64,000 bases of DNA, taken from contig JAURZI010000135.1 of the NCBI GenBank assembly GCA_030653435.1, positions 1 through 64,000 on the forward strand, in the 5' to 3' direction. Every line of letters begins with the position of its first letter. Position 1 is the stretch's first letter. The notes beneath the pieces were generated by a model. That model was not told the origin of the DNA, did no database searches, and saw nothing but the letters and a program-made list of their open reading frames with translations. A program made the translations under genes and the position numbers. Below, piece after piece: positions 1-64,000 of the stretch. This stretch comes from Methylovulum sp. GTDB taxonomy: Bacteria; Pseudomonadota; Gammaproteobacteria; Methylococcales; Methylomonadaceae.

Positions 1-89
1 CCGATCCCATCCCGAACTCGGAAGTGAAACCGCTTAGCGCCGATGATAGTGTGGCAGTTTGCCATGCGAAAGTAGGGAATTGCCAAGCT
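1..89 (+). rRNA. rrf: 5S ribosomal RNA, 3' part
   Basis: The first bases match the conserved body of bacterial 5S rRNA, including the CCGATCCCATCCCGAACTCG stretch and the AGTGTGG and GAAAGTAGGG segments. The 5' part lies outside the window, so this is probably the end of an rRNA operon whose 16S and 23S genes are upstream. The 3' boundary is estimated from the closing-stem sequence TGCCAAGCT and may be off by a few bases. Confidence 0.93.
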
Positions 90-100
90 CTTAACATCAA

Positions 101-133
101 AGCCCGCTAAGTCATCTTAGCGGGCTTTTTTTT
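101..133 (+). terminator. Rho-independent terminator of the rRNA operon
   Basis: A perfect 11-bp stem, AGCCCGCTAAG (101-111) with CTTAGCGGGCT (116-126), has a TCAT loop and runs into a T tract. It sits just after the 5S gene and should end the rRNA transcript. Confidence 0.93.
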
Positions 134-321
134 GCCTAGCGCTTCAAAGAAGCGGATAAATAGGGTTGACAAATAAGCGGCTGATATTGAAAACTAGCTA
201 CCAGTCATGTAAGGCGAATTGACAAAAGTATAGTAGAGGTTATGTCGCTAACTTTACTTTGCGTTTTAACATGGCTATTACTAGTCCATTTTTCTTATTT
301 TACTATAAAGGTTGGTGTCGT

Positions 322-633
322 ATGAAAAACGTATTGTTTTTACTGATGTTATTTTCAGCGCATGTCCTGGCATCGCCGGTTAATATTAATACGGCTGATG
401 CACAAATGATTGCTGATTCATTGAGTAATGTTGGTTTGAAGAAAGCAGAAGCTATTGTTGCTTACCGGAATAAAAACGGGGCATTTAAAAGTGTTGATGA
501 ATTAGGACAAGTTTCTGGCATTGGTGACAAGACCATTGAGAAAAATAAAATGGATATTTTATTGTCTGACCCGGCGGCAACGACCTCGGCTAGTGTAGTC
601 GAACCCACTGATAAATCAGATAAAAAGAAGTAA
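322..633 (+). CDS. ComEA-like helix-hairpin-helix protein, exported
   Basis: Small exported DNA-binding-type protein of about 103 residues. A hydrophobic signal peptide ends near ALASP, and the mature part opens with VNINTADA, the hallmark of the ComEA/YbaV family. Two helix-hairpin-helix motifs follow (VGLKKAEAIVAYR and VSGIGDKTIEKN). The tail is acidic then lysine-rich. The family binds double-stranded DNA in the periplasm; ComEA itself acts in DNA uptake, but many short gammaproteobacterial members have no proven role. The ATG at 322 is preferred to the ATG at 259 because it starts the signal peptide and has AAAGG about 10 bases upstream. A TTGACA at 219-224 with TATGTC at 241-246 could be its promoter. 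Confidence 0.85.
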   Translation: MKNVLFLLMLFSAHVLASPVNINTADAQMIADSLSNVGLKKAEAIVAYRNKNGAFKSVDELGQVSGIGDKTIEKNKMDILLSDPAATTSASVVEPTDKSDKKK

Positions 634-704
634 CGGCACGTTAATATTTGTATGGTATTTGCGTAAATCTTACTCATGTTTGTGCGAATATCGGTGTACT
701 TTAC

Positions 705-739
705 GTGGTGGAGGAGGGTAAGAAGAACTCCTCCACCAC
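705..739. repeat. Perfect 12-bp inverted repeat between convergent genes
   Basis: GTGGTGGAGGAG (705-716) pairs perfectly with CTCCTCCACCAC (728-739) across an 11-base loop. It lies between the convergent ComEA-like gene and uvrD. There is no clear T tract on either side, so it may be a bidirectional end structure or a transcript-stabilising hairpin rather than a classical terminator. Confidence 0.7.
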
Positions 740-775
740 TAAGCTGCCGACATTAGCGCTAATCATGTCAATTAA

Positions 776-2980
776 TTACAGCGCATCTAATTTGGCATAA
801 GCCAGCATTAGCCACTTAACGCCGCTGGTTTTGCCCCCGTCTACGGGCGTTGTAAAATTAATCTGAACCCTTTCTTGGGCACCTTCACCTTCTATTTGTA
901 GAATTATACCTTTACCAAACTTTTCATGACTGACTTTTTGACCTTGCTTATATTGTCCGGTTGTTTGCAGAGGTATTTTTTTGGGTGCTATTGTGGTTAC
1001 CGGGCGGTTGATATGGCTGCGTATCCTGACTTCCTGCATACATTCGGCAGGGATTTCACGCAGAAAACGTGAGGGTCTGGGGTAGGTTTCGCGACCGTAT
1101 AAACGTCTGGATTCTGCATAGCTAAAATAGACACACTGCATTGCCCGCGTGACGCCAACATAACAAAGTCTGCGCTCTTCTTCGAGGCGTCCTGCATCGT
1201 CAACCGATTGCTGCGATGGAAACAAACCTTCTTCCATACCGACTAAAAAAACCAGTTTGAATTCTAGTCCTTTGGCTGAGTGTAGCGTCATCAATTGTAC
1301 GCAGTCCTCGAAATCATCTCCCTGCATATCGCCGGATTCGAGCGCAGCATGAGCCAAGAACATATCGAGTTCGCCCAGATTTTCTTCGTTTTCTATATCA
1401 AACTCAAACAATTTGGCGGCGTTGACCAGTTCTTCCAAGTTCTCTACTTTTTCCTCGCCTTTATCCATTTTGGCATGTTGATAAAACTCAATCAGTTTGG
1501 TTTTTTCAACAATCAGCTGCACTTTTTCATAAAGCTCCAGGTCTTGTGCTTGTTCAGTCAGTTGCTTGACCAGCTGCAAAAAACCTGTCAGTGCATTGCT
1601 TGCCCGTGCCGATAGATTACGCTGGTTAACCAACACAATAGCCGCTTTCCACAGCGAGATAGTTTGATCCCGTGCAATATAACGTATGTCGTCTATCGTT
1701 TTTGCACCAATTCCTCGGGTTGGCGTATTGATAATGCGTTCAAAAGAGGAATCGTCATCATGATTGGAGATTAACCGCAAATAAGCCAACGCATTTTTAA
1801 TTTCTACCCGGTCAAAAAACCGCAAGCCACCATAAACCCTATACGGTATGCCTGCAATCATGAGTTTTTCTTCAAACTGGCGGGATTGGGCATTGGAGCG
1901 GTAAAGTATGGCGATGTCATTGTGGGAGCCTTGTTTATTTATCCATGCCCTAATACGTTCGACAACAAAATAAGCTTCGTCTTGTTCGTTAAATGCCGCA
2001 TACAATGAAAGCAATTCCCCTTCGCCACTGTCAGTCCATAGTTCTTTGCCCATGCGCCCTTCATTAACGCTGATGATATGATTGGCCGCTTTAAGAATAT
2101 TGCCGGTTGATCGGTAGTTTTGTTCCAGTTTGATGACCTGATGATTAGGGTAATGGCGTTGAAAATTATAGATATTTTCTATTTTTGCTCCGCGCCAACC
2201 GTAAATGGATTGGTCGTCATCGCCTACGACAAACAAGTTGCCGTTATCCCTGGTCAGCAGCCGCAGCCAAGCGTATTGGATGGTGTTGGTATCCTGAAAT
2301 TCATCCACATGAACTTGTCTGAAGCGTTGCTGGTAAAAACTCAGCACGTCAGGATTGTCACGCAACAGTTCATGTGCCCTAAGCAACAATTCAGCAAAAT
2401 CGACCAAGCCGGTTTGGTCGCATAGCTTTTCATAAGCTTGATATATCGCAAGCATTTGCCGTTGATAGCCATCCGCTGTTTCGACGGTGTGTCTGGCCCG
2501 GATACCTTCGTCTTTTTGGGCATTGATATGCCACTGCACTTGTCGTGGCGGCCACGCGGTTTCATCAAGGCCAAGCGTATCCAGCAAGCGTTTGATGACC
2601 CGCAACTGATCTGAGGTGTCCATAACCTGGAAGGTTTCCGGCAGTTTTGCCTGGTTGGCATGCCGCCGCAGGAGCCGATGGGCGATGCCGTGAAAAGTCC
2701 CTATCCACATGCCGGAGGGCGCTGAGGTAGAATGGGCGGGTATCTCTAGTAACGCTTCAATTCTGCAGCGCATTTCCTTGGCGGCCTTATTGGTGAAGGT
2801 GACCGCCAGTATGCTGTGTGGAGACAAATTTTCCACTTGAATTTGCCAAGCGATCCGATGCACCAGTACACGGGTTTTCCCACTGCCCGCACCTGCCAAG
2901 ACCAACATGGCTTGTGACGGTGCGGTGACGGCTTTACGCTGTACATCATTTAAAGGGTCTAGAATTTTGGTAATATCCAT
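776..2980 (-). CDS. uvrD: DNA helicase II (UvrD), superfamily 1 3'-5' helicase
   Basis: ATP-dependent 3'-5' DNA helicase acting in nucleotide excision and mismatch repair. At 734 residues it is close to the usual length of about 720. Superfamily 1 motifs are in order: Walker A AGAGSGKT (residues 29-36), TFTNKAAKEM, the DEFQDT box, GDDDQSIYGWRGA, LEQNYRST, and the C-terminal LMTLHSAKGLEF and YVGVTRA. The C terminus carries the short basic/Tudor-like domain (GQKVSHEKFGKG) typical of UvrD and PcrA rather than Rep. It stands alone, divergent from the DUF2892 gene. The start with MDITKILDPLN is the natural family start. Confidence 0.95.
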   Translation of the reverse strand: MDITKILDPLNDVQRKAVTAPSQAMLVLAGAGSGKTRVLVHRIAWQIQVENLSPHSILAVTFTNKAAKEMRCRIEALLEIPAHSTSAPSGMWIGTFHGIAHRLLRRHANQAKLPETFQVMDTSDQLRVIKRLLDTLGLDETAWPPRQVQWHINAQKDEGIRARHTVETADGYQRQMLAIYQAYEKLCDQTGLVDFAELLLRAHELLRDNPDVLSFYQQRFRQVHVDEFQDTNTIQYAWLRLLTRDNGNLFVVGDDDQSIYGWRGAKIENIYNFQRHYPNHQVIKLEQNYRSTGNILKAANHIISVNEGRMGKELWTDSGEGELLSLYAAFNEQDEAYFVVERIRAWINKQGSHNDIAILYRSNAQSRQFEEKLMIAGIPYRVYGGLRFFDRVEIKNALAYLRLISNHDDDSSFERIINTPTRGIGAKTIDDIRYIARDQTISLWKAAIVLVNQRNLSARASNALTGFLQLVKQLTEQAQDLELYEKVQLIVEKTKLIEFYQHAKMDKGEEKVENLEELVNAAKLFEFDIENEENLGELDMFLAHAALESGDMQGDDFEDCVQLMTLHSAKGLEFKLVFLVGMEEGLFPSQQSVDDAGRLEEERRLCYVGVTRAMQCVYFSYAESRRLYGRETYPRPSRFLREIPAECMQEVRIRSHINRPVTTIAPKKIPLQTTGQYKQGQKVSHEKFGKGIILQIEGEGAQERVQINFTTPVDGGKTSGVKWLMLAYAKLDAL

Positions 2981-3098
2981 GTGTTATCGCTTGCACATTT
3001 TTGGGAGCTGTGTATAGTTGCTTCGGCTCGTTCGAGCTGTAACATGTTGGTTTACTAAAGATAATAACAACTACTACTACACAGAGAGAGGATTTAAG

Positions 3099-3368
3099 AT
3101 GAATTTTGACTTTAAGCGTATGGTTAAATTTGAACACAACGTCGGCGAGCAAGAAAAAAAATATCGCTTATATGCCGGTGCGGCACTTGTTGTGATTTCA
3201 ATTTTCACGGCATCCATTGCATTATTGCTGATTGGCCTCGTTTTGGTTGGAACCGGTTTTTCCGGTTGGTGCCCTGCTTATTCAGGCCTTAATAAAAGCA
3301 CCTGTGCGGCAACAACTGCTGCCGGCGGTGAAGAGAGCAGCACTGAAGACAACGCTACAAACGGCTAA
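3099..3368 (+). CDS. DUF2892 inner-membrane protein
   Basis: Membrane protein of 89 residues in the DUF2892 (YgaP C-terminal-like) family. Residues 1-22 are polar (MNFDFKRMVKFEHNVGEQEK). A hydrophobic hairpin of two closely spaced membrane segments follows, then the GWCPAYSGLNKST signature, then a polar Ala/Thr/Glu tail. The cysteine before PAY is conserved in this family, which is often linked to sulfur or rhodanese functions, but no role can be assigned here. The ATG at 3099 has a strong purine-rich ribosome site (AGAGAGAGG, 3082-3091); the in-frame upstream start at 3018 is unlikely. Confidence 0.85.
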   Translation: MNFDFKRMVKFEHNVGEQEKKYRLYAGAALVVISIFTASIALLLIGLVLVGTGFSGWCPAYSGLNKSTCAATTAAGGEESSTEDNATNG

Positions 3369-3404
3369 TCCAGTGGGGGAATTACAAGGATGTAGTTCTT
3401 TCCA

Positions 3405-3845
3405 TCACTCTACGTCCTTATGGAATTCACCCTCTAGCACATTATTGTCAGCGGCTTTGCTGCGGCTAAAGCTTGCCGCCGCTTGTATGACATGATTTTC
3501 AATAAGATACTGGGCTATTTTTCTACGTAGTTGCGGAATTAAACACACCAATCCCATCAAATCCGTTATAAAACCAGGTGTCAGTAGCAAGACGCCGCCC
3601 AGCAGAATAATGGGGCCTTCGATAATTTCATAAGCGGGAACTTCGCCTTGTGCCATGCTGAGCTGAAAGCGCCTGAAAGTCGCTAGCCCTTGCTGCTTTA
3701 ATAGAAAAGCACCTAATAGCGCAGTAAAGACGACTAAAAAAATAGTGGGCAACGCGCCAATAATTCCACCGACTTGTAATAATAAATAAATTTCTGCGAA
3801 AGGCACGACCAGTACGACCAAAAACAAAATTCGGATAATATTCAC
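3405..3845 (-). CDS. fxsA: FxsA family cytoplasmic membrane protein
   Basis: Inner-membrane protein of 146 residues. FxsA was named for suppressing F-plasmid exclusion of phage T7 in Escherichia coli; its normal cell role is unclear. The sequence has the family layout: a first membrane helix with PFAEIYLLLQVG, a second helix with ALLGAFLLKQQG, an amphipathic stretch ending in PAYEIIEGP, and a third hydrophobic segment LLTPGFITDLMGL. The C-terminal tail (about residues 112-146) is basic then acidic. It is convergent with the DUF2892 gene. Confidence 0.92.
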   Translation of the reverse strand: MNIIRILFLVVLVVPFAEIYLLLQVGGIIGALPTIFLVVFTALLGAFLLKQQGLATFRRFQLSMAQGEVPAYEIIEGPIILLGGVLLLTPGFITDLMGLVCLIPQLRRKIAQYLIENHVIQAAASFSRSKAADNNVLEGEFHKDVE

Positions 3846-3945
3846 TCAATACTCCAACTATATATAATCATCGTCAACAATATAAGGGTAATTGCGGTTA
3901 ATTTCTAGGATAATATCCAATCTTAAGTTTTAGTGGGCTGCAACC

Positions 3946-4272
3946 ATGTCATCCACCTTTGAAATTATTTTCTGTACCTGCCCAGATAAAGACACCGCAA
4001 AAAAGCTTGCCCGTTTGCTAGTGACTAAAAAACTGGCGGCTTGTGTCAATATTTTACCCGGCATCACGTCTATTTATTCGTGGGAAGAGCAAATAGAATC
4101 GGTCCAGGAGCATTTACTGCTGATAAAATCGAAAAAAGAGTGCTATCAGACGATTGAAACCACTTTGTTTAAACATCATCCTTACGAAGTGCCCGAAATA
4201 ATTGCCGTTTCTATTGAACGCGGCTTATCTGAATACCTGGATTGGGTCGATACATGCCTTTCTGTAAAATAA
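3946..4272 (+). CDS. cutA: Divalent-cation tolerance protein CutA
   Basis: Small trimeric CutA1 protein of 108 residues, the usual length. Family features are the CPDKDTAKKLARLLV segment, LAACVNILPGITSIYSWE and the C-terminal HPYEVPEIIAV. CutA is linked to copper tolerance and, in E. coli, sits next to dsbD, as it does here. The 3' end overlaps the dsbD start by 19 bases, so the two are probably translationally coupled. Confidence 0.95.
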   Translation: MSSTFEIIFCTCPDKDTAKKLARLLVTKKLAACVNILPGITSIYSWEEQIESVQEHLLLIKSKKECYQTIETTLFKHHPYEVPEIIAVSIERGLSEYLDWVDTCLSVK

Positions 4273-6479
4273 TTTTTTTCTGGTTTTTAATAACTTTCGG
4301 CCAAGCCGTCTCGGCTTTTGAAAACGACGAACTGTTGCCGCCGGAGCAGGCGTTTACGGTCACGGCAAAAGCATTGGCAACGGACAAGCTAGAAATATCC
4401 TGGGCTATTGCTGAAGGATATTCGGTTTATCGCAACAATATGCGTTTTGAAGCTAAATCTAAGCAAATCGAGTTAGGCGCGGCTGTGTTTCCCGATGGAA
4501 AAATCAAACACGATGAGTTTTTGGGGGATATAGAACATTACCATAACCAGTTAAAAGTGGTTGTCCCCTTAACCAATCCCGACCGTGTTTCCGAGATACC
4601 GTTATTTGTACAGTACCAGGCTTGCGCGGATAAAGGCGTTTGTTACCCGCCACAGAAACTGACATTAGATATCCCTTTGCCGAATGCGTTGGTTGCCAAG
4701 GCCAATCCATTAACACAGTTGGTTAAAAGTTTTTCAGGATTCAATTTTAATAAACCACAAAATGAGTTATTGCCGCCCGAACAGGCGTTCCAGTTTTTTG
4801 CATCGCTCAAAGATAACGCGACTGTGCATGTGAACTGGGAAATCGCACAAGATTATTATCTCTATAGGGAAAAAATACAGTTGGCACTGGTGAGCGCCGA
4901 TGGCGTCCAATTGGGTGGCTATACGATTCCCAGAGGGACGCCGAAACATGATGAGGCGTTCGGTCAGGTTGAAATATTCCATAATGAGCTCAGTTTTGAC
5001 ATCCCGCTGTTGCGTACCCATACCGCAGCCCAGACAATTACCCTGGAAGCCAAATATCAAGGCTGTGCCGACCGTGGTGTGTGTTATCCGCCGATGAGCA
5101 AAACCATTGATCTGGAGCTATTGTTGGCGACACAAGCAGCGGTGTCTGATTCCCGCGTCCAAGTTGCTCCGCCCCTTTCCGAACAAGACCAGATTGTGCA
5201 ATCTTTGCAGAAAGACAGTTTGGCGATGACTTTGCTCAGCTTCTTCGGGTTTGGCTTATTGTTATCGTTGACGCCGTGCATTTTTCCTATGATCCCGATT
5301 TTGTCGGGTATTATCGTAGGCCACGGTCACCGTATCACGACTACCAGAGCGTTTTTGCTGTCGCTTTGCTATGTGCTGGCTTCTGCGCTCACTTATACAT
5401 TATTTGGCATACTCGCTGCGCTATTCGGCAGTAACTTGCAGGCGATTTTCCAGCAACCGTGGATTATTGCCTTGTTCAGTGCGATTTTTGTTGTATTGTC
5501 TTTATCAATGTTCGGCTTTTACCATCTTGAACTGCCCAAGTCGTTTCAAGTTAAGCTGCATAATTCCAGTGAAATACATCGTGATGGATCGCTTTGGGGT
5601 GCGGCGATCATGGGGGCTTTGTCTTCGTTGATCGTAGGCCCTTGTGTTGCAGCGCCGCTGGCCGGGGCATTGATTTTTATCGGGCAGACCGGCGATGTTG
5701 TATTGGGGGGCTCCGCCTTGTTCGTTATGGGCTTAGGCATGGGCGTGCCGCTGCTGTTGTTGGGCGCATCTGCCGGAAAATTCCTGCCTAAGGCGGGAAA
5801 TTGGTTGAATGCAACGAAGGCGGTTTTTGGGGTTGTTATGTTAGGGGTTGCCGTTTGGATGCTCAGCCGTATTCTGGCGCCTGAAATTACCATGTTGCTT
5901 TGGTCCATGTTGCTTATCATGCCGGCAATTTATTTGAACGCGATAGATCCTCTGCCCGAACACAGTTCCGGTTGGCGTAAGTTCACAAAAGGCATAGGCT
6001 TGATGATGCTGGCTTATGGTTTGTTATTGTTGATCGGCTTTAGTATGGGCAACGGTAACCCGCTAAAACCGCTACAAGGTTTCGTTGTTGGTAACGCAAA
6101 AGCAAAAGAGCAGGGGCTGGTGTTTGAACGTGTTGCTACGCTCGCAGAACTGGATGCCAGAGTTAGGCAAGCGGCTGCTGATAAGCGGCCTGTGATGTTG
6201 GATTTTTATGCGGATTGGTGCATTTCGTGCAAAGAAATGGAGACTTATACCTTCACCGACCCAACAGTTAAGCAATCTTTGGCAGGATTTGTCCTGTTGC
6301 AGGCCGATGTTACGCAGAATTCCACTGACGATAAAGCATTGCTGGCAAAATTTAAGTTAATAGGACCGCCTGCGATTTTATTTTTCGGCGCTGATCGCCA
6401 GGAAATGGCCGCGCAACGGGTGATAGGTTATCAGGACGCGCAAACGTTTATTGAAACGATACAGCGGATCCCTCTATGA
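4254..6479 (+). CDS. dsbD: Thiol:disulfide interchange protein DsbD with duplicated N-terminal domain
   Basis: Transmembrane reductase that carries electrons from cytoplasmic thioredoxin to periplasmic oxidoreductases. After a signal peptide there are two tandem DsbD-alpha domains, each starting ELLPPEQAF, with active cysteines C124/C130 and C271/C277 in CADxGVCYPP motifs. The CcdA-like membrane domain follows (about 315-600) with C342 (LTPCIFP) and C464 (VGPCVAAP), then a C-terminal thioredoxin domain with C656-I-S-C659. At 741 residues it is longer than the roughly 565-residue E. coli protein because of the extra N-terminal domain. The ATG at 4254, inside the end of cutA, begins the signal peptide. 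The TGA overlaps the start of the next thioredoxin gene. Confidence 0.95.
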   Translation: MPFCKIIFFWFLITFGQAVSAFENDELLPPEQAFTVTAKALATDKLEISWAIAEGYSVYRNNMRFEAKSKQIELGAAVFPDGKIKHDEFLGDIEHYHNQLKVVVPLTNPDRVSEIPLFVQYQACADKGVCYPPQKLTLDIPLPNALVAKANPLTQLVKSFSGFNFNKPQNELLPPEQAFQFFASLKDNATVHVNWEIAQDYYLYREKIQLALVSADGVQLGGYTIPRGTPKHDEAFGQVEIFHNELSFDIPLLRTHTAAQTITLEAKYQGCADRGVCYPPMSKTIDLELLLATQAAVSDSRVQVAPPLSEQDQIVQSLQKDSLAMTLLSFFGFGLLLSLTPCIFPMIPILSGIIVGHGHRITTTRAFLLSLCYVLASALTYTLFGILAALFGSNLQAIFQQPWIIALFSAIFVVLSLSMFGFYHLELPKSFQVKLHNSSEIHRDGSLWGAAIMGALSSLIVGPCVAAPLAGALIFIGQTGDVVLGGSALFVMGLGMGVPLLLLGASAGKFLPKAGNWLNATKAVFGVVMLGVAVWMLSRILAPEITMLLWSMLLIMPAIYLNAIDPLPEHSSGWRKFTKGIGLMMLAYGLLLLIGFSMGNGNPLKPLQGFVVGNAKAKEQGLVFERVATLAELDARVRQAAADKRPVMLDFYADWCISCKEMETYTFTDPTVKQSLAGFVLLQADVTQNSTDDKALLAKFKLIGPPAILFFGADRQEMAAQRVIGYQDAQTFIETIQRIPL

Positions 6480-6991
6480 AGCGGATCGCCCTGGTTGCTA
6501 TCGTCGCAGCGCTGGCATTATTTGTTGGTATTGCCGTTAACGTTTTTTTGTCGCCGATGGGGCCGGATCAAACCGTGTCCCTGCCGCCGTTCAGTTTGCC
6601 GGATTTGTCGGGCAAGCAGCGCAGTGCTGCTGAATGGCAAGGGCAAATACGGGTGATCAATTTCTGGGCGACATGGTGTCCGCCTTGCCGTAAAGAAATC
6701 CCTGGACTTGTCGCTTTGCAGCGCGAGTATGCCGCCCAAGGAGTCGTGGTTATTGGTATTGCGATAGATGATCAGCAGGCGGTTGCCGATTACCTCAATG
6801 AAACCAAGATCAATTACCCCATCCTGATGGGGGCTAATGAAGGCATTGCGCTTGCCCGCGAACTGGGCAATCGCGTAGATGCTGTTCCCTATACCCTAAT
6901 TGTTGACCGTCAGGGGGCCATCATATACCGGCACCAGGGCGAATTTCCTAAGGAAAAAATGCTGGACATTATTGCGCCGTTAATTCATTGA
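6476..6991 (+). CDS. TlpA/ResA-type periplasmic thioredoxin
   Basis: Membrane-anchored periplasmic thiol-disulfide reductant of 171 residues. One N-terminal hydrophobic helix (about 4-25) is followed by a redoxin fold with FSLPDLSGKQ and the active site FWATWCPPCRKE. Its start overlaps the dsbD stop (ATGA), so DsbD is the probable electron donor. Family members reduce apocytochrome c cysteines or copper-centre thiols. In this organism cytochrome maturation (for example MxaG) would be a fitting client, but that is inference. Confidence 0.92.
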   Translation: MKRIALVAIVAALALFVGIAVNVFLSPMGPDQTVSLPPFSLPDLSGKQRSAAEWQGQIRVINFWATWCPPCRKEIPGLVALQREYAAQGVVVIGIAIDDQQAVADYLNETKINYPILMGANEGIALARELGNRVDAVPYTLIVDRQGAIIYRHQGEFPKEKMLDIIAPLIH

Positions 6992-7357
6992 CGGCGTGCT
7001 GTTGGGGGGGGCTTTTTTGTGACTAAACCTATCGTCAGAGCCTAAATTGATTAGCGATAATGGATTCATAAGCGTAGTTTTTATGGGGGGGTATGGTCAG
7101 TTGCGGTATAAATTAAGTTTTACAATAATCGGGTCGATGCCATGTGTTATGGTTTTATCGTGAATAATTACCTTGTTATGCTAAAAAAAACCTATATATT
7201 TTCATCAGCTTTCTGGCCCGCTACGGCGGCAGCTTTGAATCTGTTGATGGATAAGATGCCTATCAATCCATAGCATAGAGATAGCCTGATTGGTTTTTTA
7301 AACCTCACATCGGTTATAATCGCCAATTAATTTTAGTGAAAGGACAGATTTCTTAGG
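6992..7357 (+). other. Intergenic leader of the PKS operon
   Basis: This 366-bp stretch holds no convincing gene. A TATAAT at 7315-7320 with a weak TTGGTT at 7290-7295 (19-bp spacing) is the best promoter candidate. Possible ribosome-site sequences are AAAGGA at 7339-7344 and AGG just before the ATG at 7358. Base composition is clearly more AT-rich than the operon that follows. No terminator with a good stem was found after the upstream thioredoxin gene. Confidence 0.4.
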
Positions 7358-10300
7358 ATGCATAGACGCGTTGCACTTATAGCTTATTCGCTCCGTTTTC
7401 CAGGTACAGATACACAAAACTTCTGGAATGATCTGCTGGCAAAAAAAGACTTGGTCACAGAAGTTGATTCAACGCGTTGGTCTAAGGACAGCTTTTTGCA
7501 TCCAGATAAACGTCATCCGGGCAGCAGCTACACTTTTGCTGCCGGTAGTCTCGGTGACATATCGGGCTTTGATGCGGCTTTTTTTGGTATCTCACCGCGT
7601 GAAGCTGCGCTTATGGATCCTCAACAACGGTTGCTGTTGGAACTGGCGTGGGAAACGTTTGAAAATGCAGGCATAGTGCCGTCCTCATTGCGTGGTAGTG
7701 ATTGCGGGGTTTATGTCGGCATTTCCAACGTGGACTACGCCTATCGTTTAGCCGATGATTTGGCGGCAATTGATTCTTCTGCGGCGACCGGCATCATTTC
7801 CAGCATTGCGGCGAACCGGATTTCCTATGTTTTTGATTTTCATGGTCCCAGTATCTCGATGGATACGGCCTGTTCATCATCCTTGGTAGCTTTCCACCAA
7901 GCCTGTTTGGCTATACGGTCAGGCGAGATCTCCCAAGCTTTGGCCGGTGGAGTTAATCTTCACCTGCATCCTTACGGTTTTATCTCCTTTTCAAAAGCGA
8001 CGATGTTGTCAAAAACAGGCCGTTGCCATGTTTTTGATGAGTCCGGCGACGGCTATGTGCGTTCTGAAGGCGGCGGCCTGTTTTTGCTTAAGGATTACGA
8101 CCAGGCGGTTGCCGATGGCGACCAGATTCTTGCCGTTGTGGCGGGTAGCGCCATTAATACCGACGGGCATAAGTCCGGCTTGACGATACCTAATCCTGAT
8201 GCACAAGCGGCATTGATGTCCCGTGTTTATCAACAAGCGGGTATAGCTCCTGACGCGATTGATTATTTTGAAGCTCATGGCACCGGCACTGCGGTTGGCG
8301 ATCCTATAGAAACGCATGCTATCGGCTTGGCGTTGGGGCAAAAAAGAAAAACACCGTTGTTAATCGGTTCAATCAAAAGCAACTTAGGCCATCTGGAATC
8401 GGCTTCCGGTGTTGCCGGTCTGGTTAAAGCCTTGCATTGTATTCAACACCGCGCCGTGCCCGCCACGATCAGCGCCCGGAATTTAAACCCCAATATCAAC
8501 TGGGCGGACTGGAATCTCCGTGTTGCCACTGAAACTCAAGCGTTAAAGGCGACGGGCGACTTGATTGTCGGTATCAATTCCTTCGGCTTTGGTGGCGCCA
8601 ATGCCCATGTCATCTTGCAAGGCCATAGCGAGGCAGCGCGACCAGCACCGGCAATAACCAATACTGTCTGCCGGGCCAGCCAGCTACCGCTTATCGTATC
8701 GGCAAAAGACTTTTCAGGGCTCAAGCAGGCGGCTTTGGAGCTGGCTGGTTTTCTTGACGGGGGGCTTGAAGAGCCGAATGCCAGGGCATTTTACGATATT
8801 GCACATACGGCTTTTTTTCGCCGAGAACACCATCCGCATGGCGCTGTTGTTTTTAGCAACACGGCTGACGATGCCGCTGAACAGCTTAGGCGTTTTGCAA
8901 ATGCGGAAGGCAAACCCGATAAAGCCGCTGAAGTGCGGCGCGTCTATGCCGGAAGTCGCGTAGCGAACGCAACTGGGCCCGTGTTCGCCTATTCTGGAAA
9001 TGGCTGCCAATGGCATGCTATGGGTAAGCAGTTGCTGGAACAATCGGCTATTTTCCGTAGCAAGATAGTTGAAATCGATAAGTTGTTTGGCGAATATGCC
9101 GATTTCTCCTTGCTCGATGAACTGGCTGGTGCCAACGGCAATCGCTATGGATACACGGAAATAGCGCAGCCCGCATTGTTTGCCTTGCAGGTGGGTATTA
9201 CCGAACTGCTTAAGGGGCATGGCATACACCCTACAGCCGTTATTGGCCATAGTGTAGGCGAAGTGGCGGCGGCATGGGCGGCAGGCGCGCTTACGCTGGC
9301 CGCCGCCGTCAAAGTGATTTATTACCGCAGTCACTACCAGGGCAAGACCAAAGGGTTGGGCGGCATGACGGCAGTGGCGTTAAGCGCATCCGATATGCAG
9401 GCCTTGCTGGTTAAATCCGGCTTGGGCCAACTGTATCTGGCCGGTATTAACAGTCATCGGGGTGTAACGATTGCTGGTAGTGTCGAAGAACTGGCGGTGC
9501 TTGAAAGCGAGCTAGCCGTAACAGGCACTTTTTTTAAGCGCCTGGATCTGGATTACGCTTTTCACAGCCCGGCTATGGATGCTATTGAAGTCGGTATACG
9601 CACTGATCTTAAGGCGCTGGACCCGAAGCCGCCGATCATACCGTTCTTTTCATCGGTAATCGGTGCAGCATTGGGTACGCTTAAGCTGGATGCCGAATAC
9701 TGGTGGTATAACATCAGGCAACCGGTGCTGTTCCAGCAGGCCGTCGATGCCATGTTGGGCACGGGGCTTAATGCTGTCGTTGAAATTGGCGCACATCCGG
9801 TCTTGCAGTCCTACCTGAATGACAGCCTTAAAATTACTGATAGCCAAGGCCTTGTGATTCCCAGCATCACGAGGAATAACGGCTCCAGCGCCCAGCTGAT
9901 GAACAGTGTTGCGCTGGCGCTGCTTTCAGGGATCGGTGTCGAGCACGGGCACTGGTTCCCGATTGCGGGACAATTTGTCAATCTGCCCAACTATCCTTGG
10001 CAACGCGAAAAATTATGGCATCCCGTCACTGCAGAATCTTACGGCTTGCTGGCACGAAAAAAAATCCATCCACTACTGGGCTATGCCGTCCCGCAGCATG
10101 AGCTGCTTTGGGAAAACCAACTGGATACCCAGGCGCAGCCTTATTTGTCCGACCATAACGTCGGTGGTGCGGTCGTGTTTCCGGGTGCCGGTTTTGCGGA
10201 GCTGGCGCTGGCGGCCGCTATCCAGGTGCATTCTGGCGACTTTATTGAAATTGAAGAGTTGGAGATCCGCTCGCCGCTATTGCTGAGCCACGACCATAGC

Positions 10301-13300
10301 AAAATGATACGGTTTGCCATGGACGCGGTTGACGGCCGGTTTACGTTACGTAGCCGGGAGTTGGCGAAATCCTCCGAGTGGTTGCAGCACTGCGTCGGCC
10401 GGGTGTTGGTTGATGCCAGCGGCAATGCCTTTAAAGGCACAAGTAAATTTGATCTGACGGCATCCGTTACGCCGGATAGGGCGCCTGATTTTGATCGTGC
10501 CGGCCACAGCCGCTTGACGGAAAGCGTGGGGCTTGAATATGGTGCCGCATTTCAGGCGATCAGCCATGGCTGGGTAGAAGGCAACCGCGTGTTAGGCGTG
10601 CTGGTGCTGCCTGAAATGATCCGTGCAGATTTTGACCGCTATTACTTGCATCCGGCTTTGCTGGATTGTGCATTCCAGCTTATTTTTCAGTTGCTTAAAG
10701 ATGATATCGCGCGGCATGAAGGCATGGCGTTCGTGCCTGTCAAAATGGGCAGGATACATTTACGCACGGACAAGGCCGTACCGGTTTTCGCAGAGGCCAC
10801 GTTATTGCATCGTGCCCCGCATTCGCTGAACACCGAATTTGTAATATACGATGCTGATGGTCAGGCCATTGCCGTTATCAAAGATGTCCGTTTCCGTGCC
10901 GTACGTTTACATCGGCAGCATGCACAGCATGTGCATTATCTGGATTATCACCTGACCGCCGCACCGTTGCCGGTTGCTAATACGCTGTTTGGGGACGGGG
11001 CGCGTAGTATCCCCGCGCGGGCCGCATTCGCTATGTCAGCGGATATCGACGACAGCCAACGTTATAGCGACGAAGTCGAACCGTTGCTGGATAGTCTGTG
11101 CAATCAGTTCATGTTCGAAGCACTTGCTACGTTGGCTGATGCTAAGGGGTATTTGTCCGGCAATCGGATAGACGGGCACTGTGCCGCCCATCCCCAGTCA
11201 GAGGCTTTGCTACGCAGCATGCTTGCTGTTGCAGAAGAAAACCAATTGCTGACCGTCGTTGCCGAAGCGTCGTCCGCCCAGGTATGTGCAGGCGTGCACA
11301 CGGGTTGGCAGCTTAACCGTGAAGAATTGGAGCAAGGCATTCCTGCAACCGCTATCTGGAACACCTTGGTCCAGGAATACCCCGATTATTTTTATCCGGT
11401 TCATCTGGCCGGTCGGGTGGGCATACAATTGCCCCGTTTATTAAGCGGGGCGCTTCAGGCCGAAGATCTAGGCGTAACGCCGGCGCTTTATGCTAACGTG
11501 ACCAGCCATATACTTGAACAGACCGGTAAAAAAAGCTTGACGGCGGCATTAGCCAGGCATTGCCTGCACATCATGCAAGCCTTGCCGGTAGGGGAACGGC
11601 TGCGGATTTTAGAAATCGGCGCGCACAAGCCCGAATTTGCGGCCTTGATTTGTTCCCAGCTGGATTTTAATCAGGGCGACTATTGTTACGCCAGTTTCTG
11701 TGATGATGCGTTGAGCGCGGCGCAAGGCTTGCGGGACCAATTTCCATTGCTGCAAACCTTACGCTTGTCGGAAACGACTGAGCCCACAGGTCATGCTGTA
11801 GCGCAGGCCAGTGTAGCGATAGTCAATCTGGCTATGGGCAGTGTTCAGGATGTGCAGCAATTGCTTAATAGGTTGCCTGAATTACTGGCGCCGGGCTGCG
11901 CTGTTTTTTTTATCGGCCAGCAACCTGCGCGTTGGATAGACATGGTGTTGGGCACGGCGCCGGGGTGGTGGATACAGCAGGCCGGGCAGCCGTTGTTGTC
12001 TCCGCAGTTATCGGCTGATGCCGTTACCGAACAATTACAAGCCTTGCCGTTCGACGACATACACGTGCATGAGTTTATGCCGGGGCGCTTATCCGGCGTT
12101 TATGTGCTCTCTGCCCGAAGGGCGGCCGCCTCTTGCTCCGCTGGTCTGCCGGATGAACTCCAGGTCAGGCATTGGTTAGTGCTCGCAGGCCGACTGGAGA
12201 AAGAACGTACGCTAGCCCTACATATCACCGCGCAACTCCAGGCTCAAGGCCATTTCGCCGTATTACAGAATCCAGGGTCAGATGCAGATTTGCCGCAGTT
12301 GCTGAGCGATGCGAAAACGGCTGGCTGTGCGTATGATCATATCGTGCATCTGGCGGGTTACGGTCACGCAGATGCCGATATGCAAACGCAACGTTGCTGG
12401 TTGGCCGCCGAACTGATCCAGGCGTGTGAGACAGTGGCAACGCCGGTGACGGTGTGGTTGGTGACCCGGCAAGTCGGCTCCTTATGGCCTTGCGACCAAG
12501 ATGGTGCGTTTACTTTTCCCGAAGCTATTGCAAATGATGCGGCATTGTGGGGATTTGGCCGCAGTTTGATGAACGAGGCGACGAATTACCGTGTGCAGTT
12601 ATTGGACATCAACAGCGAGTTCTGTTCTGCGCCATTGCTGGATGCCGTGGTGGCCGAACTGCTGTGCGGGGATGCCGAGCAGGAAGTGGTTTTAAATGCA
12701 GTCGGCAAACGTTTTGCCCCGCGCTTACGCAGCAGGGACAGGTTGGCGCAAGACCAGCGTGTAGAACTGTCAACGCAAAGCCAAACCGTGCAATTGTCTT
12801 TCAAACTACCAGGGCAGCTGCGTAATTTACAGTGGCATGCCATTTCCGAGCGGTCGCCGGCCGCCGACGAAATCGAAATTGACGTAAAGGCAACCGGGCT
12901 AAATTTCCGTGATGTCATGTATACCTTGGGATTATTGTCCGATGAGGCCGTCGAAAACGGCTTTGTAGGGCCTACATTGGGTTTGGAGTTTGCTGGTTTG
13001 GTGACGCGCACAGGGCATGCGGTCACGGCATTCAAGCCGGGCGACGCTGTGGTCGGCTTGGGGCCTGCCAGTTTCAGTAACCGGGTTTTGACCAAAGCCA
13101 ATGCCATTGCGCTGATCCCCGATAATATCAGCTATGCGGCTGCGGCAACGATACCCAGTACGTTTTTTACCGTCTATTATGCCTTGCATTATCAAGCGCG
13201 TTTGCAAGCGGGCGAAAAAGTGCTGATTCACGGTGCCGCAGGCGGCGTAGGTATTGCCGCTATTCAAATTGCCCAATGGCTAGGCGCGGAAATTTACGCG

Positions 13301-15058
13301 ACGGCAGGATCGGATGAAAAACGTGATTTTCTGCGTTTAATGGGTATCGAACATATCCATGATTCGCGCTCACTAAGCTTTGCGGAAGAAATCCTCGCGA
13401 AAACCAATCATCGTGGTGTCGATGTCGTGCTGAATTCGCTGGCGGGCGAGGCGATTAACCGAAATTTTCAGGTCTTAAAACCATTTGGTCGCTTTCTTGA
13501 GTTAGGCAAGCGTGACTTTTATGAAAACACGCATATCGGCTTGCGGCCGTTCCGTAACAATATCAGCTATTTTGGGATTGATGCCGACCAACTGATGCAG
13601 GAGCGGCCTGAGCTGACGCAACAATTGTTTCATGACATGATGCAATTGTTTCGCACCGGCGTGCTGCATCCGTTACCGTATACCGTTTTCGATGCCAATC
13701 AGGCGATTGATGCCTTCCGTTATATGCAGCAAGCCAAGCAAATCGGCAAGATTGTCGTGACGTATGATAACGGCATCCATGCCAAACCTGCCGGGGAACC
13801 CGCTGAAAAAGCGCCGTTGCAACTTGCCGGGGACGCCAGTTATTTAGTGACCGGCGGCTTGGGTGGTTTCGGTTTAAGGACTGCCCAGTGGCTGGTTGGC
13901 AAAGGTGCGCGGCATCTTATTTTAATCAGCCGTAGCGGGCCGGAGTCGGAAGAGGCCAAGCTGGCGCTGGATGGATTTAAGGCGCAAGGTGTGCTTGTTT
14001 ATGCCGCAGCCTGCGATGTGAGCGACAAAACTGCCGTTGCGGCCCTATTAAAACGCTGTGCTGCGGCGTTGCCGCCGCTAAAAGGCATTATCCATGCCGC
14101 AGCGGTGATTGAGGACAGTCTGGTACGCAATCTGAACGCTGAACAGCTGCAACGGGTCATCATCCCTAAAATCCAGGGGGCGCTGGTGTTGCATGAACTG
14201 ACGCGGGCCCAGCCGCTGGATTTGTTTGTGCTGTATTCTTCTGTGACCACCTTGTTCGGCAACCCTGGGCAAGCCAATTATGTCGCCGCCAACCTATGGC
14301 TGGAAGCGCTGGCGGCGCACCGTCGGCAACAAGGGCTGGCATCAACCTGCATCTGTTGGGGCGCGATAGACGATGCGGGCTATCTGACGCGTAACGAAAA
14401 AATCAAGGAAGCCCTGCAAAGCCGCATGGGTGGTTCGGCGTTATCAGCTGCGGGCGCATTGGCGGTGCTGGAAAAATTATTGCAGGAGGATCAGGCCGAT
14501 GCTGCTGTGGCGTTAGGCGTCATGGAATTTGACTGGCGTGCGTTAAGCGCCTTCCTGCCGACGGCAGGGTCGCCTAAGTTCCGTGAGCTTGCCATGCAGG
14601 CGCCTAAGGCTGACAGCAATGATGACCATAGGGCCGACATCAGGCGTTTGTTGGACGAGCTGGCTGATGACGAGTTGCAGGTCGCTTTTATTGCCATGCT
14701 GAAAGAAGAGCTCAGCCAGATCTTGCTGGTCAATAAGGAAAAAATTGATGCCAACCATTCCATGTATGATATGGGACTGGATTCGTTAATGGGCGTTGAA
14801 TTGATGATTGCGATAGAAGCGCGTTTTGACGTGCAAATTCCGGTCTTGGCGCTAAGCGAAGCGCCGACGTTGAACAAACTGGCCGACAGGCTGATTACCC
14901 AGTTGCGCGGGGATAAGGTGCAGGATTCGGAAGCGGCTAGCACCTTGGCTAATATCAACGACTTATCCAAGCGCCATGGCTCAGCGGTGACCCAGGACCA
15001 GATTTCGGCATTGACCAAAGCGCTTGAAGCCGACAGCTCCAGCAGGATTATCCACTGA
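7358..15058 (+). CDS. rkpA: Type I highly reducing polyketide synthase, RkpA-like
   Basis: Single-module iterative-type PKS of 2566 residues that should build a long reduced acyl chain. Domains in order: ketosynthase (1-430; C172, H307, H345), acyltransferase (about 540-840; GHSVGE with S632, YAFH motif suggesting malonyl-CoA), dehydratase (about 895-1165; H933, D1103), a methyltransferase-like region with a degraded SAM motif (ILEIGAHKPEF, near 1415), a structural KR half (about 1640-1770), enoyl reductase (about 1790-2120; HGAAGGVG at 1958), ketoreductase (about 2155-2340; TGGLGGFG, Y2308) and acyl carrier protein (S2476 in GLDSLMG). There is no thioesterase. The next gene starts 1 base after the stop. 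Size, domain order and gene neighbours match rhizobial RkpA, needed for K-antigen capsule. Confidence 0.93.
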   Translation: MHRRVALIAYSLRFPGTDTQNFWNDLLAKKDLVTEVDSTRWSKDSFLHPDKRHPGSSYTFAAGSLGDISGFDAAFFGISPREAALMDPQQRLLLELAWETFENAGIVPSSLRGSDCGVYVGISNVDYAYRLADDLAAIDSSAATGIISSIAANRISYVFDFHGPSISMDTACSSSLVAFHQACLAIRSGEISQALAGGVNLHLHPYGFISFSKATMLSKTGRCHVFDESGDGYVRSEGGGLFLLKDYDQAVADGDQILAVVAGSAINTDGHKSGLTIPNPDAQAALMSRVYQQAGIAPDAIDYFEAHGTGTAVGDPIETHAIGLALGQKRKTPLLIGSIKSNLGHLESASGVAGLVKALHCIQHRAVPATISARNLNPNINWADWNLRVATETQALKATGDLIVGINSFGFGGANAHVILQGHSEAARPAPAITNTVCRASQLPLIVSAKDFSGLKQAALELAGFLDGGLEEPNARAFYDIAHTAFFRREHHPHGAVVFSNTADDAAEQLRRFANAEGKPDKAAEVRRVYAGSRVANATGPVFAYSGNGCQWHAMGKQLLEQSAIFRSKIVEIDKLFGEYADFSLLDELAGANGNRYGYTEIAQPALFALQVGITELLKGHGIHPTAVIGHSVGEVAAAWAAGALTLAAAVKVIYYRSHYQGKTKGLGGMTAVALSASDMQALLVKSGLGQLYLAGINSHRGVTIAGSVEELAVLESELAVTGTFFKRLDLDYAFHSPAMDAIEVGIRTDLKALDPKPPIIPFFSSVIGAALGTLKLDAEYWWYNIRQPVLFQQAVDAMLGTGLNAVVEIGAHPVLQSYLNDSLKITDSQGLVIPSITRNNGSSAQLMNSVALALLSGIGVEHGHWFPIAGQFVNLPNYPWQREKLWHPVTAESYGLLARKKIHPLLGYAVPQHELLWENQLDTQAQPYLSDHNVGGAVVFPGAGFAELALAAAIQVHSGDFIEIEELEIRSPLLLSHDHSKMIRFAMDAVDGRFTLRSRELAKSSEWLQHCVGRVLVDASGNAFKGTSKFDLTASVTPDRAPDFDRAGHSRLTESVGLEYGAAFQAISHGWVEGNRVLGVLVLPEMIRADFDRYYLHPALLDCAFQLIFQLLKDDIARHEGMAFVPVKMGRIHLRTDKAVPVFAEATLLHRAPHSLNTEFVIYDADGQAIAVIKDVRFRAVRLHRQHAQHVHYLDYHLTAAPLPVANTLFGDGARSIPARAAFAMSADIDDSQRYSDEVEPLLDSLCNQFMFEALATLADAKGYLSGNRIDGHCAAHPQSEALLRSMLAVAEENQLLTVVAEASSAQVCAGVHTGWQLNREELEQGIPATAIWNTLVQEYPDYFYPVHLAGRVGIQLPRLLSGALQAEDLGVTPALYANVTSHILEQTGKKSLTAALARHCLHIMQALPVGERLRILEIGAHKPEFAALICSQLDFNQGDYCYASFCDDALSAAQGLRDQFPLLQTLRLSETTEPTGHAVAQASVAIVNLAMGSVQDVQQLLNRLPELLAPGCAVFFIGQQPARWIDMVLGTAPGWWIQQAGQPLLSPQLSADAVTEQLQALPFDDIHVHEFMPGRLSGVYVLSARRAAASCSAGLPDELQVRHWLVLAGRLEKERTLALHITAQLQAQGHFAVLQNPGSDADLPQLLSDAKTAGCAYDHIVHLAGYGHADADMQTQRCWLAAELIQACETVATPVTVWLVTRQVGSLWPCDQDGAFTFPEAIANDAALWGFGRSLMNEATNYRVQLLDINSEFCSAPLLDAVVAELLCGDAEQEVVLNAVGKRFAPRLRSRDRLAQDQRVELSTQSQTVQLSFKLPGQLRNLQWHAISERSPAADEIEIDVKATGLNFRDVMYTLGLLSDEAVENGFVGPTLGLEFAGLVTRTGHAVTAFKPGDAVVGLGPASFSNRVLTKANAIALIPDNISYAAAATIPSTFFTVYYALHYQARLQAGEKVLIHGAAGGVGIAAIQIAQWLGAEIYATAGSDEKRDFLRLMGIEHIHDSRSLSFAEEILAKTNHRGVDVVLNSLAGEAINRNFQVLKPFGRFLELGKRDFYENTHIGLRPFRNNISYFGIDADQLMQERPELTQQLFHDMMQLFRTGVLHPLPYTVFDANQAIDAFRYMQQAKQIGKIVVTYDNGIHAKPAGEPAEKAPLQLAGDASYLVTGGLGGFGLRTAQWLVGKGARHLILISRSGPESEEAKLALDGFKAQGVLVYAAACDVSDKTAVAALLKRCAAALPPLKGIIHAAAVIEDSLVRNLNAEQLQRVIIPKIQGALVLHELTRAQPLDLFVLYSSVTTLFGNPGQANYVAANLWLEALAAHRRQQGLASTCICWGAIDDAGYLTRNEKIKEALQSRMGGSALSAAGALAVLEKLLQEDQADAAVALGVMEFDWRALSAFLPTAGSPKFRELAMQAPKADSNDDHRADIRRLLDELADDELQVAFIAMLKEELSQILLVNKEKIDANHSMYDMGLDSLMGVELMIAIEARFDVQIPVLALSEAPTLNKLADRLITQLRGDKVQDSEAASTLANINDLSKRHGSAVTQDQISALTKALEADSSSRIIH

Positions 15059-15059
15059 T

Positions 15060-16382
15060 ATGGCAGGCAAGAGTTTATCAGGCCAGGTCAAAGACAAACT
15101 TATCCAGCAGGCGTTGGAACGCAAGCTGAAAAAACTCGGCTCTGAGCAGCAGGAGACTAACCCGTTAAAAGCTCGTTCCGATATTCCTGAGACCTGGTGC
15201 CGGTTTGACCAGTATCCTGGTTATAAACAGTTGCAGATCATTTATAAAGGCGGTGCCCAGTTCGGCATAGCCAGCCCGTTTTTTCGTGTCCATGAAGGCA
15301 TAGCGGGAGCGACTACCCGGATTGGTGGCCGCACTTACATCAATTACGCCAGTTATAATTATCTTGGCCTTTCCGGCGACCCACGAGTATCCGCTGCCGC
15401 CAAGGCGGCGGTAGATCAATACGGCACGTCGGTGTCGGCCAGTCGCCTGGTTTCCGGTGAAAGACCGATACACCGACAACTGGAAGCGGCTTTGGCGGAC
15501 ACTTACGGGGTTGATGACGCGGTGGTGATGGTCAGCGGTCATGCCACCAATGTCACGACCATCGGTTATCTGTTCGGTGCCAATGACTTGATCCTGCATG
15601 ACGAACTGGTGCATAACAGCACCTTGGTCGGGGCGCAGCTGTCAGGCGCCAAACGCCTGCCTTTCCCGCATAACGATTACGCCGCGCTGGATAAGTTACT
15701 GGGCGAACAGCGCAGACACTATGAACGTGTGCTGATCGTCATTGAAGGGCTTTACAGCATGGATGGCGATTTCCCCGACCTGCCGCAGTTTATCGACATC
15801 AAGCAGAAGCACCGCGCCTTTTTAATGATAGATGAGGCCCATTCGTTTGGCGTTATGGGCAACAACGGTTTGGGCCTACGCGAATATTTTAATGTAGACG
15901 GCAAAGTGGTTGATATCTGGATGGGCACGCTCAGCAAATCGTTGGCCGGCTGCGGTGGCTATATCGCCGGTGAATCTGCACTCATAGAACATTTAAAGTT
16001 TTTGGCACCCGGATTTCTGTATAGTGTCGGTATGCCGCCGCAAGTCGCGGCGCCGGCGCTGTCGGCACTGGCTATCCTGAAACAGGAACCGGAAAGGGCA
16101 AGGCTGTTGCAGGCACGCTCCGACTATTTTTTATCGGCTGCAAAAGCGGCCGGCATTGATACCGGGCTTAGCCAAGGCATCGCGATCATTGCCGCGATCA
16201 CCGGTAGTTCCATAGGCGCTGCCCGGTTATCGCAGGCGCTGTTTGATAAAGGCATTAATGTGCAGCCCATTTTATATCCTGCCGTGCCTGAAAAAAGCGC
16301 GAGGTTGCGGTTTTTTATTTCTTGTGAGCATACCGAACAGCAGATTGACGAGACTATTCAAGCCTATTGCGAAGAAATGTAA
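15060..16382 (+). CDS. rkpG: PLP-dependent alpha-oxoamine synthase, RkpG-like
   Basis: PLP enzyme of the KBL/BioF/serine palmitoyltransferase family (440 residues). It joins an acyl thioester to an amino acid with loss of CO2, giving a 2-amino-3-keto product. Visible motifs: YNYLGLSGDP, GTSVSASRLVSGE, the cofactor-stacking region VSGHATN, DEAHSFG, and the Schiff-base lysine K293 in TLSKSLAG. Unlike BioF it has an N-terminal extension of about 60 residues. It follows the PKS with a 1-base gap; as the PKS has no thioesterase, this enzyme probably releases the acyl chain from the carrier protein. The amino acid substrate cannot be read from sequence. The ATG at 15060 is preferred to an upstream in-frame start at 15024 inside the PKS. 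Confidence 0.9.
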   Translation: MAGKSLSGQVKDKLIQQALERKLKKLGSEQQETNPLKARSDIPETWCRFDQYPGYKQLQIIYKGGAQFGIASPFFRVHEGIAGATTRIGGRTYINYASYNYLGLSGDPRVSAAAKAAVDQYGTSVSASRLVSGERPIHRQLEAALADTYGVDDAVVMVSGHATNVTTIGYLFGANDLILHDELVHNSTLVGAQLSGAKRLPFPHNDYAALDKLLGEQRRHYERVLIVIEGLYSMDGDFPDLPQFIDIKQKHRAFLMIDEAHSFGVMGNNGLGLREYFNVDGKVVDIWMGTLSKSLAGCGGYIAGESALIEHLKFLAPGFLYSVGMPPQVAAPALSALAILKQEPERARLLQARSDYFLSAAKAAGIDTGLSQGIAIIAAITGSSIGAARLSQALFDKGINVQPILYPAVPEKSARLRFFISCEHTEQQIDETIQAYCEEM

Positions 16383-16421
16383 TCCTTGTCTTCTAATCAT
16401 TGATTAATCCAGGAGTAAATC

Positions 16422-17654
16422 TTGAGTGCCGACAAACGCTCTTTTCTTTTTTTGCAAGGACCTTGTTCGTTATTATTTTCCAGAATTGCCGATAGACTGG
16501 GGAACCATGGGCATGCCGTCCATAAAATCAATTTCAATGGTGGCGATATTGTCTACTGGTCACCACGAAAATCGATCTGGTTTCGTGAAAAACTTGAGAT
16601 GCTGCCTGATTTATTGGAATCGGTATGGGTAAAGTACGGCATTAGCGATCAAATCCTGTTTGGTGACTGCCGCCCGGTGCATAAAGCCGCTGCAGTGCGT
16701 GCCGAACGCTTCGGCGTCCGCAGCTATGTATTTGATGGCGGTTATTTTCGCCCGCTCTGGATAACGCTGGAACGCGAAGGCGTTAATGGGCATTCGTTAT
16801 TGCCGAGAGACCCGGCCTGGTTCAGGGAAACGGGCAGGAAGCTGCCTGAACCTCCGGCGCCGCAGCGGTTTCAACCCTCGTTTGCCACACAGGCCACGCA
16901 TGATGTGCTCTATCATCTGGCCGGCATCAGTAACCCTTTATTTTTTCCGCATTATAAAAACCATGTTTCGGTTGCCGCACCCATAGAATATGCGGCCTAT
17001 CTCAAACGCTTTGCGCTATTGAAACTGAATAAACGTCAGGAAGAGCGAATAATCGACAACCTGCTCAGCGATAAAAGGCCTTTTTTTCTGTTGCCGTTAC
17101 AACTCAACAGCGATGCCCAGATTATTAACCACTCGCATTTTGAGAACATGTCTGAAGTGATTGCGTATGTCATGCGCTCTTTTGCAGGGCACGCGCCGGT
17201 TCATGCACGTCTGGTCATAAAAAATCATCCTCTGGATATGGGATTGGTCGATTATCCAAAAGACATTGCCTTGCTTGCACAGGAACTGGATATTGCGGGG
17301 CGTATTGTTTATATCGAATCCGGCAATATCACCCGCTTATTGGCACAGGCCGCCGGCACAGTCACTGTTAACAGCACCTCAGGGAGCGCTGCACTGGAGC
17401 TGATGTGCCCCATTATGACCTTGGCCGATCCTATCTACAATTTGCCGGGACTGACTTTCCAGGGACAATTGGATGCCTTTTGGAACGCTCTCCCAAAACC
17501 GGACTCGGCGTTGTTCGATTCTTTTCGCAAGATTGTCATGTACAGTACGCAGATCAATGGTAGTTTATATTGTAACTACGGAACACAACTGGCTGCTGAA
17601 AATGCAGCCCGTGTGCTTGAAGCTGAAAAATCACCGCTAGAGGAATTGCTATGA
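16422..17654 (+). CDS. rkpJ: KpsS-like capsule polysaccharide synthesis protein, RkpJ-like
   Basis: Cytoplasmic protein of 410 residues resembling the Capsule_synth (KpsS/LipB) family, whose members transfer Kdo to the lipid anchor of group 2 capsules. Visible features are the N-terminal FLFLQGPCSLLFSRIADRL, GDCRPVHKAA, the VIKNHPLD segment and the C-terminal VNSTSGSAALELMCPI, typical of this fold. The start is a TTG at 16422 with AGGAG six bases upstream. Its stop overlaps the ATG of the dehydrogenase gene. It likely links the lipid made by this operon to a surface glycan. Equating it with rhizobial RkpJ rests on family and context. Confidence 0.8.
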   Translation: MSADKRSFLFLQGPCSLLFSRIADRLGNHGHAVHKINFNGGDIVYWSPRKSIWFREKLEMLPDLLESVWVKYGISDQILFGDCRPVHKAAAVRAERFGVRSYVFDGGYFRPLWITLEREGVNGHSLLPRDPAWFRETGRKLPEPPAPQRFQPSFATQATHDVLYHLAGISNPLFFPHYKNHVSVAAPIEYAAYLKRFALLKLNKRQEERIIDNLLSDKRPFFLLPLQLNSDAQIINHSHFENMSEVIAYVMRSFAGHAPVHARLVIKNHPLDMGLVDYPKDIALLAQELDIAGRIVYIESGNITRLLAQAAGTVTVNSTSGSAALELMCPIMTLADPIYNLPGLTFQGQLDAFWNALPKPDSALFDSFRKIVMYSTQINGSLYCNYGTQLAAENAARVLEAEKSPLEELL

Positions 17655-18424
17655 AGCAAGCTGGGCCGGTAACGGTGCTGATCACCGGTGCGACAGGGGC
17701 TATCGGCTATGCGCTTGCCAGATATTATGCAAAACCGGATGTTTGCCTGATATTGCAGGGGCGTAATGCCGACACGCTGGACGCATTGGCTGAGGTGTGC
17801 CGGGCGCAAGGTGCCGAGGTGTGGGTGCGGGTGCTGGATTTGCGCGATATACCGGCTTTACAGCAATGGCTGGCAGAAATAATAGCCGGGCGCTTGCCTG
17901 ATCTGGTGATTGCAAGTGCAGGCGTTAATACCAATAACGGTCCCGGTCGGCAGGGCGAGTCCTGGCAAGATATCGAAGCCTTGCTGGATGTGAATGTCAA
18001 ATCGACATTGGCGTTGGTCAACGGCCTGATTCCGGCCATGCGCCGGCGTGGTAGCGGGCAGCTGGCATTGCTCAGTTCGCTGGCGGCGTTTTACGGCCTG
18101 CCGCTCACGCCCAGTTATTGCGCCAGCAAAGCCGCAATAAAGGCTTATGGCGAAGCATTGCGGGGTTGGCTGGTTAGGGACGGTGTCCAGGTCAATGTCG
18201 TGATGCCGGGCTATGTCAAATCCGCTATGTGCGATGAGATGCCGGGGCCGAAGCCGTTTTTGCTGGCACCGGAACAAGCGGCGCGCTTGATCGCCCAAGG
18301 GTTGGCAAAAAACCAGGCAAGAATCAGTTTTCCTTTTCCGCTTAACCTGGGCTGCTGGTTGCTGGCGGTATTTCCGGCTGCGCTATCGCAGCGGTTTTTA
18401 CGCTTGCTTAATTACGGAGGCTGA
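17651..18424 (+). CDS. rkpH: Short-chain dehydrogenase/reductase, RkpH-like
   Basis: NAD(P)-dependent classical SDR of 257 residues. The nucleotide-binding motif TGATGAIG lies near residues 12-19, with NAG-equivalent ASAGVN, catalytic Ser in LLSSLAAFYG and the YCASK catalytic pair. The C-terminal 25 residues are hydrophobic (LNLGCWLLAVFPAAL), suggesting membrane contact with a lipid substrate. In this operon it could reduce the 3-keto group left by the alpha-oxoamine synthase, like 3-ketosphinganine reductase. It overlaps the upstream gene by 4 bases and is followed 1 base later by the next gene. Confidence 0.9.
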   Translation: MKQAGPVTVLITGATGAIGYALARYYAKPDVCLILQGRNADTLDALAEVCRAQGAEVWVRVLDLRDIPALQQWLAEIIAGRLPDLVIASAGVNTNNGPGRQGESWQDIEALLDVNVKSTLALVNGLIPAMRRRGSGQLALLSSLAAFYGLPLTPSYCASKAAIKAYGEALRGWLVRDGVQVNVVMPGYVKSAMCDEMPGPKPFLLAPEQAARLIAQGLAKNQARISFPFPLNLGCWLLAVFPAALSQRFLRLLNYGG

Positions 18425-18425
18425 T

Positions 18426-19988
18426 ATGTCTGCATTACTGCTACTTCTACCGCCGATATTAGCAGGATTTGGAGCCTCTTTTTTTATCGAGTCATGGCTC
18501 ATGCCCAAGCCTGCACCGGTGGCGCAGCGGCCGCTGCCGACGCTGCAATTGCATATCGGCACCTGGCTGTTTTTGTTTGCCGTGGTGCTGTTGCTGGTGC
18601 TGCGACCCTGGTTTGCGGTGGTCATGCTGCTGGCTTTCCAGTTGTTGCTGGTCTTGGTTAACCACGCCAAATATGACAGCCTGCGTGAGCCGTTTATTTT
18701 TCAGGATTTTGAATATTTTACCGATGCGCTCAGGCATCCGCGTTTGTATCTGCCATTTTTCGGCGTCGGCCGCACCTTGGCTGCCACGCTAGGTTTTGTT
18801 AGTGCCTTAGTGATAGGGATCATGCTGGAAACGCCGCTGACAGCGGCTTTGCCGTTGTCGCTATTAGTGCCGGTCTGGTTGGTGCTGCTGTTGGTCGGCT
18901 GCGCGCTGATTATCCGGGGTTTGAAAAATTGTCCGGCAATCACCTGTGATCCTGGTTTGGATTTGCTTAACCTGGGCCAGATTGCCTTTTTTTGGGCGTA
19001 TCAGAAAGCCGAACGACACACCGCTATTAATCTGACCGCATCGCCTTTTCAGGTCATGCCGCAGTTTGCTGATAAAGCCAAGCCGCCGCATATTGTTGCC
19101 GTGCAAAGCGAATCGTTTTTTGATCCACGAATTTTATCCGGCAATATAAAAACGGATGTGCTGGCGCATTTCGACCGGATAAAAACCGAAGCCGATTATT
19201 ACGGACGTTTACAGGTGCCTGCCTGGGGTGCCAATACCGTTCGCACAGAATGTGCGTTCCTGACCGGCTTGGTGCCGGAACAATTAGGCATACATCAGTT
19301 TAATCCTTACCGCTCGCTGGCGGCGCTCAGTATTCCCAATCTTGTTGCCAGCCTGAAACAATCAGGTTATCGGACGATCTGCATACACCCTTATCCAGCC
19401 AGTTTCTATTTGCGCCATCTGGTTTTTCCGCGCATGGGCTTCGACCGGTTTATGGATATTACCGAATTTAATGGGCAGCAAAAAGACGGTCAGTACATCA
19501 GTGACGCGGCGGTGGCAAATCGGGTCGCCGAGCTGTTGTCGACGCCGGATGCAGGGGGCGGCGATGAGCCGCCGCTGTTTATTTTTGTCATCACGATGGA
19601 AAACCACGGCCCGTTACATCTTGAACAGCCGCAAGCGGGCGACCAACAACGGTTTTACCAACAAACACCGGAATCTGGATGCGAGGATATGACGGTTTAT
19701 CTGCGACATTTAAAAAATGCGGATTTGATGATAGCGAGCCTGAAAACGAGCTTGCAAGTCCAGGCCAGCGAACCTGGGCGCGGTCGCGGCGGGGTGTTAT
19801 GCTGGTATGGCGACCATGTCCCTATCATGACGGGTGTTTATCAGTTATACGGTGAGCCTGACGGCCTGACGGATTATTTTATCTGGCAGACCCCGCCGTC
19901 TGCGCTGCAGGACAGCCCCAGGGTAGGCGAGGGGCGTAATATCTCCGTTAATGAATTGGCGGCCTTGATGTTGAAAGCCATCGCTTGA
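18426..19988 (+). CDS. rkpI: LtaS-type membrane sulfatase/phosphotransferase, RkpI-like
   Basis: Membrane protein of 520 residues with an N-terminal region of about five helices (residues 1-170) and a periplasmic alkaline-phosphatase-superfamily domain. The domain begins at PHIVAVQSESFFD (metal site). A likely nucleophile threonine is T271 or T274 in GANTVRTE; ENHGP and WYGDHVPI supply the other metal ligands. Such enzymes move phosphoglycerol or phosphoethanolamine groups onto glycans or lipids outside the cytoplasmic membrane. It is the last gene of the PKS operon and ends 24 bases before the convergent mxaL. The RkpI name is by operon comparison. Confidence 0.82.
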   Translation: MSALLLLLPPILAGFGASFFIESWLMPKPAPVAQRPLPTLQLHIGTWLFLFAVVLLLVLRPWFAVVMLLAFQLLLVLVNHAKYDSLREPFIFQDFEYFTDALRHPRLYLPFFGVGRTLAATLGFVSALVIGIMLETPLTAALPLSLLVPVWLVLLLVGCALIIRGLKNCPAITCDPGLDLLNLGQIAFFWAYQKAERHTAINLTASPFQVMPQFADKAKPPHIVAVQSESFFDPRILSGNIKTDVLAHFDRIKTEADYYGRLQVPAWGANTVRTECAFLTGLVPEQLGIHQFNPYRSLAALSIPNLVASLKQSGYRTICIHPYPASFYLRHLVFPRMGFDRFMDITEFNGQQKDGQYISDAAVANRVAELLSTPDAGGGDEPPLFIFVITMENHGPLHLEQPQAGDQQRFYQQTPESGCEDMTVYLRHLKNADLMIASLKTSLQVQASEPGRGRGGVLCWYGDHVPIMTGVYQLYGEPDGLTDYFIWQTPPSALQDSPRVGEGRNISVNELAALMLKAIA

Positions 19989-20012
19989 TGGGATACGAAG
20001 TCCAACCCGATC

Positions 20013-20981
20013 CTATCTTGGTCGGCGGACACCGCGCGATGGTTTACGAACAATCCACACATAAATCAGTATATACAAGCCCAACCCCACCATAGCCGCT
20101 TGCCAGCGGACATCAACGGCAATGTCTTTTTGCACGGCAAAATCCCGGATTTGCAAAGCCTTAGTCAATTCGTCCTCTGTCGTTAATCGCTGGTAATGCA
20201 AGCCAGCCTCCGCGCTGAGTGCCTGCAAATAATTTTCCTGTAAAGCCGACAAATGTTCGGCGCCAACCGCCGCTGCACTGCCGAACGGCGCGTTGCGGGC
20301 GTTGTAACCCTGTATTTTTTCAGGATTCAAATCCGATTCGCCGAATGTTGAGCGCTGCGGCACGTCATCGGGGCCGTAAACTCCGTCCGGCTCGCCTTTG
20401 TTGTTGAATTTTGGTATGGCTACAGCTTGCAAGCCGCCGACACCGATAATCATGCCTTTCAATTTGCCTTTGACGGCGGAAAAATTGCTGCGGTAACGCG
20501 GGTTGATGGGCGGGGCTTCTTGCCCGTCGGTGATAAAGATAGGGTGGGTGTCGAGTTTTTGCAACATCTCCAGCGTATTTAACAGGCCGCCGGCGATGCG
20601 GCTGTCGGCGGCCCAGGCCATGCGCCAATCGACTTTTGCCAAGGCTGTGTCGATGTCGTTATAGCCTCGGCAGACTTCTATCGGCTCAAATAACAAGGCC
20701 GAACGACGTTCGGTGAACAAGCCCAAACCGACTTTGGATTGGCAGGGCAGTTTTGCCAACAAACCGCGCAGACTGTGTTTGACATGCTGCAAACGGCTGA
20801 CGGCTTGACCGTCTTGTTTATAATCGGCGGCGTTCATGCTGCGGGTAATGTCGATGATAAAGGTGTAATTGTAGATAGGGCGTTGCTGGATGTGCTCTGG
20901 GCGCGCGAACAGCACCAGCATGGCGGCAAGGGCCAGACTTAGGCACCAGAAACGGTAATCTTGGTAGGCTTTTGATGGCAT
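20013..20981 (-). CDS. mxaL: MxaL, VWA-domain methanol dehydrogenase assembly protein
   Basis: Membrane-anchored von Willebrand A protein of 322 residues. An N-terminal helix precedes a VWA domain with the metal-site motif DITRSMN, and a second helix lies near the C terminus (MVGLGLYILIYVWIV), followed by a basic tail. MxaL, with MxaA and MxaK, is required for calcium insertion into methanol dehydrogenase in other methylotrophs. It is the last gene of the mxa cluster on this strand, 64 bases after mxaK. Confidence 0.9.
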   Translation of the reverse strand: MPSKAYQDYRFWCLSLALAAMLVLFARPEHIQQRPIYNYTFIIDITRSMNAADYKQDGQAVSRLQHVKHSLRGLLAKLPCQSKVGLGLFTERRSALLFEPIEVCRGYNDIDTALAKVDWRMAWAADSRIAGGLLNTLEMLQKLDTHPIFITDGQEAPPINPRYRSNFSAVKGKLKGMIIGVGGLQAVAIPKFNNKGEPDGVYGPDDVPQRSTFGESDLNPEKIQGYNARNAPFGSAAAVGAEHLSALQENYLQALSAEAGLHYQRLTTEDELTKALQIRDFAVQKDIAVDVRWQAAMVGLGLYILIYVWIVRKPSRGVRRPR

Positions 20982-21008
20982 AGCTGTTATTTATGTTTAC
21001 GCTCATTC

Positions 21009-21024
21009 CCAAGCTCCAGCTTGG
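21009..21024. repeat. Short palindromic repeat, copy 1 (mxaK-mxaL gap)
   Basis: CCAAGCTCCAGCTTGG lies in the gap between mxaK and mxaL. The same core occurs at 24971-24993 and, slightly changed, at 28057-28086, always in an intergenic gap of the mxa cluster. This is the shortest copy. Confidence 0.7.
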
Positions 21025-21044
21025 TAACGAGCCGACGAGTATTT

Positions 21045-21605
21045 TTATGGCAATCCCCTGGGAAACCCCGGCACGGTTGTCCATAACTGTGATTTCTGGT
21101 TGACCGGGCTATTCTCTTCGTTAGTTATCTTGTCCATCTCCGGCAACAAACGCATGGCGACTTCAAGGTTATACTTGGCGTCCCAGAATTGGCTGTCCAA
21201 AGCCAAAGCCTGACGGTAGGACTGTTTCGCTAACGCGACCAAGGGCATGGCGTCGTTGATTGCCATTGCCTCGGTTTTGGCAATCGCCAGGTGCAGATAA
21301 ATATTGCCCAGGTTGTAGCGAATTTTCGCTTGCAACTTAGGATCAGGCGTGTCGAGGATCAGGTTCAGTGTTGCCAGGGCTTCATCGTAACGCTGCAACC
21401 TTTTTAACACCATCGCCCGCGCCAAACGGACTTCCGGCGCGGCGTTGACGACCTTATCCAGGGTGACCTCTTGCCCGGAAGCCAAGGCGGTAATCAATCC
21501 GTTTGTTCGAGCTATGCCATATAGCGTCCATAATTGCGCCAACATCGCGCCACCGCCCAGCAGCAACACGCCCCATAAGGCAATGGTTCTTAATGAGTTT
21601 TTCAT
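21045..21605 (-). CDS. mxaK: MxaK, methanol dehydrogenase assembly protein
   Basis: Protein of 186 residues with an N-terminal membrane helix (LWGVLLLGGGAMLAQLWTLY) and a TPR-like helical body (LKRLQRYDEALATLNLIL, then KIRYNLGNIYLHLA). MxaK is needed for calcium incorporation into methanol dehydrogenase; its biochemical action is not known. It overlaps mxaC by 4 bases. The assignment rests on this TPR layout and on the conserved mxaA-C-K-L order. Confidence 0.88.
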   Translation of the reverse strand: MKNSLRTIALWGVLLLGGGAMLAQLWTLYGIARTNGLITALASGQEVTLDKVVNAAPEVRLARAMVLKRLQRYDEALATLNLILDTPDPKLQAKIRYNLGNIYLHLAIAKTEAMAINDAMPLVALAKQSYRQALALDSQFWDAKYNLEVAMRLLPEMDKITNEENSPVNQKSQLWTTVPGFPRGLP

Positions 21606-22579
21606 CGTCTCACCTCACAAAACTTTACCGTCAGCAACAACGCCAGCAACCCCGTCGCCGATAAATAACACAGACCGGACAAATCCTGCCTGGGGATGCG
21701 CTCCCGGTAATGCAGTGGCGCATGTTCCAGGCGGTTGATGTCGGCAATCGCTTGCCTCATGGCATCGGGGCTTTCGGCCTGGTAAGCCTGATACGGAATG
21801 TTCAGACTGGAAAAAAACAAATGCAGGTAACGTTCCGGCATAGCCCCGGCGTTGTCATCCCGTGCATCTTGCGGCTTATCGAATAGGCCTGGACTGTTGG
21901 CAGTGCGTAAAAACAACCAGTACAAACGGATTTGCTGTTGTTTGAAGTATTGCCGCAATTGCAATTCGCTGTCCGGGTCTATCGCCGCCGCACCGTCGGA
22001 TACCAATAATACAATGCGCGAACCGCTTAAAGGCTGGTCGGCAAATAGTTCCAAGGCCATGCCCAGGCCTTTGCTGATATGCGTGTAGGCCAGGGCGGGC
22101 GTGGCGGTGGCGTTGATCGCCGCTTGTATCGCCTGCTTATTTTCGGTCAATGGCAGCACAAACAATGGCGCGGTGCTGTATTCGGTGATGCCCAGTAAGT
22201 CATGTGGGCGTTGTTTGACAAACTCAGTGAGCAAACGCCGTGCCGCCGTGGCTTTGGATTCGTCCGCCCCTTCCGGTGTTTTGCCGGCAAACGTGTTGTC
22301 CATGCTGTTGCTGCGATCCAGCAACAACACGATGTTGGCGCCGTAACCGATACGCTCGCGGCTTTGCTCGGTTCGGTGCAGTCCCGCCAGACCCAAGATT
22401 AACGCGGCGATAGTCGCCATGCCGCATAAACGCAGCAGCATGGAAATAACGCTGGACAAGGGGTCTACGGGCAGTATCGCCAGCCACGGATAAGTTGTGG
22501 GACGGATGCCGTTGTTGAACACCGGCAATAATGTCAATAACAAGCCCGCCAACAGCAACGGCGTATCCACGGCAAGCAT
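21602..22579 (-). CDS. mxaC: MxaC, VWA-domain methanol dehydrogenase assembly protein
   Basis: Protein of 325 residues with an N-terminal pair of membrane helices (residues 5-65), a VWA domain with the metal-site motif LLDRSNSMD near residue 87, and a C-terminal helix (LCYLSATGLLALLLTV). This is the BatA-like layout found next to MoxR ATPases. MxaC belongs to the set of accessory proteins needed for an active, calcium-loaded methanol dehydrogenase. Its start shares bases with the mxaA stop and its stop overlaps mxaK. Confidence 0.9.
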   Translation of the reverse strand: MLAVDTPLLLAGLLLTLLPVFNNGIRPTTYPWLAILPVDPLSSVISMLLRLCGMATIAALILGLAGLHRTEQSRERIGYGANIVLLLDRSNSMDNTFAGKTPEGADESKATAARRLLTEFVKQRPHDLLGITEYSTAPLFVLPLTENKQAIQAAINATATPALAYTHISKGLGMALELFADQPLSGSRIVLLVSDGAAAIDPDSELQLRQYFKQQQIRLYWLFLRTANSPGLFDKPQDARDDNAGAMPERYLHLFFSSLNIPYQAYQAESPDAMRQAIADINRLEHAPLHYRERIPRQDLSGLCYLSATGLLALLLTVKFCEVRR

Positions 22580-23472
22580 TACCGCCGTCCCCCTTCAATG
22601 TCCAAACATAAAGCGCAGAGTGTGTGGCATTGCGCCACGGTATCGGCGGAGGTGTCACCCCCTGCAAAAAAATACTGGTTCGAGGTCTGGAAAAACCAAT
22701 CCAATTGCGAACCGGCGGTTTGGTAATGCGGATGACGCCGGTAAAAATCCGCCAATTGATGACGGAACAACGGCGCACCGTTGACGACGTTCAAAGCCTG
22801 ATGCAGCACGCTCAAGGCTTCACCGGTTTGCCGTTCCGAACAGTGCGCCAATTTTTTTCTGGCTTGTTTGAAAATGCGCCGCTTTGGCAGGCCCGGCAAA
22901 TAGCCGTATAGATAAGCCAAATACACCGCGCTGGACAGCGTGACCGTAACCGCCACCAGCAAACCGTATCGCACGCCGTTATCGTTTAACAGCGGCGGCG
23001 GGGCATCGGGACGCATGTACTCGCCGGACTCGTCTTTCCTGATCGACAGCTCGCGCAAGGGCGATAACGTGAAATACCAGGCGGGAACGGTTTGCGTCGC
23101 GACATGACCGCCTTGCGCCAAAAGCAAGTCGAAAGCGGGGATGGTCAGCATCTTGACTTCCAGCGGCGCGTAAAAAGCCTGATACACCAGATCGATTTCA
23201 TAATGGAAACCGCCGCTGATTTTTTGCTCGCTGATTGCCAAGCTATTCAGGTTAAGCCAGCGGTTGAGCGCCCCGCGTTTCGGCAAACCGCCGCGTTGCA
23301 GTTGTACGCCGTTGCGGGTTTCCAGCATAATCCGGTGGCGAATTTCATCGCCGTTGACATAGCCGAACGGGCGCGGGGTCAGAAATTCAAAATCGCTGAC
23401 AGGAGTGTAGTCTGTATCGGTGCAAGCAGATAAGCACTGCAATAGCAGAAAGCCAGTCCAAAACCTTTTCAT
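22579..23472 (-). CDS. mxaA: MxaA, methanol dehydrogenase calcium-insertion protein
   Basis: Protein of 297 residues. A lipoprotein-like signal (LLQCLSACTDTDY, with the lipobox cysteine near residue 17) points to a membrane-bound periplasmic domain. A membrane helix follows near residues 168-190 (LLVAVTVTLSSAVYLAYLYG), then a cytoplasmic tail of about 100 residues. MxaA mutants of Methylobacterium make calcium-free, inactive methanol dehydrogenase. Start and stop overlap mxaS and mxaC. Confidence 0.88.
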   Translation of the reverse strand: MKRFWTGFLLLQCLSACTDTDYTPVSDFEFLTPRPFGYVNGDEIRHRIMLETRNGVQLQRGGLPKRGALNRWLNLNSLAISEQKISGGFHYEIDLVYQAFYAPLEVKMLTIPAFDLLLAQGGHVATQTVPAWYFTLSPLRELSIRKDESGEYMRPDAPPPLLNDNGVRYGLLVAVTVTLSSAVYLAYLYGYLPGLPKRRIFKQARKKLAHCSERQTGEALSVLHQALNVVNGAPLFRHQLADFYRRHPHYQTAGSQLDWFFQTSNQYFFAGGDTSADTVAQCHTLCALCLDIEGGRR

Positions 23473-24323
23473 GCCGTTCTCGTCAAGAAATAATGCTGAA
23501 GCTGCGCCGCATTGTAGCTATCCTCCAAAAACAGCGGTTCACTACCCAAGGCGCGGAAAAATGCTTGCAATTGCCGCCGCCGCTGAGCGAACGACTGCAC
23601 GATTTTCCGCCGCAACGCCGGACGCATGAACAACGCCCGTGAGGAACGGTTTTCGCTGTCCTGAAAACTGACCAGACCCCATTCCGGTAAATCCTGATAT
23701 TCGCTACGTTGCCACGACACCAGCGGCACGACATCATGCCGGCGCAAACGGTGCAACAAGGGTTTTAAGATGCTTAAGTCGTAATGAAAATCAGACAGCA
23801 AAAACAGCAAGGACGGGCTCGTCGGCAAGTAAGGCAGGGTATCTTGCCAGCGCGGATGTTGCGGCGCAAAACGGGCGGTTTGTAACCGGTTAATTAAGGA
23901 TAGTATCGTCCCATGCTGTTTGCATTGCATTAACACATAACGTGGTTCGACCGTCGCACCGCAAGCGATAAAACTGAAACTGTCCCCATAGCTGAAGGCG
24001 GATTCGGCTATGGACGCGAGACAATCTAAAAACATCTGTAGTTTGTTGGTGTCGCCGCTGTTCATGGATGCCGACATATCCGCCAGGAGCATCACCTCTA
24101 TCACGCTATGCTGTTGGTAAACACGCACCCGATACTGGCCAAACATATCCAGGACACTTGCCCGCAAGTCTATGCGCCTGGGGTCGGGATAGGCAATGAG
24201 CGGCTCATGACGTTTAAACAATTGGCCGCTACTGACCATGCGTCCGGCATGTGCGCCTGGATAAACCCTGTTGCCGGGCAATCGTGTGCGGTATTGGAAA
24301 GTTTCGGGTTGACGGTTTGCCAT
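23469..24323 (-). CDS. mxaS: MxaS, DUF58 protein
   Basis: DUF58 (VWA-like) protein of 284 residues with no membrane helix. The DUF58 signature RRIDLRASVLDMFGQYRVRV is followed by LADMSASMNSGD, a metal-site-like motif. DUF58 proteins pair with MoxR-type AAA ATPases, here MxaR. Its start is 10 bases after the stop of the uncharacterised membrane gene and its end overlaps mxaA by 4 bases. Confidence 0.9.
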   Translation of the reverse strand: MANRQPETFQYRTRLPGNRVYPGAHAGRMVSSGQLFKRHEPLIAYPDPRRIDLRASVLDMFGQYRVRVYQQHSVIEVMLLADMSASMNSGDTNKLQMFLDCLASIAESAFSYGDSFSFIACGATVEPRYVLMQCKQHGTILSLINRLQTARFAPQHPRWQDTLPYLPTSPSLLFLLSDFHYDLSILKPLLHRLRRHDVVPLVSWQRSEYQDLPEWGLVSFQDSENRSSRALFMRPALRRKIVQSFAQRRRQLQAFFRALGSEPLFLEDSYNAAQLQHYFLTRTA

Positions 24324-24332
24324 AGCTAGCGC

Positions 24333-24947
24333 CTATTGTTGGCTGACAACCAACAAAACCACCAAACCCGTATATATTCCGTAGGCAGGCCAGGTATATT
24401 TGCCCAATCGCCTAAACAACCCTTGCAACAATAGGCTGTCCGGTTGCGTCAGCGCTTGGGCGGCACACCACCATAAGGCATTGAGCAAGGGCAGCATCAC
24501 CAGCACCACTAAATTGTTGCCGCCAAAAAATAAATTGCCCCAGGCGGCGGGATACGCTCCATCAGCCAGCCGCAAGATGATTTGCGCCGCTAAAATACCA
24601 CAAGCCGTTGCCCCCAGCGTAAATGCCAACAGGAAAAGCCGGTAGTTGATGCGGCACAAACAAGTCGCAGGCGTTATCCATGCAGGTGTTTGTCTGGACA
24701 GGTAAACGGCGGGCAGCGTCAGGCACAGCACTAATAGGCTGCTGATACTCAACAAGTCCCAGAATTTCGGGCTGATGGCTTCATTGATTGCCCCGACATA
24801 ATAGGCGGCATAAGGTGCGGGTTCTTGATCGTCCAGGCCTTCGGCAATAATAACGACTAACAGGCCTAAACCTGCATAGCCTATGCTTGCCAGGCGTAAT
24901 GCGTTCAGGTCAAGCGCCGATTTGAAGAAGTCGATGGTGTTATTCAT
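24333..24947 (-). CDS. Uncharacterised five-helix membrane protein in the mxa operon
   Basis: Protein of 204 residues with about five predicted membrane helices (near 15-37, 60-84, 98-130, 138-168 and 180-202). I recognise no catalytic motif or domain. It lies between mxaR and mxaS on the same strand, so it belongs to the methanol dehydrogenase assembly set by position. A plausible role is a membrane partner for the MoxR-type ATPase and the VWA proteins. This is inference from context only. Confidence 0.85.
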   Translation of the reverse strand: MNNTIDFFKSALDLNALRLASIGYAGLGLLVVIIAEGLDDQEPAPYAAYYVGAINEAISPKFWDLLSISSLLVLCLTLPAVYLSRQTPAWITPATCLCRINYRLFLLAFTLGATACGILAAQIILRLADGAYPAAWGNLFFGGNNLVVLVMLPLLNALWWCAAQALTQPDSLLLQGLFRRLGKYTWPAYGIYTGLVVLLVVSQQ

Positions 24948-24970
24948 GTCGATGTATGCTCGTTATGTTC

Positions 24971-25018
24971 GTTCCCAAGCTCCAGCTTGGGAATCTGACC
25001 TTGGAAGCGCTAGCTTCC
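24971..25018. repeat. Two palindromes, repeat copy 2 (mxaR downstream gap)
   Basis: GTTCCCAAGCTCCAGCTTGGGAA (24971-24993) holds the same core as the repeats at 21009 and 28057. A second palindrome, GGAAGCGCTAGCTTCC, follows at 25003-25018. Both lie in the 108-bp gap after mxaR and could stop or stabilise the transcript. Confidence 0.75.
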
Positions 25019-25055
25019 TGTCATTGGATATCCGTTATTTGACATTGCCTTGAAT

Positions 25056-26072
25056 TCACGGCGCGGCTATTTGCTTCAGGATACGGTTAATCAATTCAGG
25101 CATCAGCCCTGCTTTACGATAGGCGTACATCGGATTGAAAAATATTCGGTGCGCCATCGTCACTGGATAAACCGCCTGTAAATCCTCGGGCAATAAATTG
25201 TCACGGCCTTCCAGCCAGGCGCGGGTTTTCGCTGCGCGGATAAAATAACTCATGCCGCGAGGGCTGGCCCCGGCTTGCACCAGTTCCGCCATGTCTACAT
25301 CGTCCAGCCCAATACCGTAATCGGCAGGACAGTGCGAGGCTTTCCATAAAGCCAAGGCGTATTCGCGGAGTTTGCCGCTGCTTTGGATTTGTTGCTGGAT
25401 GCCGGCGGCGACCTCATTCAGCGCGTAATAGGCGATGTGTCCGGTCGGCATGTCCTGCACCAGGCGGTCGGTGTCGTGATAGCGCGGGTTGAACATCAGC
25501 TCTTGCAGGACAACATCGTCAGTTGGCGTGTTGATGCTGATTTCAAACATAAACCGGTCTTTCGCGGCGGCAGGCAATTCAAAAGTTTCTTCGCGCTCGA
25601 CACTGTTACGGTCGGCGAAGACTTGCAGATACGGCAAGCTATACACTTGGTTGAACGCGCCGACACTGCGTTCCGCCATAGCGCGCAGCAGCAAGGCATG
25701 CACTTGCGGGCGGGCGCGGTTGATTTCGTTAAAAAAGAAGGTCGCCAAGCGTTCGCCGTGGCTTAATAAGGGGCCGGCATCGACCCGTGGCTTGCCGTTA
25801 TTGTCCAGATAAGTGTAATAAATCAGGTCGGCGGGCATTAAATCAATCGTGCCTTCGACACGCTGGTAATCACCGCCCAAGCCGTGCGTGATAGCGCGCA
25901 ACAAAGTGGTCTTGCCGACGCCGACATTGCCTTCCAACAAGACATGCCCACGGGAAAAAACCGCCAGCATCAAATGGCGCACGGCGCTTGTTTGCCCGAT
26001 CACAATGCCGTTGAGCTGTTGTTCGAAGCGTAACGCGCTTTCGCGCCAGTCGTTTAGTTGATAATGGGTCAT
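25056..26072 (-). CDS. mxaR: MxaR, MoxR-type AAA+ ATPase
   Basis: MoxR-family AAA+ ATPase of 338 residues from the chosen start. Walker A is GNVGVGKTT, Walker B FFNEINRA, and the sensor region NSVEREETFELPAAAKDRFMF is present. MoxR proteins act as chaperone-like ATPases with VWA partners, here MxaS, MxaC and MxaL. The start at MTHYQLNDW (26072) fits the family; an in-frame ORF reaches 26165 but its extra residues look non-native. A 313-bp gap with a strong hairpin separates it from mxaI. Confidence 0.93.
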   Translation of the reverse strand: MTHYQLNDWRESALRFEQQLNGIVIGQTSAVRHLMLAVFSRGHVLLEGNVGVGKTTLLRAITHGLGGDYQRVEGTIDLMPADLIYYTYLDNNGKPRVDAGPLLSHGERLATFFFNEINRARPQVHALLLRAMAERSVGAFNQVYSLPYLQVFADRNSVEREETFELPAAAKDRFMFEISINTPTDDVVLQELMFNPRYHDTDRLVQDMPTGHIAYYALNEVAAGIQQQIQSSGKLREYALALWKASHCPADYGIGLDDVDMAELVQAGASPRGMSYFIRAAKTRAWLEGRDNLLPEDLQAVYPVTMAHRIFFNPMYAYRKAGLMPELINRILKQIAAP

Positions 26073-26218
26073 AAGGGGAAAAAAACTCCGACCCATAGGG
26101 GAATAAAGCCGGAGTGTAAGTGGTATTAGCCTAAAAAGGGTTGCAGCCAGATAGCGGGACTTCACAGCTCGTTAAACCGATTCGTCATTGAAACTGCCGT
26201 AATTATTCAGCCTTGCTT

Positions 26219-26296
26219 GTAGGGCGTGCCGTGCGCGTCACCAACGGGCTAGCACGTTCTCCACGCGCCGGAGAAGGCGCGCACGGCACGCCCTAC
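26219..26296. repeat. Large hairpin with perfect 19-bp stem between mxaI and mxaR
   Basis: GTAGGGCGTGCCGTGCGCG (26219-26237) is the exact complement of 26278-26296, with a 40-base loop that contains a smaller inverted repeat. The arms resemble the internal arms of the MITE copies near 37780 and 46450, so this may be a related mobile-repeat core. The remaining bases of the 313-bp gap (26073-26385) show no gene. In the transcript it would separate mxaFJGI from mxaRSACKL. Confidence 0.85.
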
Positions 26297-26385
26297 GTAT
26301 CAGGCAAGGAGCTGAACAGTTACAAACCGCCAGACATGCCGCAGAGAGCATAAGCAACGCGAAAACTATTTATGCCAGAGAACCA

Positions 26386-26673
26386 TCAATTGGCGATTTC
26401 TTCTACGTCATAAACAAACTTCCCCGATTTAGTGAAATTTCGCCAGCGTTTTTCATTACGCGCTTCCATTTCCTTAATCGACTGGGCTTGTTTGTTCAGT
26501 TCGTTGACATCGTGCTTGGGGTCGTATTTGCTGCCGGCGACTTGGTCGGGATAGCCGGGTTTGGGCTCCCAACACACGCCGGGTTCTTTGCAATGAGTAC
26601 CATCGTAAGACCATGCCGTAATTGACATACTGGCGGCAATTACCGCCATACTGAGCGAAAGTGATTTTTTCAT
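26386..26673 (-). CDS. mxaI: MxaI, methanol dehydrogenase small subunit
   Basis: Beta subunit of the periplasmic methanol dehydrogenase, 95 residues. A signal peptide ends before YDGTHCKEPGVCWEPKPG, the classic mature start with two cysteines that form a disulfide. The rest is lysine- and glutamate-rich (long helix wrapped around MxaF). The ATG at 26673 has AGGAT seven bases upstream and gives a normal signal peptide; the ATG at 26688 would add five residues. It follows mxaG directly. Confidence 0.97.
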   Translation of the reverse strand: MKKSLSLSMAVIAASMSITAWSYDGTHCKEPGVCWEPKPGYPDQVAGSKYDPKHDVNELNKQAQSIKEMEARNEKRWRNFTKSGKFVYDVEEIAN

Positions 26674-26687
26674 AGGTTTTATCCTCA

Positions 26688-27161
26688 TTATTTAGTTAAC
26701 CATTTGGCTTTTTTCGGATCGCCTGTGTAGATGTCACGGATGAAAGCCATGATTTGCAACATATCATCGGTATTAAAGTTGACATATTGCGGCCCCATCA
26801 TGCCGTTGGCGCCGCCGAACAAGAGTTCAAACAGGCCTTGGTCGGTGGCGTTGCGCGGATACGTCCAGTAATCATCGGCAAGGCCTGGGCCTAGCTTGCC
26901 TTCGGCTTCATGACCGTGGCAGCCGGAACAGCCGGTCATATACAGGCTTTTGCCTTTTTCCACGGCTTCTTGGTTGCCGTTGTACGGATTTTTGCCGTCC
27001 TGCATAAACTGCTTAAAGGCATCGGTATTACCGCCTTTTTTGGCAAAACTCATATCCAAGGTTTCGCCGGTAATGGCATGATGCAGGGTGATGTCTGCCT
27101 GTACGCCGGCTGATAAAATCAGTGCCAGCGATGCACTGAGGGTTAGTTTCGTTAATTTCAT
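26688..27161 (-). CDS. mxaG: MxaG, cytochrome cL
   Basis: Periplasmic c-type cytochrome that takes electrons from methanol dehydrogenase. It has 157 residues, including a signal peptide ending near VQA. The heme site is CSGCH in LYMTGCSGCHGHEAEG, and the likely axial methionine is in the GGANGMMGPQ stretch. The typical cytochrome cL segment ADDYWTYPRNATDQGLF is present. It lies 14 bases after mxaJ, and mxaI follows. Confidence 0.96.
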   Translation of the reverse strand: MKLTKLTLSASLALILSAGVQADITLHHAITGETLDMSFAKKGGNTDAFKQFMQDGKNPYNGNQEAVEKGKSLYMTGCSGCHGHEAEGKLGPGLADDYWTYPRNATDQGLFELLFGGANGMMGPQYVNFNTDDMLQIMAFIRDIYTGDPKKAKWLTK

Positions 27162-27175
27162 GCTGTTGGTTTATC

Positions 27176-28024
27176 CTAATGGCTAGCGGCGACGGCCATA
27201 GTGCCCGCGTCCAGCAAAGGTATGCCTTCCGCTTCGAGAATGAGCCTGATCTCTGCTTGTTTGGTTTTAATGGTTTGGTTCAACTGTGCCAGCAAGGTTT
27301 CATTGCCTTTACGCACCGCCATGGATGTGCTGTAGTGATGCCCCACTTTCGCGCCATCGGCGCGGCTGTTGGTGTCGGGGATCACGGTCATCGTCAACGG
27401 CGTTGTCGAGGCTTTGACATAACGGCCCGCAGCCGGCCCCCACAAGGCGGCGACTTCGGCATGACCGGACGACACTTCGCCGACCAGCTTCGCCGTGTCG
27501 TATTTGACATATTGGTTGCGTTTGGATTTATAACCGACCAGTTCCTGCGAATAATTGAACATATCGTTATAACGTCCGATAGCGCGCAACATCACTTCGG
27601 CGGGAGAACCCGGCACAAAGGCAATGCGTTGTACTGAGCGTAAGGCTGCGCTATCCCAATTGTTTATTGCCAGCTTATCGTTTTGCCGTGTGACGAACAC
27701 ATAGGCGGAGCGGTAATACGGCAAACTGGTCGATACGCGCGGATCGCCGGTATCGACGCCTATCACAACATCGCACAGGCCTTTGTCCAAGGTGTCGCGC
27801 AGGTAATAGCGCGGGTCGGTCCAGTACACAAAGCTGATTTTTTTGTGCAGCCCGTCACCCAGCAATAACGCGAGCTTGTTTTCAAAACCTTCGCCTTTAT
27901 TATTGGAATACGGCATTTCATCTTCTGCCGCACAGACTTTTAGAACACTGTTTTCGGCGTTCGCCGCTGACAGGCTTAAACCTAAGCAACCGATGGCGAT
28001 TATTAGTTTTTTTGTTAATGGCAT
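27176..28024 (-). CDS. mxaJ: MxaJ, periplasmic solute-binding-like protein
   Basis: Periplasmic protein of 282 residues in the family-3 solute-binding fold. A signal peptide ends at AANAEN, then VLKVCAAEDEMPYSNNKGEGFENKLA begins the binding-protein core. MxaJ is required for methanol dehydrogenase production in other methylotrophs and is thought to help folding or assembly rather than transport. It follows mxaF after a gap that contains a strong hairpin (28057-28086). Confidence 0.93.
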   Translation of the reverse strand: MPLTKKLIIAIGCLGLSLSAANAENSVLKVCAAEDEMPYSNNKGEGFENKLALLLGDGLHKKISFVYWTDPRYYLRDTLDKGLCDVVIGVDTGDPRVSTSLPYYRSAYVFVTRQNDKLAINNWDSAALRSVQRIAFVPGSPAEVMLRAIGRYNDMFNYSQELVGYKSKRNQYVKYDTAKLVGEVSSGHAEVAALWGPAAGRYVKASTTPLTMTVIPDTNSRADGAKVGHHYSTSMAVRKGNETLLAQLNQTIKTKQAEIRLILEAEGIPLLDAGTMAVAASH

Positions 28025-28056
28025 GTAGTTTCTCTACTTATAGGTTGGCTCGTTGG

Positions 28057-28086
28057 CTTGTTCCCAAGTCGGAGCTTGGGAACAAG
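28057..28086. repeat. Strong hairpin in the mxaF-mxaJ gap, repeat copy 3
   Basis: GCTTGTTCCCAAG (28057-28069) pairs perfectly with CTTGGGAACAAGC (28074-28086) over a loop of a few bases, in the 110-bp gap between mxaF and mxaJ. There is no T tract. The core is shared with repeats at 21009 and 24971. It may protect the mxaF mRNA end or lower readthrough into mxaJ. Confidence 0.8.
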
Positions 28087-28134
28087 CACAAATGTTGGGT
28101 TACGGCTATCGCCTATAACTCAACCTACGATTTG

Positions 28135-29943
28135 TCAAAGCGAAAACACCATTACGCCGCCGCCCATTTGCGTGTAATGCGCCAATTCCTTAAACGCACC
28201 TACCGCACCGAGACCAGCGGTCGGGTCTTTCAGGTCAAACACCAAACCTACGCCGGGCCAACCGCCGACTCCGTAGTAAATCGCCACATATTGCTTGCCG
28301 TTATGCAAATACGTGATCGGATGACCGATGACGCCGGAAGGCAGTTTGAATTTCCACAGCTCTTCGCCGGTTTTCGAGTTCAAGGCCTTGATATAACCAT
28401 CCAAGGTGCCGTAGAACACCAGGTCGCCGGCGGTAGCCGTGGTACCGCCCCACACGGCGAATTTTTCTTTCACTTCCCATTCAAACTCGCCTGTCACGGA
28501 GTTCATGGCTTTGACTTGGCCTAACGTGCCTTTGGGGCCAGGGTACATGTTCAAGGTCGCGCCGACGAAGAACTGGCCGGCACGGTACGGCAGCATGAAC
28601 GGTTCCCAATCCATGCAGATGTGGTTGATGCCCATGAAGAACAATTTTTTGGCGGGGTCGTAAGATTCGATGCCCTGGTTGTGGTAGCCCATTGCCGACG
28701 GGCATATGCCTTTCGCTTCGTGATCCATGTGCGTTGAATACTCAGGGTCGCGGATCGGCAAACCGGTTTTCAGATCGACTTTTTTTACCCAGTTGACGGT
28801 GTCGTCAATCTTGAACGCATTCACCAGATCACCGTTTTCCCGGTTCAATGTGTACACCAGACCGTTACGGTCAGGGTGGGTCAGTAGTTTGGTTTTTTTG
28901 CCATCGACGATTTGCTCGGATAAGCCCATGTAATTGACACCGGCATAATCCCATTCATCATGCGGGGTTTTTTGGTAGCCGAATTTCGCTTCGCCCGTGT
29001 TGACATCGCGTCCCCATATCGTCATCGTCCATTTGTTGTCGCCGGGTCGCATGGTTTCATTCCACGGCGCGGGGTTGCCAGAGCCGTAATAGAGCATATC
29101 CAGCTCTGGGTCGAAGGCATACCAGCCCCAGTTAGTGCCGCCGCCGATTTTCCAGGCGTCGCCTTCCCAGGTTTTCAGGCCTAAGCCAAACTGCCCATAA
29201 TGCGGGTTGGCCTTATTGAAATCTTTCGCCAGTTTGATGTCTTCATCGGGACCGGTGGCATAGACACGCCATTGTTGCTTGCCGTCCTTGATGCTGTAAG
29301 CGGTGGCATAGCCGCGCACGCCCAATTCCGCGCCGGAACTCCCGACAATGACCTTATCCTTAACGACAAACGGCGCAATGGTTAAGGTGGAGCCCATCGC
29401 AATATCGGAGTTTTCCATTTTCCACAGCAATTCACCTGTTTTCGCGTTCAGCGCGACGATATGCCCGTCCAGTTGGTTTTGGAAAATAGTCGCCGGATAG
29501 CCGTTGCCTTCCGGCGCATAGGCCAAACCTCGGTTTACCACGTCGCAGCAAGCCACGGCGCGTGCCGCCGGATTTTGTTTAGGTTTATATTCCCACAGGA
29601 TTTTGTCGGGCTCGTTCAGATCTATCGCAAATATATTGTTGGGATAGGGCGTGTGTACATACATGATGCCGTTGACTACCAGCGGGCCGCCTTCGTGACC
29701 GTTCAATACACCTGTTGAAAATGACCAGGCCACTTTCAGGTTTTTGACGTTGGTGATGTTGATGTCATACAGCTCGCTAAAATGCGTTGCGCTGTAATCT
29801 TTGGTCTGCATCGCCCAGTTGGTGTTTTGACGCGATAATTTTTCCAGCTCCTTATTAGCTTGCGCGGGTTGCGCCAGCGCCAAGAGTATGCCCGCCGCCA
29901 ATGCAGTGCGTCCTGCATCACCGGCCAGTTTCAAAATCCGCAT
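28135..29943 (-). CDS. mxaF: MxaF, calcium-dependent PQQ methanol dehydrogenase large subunit
   Basis: Alpha subunit that oxidises methanol to formaldehyde in the periplasm with PQQ. It has 602 residues with a signal peptide ending at AQA-N (about residue 29). Adjacent cysteines C132-C133 form the PQQ-stacking disulfide. Metal and catalytic residues are E206, N290 and D332; subtracting the signal gives E177, N261 and D303, the Methylobacterium MxaF numbering. Position 334 (WDYA) is alanine, not the extra aspartate of lanthanide-dependent XoxF, so this is the calcium enzyme. Tryptophan docking repeats such as [22 protein letters not shown] are present. GGAGG lies five bases before the ATG. It is the first gene of the operon. 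Confidence 0.98.
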
Positions 29944-29983
29944 GATTCCTCCAGAATGTTATTAGTATGTGTTCATTGGGGCC

Positions 29984-30055
29984 TAGCCGTGTGTCCCGAC
30001 GGTGAACGTTATTGGCTTGCTTGATCCGGCAAGGGTTGTTTGGGACACCCGGCTA
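29984..30055. promoter_or_regulatory. Dyad in the mxaF upstream region
   Basis: TAGCCGTGTGTCCC (29984-29997) and GGGACACCCGGCTA (30042-30055) form a near-perfect 14-bp inverted repeat (one mismatch) separated by 44 bases, 41-112 bases upstream of the mxaF start. It could be a 5' UTR hairpin or a paired protein site. The 29944-30311 interval holds no convincing gene and I could not assign a clear sigma-70 promoter for mxaF. Confidence 0.5.
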
Positions 30056-30143
30056 TGCTGGACAGAAATGATACGGGAGGCAGACTGGCTGCCGTTACGG
30101 AATAAGCCTTTAAAACGGCGGGGAAAATTGCAGCAAATAGGTG

Positions 30144-30160
30144 CGAAAAATTCCTCTTTA
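30144..30160 (-). promoter_or_regulatory. Candidate mxa regulon motif upstream of mxaF
   Basis: On the minus strand this reads TAAAGAGGAATTTTTCG. A very similar sequence, TAAACAGGAATTTTTTTCG, lies upstream of mxaD at 31647-31665 in the same orientation. Both genes serve methanol dehydrogenase, so this may be a shared activator site or promoter part, perhaps for the neighbouring response regulator. Two sites only, so evidence is limited. Confidence 0.4.
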
Positions 30161-30311
30161 GCATGAGGCACAACGTCGCAGCAAAAGAATGGGCAAGAAA
30201 ACTCATGTCCTTTATGCTGGATCGCTGGGCATAAGCGACGAAGAAAAGGAAATCCTCCCATAGTGCAAACCTCAAAAACACGGCATCATGAATGATTTAT
30301 GGGAAGCCCAG

Positions 30312-30971
30312 ATGCCACAAAAAATCACTGTTTTGCTGGTTGATGACCATGCGGTGGTCAGAACCGGTTATAAAACCTATCTGGCCTTATCGGAAAACAT
30401 CGGGCAGATTTACGAAGCCGACCGGGGCGAAACCGCCTGCCAGTTGTACAACCAGTATCAACCCGACTTGGTTGTGCTGGACTTGTCCATGCCCGGCATC
30501 GGCGGATTTGAAACCATCCGCCGCTTGGTCAACCGCGACCCCCACGCCAAAATATTGGTGTTCAGCATTCACAACGAATTGGTTTACGTCACCCGGGCCC
30601 TGAAAGCCGGAGCCAAAGGCTACATCACTAAAAACAGCGGCCCTGAAACACTCGTCACTGCAGTAGGCAAAATCGCGCAAGGCGGTACATTTGTAGATCC
30701 CGAACTCGCCCAACAATTGGCGGTTACCATGACATCGGGTATGGATGATTCGGAACAAATAAAACTATTGTCGCCTAGGGAGTTTGACGTTTTCTGTTTG
30801 CTGGCAAATGGCTATACCACGCACAAGGCGGCGCAGAAACTGTGTTTGAGTTATAAGACGGTATGCAATCACGGAACGGCGATCAAAGATAAGCTGGGGG
30901 TGACGACGGTTGCCGAATTGACGCTTTTGGCGGCGAGACAAGGCATCATCGAAGTGCAGAGCACTCGGTAA
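30312..30971 (+). CDS. mxaB: LuxR-type response regulator, MxaB-like
   Basis: NarL/LuxR-class response regulator of 219 residues. The receiver domain has the acidic pair in LLVDDHAVVR, a phosphoacceptor aspartate in VVLDLSMP and the conserved lysine in GYITKNS. A C-terminal helix-turn-helix domain follows (LSPREFDVFCLLANGYTTHKAAQKL). It is divergent from mxaF, and MxaB regulators of this type control mxa expression in other methylotrophs, so a role in the methanol dehydrogenase switch is likely. No partner histidine kinase lies in the window. The start at MPQKITVLL (30312) is preferred; an ATG at 30288 would add eight residues. Confidence 0.85.
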   Translation: MPQKITVLLVDDHAVVRTGYKTYLALSENIGQIYEADRGETACQLYNQYQPDLVVLDLSMPGIGGFETIRRLVNRDPHAKILVFSIHNELVYVTRALKAGAKGYITKNSGPETLVTAVGKIAQGGTFVDPELAQQLAVTMTSGMDDSEQIKLLSPREFDVFCLLANGYTTHKAAQKLCLSYKTVCNHGTAIKDKLGVTTVAELTLLAARQGIIEVQSTR

Positions 30972-31040
30972 GATGATGGTTAGGCATGGTCGATACACCT
31001 GTCAAGTTTCACAAACCTGACAGGTTTGGGCTGATAACAG

Positions 31041-31571
31041 CTATTTTTCGAGCTTTTGCTTAAGCCCATCAAGACCGTTCTTAAAAAACGCATTCATGGC
31101 TTTTACCGCTGCCTCATCATTCAGATGTTCCGGCGGGGTATTGCCCGTGTCGCCTCGATAAAAACGGCTTTTCAACTCCACGTTGCTATTGCCGGTGTCG
31201 ATGCCAGGAAGCACTTTCAACGTGACAGAATAAGAACTTGCCGGAAACGCCTGGACGTTTTCAGTTTTCAAGCGGTAGCTGTATTCGTGGTCTTTATCAC
31301 TGTAATAATCCAATTCTTCAAGCAATTGCCCGCCGTTTTGCAAGGTAATGGTGCGGGTGCCGCCGGATTCATGCTTACCATCCCCGGTACTTTGCTTGAT
31401 ATCGGGATGCCAGTTGGCAATGCTGCCGAAGGCCTTGACGGTTTCCCAAACAGTGGCGATTGGGGCGTTAATGGAGACGCTTTCCTTGGCTTTTTGCGGG
31501 GTCGGCCCGTGCGCCAATGAGAGGAGAGGGAAAAGCAACGCACTGGAAAAGGCAATAGCCGGGTATTTCAT
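31041..31571 (-). CDS. mxaD: MxaD-like SRPBCC periplasmic protein
   Basis: Exported SRPBCC-fold protein of 176 residues with a signal peptide ending in LAHG. The core has the family start VSINAPIATVWETVKAFGSIANWHP. MxaD is a periplasmic protein reported to aid the interaction of methanol dehydrogenase with cytochrome cL. The gene is separate from the main operon but on the same strand and just beyond the regulator. The ATG at 31571 starts the signal peptide and has AGGA about 10 bases upstream; the ATG at 31598 adds nine residues. It has its own promoter region with the motif shared with mxaF. Confidence 0.85.
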   Translation of the reverse strand: MKYPAIAFSSALLFPLLSLAHGPTPQKAKESVSINAPIATVWETVKAFGSIANWHPDIKQSTGDGKHESGGTRTITLQNGGQLLEELDYYSDKDHEYSYRLKTENVQAFPASSYSVTLKVLPGIDTGNSNVELKSRFYRGDTGNTPPEHLNDEAAVKAMNAFFKNGLDGLKQKLEK

Positions 31572-31646
31572 TATCAATAATTCCTGAAAAAGCGACATTA
31601 TTGATAATTCTCCGCGAAATGCCTTGGGGGATATTCCTGGTATTGG

Positions 31647-31665
31647 CGAAAAAAATTCCTGTTTA
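31647..31665 (-). promoter_or_regulatory. Candidate mxa regulon motif upstream of mxaD
   Basis: The minus strand reads TAAACAGGAATTTTTTTCG, about 76 bases before the mxaD start, matching the motif upstream of mxaF except for one substitution and two extra T bases. A second ATTCCTGG copy lies about 20 bases away (31632-31639). The rest of 31572-31870 shows no gene. Confidence 0.4.
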
Positions 31666-31870
31666 TGCGCTGACCCAAAACCGGGGTAAGGCCAGACGGC
31701 GTACTTTGGGTGCGTATACTTAATATTAGCGCAAGTGCATGACGTGTGTGATAGCAGGGACTATATGTGCCGTTATTGCTGATTAGGTCATATCCACTTG
31801 ATTTATAAACTATTTTATAAAAAACGGATACCCAGCCTTGCTGGCCAGAGGTGGCGAAACAGCGAGCTGG

Positions 31871-32890
31871 TCAACCCTTAAGCCCGTTCACAATATCACT
31901 CACCAAGATCGGCCCACGATAAATCAAGCCGCTATAGACCTGTACCAAACTCGCACCAGCCGCGAGTTTTTCCTGGGCATCCACAGCATTAAAAACACCG
32001 CCTGCGGCAATGATGGGAATCCTGCCGGTCAATTCAGCTGCCAAACATCTCACAACATCAGTCGATTTGCCCTTAACCGGAGCGCCGCTTAGACCGCCTG
32101 TCTGATCGGCAAGGGGGTGGCCTGCTATCTGGTCACGGGCAAGCGTGGTGTTGGTCGCAATAACGCCGTCTATAGCGTATTCCAGCAACAATCTGGCGAT
32201 GTGGACGAGGTCATCGTCGCTTAAGTCGGGGGCGATTTTTAACACCAGGGGTACATAGCGGCCGTGTTCCGCTTGCAGTTTGAGCTGCTCTTCCTTGAGG
32301 CTGGAGATTAGCCGCTTTAGCTCGTCACCCTGTTGTAATTGACGCAAGTTCTGCGTGTTGGGCGAGGAAATATTGATCGTGATGTAGCCGGCCAGCGGGT
32401 ATGCCTTGCGTAAGCCGGTTAAATAGTCGGCAGCGGCGTCCGCTATCGGCGTGTCGGCATTTTTGCCTATATTGATGCCTAAAACACCGTTGTAAGCGCG
32501 GTGTTTGGCCTGCTCCAGCAAATGGTCCATACCCAGGTTGTTAAAGCCCATACGGTTGATAATCGCCTGATGTTCCGGCAACCTGAACAAGCGTGGCTTG
32601 GGGTTGCCGGGTTGCGGGCGCGGTGTCACCGTGCCGATTTCGATAAAGCCGAAGCCTAAGGCGGCGAGGGCATCAATATAATCGCCGTTTTTGTCCAGTC
32701 CCGCAGCCAGCCCTAGCGGATTTTTAAAGGTCAGCCCCATCAGCTTGACCTGTTTGTCTTCAAGCTTAGGGTATAGCCATGAGGACATGCGGGTGCGATG
32801 TACGATGTCCAGTAATTTTAACGTGGTGTCGTGGGCCGTTTCGGGGTCCAGCGAAAATAACAAGGGGCGCAGTAAGGGATAAAGGTTCAT
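31871..32890 (-). CDS. pyrD: Dihydroorotate dehydrogenase (quinone), class 2
   Basis: FMN enzyme of pyrimidine synthesis that oxidises dihydroorotate to orotate and passes electrons to quinone at the membrane. It has 339 residues. The N terminus (MNLYPLLRPLLFSLDPETAHD) is the quinone-binding helix pair of class 2 enzymes. NPLGLAAGLDKNGD, INRMGFNN, INISSPNTQNLR with the catalytic serine, and IIAAGGVF are all present. The ATG at 32890 fits the family; an upstream ATG at 32929 just after the thiO stop would add 13 residues. Likely cotranscribed with thiO. Confidence 0.95.
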   Translation of the reverse strand: MNLYPLLRPLLFSLDPETAHDTTLKLLDIVHRTRMSSWLYPKLEDKQVKLMGLTFKNPLGLAAGLDKNGDYIDALAALGFGFIEIGTVTPRPQPGNPKPRLFRLPEHQAIINRMGFNNLGMDHLLEQAKHRAYNGVLGINIGKNADTPIADAAADYLTGLRKAYPLAGYITINISSPNTQNLRQLQQGDELKRLISSLKEEQLKLQAEHGRYVPLVLKIAPDLSDDDLVHIARLLLEYAIDGVIATNTTLARDQIAGHPLADQTGGLSGAPVKGKSTDVVRCLAAELTGRIPIIAAGGVFNAVDAQEKLAAGASLVQVYSGLIYRGPILVSDIVNGLKG

Positions 32891-32931
32891 GATGTGTTTG
32901 CCTGACTTGGTGTGGGTGGTTTTGTTCATGT

Positions 32932-34047
32932 TTAATGCGGGCTGGTAGTCTGATAAGGCTCAGGGGCTATCGCTGTGGCGCGGCCCAGCATAAGGTCAAC
33001 CAGTAACTGCGCCGATGCCGGGCCCATGACCAGGCCGTTGCGGAAATGCCCGGCATTAATGCTTAAATTGCTGATTTCGGGATGCCTGCCTATATAGGGT
33101 ATGCCGTGTTCCGTGCCCGGCCTTAAGCCGGCCCAGTGTTTTATCAGCGGGAAATTGCCCAGCGCGGGCAACAGCTCTAGCGCAAACGTGCTGAGCTGGT
33201 CTCTAGCCGTTGAGGTCGTGGCCTTATTAAACTCGTCTTGTTCCACGGTGCTACCGACCAGGATTTTGCCGTCGCGGCGCGGGATCAGATAGCGCTCGCC
33301 GTCCAAAACCATATAGCGCAAGGTGTCGGTTTGGGCATCAAATAGCAGCATTTGGCCTTTTATCGGCGCTATTTGAGGAGGGGCGCCGATGAGGTTTGCA
33401 AACAGTTTTTGGAACAGGCCGCCCGTCCAGGCACCGCCGGCAATCACCAACTGATTGACGGCACTCTGATGGGCGGCATTAGCGCCGGATGTGGTTTTGA
33501 TGCGGGTGATCCGATTATTGTCGATATTGACAGCGGTCAATTCACAACCTTCATGGATGGTAATGCCTTTGTTGATAAGATCCTGTTTTAAGGATTTTAC
33601 TAAACGCGGGTTACGCGCCTGGGCAATGTCTGCCAGCCAGAGGGGATGGTCGGGTTCAGTATTAAGCGTGTCAAAATACGTTGCATCCGCTGCTGTGCAG
33701 CGAATGCGGTGGGTGGCGCACCAGTCCGTAGCCTGGGCGATGTCTGGATTTTTTGTGATCAGCATGCCGCAGGGCGTCCATTCCGGATCTAAGCCAGTGT
33801 CTGCCAGCAGTTGCCCGGCTAATGCCGGGTACAGTTTTAGGCTTTGCAACGCCAGTTGCGTGATGGCATGGTCCTGTCGCCATGGATAAAGCGGCAATAA
33901 AATGCCGCCGCCTGCCCAGGATGATTCTTGCCCTAAGCGGTTCTTGTCGATAATTGCGACGCTAGCGCCTGCGTTAAAAAATTCCCGTGCGCTTAGCATA
34001 CCGATAATGCCGCCGCCGATAATGGTAATGTCTGGGGTTTGTGTCAT
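32932..34047 (-). CDS. thiO: Glycine oxidase ThiO
   Basis: FAD-dependent amine oxidase of 371 residues. The N-terminal dinucleotide fold is IIGGGIIGMLSAREF, and DKNRLGQESSWAGGGILLPLYPW matches ThiO. The C-terminal LRPGTEHGIPYIG and FRNGLVMGPASAQLL are typical. ThiO converts glycine to iminoglycine for the thiazole ring of thiamine. The next gene, pyrD, follows closely on the same strand. No other thiamine genes are nearby. Confidence 0.92.
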   Translation of the reverse strand: MTQTPDITIIGGGIIGMLSAREFFNAGASVAIIDKNRLGQESSWAGGGILLPLYPWRQDHAITQLALQSLKLYPALAGQLLADTGLDPEWTPCGMLITKNPDIAQATDWCATHRIRCTAADATYFDTLNTEPDHPLWLADIAQARNPRLVKSLKQDLINKGITIHEGCELTAVNIDNNRITRIKTTSGANAAHQSAVNQLVIAGGAWTGGLFQKLFANLIGAPPQIAPIKGQMLLFDAQTDTLRYMVLDGERYLIPRRDGKILVGSTVEQDEFNKATTSTARDQLSTFALELLPALGNFPLIKHWAGLRPGTEHGIPYIGRHPEISNLSINAGHFRNGLVMGPASAQLLVDLMLGRATAIAPEPYQTTSPH

Positions 34048-34386
34048 GGGTATTCGTTAAAGTGTTCGAGTTTGGTTGCTATGGGTGATTATAACGTGTC
34101 GGCAACTGTGGTTGTCACTAAGTTCAGGGTGGCGTACCGGCTTGGAGCTTGAATGACCGCTAATGTACACGGCGATTGATGGACTAGGTTGTTGTTTTTT
34201 ACATACAATTCATGGTCGTCGTCAATAATGTTTCCTTAGTTGTTGATAAAAAAGGATTATTGTGTTTTTTCAAAAAACATTAATACTTGTGGTGATTCGG
34301 TTTTACTGCTACTATCCGGCCCGTAGTGCAAGCTTTGTTGTATAAAAGCAAAATATATAAAAACAACAACCTCGTGAGGTAAAGCA
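34048..34386 (+). other. Intergenic region upstream of the outer-membrane gene
   Basis: This 339-bp AT-rich stretch holds no gene that I recognise. It contains a small palindrome (TGTTTTTTCAAAAAACA near 34265), a possible minus-ten TATAAA near 34340 and GAGG shortly before the ATG at 34387. It is likely the promoter region of the next gene and the back of the thiO promoter. Confidence 0.4.
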
Positions 34387-35283
34387 ATGATGAATAAAAC
34401 TAAGTTAGTCTTGGGTGTTGCCACGGCAACATTAACAATGGCGGGTGTTTTGGCCGCACCACAGGCGCTGGCTGGCTCAAAGCCACACAGTTCCGAAGTG
34501 GCTGCGATGAATAGTAAAGTTGAGGCATTGGAAGCCCAACTCCAGGCTATGCAGTATGAATTGCAAGCATTAAGGGCAGAAGCAAACCGCCCGGCATCTA
34601 ACGCCGATGCTGCAAAAGTTCAAGAGTTGGATCAGTGGATGAATTCGGTTAAATCTGAGCCTGCCAAATCAGAAAGCAAAGATAACATGGTGTTCTTCCG
34701 TGGTGGTTATGCCCATACTGACAGCCTGAGAGGCGGTACGCTTGATCCTACTGCCCCTGGTGGCAATTCAGGTGGTGTCCTGAACGGTTCTATAGGTAGC
34801 CAAGATGCTTGGTATTTCGGTGCCGGCTTTGACTGGAGCTTGAATGACGACCTGTTTGGCATGATGAATGGCACTGAAGTGTTAGCTGAACTGATGTTTG
34901 ATTATAAAGAACTGGGCGACAAAACAGCCAACGGTATCACGCCTGCTGTAGGTGCTATTGCAGGGATTCCTGGTGTTAACACCCAATCGGCAACAGTGAA
35001 CCAACTCACTTTAGCCGCGTCACCAAAAATCAAGCTTTTTAAAGGTCAAGCCTTCAGACCTTGGCTGATTCCCGTTGGTTTTGAGCTAAGTGTTATCAGT
35101 CCTCCATCCGATGCAATTACCGTCTTGAATCCAGGCATGCAGTTTGGTTTGGGTGCTGATTATAAAATTTGGAAAAATTTGTATGTTGGTGCTGACGCAC
35201 GGTATCACTATTCTCCAGACAATGTTGATGGTGTAAACACCAATGGCGTAACTGCCGGTGGTTACCTCGGTATCGGTTTCTAA
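34387..35283 (+). CDS. Outer-membrane beta-barrel protein with coiled-coil N terminus
   Basis: Exported protein of 298 residues. A signal peptide ends near ALAGS. Residues 35-67 form a heptad-like coiled coil (MNSKVEALEAQLQAMQYELQ). The rest is rich in alternating aromatic and glycine strands and ends in GGYLGIGF, with a C-terminal phenylalanine as needed for outer-membrane insertion. The layout resembles short porin-like proteins with a trimerising coiled coil. No specific substrate can be assigned. A terminator follows, so it is probably a single-gene unit. Confidence 0.82.
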   Translation: MMNKTKLVLGVATATLTMAGVLAAPQALAGSKPHSSEVAAMNSKVEALEAQLQAMQYELQALRAEANRPASNADAAKVQELDQWMNSVKSEPAKSESKDNMVFFRGGYAHTDSLRGGTLDPTAPGGNSGGVLNGSIGSQDAWYFGAGFDWSLNDDLFGMMNGTEVLAELMFDYKELGDKTANGITPAVGAIAGIPGVNTQSATVNQLTLAASPKIKLFKGQAFRPWLIPVGFELSVISPPSDAITVLNPGMQFGLGADYKIWKNLYVGADARYHYSPDNVDGVNTNGVTAGGYLGIGF

Positions 35284-35311
35284 GCCAAACGCTTAAATAC
35301 TATCCGATAAA

Positions 35312-35343
35312 AAAGGGAGGGCGTAATATCCCTCCCTTTTTTT
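35312..35343 (+). terminator. Rho-independent terminator
   Basis: AAAGGGAGGG (35312-35321) pairs with CCCTCCCTTT (35330-35339) over an eight-base loop and runs into a T tract. It ends the outer-membrane gene. Confidence 0.92.
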
Positions 35344-35430
35344 GTGTGAGTAAAAAACCCTCCTTTTTTGTGCCCGTCTATTTTACTAGGTGCTATACTT
35401 GGCGCTAAATATAGACATAAGGTAAGCGCC

Positions 35431-35706
35431 ATGAAGATTTTAGCCGATATTAAACCCGTCAGTTATTTAAAATTACATTCGGCGGATTTGTTAAATCAAG
35501 TCAATGAAACACACAGGCCGGTCATTATTACTCAAAACGGCGAGCCGAAAGCGGTGTTGCAAGATACTGAAAGTTACGAGGCTATGAGAAATGCACTGGG
35601 TCTATTAAAGCTTGTTGCCCAAGGAGAAGAGGATATTCGTAATGGTTATGCGGTGCCTCAAGCGCAGGTTTTTAATAAGATAGAAAAATTATTAGCCGAA
35701 CAATGA
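35431..35706 (+). CDS. Phd/YefM-family antitoxin
   Basis: Antitoxin of 91 residues with the Phd/YefM fold: an N-terminal DNA-binding part (MKILADIKPVSYLKLHSADL) and VIITQNGEPKAVLQDTESYEA, typical of the family. The C-terminal tail would wrap the toxin. The ATG at 35431 has AAGG eight bases upstream; the in-frame start at 35368 is unlikely. Its end overlaps the toxin start by 4 bases, so the pair is coupled and probably self-repressed. Confidence 0.93.
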   Translation: MKILADIKPVSYLKLHSADLLNQVNETHRPVIITQNGEPKAVLQDTESYEAMRNALGLLKLVAQGEEDIRNGYAVPQAQVFNKIEKLLAEQ

Positions 35707-36053
35707 ATGGGCGCTACCAGGTTCTCTGGAGCAAAACAGCAGAGCAGGATTTGTTTGCGATTATTGCATTCATTCATGAAGCAAGTCCTCAAGCGGCTCT
35801 TAAGGCTTTTGCTAAAATAAAAGCTAAAACCGGCGATTTGTTGTCGTTTCCTGAACGCGGACGGATTGTTCCTGAATTATTGGCGCAAGGTATAGCGCAC
35901 TACAGAGAGCTGATTATTCCGCCTTGGCGTGTCATCTACCGGTTTTCAGCCCATGCTGTCTACGTTTTTGCGGTGATAGATTCCCGTCGTAATGTTGAAG
36001 ATGTGTTGTTAGACCGCTTAATTCGACTAAATCATGAAAACCCTTTACCCTGA
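35703..36053 (+). CDS. RelE/ParE-family toxin
   Basis: Toxin of 116 residues in the RelE/ParE superfamily. Seen features: YQVLWSKTAEQDLFAIIAFI at the N terminus, LLSFPERGRIVPEL in the middle, and YRELIIPPWRVIYRF plus VIDSRRNVEDVLL near the end, which match the ParE branch. Target (ribosome-bound mRNA or gyrase) cannot be decided from sequence. Its 3' end overlaps the pip start by 20 bases, an unusual tight join to a metabolic gene. Confidence 0.9.
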   Translation: MNGRYQVLWSKTAEQDLFAIIAFIHEASPQAALKAFAKIKAKTGDLLSFPERGRIVPELLAQGIAHYRELIIPPWRVIYRFSAHAVYVFAVIDSRRNVEDVLLDRLIRLNHENPLP

Positions 36054-36990
36054 AATCCAACCCTATCACACTTTTTTGCTGGAAACCGGCAGCAAACACG
36101 CCGTTTATGTTGAACAAAGCGGAAATCCCGACGGTATTCCGGTCATTTTTCTGCATGGCGGTCCTTGCTCCGGCACCAAGCCCGACCACCGGCGCTTTTT
36201 TAATCCCAGTCGCTACCATATTATTCTGTTCGACCAACGCGCATGCGGGCAGTCGTTGCCGTTCGGCGAACTGGAAGGCAACACCACCCAGGATTTGTTG
36301 GCTGACATGGAGCGCATACGCAGTCACCTAGGCATTCAGCAATGGCTGGTATTCGGCGGTTCCTGGGGGGGGGCGCTGGCCTTGTTATATGCACAGCAGT
36401 ATGCGGATGTTGTTTGCGGCCTGATTATCCGTGCGGTGTTTCTGGCGCGCCAACAGGATTTGGACTGGTATGCCAAAGATGGCGTGAACCGGATTTATCC
36501 CGAACAATGGCAGCAGGTGCTGGACAGCCTGCCAGACCCGCACACAGAAGATTTGCTGGCCAGTTTATGCGCGGTATTTTGGGGCGAAGACGAGGCCGTT
36601 AAAACCCGTGTCGCTAAAGAGTGGCTGGCTTGGGGGGCGCTCACGGCGTTAGGCGGCGCCTATCAACCTAAAGATATGGACATTACAGAGCATACTTTCA
36701 AGCAGATTCGCATGGAACTACACTATGCCCGGCACCATTATTTTATTGCTGAAAACCAGATACTTGAACATTGCGGTTTACTGGCACACTTACCAACGCA
36801 TATTATTCACGGTCGGCAGGATTTTCTCTGTCCGATGGAAGCCGGTATGAAATTGCACCGCGCCTTGTCGCATGCCAGTTATGTCGTCTTGCCCAATGCC
36901 GGACATGTCGCCCAACATGAAGAAATGATAGATGCACTGGTTTCCGCCACCGATTATTTTGCTGAAAAACGCCGCTTTGATAGCCAATGA
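36034..36990 (+). CDS. pip: Proline iminopeptidase
   Basis: Alpha/beta hydrolase of 318 residues (family S33) that removes N-terminal proline from peptides. Visible: oxyanion region HGGPCSGTKPDHRRFFNP, FDQRACGQS, the nucleophile elbow GGSWGG, and the catalytic histidine in NAGHVAQHEE. The usual HGGPGGG is HGGPCSG here. The start lies inside the toxin gene, and the 3' end overlaps ubiX by 4 bases, giving a compact block antitoxin-toxin-pip-ubiX. Confidence 0.93.
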   Translation: MKTLYPEIQPYHTFLLETGSKHAVYVEQSGNPDGIPVIFLHGGPCSGTKPDHRRFFNPSRYHIILFDQRACGQSLPFGELEGNTTQDLLADMERIRSHLGIQQWLVFGGSWGGALALLYAQQYADVVCGLIIRAVFLARQQDLDWYAKDGVNRIYPEQWQQVLDSLPDPHTEDLLASLCAVFWGEDEAVKTRVAKEWLAWGALTALGGAYQPKDMDITEHTFKQIRMELHYARHHYFIAENQILEHCGLLAHLPTHIIHGRQDFLCPMEAGMKLHRALSHASYVVLPNAGHVAQHEEMIDALVSATDYFAEKRRFDSQ

Positions 36991-37565
36991 CTATACCCAA
37001 AAAACGCCTGATTATTGCTATGACCGGGGCAACGGGCGCGATTTACGGCGTCAGGATGTTGCAGGTTCTGCAGCATCAAGAGCAATGGGAAACCCATCTG
37101 ATCATTTCTTCCGCCGGTGTCGTCAATCTGAAACACGAACTGGGCATGAAACGGGTCGAGTTGTCCGGGCTAGCGGATGTCACCCACGGTATTAATGATA
37201 TTGCTGCCAGTATTTCCAGCGGCGGTTTCAAAACCGAAGGCATGATTATCGCGCCCTGCTCAATGAAAACCCTAGCGGCCGTCGCGCATGGTTTCGGCGA
37301 CAATCTGATTTCAAGATCCGCAGATGTCGTACTGAAGGAGCGGCGGCGCTTGGTCATGATGCCCCGCGAAACACCGCTGAACTTGGTCCATATCCGCAAT
37401 ATGGCTAGCGTCACGGAAATGGGGGGCATTATGTTTCCGCCCATGCCCGCATTTTACAGCAAGTCCGATTCCATGATGGCGATGGTTAATGAGACCGTGG
37501 GGCGGGTTTTGGATATGTTTGGGGTTAATGTCGAGGGGCTATATACGCCTTGGGAGGGATTGTAG
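36987..37565 (+). CDS. ubiX: Flavin prenyltransferase UbiX
   Basis: Prenyltransferase of 192 residues that makes prenylated FMN for the UbiD decarboxylase in ubiquinone synthesis. The family N-terminal motif IIAMTGATGAIYGVRML is clear, followed by SSGGFKTEGMIIAPCSMKTLA, the VVLKERRRLVMMPRETPLN segment and MFPPMPAFY. The ATGA overlap with pip suggests coupling. No ubiD lies in the window. Confidence 0.96.
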   Translation: MTIPKKRLIIAMTGATGAIYGVRMLQVLQHQEQWETHLIISSAGVVNLKHELGMKRVELSGLADVTHGINDIAASISSGGFKTEGMIIAPCSMKTLAAVAHGFGDNLISRSADVVLKERRRLVMMPRETPLNLVHIRNMASVTEMGGIMFPPMPAFYSKSDSMMAMVNETVGRVLDMFGVNVEGLYTPWEGL

Positions 37566-37712
37566 TTCGTCTCTCGGTTAATTAAAAGCTTGGGGAACGG
37601 TTGCAAAACCCGTTCCGGCAAGGTCGTCTTCTGAACAGGTTAAAAGACTTCATGGGGAGATGGCTTAGATTGCTATGCGAAGCCCATGCTGCTCGACCAG
37701 CGGCGCATCTTA

Positions 37713-37905
37713 CTCCCATCTGATCGAGAAAACGTCTAAGTTTTGAAAACCGGTAACGCCTACCGTCATACAAAACGTAGGGCGTGCCGCACGTGCCTTT
37801 TTTGGTACCGAACCGCCGATGGCGCGCACAGCCCGCCCTACGGTGTGAAAGGGCTGAATAATGACCTCTGGCAAAATCTTCAACGCTTTTTGACTCAGAT
37901 GGGAG
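37713..37905. mobile_element. MITE-like element, copy 1
   Basis: A 193-bp non-coding element with terminal inverted repeats CTCCCATCTGA (37713-37723) and TCAGATGGGAG (37895-37905). TA precedes the left end; CA follows the right. An internal inverted repeat runs from GTAGGGCG (37777) to CGCCCTAC (about 37841). It is closely similar end to end to the element at 46387-46578. It lies three bases past the pqqE stop, between ubiX and pqqE. It carries no transposase and would need one supplied elsewhere. Confidence 0.88.
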
Positions 37906-37908
37906 CAA

Positions 37909-39060
37909 TCAGTCAGGGTTATGAGCATGTTCCATAAGTTTAGAATTTTTACTGTTCCGAAAAATCAACGGCTTTTCGTCAGCCGCCAATGTTGCTGCCT
38001 TGGCCGCATCTATCGCCTGCTGGATGACGCCATGATCGGGTGATTTGCTGCATACAGGGTCGGCGTTGTACATATCGCCGGTCAGCAAATAAGCCTGGCA
38101 ATGGCAGCCGCCGAAGTCTTTGGCTTTTTCATCGCAACTGCGGCAAGGTTCTTTCATCCAGTCGTCGCCTCGGAAGAAATTGAAGGCTTTGGATTCATGC
38201 CAGATGTCGTGGATGCTGTAATCATTGACATTCGGGCAATCCAGGCCAGGTAACTGGCGTGCGGAATGGCAGGGCAGGGCGACGCCGTCCGGGGCGATGG
38301 TTAGAAAAGTCGTTCCCCAGCCGTTCATACAGGCTTTGGGACGGTCTTCATAAAAATCCGGCACGACATAATAGATTTTCATCTTGCCGGCGACTTTTTC
38401 TTTAAATGCCTGGGCGATGGCTTCGGCTTGCTCAAACTGTTCTTTGCTAGGCAGCAACAAATCGCGGTTGGCATGCGCCCAACCATAATATTGGGTGTTG
38501 GCGAGCTCCAGGTAATCTGCGCCCAGCTCTTCCGCCATAGCCAGAATGTCCGACATTTGGTGGATGTTTTCCCTATGGATTACGACGCATAACACCATCG
38601 GGTAGCCGTGTTTTTTGACCAGATGGGCGACTTGTTTTTTATGTTCAAACGACGCAGTCCCGGCAATATGGTCGTTGAGTTCCTGGGTGCTGGCCTGGAT
38701 GCTGACCTGGATATGGTCTAGCCCGGCAGTCTTGAGCTGGACGATTTTGGCTTCGTCCATGCCATAGCCTGAGGTGATCAGGTTGGAATAATAGCCCAGT
38801 TCTCGCGCGTGTTTGACCAGTTCCGGCAAATCGGCGCGCGTTAGCGGCTCGCCGCCGGAAAAACCCAGTTGTACGGCGCCCATTTTGCGTGCCTGACTCA
38901 ATACGCGCTTCCAGTCTTCGGTACTTAATTCAGTTTTATAGTTCGCGTAATCCAGCGGGTTGGAGCAATACGGGCATTGTAACGGGCAGGCGTAGGTGAG
39001 TTCTGCCAGTAACCAGCGCGGCGGGGTGATGTGGGTTAGCTTATTGTTGTATCCAGCCAT
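37909..39060 (-). CDS. pqqE: PqqE, radical SAM PqqA cyclase
   Basis: Radical SAM enzyme of 383 residues that forms the Glu-Tyr carbon-carbon bond in PqqA, the first PQQ step. The SAM cluster motif [11 protein letters not shown] is near residue 25, and FSGGEPLTR follows. C-terminal auxiliary-cluster cysteines lie in [35 protein letters not shown] and [11 protein letters not shown]. It overlaps pqqD by 20 bases. The stop codon sits right beside the MITE. Confidence 0.97.
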
Positions 39061-39310
39061 TGTTTAAGGCGACCTCCAGAAAAGCGGAAATATCATTATG
39101 CAAACCGGACGTGGCAAATTTCAGTTCCAGTTCACTGACGATGTCGGCAAGATTGCGTAAGCCGTCGCAGCATTTGAGGATTTCTGCCGAACTTTGGTTC
39201 AGTTCGACCATGCCTTCAGGATATAGGATCACTGTTTTTTGCTGGGCTTCTTCCCATTGCAGGCGATGGGTGGCAGAAAATTTTATCGGACGTTCTGGGT
39301 CTAGGGTCAT
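39041..39310 (-). CDS. pqqD: PqqD, PqqA peptide chaperone
   Basis: RRE-type peptide-binding protein of 89 residues that presents PqqA to PqqE. Seen: [37 protein letters not shown] and the C-terminal helix [12 protein letters not shown]. The start at [11 protein letters not shown] (39310) fits the family, though no strong ribosome site is seen; an in-frame TTG at 39370, next to the Uma2 stop, would add 20 residues. Its 3' end overlaps pqqE. Confidence 0.93.
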
Positions 39311-39372
39311 CTTGGTCTGGGTTAGGGTGGTTTTTTTATAAAGATGAAGCAATAGCTGGGATGCCCACAAAG

Positions 39373-39846
39373 TTAATTGACGGGTAGCTTGACGTTAATA
39401 CCGTATCGGGATTGTGCTAATTTACCGTTTGCATCGTAATAATCAATAGTGCCGTTCTCCCAAACTATCCACACTTCTTGTGCGCCTGCCTGCAAATAGA
39501 GCTGTACCTTGTTAAGCATTTCTTCTTGCGAGTTGGATGGCGAGACCACTTCGATACAAAGCTCAGGTGCGTGCGAATATGGTGTTTCATAACCATATTG
39601 TTTGATAAATGGTTTGGAACACCAGGCAATATCAGCGACTTTTACGCCCTCCGTAGTTTGGATGGAGCATTCAGTCAGTGCTTCACCTTTTTTGAGCTTG
39701 CGCTCCAGCAAAGCGCCGATATGTAATTGCAAGCGACCGTGTTTATTGGAAGCCGGGGTCATTTCAACTTTTCCGTAGCGGTTTAATTCAATTTTAAAAG
39801 GTAAATTTTTAAAATACGGATTATCGATTACTTCTGACCATTGCAT
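39373..39846 (-). CDS. Uma2-family (DUF820) putative endonuclease inside the pqq locus
   Basis: Protein of 157 residues with the Uma2/DUF820 restriction-endonuclease-like fold. The nuclease-type residues appear as VADIAWCSKPF (Asp) and ELCIEVVSPSNSQEE (Glu then later lysine in LNKVQLYLQAGAQEVWIVWE). The family is abundant in cyanobacteria; its biological role is not settled. It lies between pqqC (35 bases after its stop) and pqqD (on the same strand) and interrupts an otherwise normal pqqABCDE order. It looks like an insertion. Confidence 0.88.
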   Translation of the reverse strand: MQWSEVIDNPYFKNLPFKIELNRYGKVEMTPASNKHGRLQLHIGALLERKLKKGEALTECSIQTTEGVKVADIAWCSKPFIKQYGYETPYSHAPELCIEVVSPSNSQEEMLNKVQLYLQAGAQEVWIVWENGTIDYYDANGKLAQSRYGINVKLPVN

Positions 39847-39881
39847 CGCGTGTTTACCTGTAGTCGCTAAGCCAAAGCAAG

Positions 39882-40610
39882 CTAAGCCTTAATATTAAAA
39901 TACGGCGGCATGTCATTGATATAAGCCATGTACATTGCATCCGCCATCGTCCATAGCACGTCCAGCTTGAATTTTAGGATTTGCACCATCCGGTCCTGCT
40001 GCTCGCGGGTTTTATACCAGTCCAGCGTGATGGCCAGACCATGTTCGACATCGCGCCTGGCTTCGGTCAGCCGTTTACGGAAATAGGCATAGCCATCAAG
40101 CTCCACCCAGGGATAATGTTCCGGCCAGTTGTCCAGGCGTTGCTGATGGATTTTTGGGGCGAACAGTTCGGTTAGCGATGAGCTGGCAGCTTCATGCCAT
40201 TCGGCCCGGCGGGCGAAATTGACATAGGCGTCGACGGCAAAGCGGACGCCGGGCAGCACATGTTTTAATGACGTGATGTCTTCCCGGCTTAAGCCGACGG
40301 CTATGCCCAGTTGTATCCAGGCTTCTATGCCGCCGGGGTCGCCGGGGTGGCCGTCATGGTCGAGGATGCGTTGTATCCACTGCGAGCGGGTTTCACGATC
40401 CGGGCAGTTGGCTAGAATATTGGCATCTTTGAGTGGTATGGACACCTGATAATAAAAACGGTTGGCTACCCAGCCTTGTAGTTGCTCTTTGTTTAATTTA
40501 CCTTCATTCATCAGAATATGGTACGGATGATGGATATGGTAATACTTTTCCATATCACGTAACGCGGCTTCAAATTCTGTTTTAGTCCAGGCGGTGTTTT
40601 CTGTAGTCAT
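39882..40610 (-). CDS. pqqC: PqqC, pyrroloquinoline-quinone synthase
   Basis: Cofactorless oxidase of 242 residues that performs the last ring closure and eight-electron oxidation in PQQ synthesis. Family segments [52 protein letters not shown] and [12 protein letters not shown] are all present. It is 9 bases after pqqB on the same strand. Confidence 0.98.
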
Positions 40611-40619
40611 GCGTATACC

Positions 40620-41531
40620 TTATAACTCTATTTCCAAACCATCGTACGCCACTTCGATGCCTGCGGCAGTCAGTATTTTTCGCTGCTCGGAATCATCGTC
40701 CAAAATCGGGTTGGTGTTATTGATATGTATCAATATCTTGCGTTTTTCACCGATGCTGTTGAGCACTTCTATCATACCGCCATCGCCGGATTGGGGTAAG
40801 TGGCCGATGTCACGGGCTCTTTTCTGGCTGATGTGTTGCGTGCACATTTCATCATCGGTCCAGAAAGTGCCGTCTACCATGACACAATCCACGGTTTGCA
40901 TGGCGGCCAGGACATGTGCTTCGATTTCGCCCAATCCGGGCGAGTAAAATACTTTTTTGCCTGTCGAGATTTGCTCGATGATGACGCCGATATTGTCGCC
41001 GTCATGCGGGTCGTGGCGATGCGGCGAATAGGGCGGCGCTTTGCTTTTCAGGGCCTGGGTATAAAAGCGCAAGTCATTTATACCGGGAATCGTGAAGCTG
41101 CTGCCGTCAACCGGGACAGCGTGGTGGTTGACCGTACAATAATGCGCCAACATATTAAATAATGGGAAGCCGGTGCTCAGGTCTTGTTTGACCATCTCTG
41201 TGCAATAGACCTCCAGCGGCTTGCCTTCGCGGAGCATCAGCATGCCGGTGCTATGGTCAATCTGGCTGTCGATGAGCATGATGGCTTTAATGCCGGTATC
41301 CCGCACGCCTTCCTTGGGTTGGATGGCGGGAAAAGCTTCCAGTTGTGCTCGGATGTCGGGCGAGGTGTTAAATAGCAGCCAGTTACCGTTATCGGTGCTG
41401 ACGGCAATGGATGACTGGGTACGCGCTTTGCCGCTCATGCTCTGGTGGCGTAAGCGGTGGCAATTATGGCAGTTGCAGTTCCATTGCGGGAAACCGCCAC
41501 CTGCGGCTGAACCGAGCACTCTAATTTTCAT
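40620..41531 (-). CDS. pqqB: PqqB, metallo-beta-lactamase-fold protein of PQQ synthesis
   Basis: Protein of 303 residues, with [20 protein letters not shown] at the start and the zinc-site cysteines CNCHNCHRL near residue 20. The beta-lactamase-like fold shows [13 protein letters not shown] and [10 protein letters not shown]. PqqB hydroxylates a tyrosine-derived intermediate in the PQQ pathway. The ATG at 41531 matches the family; the longer in-frame ORF to 41618 reads into the terminator after pqqA. Confidence 0.96.
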
Positions 41532-41587
41532 GGCAATAACCAAGTAGGGAAAGGGTTGGAATGATACGGTAATAATGGAAGGCAGGC

Positions 41588-41614
41588 AAAAAAAAGGGGC
41601 TCTTGCGAACCCCC
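41588..41614 (-). terminator. Terminator-like hairpin between pqqA and pqqB
   Basis: On the minus strand a G-rich arm near 41607-41614 pairs with AGCCCC near 41596-41602 with one mismatch and a TTGC-type loop, followed by a run of eight T. It lies about 28 bases after the pqqA stop and could limit readthrough so that the PqqA peptide is made in excess of the enzymes. Confidence 0.65.
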
Positions 41615-41641
41615 TCATTTTATTGATACAAGCCGTTATAA

Positions 41642-41716
41642 TTAACGGTTGTAGATATACATAGTCACTTCAAAACCGAAACGTAAGTCGGTGTAGCTTG
41701 GTGTTTCCCATTTCAT
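41642..41716 (-). CDS. pqqA: PqqA, PQQ precursor peptide
   Basis: Peptide of 24 residues that supplies the carbon backbone of PQQ. It begins [17 protein letters not shown] and ends TMYIYNR; the conserved E16-x-x-x-Y20 pair is the substrate of PqqE. The ATG at 41716 has GGAGG eight bases upstream, and another in-frame ATG lies at 41722. A well-spaced promoter sits at 41778-41806 and a terminator-like hairpin follows. This is too short for routine gene calls but is unmistakable. Confidence 0.97.
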
Positions 41717-41777
41717 AATCATAACCTCCAAAAGTTTTTTAAGATGTGTGCTAGCTCGATCAAGTAAGCCAATTCGA

Positions 41778-41806
41778 AGTATACGATGAACGTTTTTATT
41801 TCGCAA
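41778..41806 (-). promoter_or_regulatory. Sigma-70-type promoter of pqqA
   Basis: On the minus strand, TTGCGA (41801-41806) and TATACT (41778-41783) are 17 bases apart, about 60 bases upstream of the pqqA start. The rest of 41807-41964 has no gene. Confidence 0.65.
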
Positions 41807-41964
41807 CTTTTGCCGTTGCCGATAGTTGGCAGCCGGTCTGTATATGCAATGCCCCTTCAGTTATGCCGTTACAGGGGGAGGCTTATCGCGTTAATGTTTA
41901 GGGCGCCGCGCCGGGAATGGCCTGGTTTCTCTTGCGCTGCTGTCTTAAACTACAGGCGCTACAG

Positions 41965-43179
41965 TTAGATGGCGGTTATTTTTTCCAGATCGAACCCCCA
42001 ATGTTGCGAGTCCTCCTTGCTGATGATGCTGTCTGGTGATTTCGACAAATCGACCATTTGCGGCATGATATGCGCCATAGAATTGGTGGAGAAAAATACC
42101 TTGACCACCGGTTTTAACAGGCTGGCTTCGGATTGTTCGGTGACTACGCCAAGACGGCCTGATTTCAGTTTTACCAGCGTTCCAGATGGGTAGATACCAA
42201 TAGTTTTGACAAACGCGCTGAAGAGGGTCGTGTCAAACTGGCCGTCTTTCCATTCCGCCATTTTGCGTAGGGATTCGGCGGGTTCCCAACTCGCCTTATA
42301 GCAGCGCGTAGACGTGATGGCATCGTACACATCGCAGATAGCGCCCATGCGTGCGTATAAGGATAAGGCGTCACCGGAAAGTTGGTCAGGATAGCCCTTG
42401 CCATCTACCCGCTCATGATGGTGTAGGCAGACGTCCAACGCTATCTCGCCGACTTCATCGGATAGCTTGAGTTGTTCCCAGCCTTTTTGTGGATGGGTTC
42501 TCATAATCGCGAATTCTTCATCGGTCAGTCGACCGGTTTTGTTGAGTATTTTGCTGGGGACGTAGATTTTTCCTATGTCATGCAATAATCCAGCCATACC
42601 CACTTCTTTCAGTGTGGCGTTGTCCATGCCCATTTCTTTGCCCAGCGCCATCATCAGGCCGCTGACGGCAATTGAATGCAGGTAGGTGTAATTATTGGCA
42701 TTTTTCAGGCGCACGATACTGAGCAGCGCATCCGGGTTACGGGTGATAGACTGGTTGATTTCGTCTACCAGATCTGCGGCCTGGTCAATTTTGATGGCAT
42801 TGCCCATACGCACTTCGTTGAACATCGAGATGACCGCTTTTTTGGCTTCACCCAGTATTTTCCTTGCGCGTACCAGCTCATCCTGTAATGAGGCTCGCGG
42901 TTTAAGATTTTTTACTTGTGCAGCGATCTCTTGCAGTGCGTTATTGATTTGCAGTTTTTCTTCTTCAACGGTGACCGATTGCGCTTCTACATGCACATCC
43001 ATGCCCTTATCGGTATCTATCCATACTTCTTTGATTTGATAATGGGAAAGGGCTTGCAAATCCTTTTCTTTGGTAAGCTTGAATGATTTTTTCCAAAAAG
43101 GATTGTCCATCCAGCTGCTGCAGATCTCGTGGACATACATTCCCACCTGGGCATCCTGGACTTTAATTTTTTTTAACAT
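41965..43179 (-). CDS. HD-GYP domain phosphodiesterase with DUF3391
   Basis: Cytoplasmic protein of 404 residues. An N-terminal DUF3391 domain (LKKIKVQDAQVGMYVHEICS) precedes an HD-GYP domain with HDIGKIYVPS (the HD pair), HPQKGWEQL, HHERVDGKGYPDQLSGD (the GYP motif) and ICDVYDAITSTRCYK. These enzymes hydrolyse cyclic-di-GMP to pGpG or GMP. All metal-site motifs appear intact, so activity is likely. It has its own promoter region and no linked receiver or GGDEF gene. Confidence 0.93.
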   Translation of the reverse strand: MLKKIKVQDAQVGMYVHEICSSWMDNPFWKKSFKLTKEKDLQALSHYQIKEVWIDTDKGMDVHVEAQSVTVEEEKLQINNALQEIAAQVKNLKPRASLQDELVRARKILGEAKKAVISMFNEVRMGNAIKIDQAADLVDEINQSITRNPDALLSIVRLKNANNYTYLHSIAVSGLMMALGKEMGMDNATLKEVGMAGLLHDIGKIYVPSKILNKTGRLTDEEFAIMRTHPQKGWEQLKLSDEVGEIALDVCLHHHERVDGKGYPDQLSGDALSLYARMGAICDVYDAITSTRCYKASWEPAESLRKMAEWKDGQFDTTLFSAFVKTIGIYPSGTLVKLKSGRLGVVTEQSEASLLKPVVKVFFSTNSMAHIMPQMVDLSKSPDSIISKEDSQHWGFDLEKITAI

Positions 43180-43697
43180 GACGACCTCTTAATGACCCTA
43201 TTTTTAACGTTAGCCGCATCTGCTGTTTCTGGGGCCGGATGTCCAGTGCAGGTTAGGCTGTCCGGATAGTAGGCTGTCCGCTTGCTTGATGCCCATGACT
43301 GTCCGGTTGGAAGTGTGCTTAAAGACATGATTGTGCGATGTTTGTGAAATTGTATGGTTAGTTTAAATGCAGCCATGATTAAGTAAAACATTGCCAGCAG
43401 AGGCAGACCCGTTCTGCGTATGGTTATTGTTTAAGCCGCTGGGCGGACTGGGCGCTGAGCCTATAATTGTTTGTAGGGTTATTATAGGGTTAAGTGGTCA
43501 TGCCTGTACAAACGAGCCGGGCAAATCGTTCAATATGTACATAACTTAGCATATATGGTCAGTTTTTCGGTAAAAAAGTGGTGTTTGGACATGGTTTTCT
43601 TGATCGCCGGACTTTAATATGGAACCCTAATTGTTTCATTATCCGCAAATTAAGTGTCCCATGTTGTGTGGTGCGTACAAAAATTAAGCCGTTTATT
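43180..43697. other. Divergent intergenic region upstream of the regulator
   Basis: About 518 bp with no gene that I can support. CTGTCCG occurs three times within roughly 50 bases (near 43258, 43273 and 43299), and AT-rich blocks such as CTATAATTG near 43480 could be promoter parts for the regulator. The in-frame ORF that starts at 43578 only extends the regulator with unlikely residues. Confidence 0.4.
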
Positions 43698-44624
43698 ATG
43701 CCGATGACCTTAGAAGACGAGAATGTGGCCGAACTCATGACCGTAGCGGAAGTTGCGCGGTATTTGCGGCTAAAAGAGCGAAAAATTTATTATTTACTGG
43801 CACAGGAAGCTATTCCTTGCGTCCGTGCCGGTAAGAAATGGTTGTTCCCCAAAGCCAGGATAGATGCCTGGTTGGTGTCGAAGTCTCATAAGTCATGTCC
43901 AGGAGCAGCGCCTGAGACGGTTGTTTTTCCATCGGCGGCGGCTGTTTTGGTGGGTAGCCATGATCCCCTATTGGAATGGGCCTTACATGAAATCCATAGC
44001 CCGATTGCCGTTAAGTTGACTGGCGCACAGGCCGGTTTGGGCTTGTTTGCTGCGGGCGGGGCGATGTTATGCGGCATCCATATCCTGGAAGCCGATGGCC
44101 GATATAATATTGCTTCTCTCCAAGCACAGACCAGGGGAGGGGCTATTGTTGCCATTGAGTGGGCCAAGCGCCTGCAAGGCCTGATTGCCGCAAAAAACAA
44201 CCCGTTAAAACTGTATGATCTGGAGGATGTGATCGTTCGCCAAGCGCGTTTGATTGAGCGCCAAGCCGGTGCCGGCAGCCAAATCCTACTGGAACGCCTG
44301 CTCGCACAAGCTGGTTTAAGTGTCAGTCAGTTACGGCGTTTAGCGCGTCCTGCTCGGAATGAAACCGAGCTGGCGATGGCGATATTTAACGGCAAGGCAG
44401 ATGCCGGTATTGGCATTGCCGCCGTCGCAGGCCAATTGCAGCTCGCTTTCGTGCCTTTTATAACAGAGCGGTTTGATCTGGTTATGACCCATGCCGATTA
44501 TTTTGAGCCGCCCATGCAGGCGTTGCTGGAATTTTCCCATCAGCCGGAATTTGCTGAAAAAGCAAAGGAGTTGGGCGGTTATGATGTCAGCGGCTTAGGC
44601 AGGGTCCATTACAGCCAGAGATAA
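43698..44624 (+). CDS. One-component regulator: excisionase-type HTH plus molybdate-binding-like domain
   Basis: Cytoplasmic protein of 308 residues. Residues 12-65 hold an excisionase-like helix-turn-helix (MTVAEVARYLRLKERKIYYL, then VRAGKKWLFPKARIDAWL). Residues 80-300 form a PBP-like domain of the COG1910 (molybdate-binding-domain) type, ending near FDLVMTHADYFEPPMQALL. Such proteins are thought to sense molybdate or tungstate and control transport or cofactor genes. It lies a few kilobases upstream of mop-modABC on the same strand, which supports that role. No ribosome site is clear for the start at MPMTLEDE. Confidence 0.8.
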   Translation: MPMTLEDENVAELMTVAEVARYLRLKERKIYYLLAQEAIPCVRAGKKWLFPKARIDAWLVSKSHKSCPGAAPETVVFPSAAAVLVGSHDPLLEWALHEIHSPIAVKLTGAQAGLGLFAAGGAMLCGIHILEADGRYNIASLQAQTRGGAIVAIEWAKRLQGLIAAKNNPLKLYDLEDVIVRQARLIERQAGAGSQILLERLLAQAGLSVSQLRRLARPARNETELAMAIFNGKADAGIGIAAVAGQLQLAFVPFITERFDLVMTHADYFEPPMQALLEFSHQPEFAEKAKELGGYDVSGLGRVHYSQR

Positions 44625-44798
44625 GTTTATTGCTGGCTTCGTTGTCCGTGTTAAACCCAAACGCCGTGCGGGCTGGCGATTTTTGTGCAAAATCTGTTAA
44701 TCTACAAAAGCATAAAACAACGGGTTCTCCGGTTTAACATACAGATCATGCGCCGGTTTTAGTAATTATTTAAGTAAGTAATGATGAGAGGCATAAAC

Positions 44799-46322
44799 AT
44801 GGGTGAGCAGTACGATATTCGAGTAGATAACAATACTGATTTGGGGCGTCGGCGGGTGCTTTTTTTGGCAATGTTCGGTGCCCTGGGCGGCGCTGCGACA
44901 GTTTTGGGGGGATGGCCACGGCGTTCGTTAGCAGAGGCATTGGATGCCGGCGAGGTGGCTTTGCAGGAACCGCCGGTGCTGACCAGTAGCGCAGGGGTTT
45001 TGCAGGCGGCGTTGCGGGCGACCACTAAGCCGGTGACGGTGGCGGGGCAACTCATCAGTGGTGCAATGACTTACAACGGCCATTATCCGGGGCCGACCTT
45101 ACGGGTCAAACCCGGCGACCGTATTCGTCTTAGAGTCCGCAATAACTTAACGCTGCCGGATGCCACCCCGATGGACGGCATGGATATGGCGCCGAATACC
45201 TTGAATACCCATTTTCATGGCTTGCACGTGTCGCCCTTGCCCAAGGCAGACGATATTTATCTGCAAATACCGTTTGGCGGGGTTTATGATTATGACTTTC
45301 AGGTGCCGGATAAGCATCCGGGCGGGCTCTATTGGTATCATCCTCATGTGCACGGCGTGGTGGACGCACAAATTTATGCCGGTTTGGCCGGCATGCTGCT
45401 GGTGGACGGAGGCGCCGAGCAAATTCCGGCATTGCAAGGGGTAGGGCAGCGCTTGCTGGCATTAAAGAATATCGCCATTAAAGATGGCGCATTGGCTACA
45501 GGGGTCGCGCCCGCAGAGCAACAACATACCGTGAATGGTCAGTTGTCGCCGACAATTGCGTTACGTCCCGGTGAAACCCAGCTGTGGCGGGTGGTCAATA
45601 TCGGCAATGAACCTTATTACCAGCTCAGTCTCGATGGTCATACGTTTACGGTAGTGGCTGAGGACGGCTCTATGCTTTGGGAGAGTTACAGTACCGATAC
45701 TTTATTGTTGCCGCCGGGCAAGCGTTTTGAGTTTACCGTCACCGGCGCCAAGGTTGGGCGTTATGCTTTCAGGACCTTGGGTTATGACTCCGGGCCTTAC
45801 GGCGGTTGGACTGCGGCGGAGTTGGCAACCGTGGTGGTTGCCGGCGCCAAGGATACGCCGAGGGTTGTGCCTGTGCAGTTGGGGGTGGCGCCTGCTTACC
45901 TGAATGGCCCAGTGACCAAACGTCGCGTTGTCAAGTTTAGCGAAGGTTTTTCGGCGGCGACCAATACGCCTTTTTTTGAACTCAATGGGAAGGTGTACGA
46001 GCCGTTGTCCAACGGAGCCAGAATCAAGCTCGGCACCACAGAGGAATGGCTGCTTTTCAACGATATTACACGCACCAAGGCGCAGGATGGCGCCCTTGAG
46101 GAACACCCTTTCCATATTCATGTTAACGATTTCGTCGTCATGGAAATCGATGGCAAACCGGTCAAGGCTTATGGCAGCCAGGACGTGGTCAACGTGCGTT
46201 CGGGGCAAAAAATACTGATCCGCATGGCGTTCCCTGATTTTGTCGGCAAGTCCGTATTCCACTGCCATATTCTGTTCCATGAGGACAATGGCATGATGGC
46301 CAATTTTGAGATTGTCCCATAA
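44799..46322 (+). CDS. Laccase-like multicopper oxidase, Tat-exported
   Basis: Periplasmic three-domain multicopper oxidase of 507 residues. A twin-arginine signal (LGRRRVLFLAMFG) lies near residues 18-30. Copper motifs in order: NTHFHGLHVSP, WYHPHVHG, EEHPFHIHVND, and FHCHILFHEDNGMM with the type 1 copper cysteine and axial methionine. It could oxidise phenols, Cu(I) or other metals; no methionine-rich loop of the CueO type is evident. AGAGG lies nine bases before the chosen ATG. It stands alone between the molybdate-type regulator and a MITE copy. Confidence 0.93.
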   Translation: MGEQYDIRVDNNTDLGRRRVLFLAMFGALGGAATVLGGWPRRSLAEALDAGEVALQEPPVLTSSAGVLQAALRATTKPVTVAGQLISGAMTYNGHYPGPTLRVKPGDRIRLRVRNNLTLPDATPMDGMDMAPNTLNTHFHGLHVSPLPKADDIYLQIPFGGVYDYDFQVPDKHPGGLYWYHPHVHGVVDAQIYAGLAGMLLVDGGAEQIPALQGVGQRLLALKNIAIKDGALATGVAPAEQQHTVNGQLSPTIALRPGETQLWRVVNIGNEPYYQLSLDGHTFTVVAEDGSMLWESYSTDTLLLPPGKRFEFTVTGAKVGRYAFRTLGYDSGPYGGWTAAELATVVVAGAKDTPRVVPVQLGVAPAYLNGPVTKRRVVKFSEGFSAATNTPFFELNGKVYEPLSNGARIKLGTTEEWLLFNDITRTKAQDGALEEHPFHIHVNDFVVMEIDGKPVKAYGSQDVVNVRSGQKILIRMAFPDFVGKSVFHCHILFHEDNGMMANFEIVP

Positions 46323-46386
46323 TCGTTAGTGCAGGTTATATTCGGATGCCTCGGTTGTCCAGGCCTACCTCCCACCAACGTTACTA

Positions 46387-46578
46387 CTCCTATCTGATCG
46401 AGAAAACGTCTAAGTTTTAAAAACCGGAAACGCCTACCGTCACACGAAACGTAGGGCGCGCCGCGCGCGCCTTTTCCTGTACCGAGCTGCCGATGGCACG
46501 CACAGCGCGCCCTACGGTGGGAAAAGGCTGAAAAATGACCTCTGGCAAGACTTCAACGCTTCTTGACTCAGATGGGAG
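46387..46578. mobile_element. MITE-like element, copy 2
   Basis: A 192-bp element closely similar to the one at 37713-37905. Left end CTCCTATCTGA (one mismatch) and right end TCAGATGGGAG (46568-46578) are inverted repeats, and TA flanks both ends, as expected for an IS630/Tc1-type duplication. The inner GTAGGGCG and CGCCCTAC arms are present. It lies in the 620-bp gap after the multicopper oxidase gene. Confidence 0.9.
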
Positions 46579-46590
46579 TAGCCTTGATTT

Positions 46591-46642
46591 GCAATCAGTT
46601 GTTGCATTTGTTACAAAATGTAATTAATGCAGCAACTGATGC
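46591..46642. repeat. Imperfect hairpin next to MITE copy 2
   Basis: GCAATCAGTTGTTGCATT (46591-46608) pairs, with one bulge and one wobble, with 46626-46642 over a 17-base loop. No T tract follows. The remaining interval to 46942 holds no gene that I can support; an ORF of 76 codons at 46627-46857 has no recognisable features. Confidence 0.65.
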
Positions 46643-46942
46643 GCTGTCAATCAATCCCGTCTTACCGTTACTGTGTCAAACCTTATTTATCTATCAATGT
46701 ATTATCTAGGTCTATCATGCTGGCAAGGGATTTGCTTAACTTTAGTGTTGCTTGTTTTGCGGTTATTGACTGCATAAAATACCAAAGAGTAATTTTACGA
46801 CTAGTCCTGCAAGAGTCGGTTTTGCCCGTGCTTACTGGCTACGCTGCGCTTTATTAGGGTGACATTTGGCAAACAGGCCTGTCAAAGCAAGCCGTTAAGG
46901 CTGTTGTGTTTTATTTATTCTTTGGGTTAAAGGGGATTCCTT

Positions 46943-47371
46943 ATGCAAAGCAGTTGTCGCAATCGTTTTTCAGGCACCGTCAGTGCCGTTCATCGTGGTG
47001 CAGTGAATTCAGAAGTGGTGCTGGAGATTGGCGGGGACGACCAACTCATCGCCATTATTACCAACAACAGCGTCGACGATCTGGCTTTACAGCCGGGTAA
47101 GCAGGCTTATGCGCTGATCAAGGCTCCGTGGGTCATACTGACCCGGGATGACCAGCAGTTTAAGACCAGCGCCCGCAATAGTTTGCGCGGTAAGGTGGTG
47201 AGTTGTCAGGAAGGGGCCATTAATGCGGAAGTGATTGTGGAGTTGCCCGGTGGTCAACTGGTAACCGCTATCATCACAGACGACAGTATTGAAGCGTTGG
47301 GTATAGCGGTAGGCGAAACCGTCTGTGCGCTGATTAAGGCGTCGCATATTATCCTCGCTGTTGCGCGTTAG
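46943..47371 (+). CDS. mop: Di-Mop molbindin (molybdate-binding TOBE protein)
   Basis: Cytoplasmic molybdate storage or buffering protein of 142 residues made of two tandem Mop/TOBE domains. Each starts with N-x-(F/L)-x-G-x-V (residues 7-13 and about 77-83) and ends AYALIKAPWVIL or CALIKASHIIL. The ATG at 46943 has AAGGGG seven bases upstream. It is just before modA on the same strand, so it is likely part of the molybdate transport operon. Confidence 0.92.
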   Translation: MQSSCRNRFSGTVSAVHRGAVNSEVVLEIGGDDQLIAIITNNSVDDLALQPGKQAYALIKAPWVILTRDDQQFKTSARNSLRGKVVSCQEGAINAEVIVELPGGQLVTAIITDDSIEALGIAVGETVCALIKASHIILAVAR

Positions 47372-47398
47372 TTATTTGAATCATTTTGGGGGTTGCTT

Positions 47399-48172
47399 AT
47401 GTTATTACAGTTGATGAGGCGTTTATTGTTGATGCTGGTTATATTATTGCCCGCCTCAAATGTGTTGGCTGCCCAGGTTTTGGTTGCGGTGGCTTCCAAT
47501 TTTACCAAACCCATGGAAGAAATTGCCGCCGAGTTTAAACAATCCACCGGCCATAGTGCCGAGTTATCGTTTGGCGCGTCCGGCAAATTTGTAGCACAAA
47601 TTGAAAATGGTGCGCCGTTTCAGGTATTTTTGTCGGCGGATGAAAAAAAACCGGAAAAACTGACCGAATCGGGCTTTGCCGTCGTCGGTACCCGCTTTAC
47701 CTACGCGGTGGGAAAGCTGGTGTTATGGTCGGCTAAACCCGGTTATGTCGATGCGGAAGGTAAAGTGTTATCAACAGGCACATTTAAACATCTGGCGATA
47801 GCCGATCCGAAGCTCGCGCCTTACGGTGCTGCGGCGCTGGAGGTATTAAAAGCTTTGGGCCTGGAGGAGCGGACGAGACCATTGCTGGTGCTGGGAGAAA
47901 ACATTTCCCAAGCTCAGCAGTTTATCAGTACCGGCAATGCCGAGCTGGGATTTATCGCGCTGTCTCAGGTTATCAAGGATGGTAAAATCGGCGAGGGTTC
48001 GGGCTGGATTATTCCATCGGATAAATATGCGCTTATTCGCCAGGATGCGGTCTTGTTGAAAACCGGTGTTGACAACCCTGCCGCACACGCCTTGCTGGAG
48101 TATTTGAAATCCGCTAAGGCTTTGGCCATTATTGAAAAATATGGTTATGGCTTGCCAAAAAATCAGCCTTAA
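47399..48172 (+). CDS. modA: Molybdate ABC transporter substrate-binding protein ModA
   Basis: Periplasmic molybdate-binding protein of 257 residues. The signal peptide (residues 1-24) ends at VLA-AQ. VAVASNFTKPMEEIAAEF, LSFGASGKFVAQIENGAPFQVFLSAD and the GFIALSQV segment are family hallmarks. The ATG at 47399 has a G-rich site (47386-47392) upstream; a TTG at 47393 adds two residues. A hairpin-rich 175-bp gap separates it from modB. Confidence 0.95.
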   Translation: MLLQLMRRLLLMLVILLPASNVLAAQVLVAVASNFTKPMEEIAAEFKQSTGHSAELSFGASGKFVAQIENGAPFQVFLSADEKKPEKLTESGFAVVGTRFTYAVGKLVLWSAKPGYVDAEGKVLSTGTFKHLAIADPKLAPYGAAALEVLKALGLEERTRPLLVLGENISQAQQFISTGNAELGFIALSQVIKDGKIGEGSGWIIPSDKYALIRQDAVLLKTGVDNPAAHALLEYLKSAKALAIIEKYGYGLPKNQP

Positions 48173-48181
48173 TACGTGTTA

Positions 48182-48234
48182 TGCGACAAGGGCGCGCCAT
48201 ACTTCCTGGGGCATAAATGCGCGGCTTTGTCGCA
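48182..48234. repeat. Hairpin in the modA-modB gap
   Basis: TGCGACAA (48182-48189) pairs with TTGTCGCA (48227-48234), with partly matching GC-rich arms inside. A second GC-rich self-complementary stretch follows near 48281-48296. These could uncouple ModA from ModBC levels. Confidence 0.55.
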
Positions 48235-48347
48235 GCCAGGGATTATATCGATACGCTTAGTCTCAACGCTCTTCATCTATGGCGCGCGCGGCGCGCTTTA
48301 CGCAACACCGCTTTAAATCGTCAAAACGTTTATCCCCAGGAGAAAGC

Positions 48348-49031
48348 ATGCTGAGCGAAGTCGATATTGCCGCATTACTGCTGACACTCAAAGTAGCCGG
48401 CATTGCTACGGTGTTGCTATTGATTTTCGGCACACCTATAGCGTGGTGGCTGGTACGCACGCCATCGCGCTGGAAAGGCGTTGTCAATGCTTTGGTGGCA
48501 TTGCCGCTGGTGCTGCCGCCGACAGTATTGGGCTTTTATTTGCTGGTGCTGATGGGCCCTTACGGCCCGGTCGGTCGTTTCACGGCTGAAGTGGGCCTGG
48601 GAACCTTGCCGTTCACGTTTGGCGGTGTGATCGTGGCGTCGGTTTTATATTCGCTGCCTTTTGTCGTGCAGCCCTTGCAGACGGCTTTCGCGGCTATCGG
48701 TGAGCGGCCGCTGGAAGTTGCCGCTACCTTGCGCGCAGGTCCTCTGGATACGTTTTTCAGCGTGGTCGTGCCGTTGGCGCGCCCCGGTTTTATGACTGCC
48801 ACGGTGTTGGGGTTTGCACATACAGTCGGTGAATTCGGCGTGGTTTTGATGGTGGGTGGAAATATTCCCGGCAAGACGCGGGTGGTATCGGTACAAATCT
48901 ACAATCATGTGGAGGCGATGGAGTATGCTCAGGCGCATGGGTTGGCGGCATGCCTACTGGCCTTTTCTTTTGTTGTGCTGCTGCTGCTGTATGGCGTGAA
49001 TCCGAAGCCGGGGCGGCGTTATGGGCAATAA
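48348..49031 (+). CDS. modB: Molybdate ABC transporter permease ModB
   Basis: Inner-membrane permease of 227 residues with about five helices. The EAA loop that contacts ModC is seen around [21 protein letters not shown], and [21 protein letters not shown] is typical. The ATG at 48348 has AGGAG six bases upstream; the in-frame start at 48279 is unlikely. It overlaps modC by 11 bases. Confidence 0.95.
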
Positions 49032-50103
49032 GCTGCGGCTACGTTTTAACATCAGCTATCCGGGGTTTGCGCTCGATGTCGATCTTGAGCTGCCGGGGCG
49101 TGGTATTACGGCGCTGTTCGGACATTCCGGTTCAGGCAAAACGACGTGCCTGAGAGCCGTAGCCGGTTTGGAGCGGGCTGCCGATGGTTATCTCGAAGTC
49201 AACGGCGAAGTCTGGCAGGATGGCGGCAAAGGGACTTTTGTGCCTACGCATAGGCGCGCTTTGGGGTATGTGTTTCAGGAAGCCAGTCTGTTTTCGCATC
49301 TTTCCGTGCGTGATAACCTTAATTACGGCTTGAAACGCAGTGCAGCAAAAGCCCAGGGTGTGCGCTTCGAACAAGCGGTCGAATGGCTGGATATTGCCGC
49401 TTTGCTGGGGCGTCGGCCTGAGCATTTGTCGGGCGGCGAGCGGCAGCGCGTCGCCATAGCCAGGGCGTTGTTGTCCAAGCCGCGTCTGCTGTTATTCGAT
49501 GAGCCCTTGGCGGCTCTGGATCTTAAACGCAAGGCCGAAATTCTGCCCTATCTGGAACGGCTGCACGATACGCTCGATATTCCTATGCTATATGTCAGCC
49601 ATTCCCCCGATGAAGTCGCACGCCTGGCCGATCATCTGGTATTGCTGGCTGAAGGCAAAGCCGTAGCGTCGGGGCCATTGCAGGAAACATTGGCGCGTAT
49701 CGATTTGCCCGCAGTATTTGCGGATGATGCGGGGGTTGTGATTGATGCCGTCATCGGCGGACATGATGATAACGACCATCTTAGTCGTCTGGATTTTGCA
49801 GGCGGGACCATTTATGTCAGCCGACAGGCTAAGCCTCTGGGGCGTAACGTGCGTTGCCGCATTCATGCACGGGATGTCAGCCTTAATCTGGAACATATGG
49901 ATAACAGTAGCATTTTAAATATTATTCGGGCCAACGTGGTCGCGGTGGCGGATACCGACAACCCCGCCAATGTGCTGGTGCGTCTGGATGCGGCAGGTAC
50001 GCCGCTATTGGCACGGATTACCCGGCGCTCATTGCAGCATCTGGCAATTAGGCCTGGAGTGGGGCTTTGGGCGCAGATCAAGGCGGTGGCTTTGCTCGGA
50101 TGA
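49021..50103 (+). CDS. modC: Molybdate ABC transporter ATPase ModC
   Basis: ATP-binding protein of 360 residues. Walker A is GHSGSGKTT, signature [15 protein letters not shown], Walker [13 protein letters not shown], and the switch histidine is in YVSHSPDE. The C-terminal third (about 290-360) is a TOBE domain ([19 protein letters not shown]) that binds molybdate, as in typical ModC. It overlaps modB and ends the mop-modABC run. Confidence 0.96.
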
Positions 50104-50213
50104 AGCCTGTGCGGCAGGCTGCGTATTACCCTGATATGACAGGGTGTTTTTTAAATCAGATCAGTGTATTATCCGATTTCACCTGAAAATTATAACAATA
50201 TTGAGGAGGAATT

Positions 50214-50420
50214 ATGGGTGATGTTACTGAGTTGTTTGTGGTCATGTTTCTGGTCGCCGCAGCGGCCTTTGCGCCATTAGGCTATTTTATCTATAGGTTC
50301 ACGAAAAATAACGCCAAGCCTTTGGGGGAAACGGAACCGCATGGCGATAGCCCGTCATTTGTCAATGAGTTGGCGGAGACGGCTATCCATTTTGTTAAAA
50401 GTAAGCTGGCTAAAAAATAA
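50214..50420 (+). CDS. Small single-helix membrane protein
   Basis: Protein of 68 residues with one membrane helix (ELFVVMFLVAAAAFAPLGYFIYRF) and a polar tail that ends in a lysine-rich helix (VKSKLAKK). I do not recognise a family. The ribosome site is excellent (GAGGAGGAATT before the ATG), which supports that it is real. It lies 110 bases after modC on the same strand. Confidence 0.7.
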   Translation: MGDVTELFVVMFLVAAAAFAPLGYFIYRFTKNNAKPLGETEPHGDSPSFVNELAETAIHFVKSKLAKK

Positions 50421-50442
50421 CGCCATCGTCACTGAAAGGCAT

Positions 50443-50542
50443 AAAACCACGAAGCGCATAAGATTCACGAATGCTTGCAAGGGGGGTAGGGCTCTGTTTC
50501 GGCAATTCCGCACTTGCAGTGATTTGTGCACTTCGTGGTTTT
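50443..50542. repeat. 100-bp element with perfect 12-bp inverted ends
   Basis: AAAACCACGAAG (50443-50454) and CTTCGTGGTTTT (50531-50542) are exact inverted repeats around a 76-base centre with no coding potential. The arms resemble dispersed CCACGAAG repeats known in many bacterial genomes. It lies between the small membrane gene and moeB. Confidence 0.75.
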
Positions 50543-50569
50543 AATCAATCTGCCCGTCTGGGCCGCATC

Positions 50570-51316
50570 CTAACCGCTTGCACAGCTTGGGCAAGCCGGA
50601 TTTTTTTTCAGTTTCATGGTATTGAATTCCATCGTTAAACCGTCGATCAGCAATAAGCGCCCGGTCAGCGTGTTACCTTTGCCTATTATCAGCTTGATCG
50701 CTTCCAAGGCCTGAATACTGCCGACTATGCCGGTAATCGGCGCAATAACGCCGTTGTTGGCGCAATTTTGCGCTTCTTCGCCATTACTGTGGTACAGACA
50801 GTTGTAGCACGGGCTATTATTTTTGCCAGGCGTGTATACCGACACCTGGCCTTCAAAACGTATTGCCGCGCCCGAAACCAACGGGGTTTTATGGTTGACG
50901 CACGCCTTATTGATAGCAAAACGGGTGGCAAAATTATCGCAGCAATCCAGCACCACATCGGCATTAATGACCTCTTTTTCAAGCTGTTCGCCAGTCAATC
51001 GCTGTTTTACCGCAATAACATTGATCTCAGGATTTAATTTATTCAGCGTTTGTCGGCTTGAAATAACTTTATCCATCCCTATATCAGGTGTGTGATGAGC
51101 AATCTGTCTCTGTAAATTGGATAAGTCCACGATGTCATCGTCATAAATCGTGATATTGCCGACACCTGCGGCTGCAAGATAAATGGAGGCGGGGGAACCT
51201 AAGCCTCCGACGCCAACGATTAACACTTTGGCGTCCAAGAGTTTTTGCTGGCCGTCTATATCGCAAGTCGGCAGCATGATTTGACGGCTATAGCGTAGTA
51301 ATTGGTTATCGTTCAT
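50570..51316 (-). CDS. moeB: Molybdopterin-synthase adenylyltransferase MoeB/ThiF-type
   Basis: E1-like adenylyltransferase of 248 residues. The ATP-binding motif is VLIVGVGGLGSPASIYLAAAG, with DLSNLQRQIAH and the DCCDNFATRF segment. Zinc cysteines lie at PCYNCLYH and the C-terminal PACPSCASG. MoeB activates the MoaD C terminus in Moco synthesis; ThiF does the same for ThiS. The full 248-residue length and the neighbouring molybdate genes favour MoeB. It is divergent from groES. Confidence 0.93.
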   Translation of the reverse strand: MNDNQLLRYSRQIMLPTCDIDGQQKLLDAKVLIVGVGGLGSPASIYLAAAGVGNITIYDDDIVDLSNLQRQIAHHTPDIGMDKVISSRQTLNKLNPEINVIAVKQRLTGEQLEKEVINADVVLDCCDNFATRFAINKACVNHKTPLVSGAAIRFEGQVSVYTPGKNNSPCYNCLYHSNGEEAQNCANNGVIAPITGIVGSIQALEAIKLIIGKGNTLTGRLLLIDGLTMEFNTMKLKKNPACPSCASG

Positions 51317-51362
51317 AAGTCAGGGTATTTATGGTGGATGATGCGCGATGATGCCAAAGAAC

Positions 51363-51390
51363 TTGACACACTGCAAAAGCTCATTATCAT
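51363..51390 (+). promoter_or_regulatory. Sigma-70 promoter of groES-groEL
   Basis: TTGACA (51363-51368) and TATCAT (51385-51390) are 16 bases apart, immediately upstream of the CIRCE operator. No sigma-32-type promoter was clear. Confidence 0.75.
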
Positions 51391-51416
51391 TAGCACTCAC
51401 AGCGGTAGAGTGCCAA
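51390..51416. promoter_or_regulatory. CIRCE operator (HrcA site)
   Basis: TTAGCACTC (51390-51398), nine bases, then GAGTGCCAA (51408-51416) matches the CIRCE inverted repeat TTAGCACTC-N9-GAGTGCTAA with one change. It abuts the minus-ten box, so HrcA binding would block the promoter. The hrcA gene is not in the window. Confidence 0.93.
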
Positions 51417-51455
51417 TAATTTTTTCAACCTTTAATTTAATGTTAGGAGATATAG

Positions 51456-51743
51456 ATGAATATACGTCCGTTACACGATAGAGTGATAGTCAAACGTGTT
51501 GAAGAAGAAACGACGACACTAGGCGGCATCGTATTGCCGGGTTCGGCAGCAGAAAAGCCAAGCCAAGGCGTGGTGCTGGCCGTAGGCAATGGCAAAGCGC
51601 TGGATAACGGTACTGTGCGTGCTTTGGAAGTCAAAGTCGGCGACAAAATATTATTCGGTAAATACGCGGGTAACGAAGTTAAAGTTGACGGCGAAGACCT
51701 TATCGTTATGCGTGAAGAAGACATTATGGGCGTTTTAGGCTAA
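51456..51743 (+). CDS. groES: Co-chaperonin GroES
   Basis: Chaperonin cap protein of 95 residues, the usual length. [34 protein letters not shown] (mobile loop) and [16 protein letters not shown] are diagnostic. TAGGAGA lies 6-7 bases before the ATG. It is controlled by the CIRCE promoter just upstream and cotranscribed with groEL. Confidence 0.99.
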
Positions 51744-51780
51744 GCCTGGACGTTTCAAGATTTCGCTTACTTCATAATAA

Positions 51781-53466
<1,686 letters not shown>

Positions 53467-53497
53467 TCTTGCCGTTTTAGGCCTTTACCCTAAACGT

Positions 53498-53536
53498 AAA
53501 GCCCCCGTTGCTGAAAAAGCAGCGGGGGCTTTTTTG
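53498..53536 (+). terminator. Rho-independent terminator of groES-groEL
   Basis: AAAGCCCCCGTTGCT (53498-53512) pairs with AGCAGCGGGGGCTTT (53518-53532), with one G-T wobble and a GAAAA loop, and runs into T residues. Confidence 0.95.
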
Positions 53537-53571
53537 TGACTATGGGTTATGCCAGCGACTTGGGCAGTGGG

Positions 53572-54543
53572 TTAAACCACCCTGTCTTCCGGCTCCCGCC
53601 CTGTAAAAAAGGCGGCGATATTACTGAGCACACGATTGCCCATAGCCGTTCGTGTTTCTTCGCTTGCGCTGCCGATATGCGGTAACAGGGCAATATTGTC
53701 CAGCGTTAAAAAGCCTGGGTTTAAATGGGGTTCGCCTTCAAACACATCCAAACCTGCACCCGCTATCCAACCTTCCTTGAGCGCTTTAATCAGTGCGTTG
53801 CTGTCAACCACGTCGCCGCGCGCGGTGTTGATTAAATGTGCCGATGGGCGCATTAATTTCAAGCGCTGTTCGTTGATCAAATGTTTGGTGGCAGGGCTAC
53901 CGGGGCAATGTAATGAAACGAAATGCGCTTCGGACAATAATTCTTCAACCGTCCCGCAACGTATAGCCTGCAATTCGTCGACTATTGCCTGTTCAGGCGC
54001 GGACGGCACATAAAACAGGATTTTCATGCCGAAGCCGTGATGGGCTTTTCGCGCCATCGCCTGGGCGATGCGTCCGAAACCGACCAGTCCTAAGGTCTTG
54101 CCGGTCACTTTTTGGCCTAATAATTGGGTGGGTCCCCAGCCTGTCCATTGCCCGCTGAGTATCATGCGCTCGGCTTCAGATGCGCGACGCGCCGACATCA
54201 GCAGTAATAGCATGGCAATATCGGCGGTGCAGTCGGTCAAGACATGCGGCGTGTTGGTGACGACCAGGCCCTGTTCCTTCGCGGCGTTAACGTCGATATT
54301 ATTGTAGCCGACCCCAAAATTGCCGATGATTTTAACGCGGCGGTTTTCTACGCCGATAATGTCGGCGGTAATCGGGTCGGTGACGGTAGGTAACAGCGCA
54401 TCGGCCGTTTGCATCGCGAGTTTTAATGCCTCAAGGCTCATCGGTATGTCAGATTCGTTTAACTGAACATCGTAATGGGCTTTGAGTTGGGATTCGACTT
54501 CGGCAGGCCAGCGGCGGGTGACGACGACTTTGGGTTTGTTCAT
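53572..54543 (-). CDS. hprA: Hydroxypyruvate/glyoxylate reductase (D-2-hydroxyacid dehydrogenase)
   Basis: NAD(P)H enzyme of 323 residues that reduces hydroxypyruvate to D-glycerate in the serine cycle. The nucleotide fold is GKTLGLVGFGRIAQAMARKA, catalytic Arg is in INTARGDVVD, Glu in DVFEGEPHLNPGF, and His in LPHIGSASEETR. It lies 128 bases after sga on the same strand, the aminotransferase that supplies hydroxypyruvate. The sequence is of the GyaR-like glyoxylate-reductase branch, so glyoxylate may also be used. Confidence 0.92.
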   Translation of the reverse strand: MNKPKVVVTRRWPAEVESQLKAHYDVQLNESDIPMSLEALKLAMQTADALLPTVTDPITADIIGVENRRVKIIGNFGVGYNNIDVNAAKEQGLVVTNTPHVLTDCTADIAMLLLLMSARRASEAERMILSGQWTGWGPTQLLGQKVTGKTLGLVGFGRIAQAMARKAHHGFGMKILFYVPSAPEQAIVDELQAIRCGTVEELLSEAHFVSLHCPGSPATKHLINEQRLKLMRPSAHLINTARGDVVDSNALIKALKEGWIAGAGLDVFEGEPHLNPGFLTLDNIALLPHIGSASEETRTAMGNRVLSNIAAFFTGREPEDRVV

Positions 54544-54671
54544 AAGCGATTCTCCACGCTATATAAGCTGGATTGGTATAACCCAATCCAACAACGGTAG
54601 CCACCTAGACCCAATAACGGGTTTGCTAAAGCTGGTCCGGGTGGGTTGTGCAAGGGAGGTGTCCGTAACAA

Positions 54672-55838
54672 TTATTTTGCAGTGGCTCGATAATATTCAA
54701 TCGCAGCAGCCACACCGCTGCCCGGCTGAATATCAAAACCGCTATCCAACATGGCCATTTCAACACCGGCAATTGCGCCCAGCATGGACACGTCGTTCAT
54801 GTCGCCGACGTGGCCGATGCGGAAGACTTTACCGGCAACTTCTGACAAACCTGCGCCCAGCGAGATATTGTATTTGCTGAATGCCGTGCTGATGACAGTG
54901 CGGGCATCCTTGTCTTCGGGGACGACTATCGCCGAAACGGTGTCGGATTCAAAACCGGCTTGGGCGCACAACGTCAAGCCCCAGGCGGCAATGGCTTTAC
55001 GGGTGCCTTCGGCCAAGCGGTGATGCCGGGCGTAGACATTTTCCATGCCTTCTTCCAACAGCATGTCCAGCGCTTTACGCAAGCCGTACAACAACGGCAG
55101 GTTAGGCGTGTAAGGCGTGTAACCCGAAGCGTTATTCGTCATTTGATCTTTCAAATCCAGGAAACAGCGCGGATATGTTGATGTTTCCACGGCTTGCAAG
55201 GCTTTTTGGCTGAATGCGACAAACGCACCGCCGGCCGGTAGCATAAAGCCTTTTTGCGAGCCGCTGATGGCACCGTCTACGCCCCATTCGTCCATGCGGA
55301 AATCCAGGCTGGCAATCGAGCTGACGCCGTCAACGAATAACAGTGCCGGGTGGTTTGCCGCATCCATCGCTTTGCGAGTACCGGCAATGTCACTGGTCAC
55401 GCCGGTAGCTGTTTCATTGTGCGTAGCTAAAACGGCTTTGATTTCGTGCCCAGTATCTTCTTTTAAACGCGCTTCCAGTTTGTCCAGGGGAATGCCTTTA
55501 CCCCAGGTTTCCTGGTGAATTTCAACGTAAAAACCTAGGCGTTTAGCCATTTCCGCCCATAAGTGACTGAATTGACCGAAGCGGTAAATCAATACCTTAT
55601 CGCCGGGATTTAAGCAGTTGGTCAACGCAATTTCCCAGCCCGCTGTGCCGGTTGCAGGAAAGATAAAAGCTTGTCCGGTTTCGGTCCTGAAGATTTTTTT
55701 CAGGTCGTTCAACAGCGGGGTCAGCAGTTTTGGGAAGGCCGGGGAACGGTGGTCTTCCATCGGGATATGCATTGCATTCAGGATTTCATTGGGTACATTG
55801 GTAGGGCCTGGGATATAGAGATGGTTACGACCAGCCAT
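54672..55838 (-). CDS. sga: Serine-glyoxylate aminotransferase
   Basis: PLP class V aminotransferase of 388 residues. It moves the amino group of serine to glyoxylate, giving hydroxypyruvate and glycine. The N-terminal GRNHLYIPGPTNVPNEIL, the THNETATGV segment, VDGVSSIASLDFRMDEWGVD and SGSQKGFMLPAG with the PLP lysine are present. AGAGG lies upstream of the ATG at 55838. It is divergent from mclA and in line with hprA. Confidence 0.96.
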   Translation of the reverse strand: MAGRNHLYIPGPTNVPNEILNAMHIPMEDHRSPAFPKLLTPLLNDLKKIFRTETGQAFIFPATGTAGWEIALTNCLNPGDKVLIYRFGQFSHLWAEMAKRLGFYVEIHQETWGKGIPLDKLEARLKEDTGHEIKAVLATHNETATGVTSDIAGTRKAMDAANHPALLFVDGVSSIASLDFRMDEWGVDGAISGSQKGFMLPAGGAFVAFSQKALQAVETSTYPRCFLDLKDQMTNNASGYTPYTPNLPLLYGLRKALDMLLEEGMENVYARHHRLAEGTRKAIAAWGLTLCAQAGFESDTVSAIVVPEDKDARTVISTAFSKYNISLGAGLSEVAGKVFRIGHVGDMNDVSMLGAIAGVEMAMLDSGFDIQPGSGVAAAIEYYRATAK

Positions 55839-56207
55839 GATTGCCTCTTTAAAAGTAGTTGATATTGGGGGGTTAACGGTTTATCGCGCACGGACGTGCT
55901 TGCAGGGATGCTGGGCAGCGGGTTTTCGTGGCTAAAAAACAGACGGCGTAGGTTGGATAAAACCTCAACTGCGACGATTACAGTATAAAGCAGCTTTCAG
56001 TTATTAAAAAGCCAAAGCCAAAAAACTGGGCATGATGACATAGCCACTCTTATTCAGCAAGATTTGATTAGAAAATTAACGCGGTAAAAATTGACTTTGC
56101 TTGGCCTGAAAGTAGAATGGGCGATTTATTTGTCTCTGGGTCATGCCAGAATTATTTTTTCAGGTATTGATTGGCAGTATGCTATCACTTAAGTTAGGAA
56201 TGTACAG
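55839..56207. other. Divergent control region of the serine-cycle genes
   Basis: A 369-bp gap between sga (minus) and mclA (plus) with no gene. It holds the mclA promoter listed separately. A promoter for sga was not clear. A shared regulator of both directions would bind here. Confidence 0.6.
56091..56118 (+). promoter_or_regulatory. Sigma-70-type promoter of mclA-mtkAB
   Basis: TTGACT (56091-56096) and TAGAAT (56113-56118) are 16 bases apart. Transcription would start near 56125, giving a leader of about 80 bases before the mclA ATG. Confidence 0.7.
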
Positions 56208-57158
56208 ATGAGTCACACTTTATATACAGCGTCAGTTCAACGGGTGCAACGCTGTGAATTAGCTGTTCCAGGGTCAAACCCTGATATGTTTGAAAAAGCT
56301 ATGAAAAGTGGCGCAGATTTTATTTTTCTGGATCTTGAAGACGCAGTGGCCCCTGATGATAAGTTGCGCGCCAGAAAAAACATTATCGAAGCGATCAATG
56401 ACTTGGACTGGAAAGGGCACGGTGTGACGATTTCGGTGCGTATCAACGGTCTGGATACGCAATATATGGTACGCGATGTCGTGGATTTGGTTGAGCAGTG
56501 CGGTGCGAAACTGGAGACTATCCTGATTCCTAAAGTTGGCGTTTATGCCGATGTCTATATGGTGGAAGCCATGCTTAACCAGCTGGAAATGCAACAGGGG
56601 TTAAAGAACAGGATCGGCATTGAAGCCCTGATCGAAACGGCATTGGGCATGGCCAATGTTGAGGATATTGCTCGCCAGGGCGCATCTGGCCGTCTCGAAG
56701 CCTTACATTTCGGTGTTGCCGATTATGCTGCCAGCAATCGTGCCAGAACGGTTAATATTGGCGGCTTGAACCCTGATTATCCCGGTGACCAATGGCATGC
56801 GGCAATCAGCCGCATGACGGTGGCCTGCCGCGCGTTCGGTTTGCGGCCGATTGACGGCCCATTCGGCGACTTTAAAGATCCTGAAGGTTTCACATTAGCG
56901 GCAAAACGTGCTGCAGCGCTGGGTTGCGAAGGTAAGTGGGCGATCCATCCCAGCCAAGTGGGACTGGCGAACGATGTTTTCACTCCTCCCGCTGAGGAAA
57001 TAGAAAAAGCCCAACGTATTTTGGCGGCTTTACAGGAAGCTGCGGCGCAGGGAAAAGGCGCCGCCGCCTTGGACGGCCGTCTAATCGACGCCGCATCAGA
57101 GAAAATGGCCAACAACGTGGTGCGGGCCGCCGAAGCAATCGCAGCTAAAAATAAATAA
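56208..57158 (+). CDS. mclA: Malyl-CoA lyase
   Basis: Serine-cycle enzyme of 316 residues (HpcH/HpaI family) that splits malyl-CoA to acetyl-CoA and glyoxylate. Visible: [34 protein letters not shown] (metal site), [13 protein letters not shown], and [23 protein letters not shown] lies about nine bases before the ATG. It is followed by mtkA and mtkB on the same strand, which make its substrate. Confidence 0.96.
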
Positions 57159-57237
57159 GCTTTTAGGGCGCATAATCATTGGCATGCAGGCGGTGTGGCA
57201 TGCCGGTTACAACAACAGTGACAACAACGGAGATGCT

Positions 57238-58419
57238 GTGGATATTCATGAGTATCAAGCGAAAGAAATTTTAAGCGGTTACGGTATAAAAATCGCTGAA
57301 GGCGGTCTGGCCTATAGCCCCGAAGATGCCGTGCAACGTGCCAGGGAAATCGGTGGGCATATTTGGGCGGTTAAAGCGCAAATTCATTCCGGCGCACGCG
57401 GTAAGGCTGGCGGCATTAAAATCTGCAAAACTCATGATGATGTTGAAGCGGCTGCGGAAGCTTTATTGGGCAAGCGTCTGGTTACGCACCAGACCGGGCC
57501 TGTCGGTAAGGTGTGTGCAAGGCTTTACGTGGAGGCCGGCACCGACATTGCCAAAGAATTGTATTTCTGTTTTCTCGTAGACCGCAGCTCGGAGCGCATT
57601 GTTATGGTCGGCTCTGCACAAGGCGGTATGGATATCGAAGAGTTGGCCGTTACGCAGCCTGATGCGATTACCAAAATCTATATTGAGCCAGCTGTGGGGT
57701 TGCAAGACTACCAGGCGCGTGAAATGGCTTTCGCGCTGGGCCTGGATACGGAAATTCTGAGCCATGCCGTTAAGACGATCCGGGGTTGTTATCGCGCTTT
57801 GCGTGATCTGGATGCCAGTATGCTGGAAATCAACCCGTTAGTAATTACCCGTAGTGGTGAGCTGGTAGCCTTGGATGCGAAAATGGGCTTCGATGAAAAC
57901 GCCTTGTTCCGGCAACAAAAAATATCCGAGCTGCGTGATAAAACCCAGGAAGACCCGCGCGAAACGGCCGCCGCAGACCGGGGCCTGAGCTATGTCGGTC
58001 TGGACGGCGACATCGGCTGCATGATTAACGGCGCGGGTCTCGCGATGGCGACGATGGACATGATTAAGCTGGCGGGTGGCGAACCGGCCAATTTCCTCGA
58101 TGTTGGTGGCGGCGCATCGGCCGAACGCACCGAAAAAGCGTTTCGCTTGGTGCTGGCCGATAAAAACGTTAAGGCGATGCTGGTGAATATTTTTGCCGGT
58201 ATCAACCGTTGCGACTGGATTGCCGAAGGCGTCGTGCAGGCGGTCAGGAAAATCGACATGAAAGTGCCTCTGATTGTCAGACTTTCTGGCACTAATGTTG
58301 AAGAAGGGCGGCGGATTATCGCGGGCAGCGGGCTGCCTATCATTACTGCGGAAACGTTGGCGGAAGCGGCGGAAAAAGCCGTTCAGGCGCGTAATGAAGT
58401 TGTTGCAAGAGAGGCTTGA
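57238..58419 (+). CDS. mtkA: Malate-CoA ligase (malate thiokinase) beta subunit
   Basis: ATP-grasp subunit of malate thiokinase (393 residues), close in sequence type to SucC. It makes malyl-CoA from malate, CoA and ATP. The start is a GTG at 57238, giving [15 protein letters not shown] at the N terminus, with GGAG six bases upstream; an in-frame ATG at 57184 would add 18 unlike residues. Family motifs include [29 protein letters not shown] and [13 protein letters not shown]. The gene lies eight bases before mtkB. Confidence 0.95.
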
Positions 58420-58426
58420 GGAACTT

Positions 58427-59314
58427 ATGGCTATTTTAATTAACGAAACCACCCGTATTATCGTCCAAGGCTTCACCGGAAAAATTGGTTCTTTCCATGC
58501 CCAGGACATGATGAATTACGGCTCTTTGGTTGTGGGCGGCGTCACGCCGGGAAAGGGCGGACAAACCCATCTGGGTTTACCGGTTTTTAATACCGTGAAG
58601 GAAGCTGTGCAACAAGCGGAGGCCGAGGCCAGCATTATTTTCGTGCCGCCGGCTTTTGCCGCCGACTCCATTATCGAGGCCGCCGATGCCGGCATTAAAT
58701 ACTGTGTGGCGATTACCGATGGCATCCCTACCCAGGATATGATGACGGTAAAAAGCTTTTTGCGCCGTTTTGCCAAAGAAGACCGTATGGTTTTGACGGG
58801 TCCCAATTGTGCGGGCACGATCAGTCCAGGGCGCTCAATGCTGGGCATTATGCCCGGACACATCTATATGCAGGGCAATGTGGGCATCGTCGGACGTTCC
58901 GGTACCTTAGGTTATGAAGCCGCCGACCAGATGAAGCGTTTGGGGATAGGCATTTCGACCTCGGTCGGCATCGGCGGCGACCCGATTAACGGCAGTTCGC
59001 ACCGTGATGTACTGGAGCTATTCGAACAGGATCCGGAAACCAAAGTCGTGCTCATGATAGGCGAAATTGGCGGGCCGCAAGAAGTCGATGCCGGATTCTT
59101 CGCCAGGGATCACATGACTAAGCCGGTAGTCGCTTATATAGCGGGTCTGACCGCGCCGGAAGGCCGCCGCATGGGGCATGCCGGGGCGATCATTTCTTCT
59201 GCCGGTGAAAGCGCATCGGAAAAAGTCGCATTATTGCGGGAATTGGGCGTGACGATCTGTCCGACTCCGGCGGCGATGGGTGCGACTATTGCTGAAGTTT
59301 TGGCTAACATATAA
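58427..59314 (+). CDS. mtkB: Malate-CoA ligase (malate thiokinase) alpha subunit
   Basis: CoA-binding subunit of malate thiokinase, 295 residues, SucD-like. TTRIIVQGFTGKIGSFHAQDM, GGVTPGKGGQTHLGLPVF, VLTGPNCAGTISPG and the phosphohistidine region MGHAGAIISSAGESASEK are present. GAGGA lies four bases before the ATG at 58427; a longer in-frame ORF from 58274 runs inside mtkA and is not the real start. It closes the mclA-mtkAB operon. Confidence 0.96.
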   Translation: MAILINETTRIIVQGFTGKIGSFHAQDMMNYGSLVVGGVTPGKGGQTHLGLPVFNTVKEAVQQAEAEASIIFVPPAFAADSIIEAADAGIKYCVAITDGIPTQDMMTVKSFLRRFAKEDRMVLTGPNCAGTISPGRSMLGIMPGHIYMQGNVGIVGRSGTLGYEAADQMKRLGIGISTSVGIGGDPINGSSHRDVLELFEQDPETKVVLMIGEIGGPQEVDAGFFARDHMTKPVVAYIAGLTAPEGRRMGHAGAIISSAGESASEKVALLRELGVTICPTPAAMGATIAEVLANI

Positions 59315-59399
59315 TCTTAGCCTGTTACCCATGATTAAGGCGCTGGCTAATGGCTTCCTTGATAAGGCTCATACCGCCGTTATTGGCTTTTCAAACCGG

Positions 59400-60305
59400 T
59401 CAGTGGTTAGCTGCCAGCGCTTCATCTAATGCGTTGTCCAGCAGCGGATAACGGAACTGGAATCCTTGCTCCAGCAGGCGTTCCGGTATGACGCGTTGGC
59501 TGCCTAACACCAACCCTGACATTTCCCCCAGCAGCAGCTTTAATAGGCCCGTCGGCACCGGTAGCAGGGCAGGGCGCTTTAAGCTGTGCGCCAGCGTTTG
59601 CGTGAATTCGCTGTTGGTCACCGGATGGGGCGCGGTTGCATTATAAGCGCCTTGCATCGAAGGCGTGTCTATCATAGCCAGGGCGATAGCTATCCAGTCA
59701 TCCCTGTGGATCCAGGACATCCATTGTTGTCCACTGCCTAAACGCCCGCCCAGACCCAGCTGAAAAGGCAACCGCATGCGTTGCAACAAGCCACCGTCCC
59801 CGGCCAGCACTAATCCGGTCCTAATCAGACAGACTCTGGTGCCGAGTTCCGCGGCCCGGATTGTGGCCTGTTCCCAGTCTTTGCAGAGTTCCGCCGCAAA
59901 ATCATCCGCTCCTGCGGATTGTTCAGTTAATAGGGTGTCGCCTTGGTCGCCGTAGTAGCCGATGGCGGAGCCGCTAATCAACAGCTCAGGTTTTACCTCA
60001 CTGTTCGCCATCCACTCCAACAATTGTTCGGTAAGCTGGATGCGGCTAGATCTAATCAGTTGTTTACGGCTAGCGTTCCAACGGCCATCAAAAATCGGCG
60101 CACCTGCCAGATTGATGACGACAGGGTAACTGTCTTCCGGCATGAGTTCATTGAGATTGCCCAGGGCTTGGGTATCGGGGCCGCATAGTTTGGCGACAGA
60201 TTCAGGCTTGCGGCTTAATACGCTGACTGCGTGGCCTTGTGCGGACAGCTTGCGTGTTAAGGCGCTACCGATGAAGCCTGTGCCGCCGGTAATCAGTATG
60301 TTCAT
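59400..60305 (-). CDS. TIGR01777 family sugar-epimerase-like SDR (YfcH-like)
   Basis: Extended SDR of 301 residues. MNILITGGTGFIGSALTRKL is the nucleotide motif; NLAGAPIFDGRWNASRKQLI and SGSAIGYYGDQGD are typical of the TIGR01777 group. The C-terminal part ends with a DUF1731-type region (GSQRVIPERLLEQGFQFRYP). The group is widely conserved but its reaction is unknown. It stands alone, convergent with mtkB. Confidence 0.9.
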   Translation of the reverse strand: MNILITGGTGFIGSALTRKLSAQGHAVSVLSRKPESVAKLCGPDTQALGNLNELMPEDSYPVVINLAGAPIFDGRWNASRKQLIRSSRIQLTEQLLEWMANSEVKPELLISGSAIGYYGDQGDTLLTEQSAGADDFAAELCKDWEQATIRAAELGTRVCLIRTGLVLAGDGGLLQRMRLPFQLGLGGRLGSGQQWMSWIHRDDWIAIALAMIDTPSMQGAYNATAPHPVTNSEFTQTLAHSLKRPALLPVPTGLLKLLLGEMSGLVLGSQRVIPERLLEQGFQFRYPLLDNALDEALAANH

Positions 60306-60426
60306 GATAATGTCCTCATAGTGTTAATAACTCTCAGTGTTGATGCCTGGACAAAACAGCGGGTTGCTGTAGTGGCGCATTATATTTAGCAATGTACATA
60401 TTTTGTTCATATTTTGTATAGGTATA

Positions 60427-60598
60427 TTGACAATTGTGTTTTGGGCGGGTAAGTTGCTAATCAAGATTGCATCGATGTGATCGCCGTATTTAGGCCGACC
60501 ATAATAAACCTTATGTCAGGCCATGGTCATTTAATAGGGCCGTTTTTACCGCATCCTCCTCTATACCCTCCCGAATTGTTTTCTGGAGGGTTTTTTTT
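60427..60598 (+). ncRNA. Candidate small RNA or leader with intrinsic terminator
   Basis: A clean terminator, ACCCTCC (60565-60571) with GGAGGGT (60585-60591) plus eight T, lies where no upstream plus-strand gene could end. A TTGACA at 60427-60432 could start a short transcript, though the minus-ten region (TAAGTT) is poor. The unit could be a small RNA or an attenuated leader of the gene at 60620. No known riboswitch was recognised. Confidence 0.4.
60565..60598 (+). terminator. Rho-independent terminator ahead of a hypothetical gene
   Basis: A seven-bp stem ACCCTCC/GGAGGGT with a 13-base loop, followed by eight T. It lies between divergent genes and only 22 bases before the start of the next gene. 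See the candidate small RNA entry. Confidence 0.85.
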
Positions 60599-60619
60599 AG
60601 CTATTGATGGGTGACCTGG

Positions 60620-61039
60620 ATGAATGTCAAGATGCCTAACCGTATGCAAGCCATTCGGCTGCTAATTGAAGTCAATTTTTATTTCGCCGTTGTTGCGTTG
60701 ATGTTCGCAAGCATTTGCTCGGTGACCGACGCGTCGTTTTTTGAATTTAACGAGGCGTTATACGGTGCATTAGACAATAATCTGCGTATGATGATGGTTA
60801 ATCTGGGGATTACAGAGGCGGTCGTGCTGGGCTATTGCTGGTTTAGCAAGAGCTTCCGCTACATGGTGCTAGTGGGATTTTTTTTGTTGCTGATGATAGG
60901 ATCGCTGGAATTCTACGGCGAAGTGAATACGGTCGCTATTGACGCCAATTTTTCGCTGTTCTTCATGTACACCGGGCTATCGCATATGTTGTTTGGCCTG
61001 CTGAAAACTGGCGAGAAAAAACCTGTTGCCCAGGATTAA
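60620..61039 (+). CDS. Hypothetical four-helix membrane protein
   Basis: Protein of 139 residues with about four predicted membrane helices (near 12-35, 58-76, 80-100 and 112-130 of the ATG form). No family motif was recognised. The chosen ATG is 60620; a GTG at 60611 would add three residues. A terminator sits just upstream, so expression may depend on readthrough or an extra promoter. It is convergent with the YdjM-like gene. Confidence 0.65.
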   Translation: MNVKMPNRMQAIRLLIEVNFYFAVVALMFASICSVTDASFFEFNEALYGALDNNLRMMMVNLGITEAVVLGYCWFSKSFRYMVLVGFFLLLMIGSLEFYGEVNTVAIDANFSLFFMYTGLSHMLFGLLKTGEKKPVAQD

Positions 61040-61053
61040 AACACCAACGCCGC

Positions 61054-61722
61054 TTAACGGTAATGCACGCCTGCAAGCACAGCATGAACTAATGGCAGTG
61101 GCGACGGTGCCAGCCAGTACATCCCTATGGTAGCCATCATCATTAATGCAGACGCGGTCATATTGCTGTAGCTGCATAATTTAAGCGCCGTGCCGAACGA
61201 TTTTTTCATCCTCGAATTGGTTAAATCAACGCTGTAGATTTCATCCAGCGCTAAATGCGTGATAAACCCCAGCGCGATGAAGATGCCGTTCAGCCACGCA
61301 TGCACTAAATTCCAATGCAGTAAATAATAGCTGATACAAGCGGCCTGTAGGGCAAAAAACAAGGCAGCCAATAAGGAATGGAAAACGCCGCGATGCTCGG
61401 TAAAGCGCTTGAATAACGCTGATATGCCATAGCGGATCACCAGATAGCCGGCTGCGGCAAGGATTAATAACCGATGTGGGGCATAGCTGTTTTTAAATAT
61501 CTGGACTATAGCGCACATGCCCAGCACTGCCAATAAACTGAATAACAGATTGACCGGCCTGGAATTGTTGGCATCAATATCCGGTAGCATGCCGCCGACG
61601 ATGCCCAGGAAAATAAACCAGGGCGTATGGGTATAGGCAATCAGGTGCAGGTTGACCGCTATACCGGCGGCTGCGGTGCTGGTTAGGATTGATACCGATA
61701 AATGGGTTTTGAAATTGGCCAT
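61054..61722 (-). CDS. YdjM-like membrane-bound metal-dependent hydrolase
   Basis: Membrane protein of 222 residues of the YdjM (DUF457-type) family. MANFKTHLSVSILTSTAAAG at the start, GGMLPDIDANNSRP and TEHRGVFHSLLAALFF supply the usual Asp/His ligands. About five helices are predicted. The family is LexA-induced in E. coli; I see no LexA box here. Function is not known. Confidence 0.87.
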   Translation of the reverse strand: MANFKTHLSVSILTSTAAAGIAVNLHLIAYTHTPWFIFLGIVGGMLPDIDANNSRPVNLLFSLLAVLGMCAIVQIFKNSYAPHRLLILAAAGYLVIRYGISALFKRFTEHRGVFHSLLAALFFALQAACISYYLLHWNLVHAWLNGIFIALGFITHLALDEIYSVDLTNSRMKKSFGTALKLCSYSNMTASALMMMATIGMYWLAPSPLPLVHAVLAGVHYR

Positions 61723-61851
61723 GACGTGATAATCTTTTAAAAGACCGATGTCCTTATCATTAAGCTACTATAAGCGGTCGTCATTCAGTTTCTTAGGTAG
61801 GCTACGCATCGCGTACCTGGATAGCAGGCGTCATTAAAACAGACGTGCAGT

Positions 61852-63537
61852 TTAGCGCCGGATAGGGTATGCCTCGACCACGGCCCGCCCTTCGCCACGG
61901 CGATCACTCGCTGCGCTCAGCGTATGCGTCATTTTATCCAACATGACGGCTTGCATATCGCCGTACCGGTACCGTGCCGGTTTGGTTTGATGGCCTAGTG
62001 CGGCAAGGCCGTCGAGTTCAGCGGCGGTCAATGCCCCGGCTTCATATTCCAGCACATCGGGGATGAACTGATGGTGGTAGCGCGGCAGGTTTACCCAGGA
62101 TTCCGGAGCGTTGCCTTGGGCAAAATCGAGTGCAGCCAGCAAGACCATAGTCGAGATACGGCTGCCGCCGGGCGTGCCCACTACCGCAATGCGGGCGCCA
62201 TCGTCGAGAAATGTCGGCGTCATGCTCGACAACATGCGCTTGCCAGGCGCTATTGCATTGGCGGAGCCGCCGACCAGCCCGTAGCCGTTCATGCCGTCTT
62301 TGCTGCTGACAAAATCATCCATTTCATCATTGAGTAACACGCCGGTGTCCTCTGCGACAAAACCCGAACCAAACGGAAAATTGATGCTTAAGGTGGCAGC
62401 CACGCGGTTGCCCTCGTCGTCAATCATCGAAAAATGCGTGGTATGGGTGCCGCCGGGTTGCGGCGTGCTATACCCGGACAGCAAGGCGCTGGGCAAGGCG
62501 TGGTCAGTGCGTATGCTGCTGCGTAAGCCGGCGGCGTAATCGGGGCTCAGCAAGCGCTTAAGCGGTATGTCGATAAAGTCGCTATCACCCAGGTATAAGG
62601 CGCGGTCGTGATAGGCGCGGCGCATCGCCTCGGTTATCAGGTGGATGCGGGTGACGGCGTCGCTGTGTTGCAGATCATAGTCCGCGAGTATGTTCAGCGC
62701 CTCTATCAGCACTATGCCGCCGGATGATGATGGCGCTGCGCTGGTGATTTTTATGCCGTGATAATCGCCGGTGACGGGTTTGCGTTCGACGATGTGATAG
62801 CTGTCCAGGTCTTGTTGGGTCCAGATGCCACCTGCTTTGCCAACACTGGCGATCAATTGGCTTGCGGTGTAGCCACGGTAGAAACCGGCATGGCCGGATT
62901 CCGCCAGGCGGCCTAAGGTACGGGCCAGATCGGCTTGCCGCAGTATCGAGTAGGTTGCCGGAAGCTCGCCATCCATTAAAAATAGACGGGCTGTTTGCGG
63001 GTATTTTTTGATGATATCAGCCCTGAATGCCAGCAGTTTTAGGTGTTTGGCGCTAATGGCAAAGCCTGTCTGGGCATATCTGATGGCGGGCTTCAGGCTT
63101 TCTGACAGCGGCAAACGGCCATATTTTTCCGACAAATGCACCAGCGCGGCCGGCAGTCCCGGTATCGCGGCGGCTAATGCGCCATCCAGCGACAGTTTTG
63201 GGATAACCTGACCGTCCTTGTCCAGGAACATGTCTTTGCTTGCCGCCAGCGGGGCTTTTTCTCGTCCGTCTATCAGCGTGTCCAGCGCGTCTTGTTCCCT
63301 GTGCAGCAACCAGTAACCGCCGCCGCCCAAACCCGAACTGCCGGGTTCAACAACCGCTAGCGCAGCGCTTACGGCAACGGCGGCATCGAAGACATTACCG
63401 CCATTACGGATAATTTCAAAACCGGCTTCGGTGGCTAAGGGATGCGCGCTGGCGATGGCGATTTTATGGGCATCTGCGTGGCTGTGGGTACAGGCTATTA
63501 AACAGAGGATGAAGGCTATAGCGTATCGTTTTTGCAT
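61852..63537 (-). CDS. ggt: Gamma-glutamyltranspeptidase
   Basis: Periplasmic gamma-glutamyltransferase of 561 residues, with a signal peptide ending in SHA. It splits glutathione and related gamma-glutamyl compounds. It is made as a proenzyme cut before the nucleophile threonine in THTTHFSMIDDEGNRVAATL (near residue 368). SGLGGGGYWLLH and the C-terminal GSRISTMVLLAALDFAQGN are typical. It is 2 bases after the stop of the upstream phosphoesterase on the same strand, so cotranscription is likely. Confidence 0.95.
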   Translation of the reverse strand: MQKRYAIAFILCLIACTHSHADAHKIAIASAHPLATEAGFEIIRNGGNVFDAAVAVSAALAVVEPGSSGLGGGGYWLLHREQDALDTLIDGREKAPLAASKDMFLDKDGQVIPKLSLDGALAAAIPGLPAALVHLSEKYGRLPLSESLKPAIRYAQTGFAISAKHLKLLAFRADIIKKYPQTARLFLMDGELPATYSILRQADLARTLGRLAESGHAGFYRGYTASQLIASVGKAGGIWTQQDLDSYHIVERKPVTGDYHGIKITSAAPSSSGGIVLIEALNILADYDLQHSDAVTRIHLITEAMRRAYHDRALYLGDSDFIDIPLKRLLSPDYAAGLRSSIRTDHALPSALLSGYSTPQPGGTHTTHFSMIDDEGNRVAATLSINFPFGSGFVAEDTGVLLNDEMDDFVSSKDGMNGYGLVGGSANAIAPGKRMLSSMTPTFLDDGARIAVVGTPGGSRISTMVLLAALDFAQGNAPESWVNLPRYHHQFIPDVLEYEAGALTAAELDGLAALGHQTKPARYRYGDMQAVMLDKMTHTLSAASDRRGEGRAVVEAYPIRR

Positions 63538-63539
63538 GG

Positions 63540-64000
63540 TTATCGGCTTTGTTTAAAGTCAAAGGCATTCATTAAATCACCGGCGTTGGCCCTTACGCCG
63601 GGCAGCGCTGCCAAGCCGAAACGGCGGGTGATAAATTTGATGATGGAGGTCGTATCATAAGCGCTATGGTCAATAAAGCCGCGCTTTGCAAAAGGCGACA
63701 CAATAATGGCGGGTATGCGGGTGCCGGGCCCCCAGCGGTCGCCTTTCGGTGGCGCAACGTGGTCCCAGAAACCGCCGTTCTCATCATAAGTGACGATAAC
63801 GGCAATGTTCGGCCATTGCGGGCTCTGACGTATCCGTTCCAGCAGGCTATGGATATGTTGGTCGCCAGACAATACGTCGGTATAGCCGGGATGCTCATTT
63901 AAATCGCCGCTAGGCTTGTAGAAAGCGACTTGCGGTAAGGTGCCGGCCGTGATGGCGGCTAAAAACTCATCGCCGTCTTTCAGGTGCAGCTCGCGGTCCG
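63540..64000 (-). CDS. AcpA/phospholipase C-type phosphoesterase, C-terminal part
   Basis: The 3' end of an alkaline-phosphatase-superfamily phosphoesterase; the reading frame stays open to the window edge, so the N terminus is missing. At least 152 residues are seen. HPGYTDVLSGDQHIHSLLER, AVIVTYDENGGFWDHVAPP (metal-site Asp and Glu) and GPGTRIPAIIVSPFAKRGFI match the acid phosphatase/phospholipase C family. It probably acts in the periplasm or outside the cell on phosphate esters. ggt follows 2 bases later. Confidence 0.9.
   Translation of the reverse strand, partial: DRELHLKDGDEFLAAITAGTLPQVAFYKPSGDLNEHPGYTDVLSGDQHIHSLLERIRQSPQWPNIAVIVTYDENGGFWDHVAPPKGDRWGPGTRIPAIIVSPFAKRGFIDHSAYDTTSIIKFITRRFGLAALPGVRANAGDLMNAFDFKQSR

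Follow-up and report, generated by a model that had tools for sequence, protein, structure and literature searches.

A polyketide synthase–alpha-oxoamine synthase operon of Methylovulum sp. with the gene set of rhizobial rkp-1 and a proposed role in priming a sphingoid capsule anchor

In the group 2 capsule system of E. coli, KpsS and KpsC act on (lyso)phosphatidylglycerol, lyso-phosphatidylglycerol being the known acceptor of KpsS. KpsS works in the cytoplasm, while LtaS enzymes work at the inner membrane, on its outer face. Regarding the rhizobia, a review describes the rkp-1 region as making and modifying, for the secretion of capsule, a 'specific lipid carrier', and Sinorhizobium rkp-1 mutants as capsule-deficient; a link between wcb and rkp has been drawn for Burkholderia in another paper (PMC3908369). 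In the study of P. fluorescens MYb115, the polyketide synthase (PKS) and the alpha-oxoamine synthase (AONS, AOS) are needed for sphinganines in Pseudomonas, the products being C24-C28 sphinganines, together with lipids 154 Da heavier that were read as phosphoglycerol-sphinganines, and the free sphinganines are biologically important (PMC12134224). In the same study, the step of the short-chain dehydrogenase (SDR) and the phosphoglycerol-sphinganine structure are the authors' proposals, and PfSgaB is described as an L-serine-specific serine palmitoyltransferase with a near-exclusive preference for serine (PMC12134224). The main text of that paper holds no mention of rkp, capsul, KpsS, LtaS or sulfatase.

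In the window, which is the whole stretch of 64,000 nucleotides of Methylovulum sp. DNA that was analysed, the plus strand between 7358 and 19988 carries genes for a PKS, an AONS, a KpsS-like protein, an SDR and an LtaS-type protein, as seen from their open reading frames and Pfam families:

7358..15058, plus strand, highly reducing single-module type I PKS of 2566 aa, RkpA/SgaA/WcbR type (Pfam, motifs)
7364..8473, plus strand, ketosynthase domain, aa 3-372 (PF00109, PF02801)
8981..9898, plus strand, acyltransferase domain, aa 542-847 (PF00698; GHSVGE, YAFHS)
10067..10906, plus strand, dehydratase domain, aa 904-1183 (PF21089, PF14765; HNVGGAVVFP, DCAFQ)
11609..11899, plus strand, degenerate methyltransferase-like stretch of the PKS (PF08242 at E 0.042, under the cut-off)
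12800..13762, plus strand, enoylreductase domain, aa 1815-2135 (TIGR02824 stretch; PF00107, PF13602)
13835..14371, plus strand, ketoreductase domain, aa 2160-2338 (PF08659)
14699..14893, plus strand, acyl carrier protein domain, aa 2448-2512 (PF00550; GLDSL)
15060..16382 (mechanical open reading frame from TTG 15024), plus strand, AONS of RkpG/SgaB type (class I/II PLP enzyme by Pfam)
16422..17654, plus strand, KpsS-like beta-Kdo transferase of RkpJ type (Capsule_synth PF05159; QxxxD at aa 227-231, HP at aa 269)
17651..18424, plus strand, SDR of RkpH/SgaC type (Pfam; TGATGAIG, YCASK)
18426..19988, plus strand, LtaS-type membrane phosphotransferase of RkpI type (Sulfatase PF00884)

The families and motifs on each open reading frame bear out the five-gene set described in a sequence-only reading of this DNA, and the genes likely form one operon. 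They are separated by 1 base (PKS/AONS), 39 bases (AONS/KpsS) and 1 base (SDR/LtaS), with a 4-base overlap at KpsS/SDR; the gaps or overlaps of 1-4 bases reported in that reading are thus right at three of the four junctions and wrong at AONS/KpsS. For the AONS, the probable start is ATG 15060, which lies one base past the PKS stop, instead of TTG 15024, because the AONS of relatives begin at about that residue. Scans for promoters (7 promoter-like sites against 13.1 expected) and terminators (23 terminator-like against 18.2) stayed at or near chance, and therefore the operon start and end were not located.

The domain order of the PKS is KS-AT-DH-(degenerate MT)-ER-KR-ACP, and no thioesterase family is found among its 15 Pfam hits, in agreement with the earlier description of a reducing PKS without this domain. 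The ketosynthase bears the motifs DTACSSS, HGTGT and NLGH, the nucleotide motifs occur in ER and KR, the latter also with its S/Y, and the YAFHS motif of the acyltransferase is one that we take to mark the malonyl type. The methyltransferase-like stretch is probably inactive. In two relatives, a single reading frame holds both PKS and AONS.

All five S. meliloti rkp-1 proteins find their best match at this locus within the 64-kb window, as expected from the proposed identity with rkpAGHIJ. RkpA is 32% and 39% identical to the PKS in two pieces, RkpG 46% to the AONS and RkpJ 36% to the KpsS-like protein, whereas RkpH (26%, a weak best match with 61 bits vs 46 for the ketoreductase of the PKS) and RkpI (27-33%, from an unannotated frame) are distant from their counterparts. 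Besides the common gene set, the two regions differ in gene order, A-G-H-I-J in S. meliloti and A-G-J-H-I in Methylovulum, and in their surroundings, as rkp-1 has KpsF-type and polysaccharide export genes adjacent, whereas the Methylovulum operon adjoins no export gene; RkpJ also falls in another KpsS subclade. As in SgaABC of MYb115, a single-module fully reducing PKS without thioesterase is combined with an AOS and an SDR. On a plasmid of Paraburkholderia dioscoreae, one of the Burkholderia/Paraburkholderia loci of wcb type, the run kpsS-sdr-ltaS-pks-lpxC-like-aos encodes proteins 36-59% identical to all five of Methylovulum, but with extra LpxC-like and GNAT genes and another gene order. 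Compared to E. coli group 2, Methylovulum possesses a QxxxD KpsS-like protein and a two-module KpsC-type protein, and a genus relative has a kpsMTED-like operon; however, the KpsS-like gene is co-operonic with sphingoid-lipid genes, and the PKS-linked KpsS form a group of their own in the 54-row tree described below.

Among the 80 named loci read in relatives, 77 hold the PKS. The order sdr then ltaS is kept in 39 of 39, and kpsS, sdr and ltaS follow one another in one order and strand in 23 of the 24 loci holding all three, so that this arrangement is not due to chance. None of the three genes lies near 12 of the 56 long loci (the 80 minus 24 shorter than 19 kb). In Pseudomonas, LtaS is present in all six loci with enough flank, and KpsS and SDR in most (5/6). 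The PKS/AONS pair often adjoins Kdo-capsule genes in other bacteria, and in plasmid loci the gene set occurs with kdsA, kdsB, kpsF and kpsC or as the single run given above. An unrelated secondary-metabolite PKS was rejected, as many relatives retain kpsS, sdr and ltaS; a check for closest relatives in PKS clusters foreign to rkp did not refute the link with rkp, given the best matches of the rkp-1 proteins within the window and the Kdo-capsule neighbours elsewhere.

The KpsS-like protein scored 275.3 bits against the KpsS family NF050054, short of its cut-off of 600, and is therefore named KpsS-like. A QxxxD nucleophile motif, a histidine and, as third residue, a Glu are catalytic in the retaining beta-Kdo transferases (PMC10148158). 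The first two are present in the KpsS-like protein, and Q227, D231 and H269 are invariant in 25 of 25 aligned rows. A PDB search with the single sequence gave no match up to E 0.1, and with a profile only weak KpsC matches (E 0.002-0.03), unrelated ones being equally strong. In a KpsS tree of 54 rows, with E. coli KpsS outside the set, every row that comes from a PKS/AONS locus or genome (33 of 33) falls within one group of 36, while 18 of the 21 PKS-less rows fall outside it. The three PKS-less members of the group are the sole cases of LtaS near KpsS among 20 PKS-less loci read, and the KpsS of genus members without LtaS belongs to another deep clade; together, these observations suggest a KpsS acting on the product of LtaS. 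In the LtaS-linked clade, L115, L125 and L138 show no LtaS in the flank read, and L112, from the other clade, has one. The trees were built on 31, 46 and 54 rows, and the alignments A1, A2 and A3 hold 16, 26 and 25 rows. One genome counted as PKS-less, G127, has a 41%-identical match of the AONS family.

Judged by sequence, the closest PDB match of the LtaS-type protein is GacH, a phosphoglycerol transferase (E 2e-13 with the single sequence, 1.7e-31 by profile), followed in the profile search by an LTA primase (9e-18) and LTA synthases (4e-10 and weaker), and the LtaS-type protein is proposed to be a phosphoglycerol transferase as well. Two other identities were set aside: a phosphoethanolamine transferase, none being among the 9 PDB profile matches, and a plain sulfatase, with just one arylsulfatase match at E 0.007. 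Against the LtaS family NF053595, its 22.7 bits are far from the cut-off of 970. The residues E229, T271, D463 and H464, presumably the metal-site and nucleophile residues of LtaS/GacH-type enzymes, are invariant over 26 rows and at matching places in GacH, and a hydropathy scan shows hydrophobic segments ahead of the catalytic domain, which we interpret as some five helices like those of LtaS. The acceptor proposed here, in contrast to GacH/LtaS, is a sphingoid lipid. LtaS had no match in 4 of 20 genus genomes (one just 76% complete) and in 6 of 17 other PKS/AONS genomes at E 1e-15; the phosphoglycerol step is therefore not universal. Three genus genomes keep the AONS, KpsS-like and SDR genes with no LtaS match.

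The genome holds just two PF05159 genes, the KpsS-like one and a KpsC-type gene on another contig, with 694 aa, a repeated PF05159 and two QxxxD motifs. The latter is preceded by rml genes and the tail of kpsD, inside which the contig ends, and looks like part of a capsule export operon away from the five-gene locus. Of a KpsMTED exporter, that kpsD tail is the only part seen in this genome, and the KpsE family had no match in it; a genus relative (G008) presents the entire order kpsM-T-E-D-rmlCBDA-GT-kpsC, its KpsE being below the family cut-off. Three of the seven ABC-2 matches were rejected as capsule exporter; they read as an O-antigen type (Wzt C-terminal domain), a drrA/PRK15066 type and one with a beta-propeller neighbour. 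The operon gene set is nearly genus-wide in the methanotroph genomes searched. In an order-level survey of 61 genomes, all 20 with an AONS ortholog have strong PF05159 genes, and among those without AONS, only G015 (76% complete) has a strong one and G030 a weak one. Among the genomes drawn across the phylum, 4 of 18 with an AONS ortholog have no strong PF05159 gene; in this draw many genomes were scored on at most four first-look candidates, so that an absence of AONS is not certain. These presence-absence counts were taken without phylogenetic correction.

We propose, with moderate confidence, that the operon produces and primes a lipid on which a group-2-type capsule, Kdo-linked and ABC-exported, is anchored, by a five-step route via phosphoglycerol-sphinganine. 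The iterative PKS would assemble an acyl chain, long and saturated, on its own ACP, and the AONS, replacing a thioesterase, would join the ACP-bound chain with L-serine, the most likely amino acid, giving 3-ketosphinganine. The SDR, a proposed 3-ketosphinganine reductase, would then produce sphinganine, to which the LtaS-type enzyme would transfer phosphoglycerol from phosphatidylglycerol, the product being a look-alike of lyso-phosphatidylglycerol. Finally, the KpsS-like enzyme would add the first beta-Kdo, KpsC would extend the Kdo linker and KpsMTED would export the glycolipid. As LtaS acts outside and KpsS in the cytoplasm, this order would call for an inward flip of the phosphoglycerol lipid; otherwise, the transfers of phosphoglycerol and of the first Kdo would follow another order. 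In this route we infer the use of serine, the action of LtaS and KpsS on a sphingoid lipid, the membrane side of LtaS and the anchoring of capsule. The 2-amino-3-hydroxy lipid anticipated by the sequence-only reading is backed by the published SgaAB chemistry and would be the product here, but a C18-type chain is probably too short, the Pseudomonas system having C24-C28 (PMC12134224). That reading assigned no step to the LtaS and KpsS proteins, for which transfer of phosphoglycerol and of the first Kdo is proposed here. Its link to a surface glycan is kept as a probable one, the remaining capsule genes being found in other parts of the genome.

It seems rather unlikely that KpsS puts Kdo straight on sphinganine in the cytoplasm and that the LtaS-type protein decorates the exported glycolipid or glycan outside. 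Such an order would agree with the outer location of LtaS-type proteins, known for the family and in keeping with the helices read from the hydropathy scan, and with the three genus genomes that retain the other genes without LtaS. Against it, a probable phosphoglycerol-sphinganine is reported from MYb115, with no mention of Kdo (PMC12134224), and in the KpsS tree the PKS-less members of the PKS group are exactly those adjoining LtaS, while the LtaS-less genus members belong to a different deep clade. Quite improbable is a free membrane or signalling sphingolipid, a secondary metabolite as in MYb115, with the KpsS-like enzyme a mere neighbour acting on ordinary lyso-phosphatidylglycerol. The free sphinganines of that strain, which exist and matter biologically according to that study, would fit this reading, and so would the 4 of 18 genomes without a strong PF05159 gene; but kpsS lies inside the operon, overlapping the SDR gene by 4 bases, all 20 AONS genomes of the order have strong PF05159 genes, with G015 as the sole strong AONS-less case, the Pseudomonas loci carry LtaS (6/6) and mostly KpsS and SDR, and rkp-1 mutants are capsule-deficient according to the review.

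The amino acid is a further point, since with glycine, alanine or another one the AONS would yield a 1-deoxy or other amino lipid and no sphinganine proper, which we regard as very improbable. Its highest family scores are indeed those of BioF (334.3 bits, cut-off 426.45) and glycine C-acetyltransferase (290 bits), both below cut-off, and the three serine palmitoyltransferase NCBIfam equivalogs are also missed (284.7/640, 265.1/500 and 208.6/670 bits), so that the AONS is not filed as one of them. However, the nearest solved structures, 3a2b and 8guh, are serine palmitoyltransferases, and seven Pseudomonas AONS are 62-64% identical to it, the near-exclusively serine-using PfSgaB being itself outside this comparison. 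A phosphoglycerol transferase would also need a free 1-OH.

Taking the phosphoglycerol-sphinganine route as the preferred reading, there may be, at about even chances, a second class of capsules, widespread in Gram-negative bacteria and anchored on PKS-made phosphoglycerol-sphinganine instead of lyso-phosphatidylglycerol, with a dedicated KpsS lineage recognising the mimic; with similar even confidence, its bearers would be methanotrophs, pseudomonads, Halomonas, Alcaligenaceae, rhizobia and others. The gene set is already known from root-nodule bacteria, and what is new is the anchor chemistry proposed; a literature search, with most subscription journals and bioRxiv outside it, returned no paper tying PKS sphingolipids to capsule anchoring. 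If true, the capsule genes of rhizobia and Burkholderia and the bacterial PKS sphingolipids would be one pathway described in two literatures, and it would be clear what the LtaS-like and KpsS-like genes do. Many bacteria unknown for sphingolipids would then make them as capsule anchors, and methanotrophs, where the gene set is nearly genus-wide, would have sphingoid-anchored capsules.

Regarding the source organism, it is very likely a methanotroph, because its genome (4.66 Mb, 161 contigs) has a single match to PF02461 (pmoA/amoA family) and the window, as its open reading frames (ORFs) were read, carries xoxF-type methanol dehydrogenase, pqq and serine-cycle genes. ORF reading places the dehydrogenase and its cytochrome at 28135-29943, and a block resembling serine-cycle genes at 53572-59314. 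In addition, the three closest named relatives of the locus, among the 80 top-ranking ones out of at least 584, are Methylococcaceae MAGs. The ORFs and Pfam domains delimit the locus as follows:

7358-19988, + strand: likely five-gene operon (PKS, AONS, KpsS-like, SDR and LtaS-type genes)

Upstream, a gene read as TlpA-like ends at 6991, 366 bases before the operon, which should end at 19988, because the next gene (20013-20981) reads the opposite way. The successive gaps are 1 (PKS/AONS), 39 (AONS/KpsS), -4 (KpsS/SDR) and 1 (SDR/LtaS) bases, and the AONS most likely starts at the ATG at 15060. By ORF reading, an opposite-strand BatA/BatB-like von Willebrand operon occupies 20013-26165, its end lying 24 bases past the LtaS-type gene.

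The PKS possesses all tested motifs of KS, AT, DH, ER, KR and ACP, as seen by Pfam and motif scan, with no Pfam match to a thioesterase and a methyltransferase-like stretch scoring under the cut-off. Its AT carries YAFHS, which we take to be of the malonyl type, so that an unbranched saturated chain is the expected product. In the AONS, the residues that we take to be catalytic (K305, D270, H273, H197 and R429) are kept in 16 of 16 aligned rows, and the closest solved structures are the bacterial serine palmitoyltransferases 3a2b and 8guh (E 3e-63). The SDR has the motifs TGATGAIG and YCASK, and the best alignment of the LtaS-type protein is to GacH, a phosphoglycerol transferase. Moreover, Q227-x3-D231 and H269 of the KpsS-like protein, invariant in 25/25 rows, correspond to the nucleophile motif QxxxD and the catalytic histidine that PMC10148158 describes for retaining beta-Kdo transferases.

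The sequence-only reading had noted the same gene set in the rhizobial rkp-1 region (rkpAGHIJ) and suggested comparing the five proteins with Sinorhizobium RkpA, G, H, I and J. For this comparison, the rkp-1 proteins were taken from the S. meliloti Ak57 record CP090106.1, which itself lacks rkp names; those used here are our own assignment, presumed from gene order. When the PKS, AONS, SDR, an unannotated frame (RkpI) and the KpsS-like protein were searched against the 64-kb window, all five found their best match in the operon, in line with that reading, with identities of 32/39%, 46%, 26%, 33% and 36%, respectively. According to a review (PMC4881576), the rkp-1 gene products are responsible for both the synthesis and the modification of a specific lipid carrier that serves capsule secretion.

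As described in PMC12134224, in P. fluorescens MYb115 the PKS SgaA and the AOS SgaB produce C24, C26 and C28 sphinganines; three more lipids, heavier by 154 Da, are interpreted as phosphoglycerol-sphinganines; purified SgaB has a nearly exclusive preference for L-serine, and an SDR is suggested as the reductase. The main text of that paper has no mention of rkp, capsul-, KpsS, LtaS or sulfatase. Among the Pseudomonas loci with enough flank (6 of 7), an LtaS-type gene lies near PKS/AONS in 6/6, and SDR and KpsS are present in 5/6. On the Pseudomonas plasmid NZ_CP016850.1 the genes run pks, aos, phyH, kpsC-like, GNAT, LTA synthase, sdr, kpsS, kpsC, phosphotransferase, kpsF, kdsB and kdsA, with a set for Kdo supply and transfer adjoining the sphingoid set. 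Four genes separate aos and sdr there, which would also be the number in MYb115 if its locus tags step by five; this number varies among the Pseudomonas loci read. Next to the AOS of this plasmid (15384-19145 of the fetched locus, L181), a phytanoyl-CoA dioxygenase-like gene and a GNAT gene suggest possible hydroxylated or N-acylated sphingoid variants.

In the 80 top-ranking named loci, out of at least 584, the PKS is found in 77, sdr is followed by ltaS on the same strand within 2.5 kb in all 39 loci with both, and the order kpsS-sdr-ltaS holds in 23 of the 24 with all three. The 56 named loci of at least 19 kb contain PKS in 54, LtaS in 37, SDR in 36, KpsS in 29 and KpsC in 17, and 12 have none of KpsS, SDR and LtaS. 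A Paraburkholderia plasmid has the order kpsS-sdr-ltaS-pks-lpxC-like-aos-GNAT, with proteins 36-59% identical to those of the window; the LpxC-like deacetylase gene between PKS and AOS (L192:13037-13951) belongs to Paraburkholderia dioscoreae. One comparison genome (G229) joins PKS and AONS in a single open frame of 2622 aa, and in Planktothrix the AONS match lies inside one annotated PKS CDS, which argues for direct transfer of the acyl chain from PKS to AONS. Outside the proteobacteria, AONS domains occur within long genes on Streptomyces (L193:8311-13134) and Planktothrix (L254:2605-10203) plasmids; none of the stretches inspected there has a gene annotated for capsule.

Co-inheritance was followed in 61 genomes: our own, 19 of the same genus, 17 of the rest of the family and 24 of the rest of the order. 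An AONS ortholog (at least 63% identity) is present in our genome, in 18/19 of the same genus and in one further genome, G023, whereas no other match exceeds 38% identity; the only miss in the genus is 76% complete (G015). In G014, the AONS frame (L028) is broken by seven stops (3 TGA, 1 TAG, 3 TAA), either a decayed gene or assembly errors. PF05159 occurs in our genome, in 19/19 of the same genus and in G023; of the 40 others, a single one has it, weakly (G030, E 5.6e-8). In a phylum draw of 398 genomes, 18 have AONS at E 1e-115 or better, and PF05159 at E 1e-40 is found in 14 of these versus 44 of the other 380 (Fisher p 9e-10, not adjusted for phylogeny). An LtaS ortholog is present in 16/20 genus genomes, G023, 0/16 other genomes of the family and 11/17 other AONS genomes, and by coordinates it adjoins KpsC or KpsS in G088, G155, G203, G211, G245, G331 and G375.

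Our genome has two PF05159 genes in all, the operon gene, which is its sole KpsS-like one, and the following:

Contig C75, downstream of rmlCBDA: KpsC-type gene, 694 aa, two QxxxD motifs

This contig starts within a kpsD tail closely resembling that of a same-genus genome (G008), whose full order is kpsM, kpsT, kpsE, kpsD, rmlC, B, D, A, glycosyltransferase and kpsC (rml names from position and length, KpsE from family match). By profile search, the KpsE family has no match in our assembly; in the genus it is found at E 1e-30 or better in 10/20 genomes, weakly in 2/20 and absent in 8/20, none of the matches being above the curated cut-off. From this gene content, capsule export is likely in our genome.

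The KpsS tree comprised 54 KpsS-like proteins, 33 from PKS/AONS genomes or loci and 21 PKS-less. All 33 fall in one group of 36 (support 97/81), and the PKS label requires 2 changes versus 16.9 in shuffles, with 0/500 shuffles as low; within the window's class, the PKS-linked KpsS cluster together with rhizobial RkpJ and separately from seven PKS-less members. Around each PKS-less KpsS except that of G286, 20 of 21 in all, about 10 kb per side was read, or a single side for G064, G080 and G365, which lie near contig ends. LtaS lies near KpsS in 3/20, G363, G377 and G387, exactly the three inside the PKS group. In G363 a kpsM/kpsD-type export operon has an adjoining kpsF-type gene, and the layout of G387 is alike; in both (L242, L244) the KpsS-LtaS pair adjoins capsule export genes, with no PKS or AONS within 20 kb.

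Within the PKS group, KpsS type mostly tracks LtaS presence. The RkpJ subclade (11 rows) includes KpsS of G002, G018, G227, G322 and G325, where an LtaS match is absent at E 1e-15, and of L137 and L162, with no LtaS in the fetched flank; its exceptions are LtaS in L112 and the distant RkpI in S. meliloti. In the window subclade, LtaS accompanies every one of G006, G009, G016, G110, G245, G368 and G455, the exceptions being L115, L125 and L138, without LtaS in the fetched flank. Three genomes, G002, G012 (L101) and G018, combine an RkpJ-subclade KpsS with a longer AONS-KpsS interval, filled by a ppk1-type polyphosphate kinase gene in G018 (L055:11402-13486) and G002 (L057:9472-11565), both genus members without the LtaS-type gene. 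This pattern is the main new evidence, from which we infer that KpsS may act on the LtaS product.

Considering the mechanism, we also infer that the AONS most likely uses L-serine. E. coli KpsS begins its linker on (lyso)phosphatidylglycerol. The site of action of LtaS-type enzymes is outside the inner membrane and that of KpsS inside, a mismatch that is a weak point of the mechanism, as are the members without LtaS and the presumed choice of amino acid. Both the gene set (rkp-1, wcb) and sphinganines made by a PKS have been described before; a 2025 capsule-attachment review (PMC12220298) has no mention of sphing-, rkp, wcb or polyketide, and the literature searched yielded no paper joining PKS sphingolipids to capsule anchoring. 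Because sphinganine with an added phosphoglycerol would be a one-chain phosphoglycerol lipid, the operon may represent a pathway that makes a lyso-PG mimic and also supplies the enzyme that would start on it, a joined PKS-sphinganine/capsule mechanism that would be new within the literature searched.
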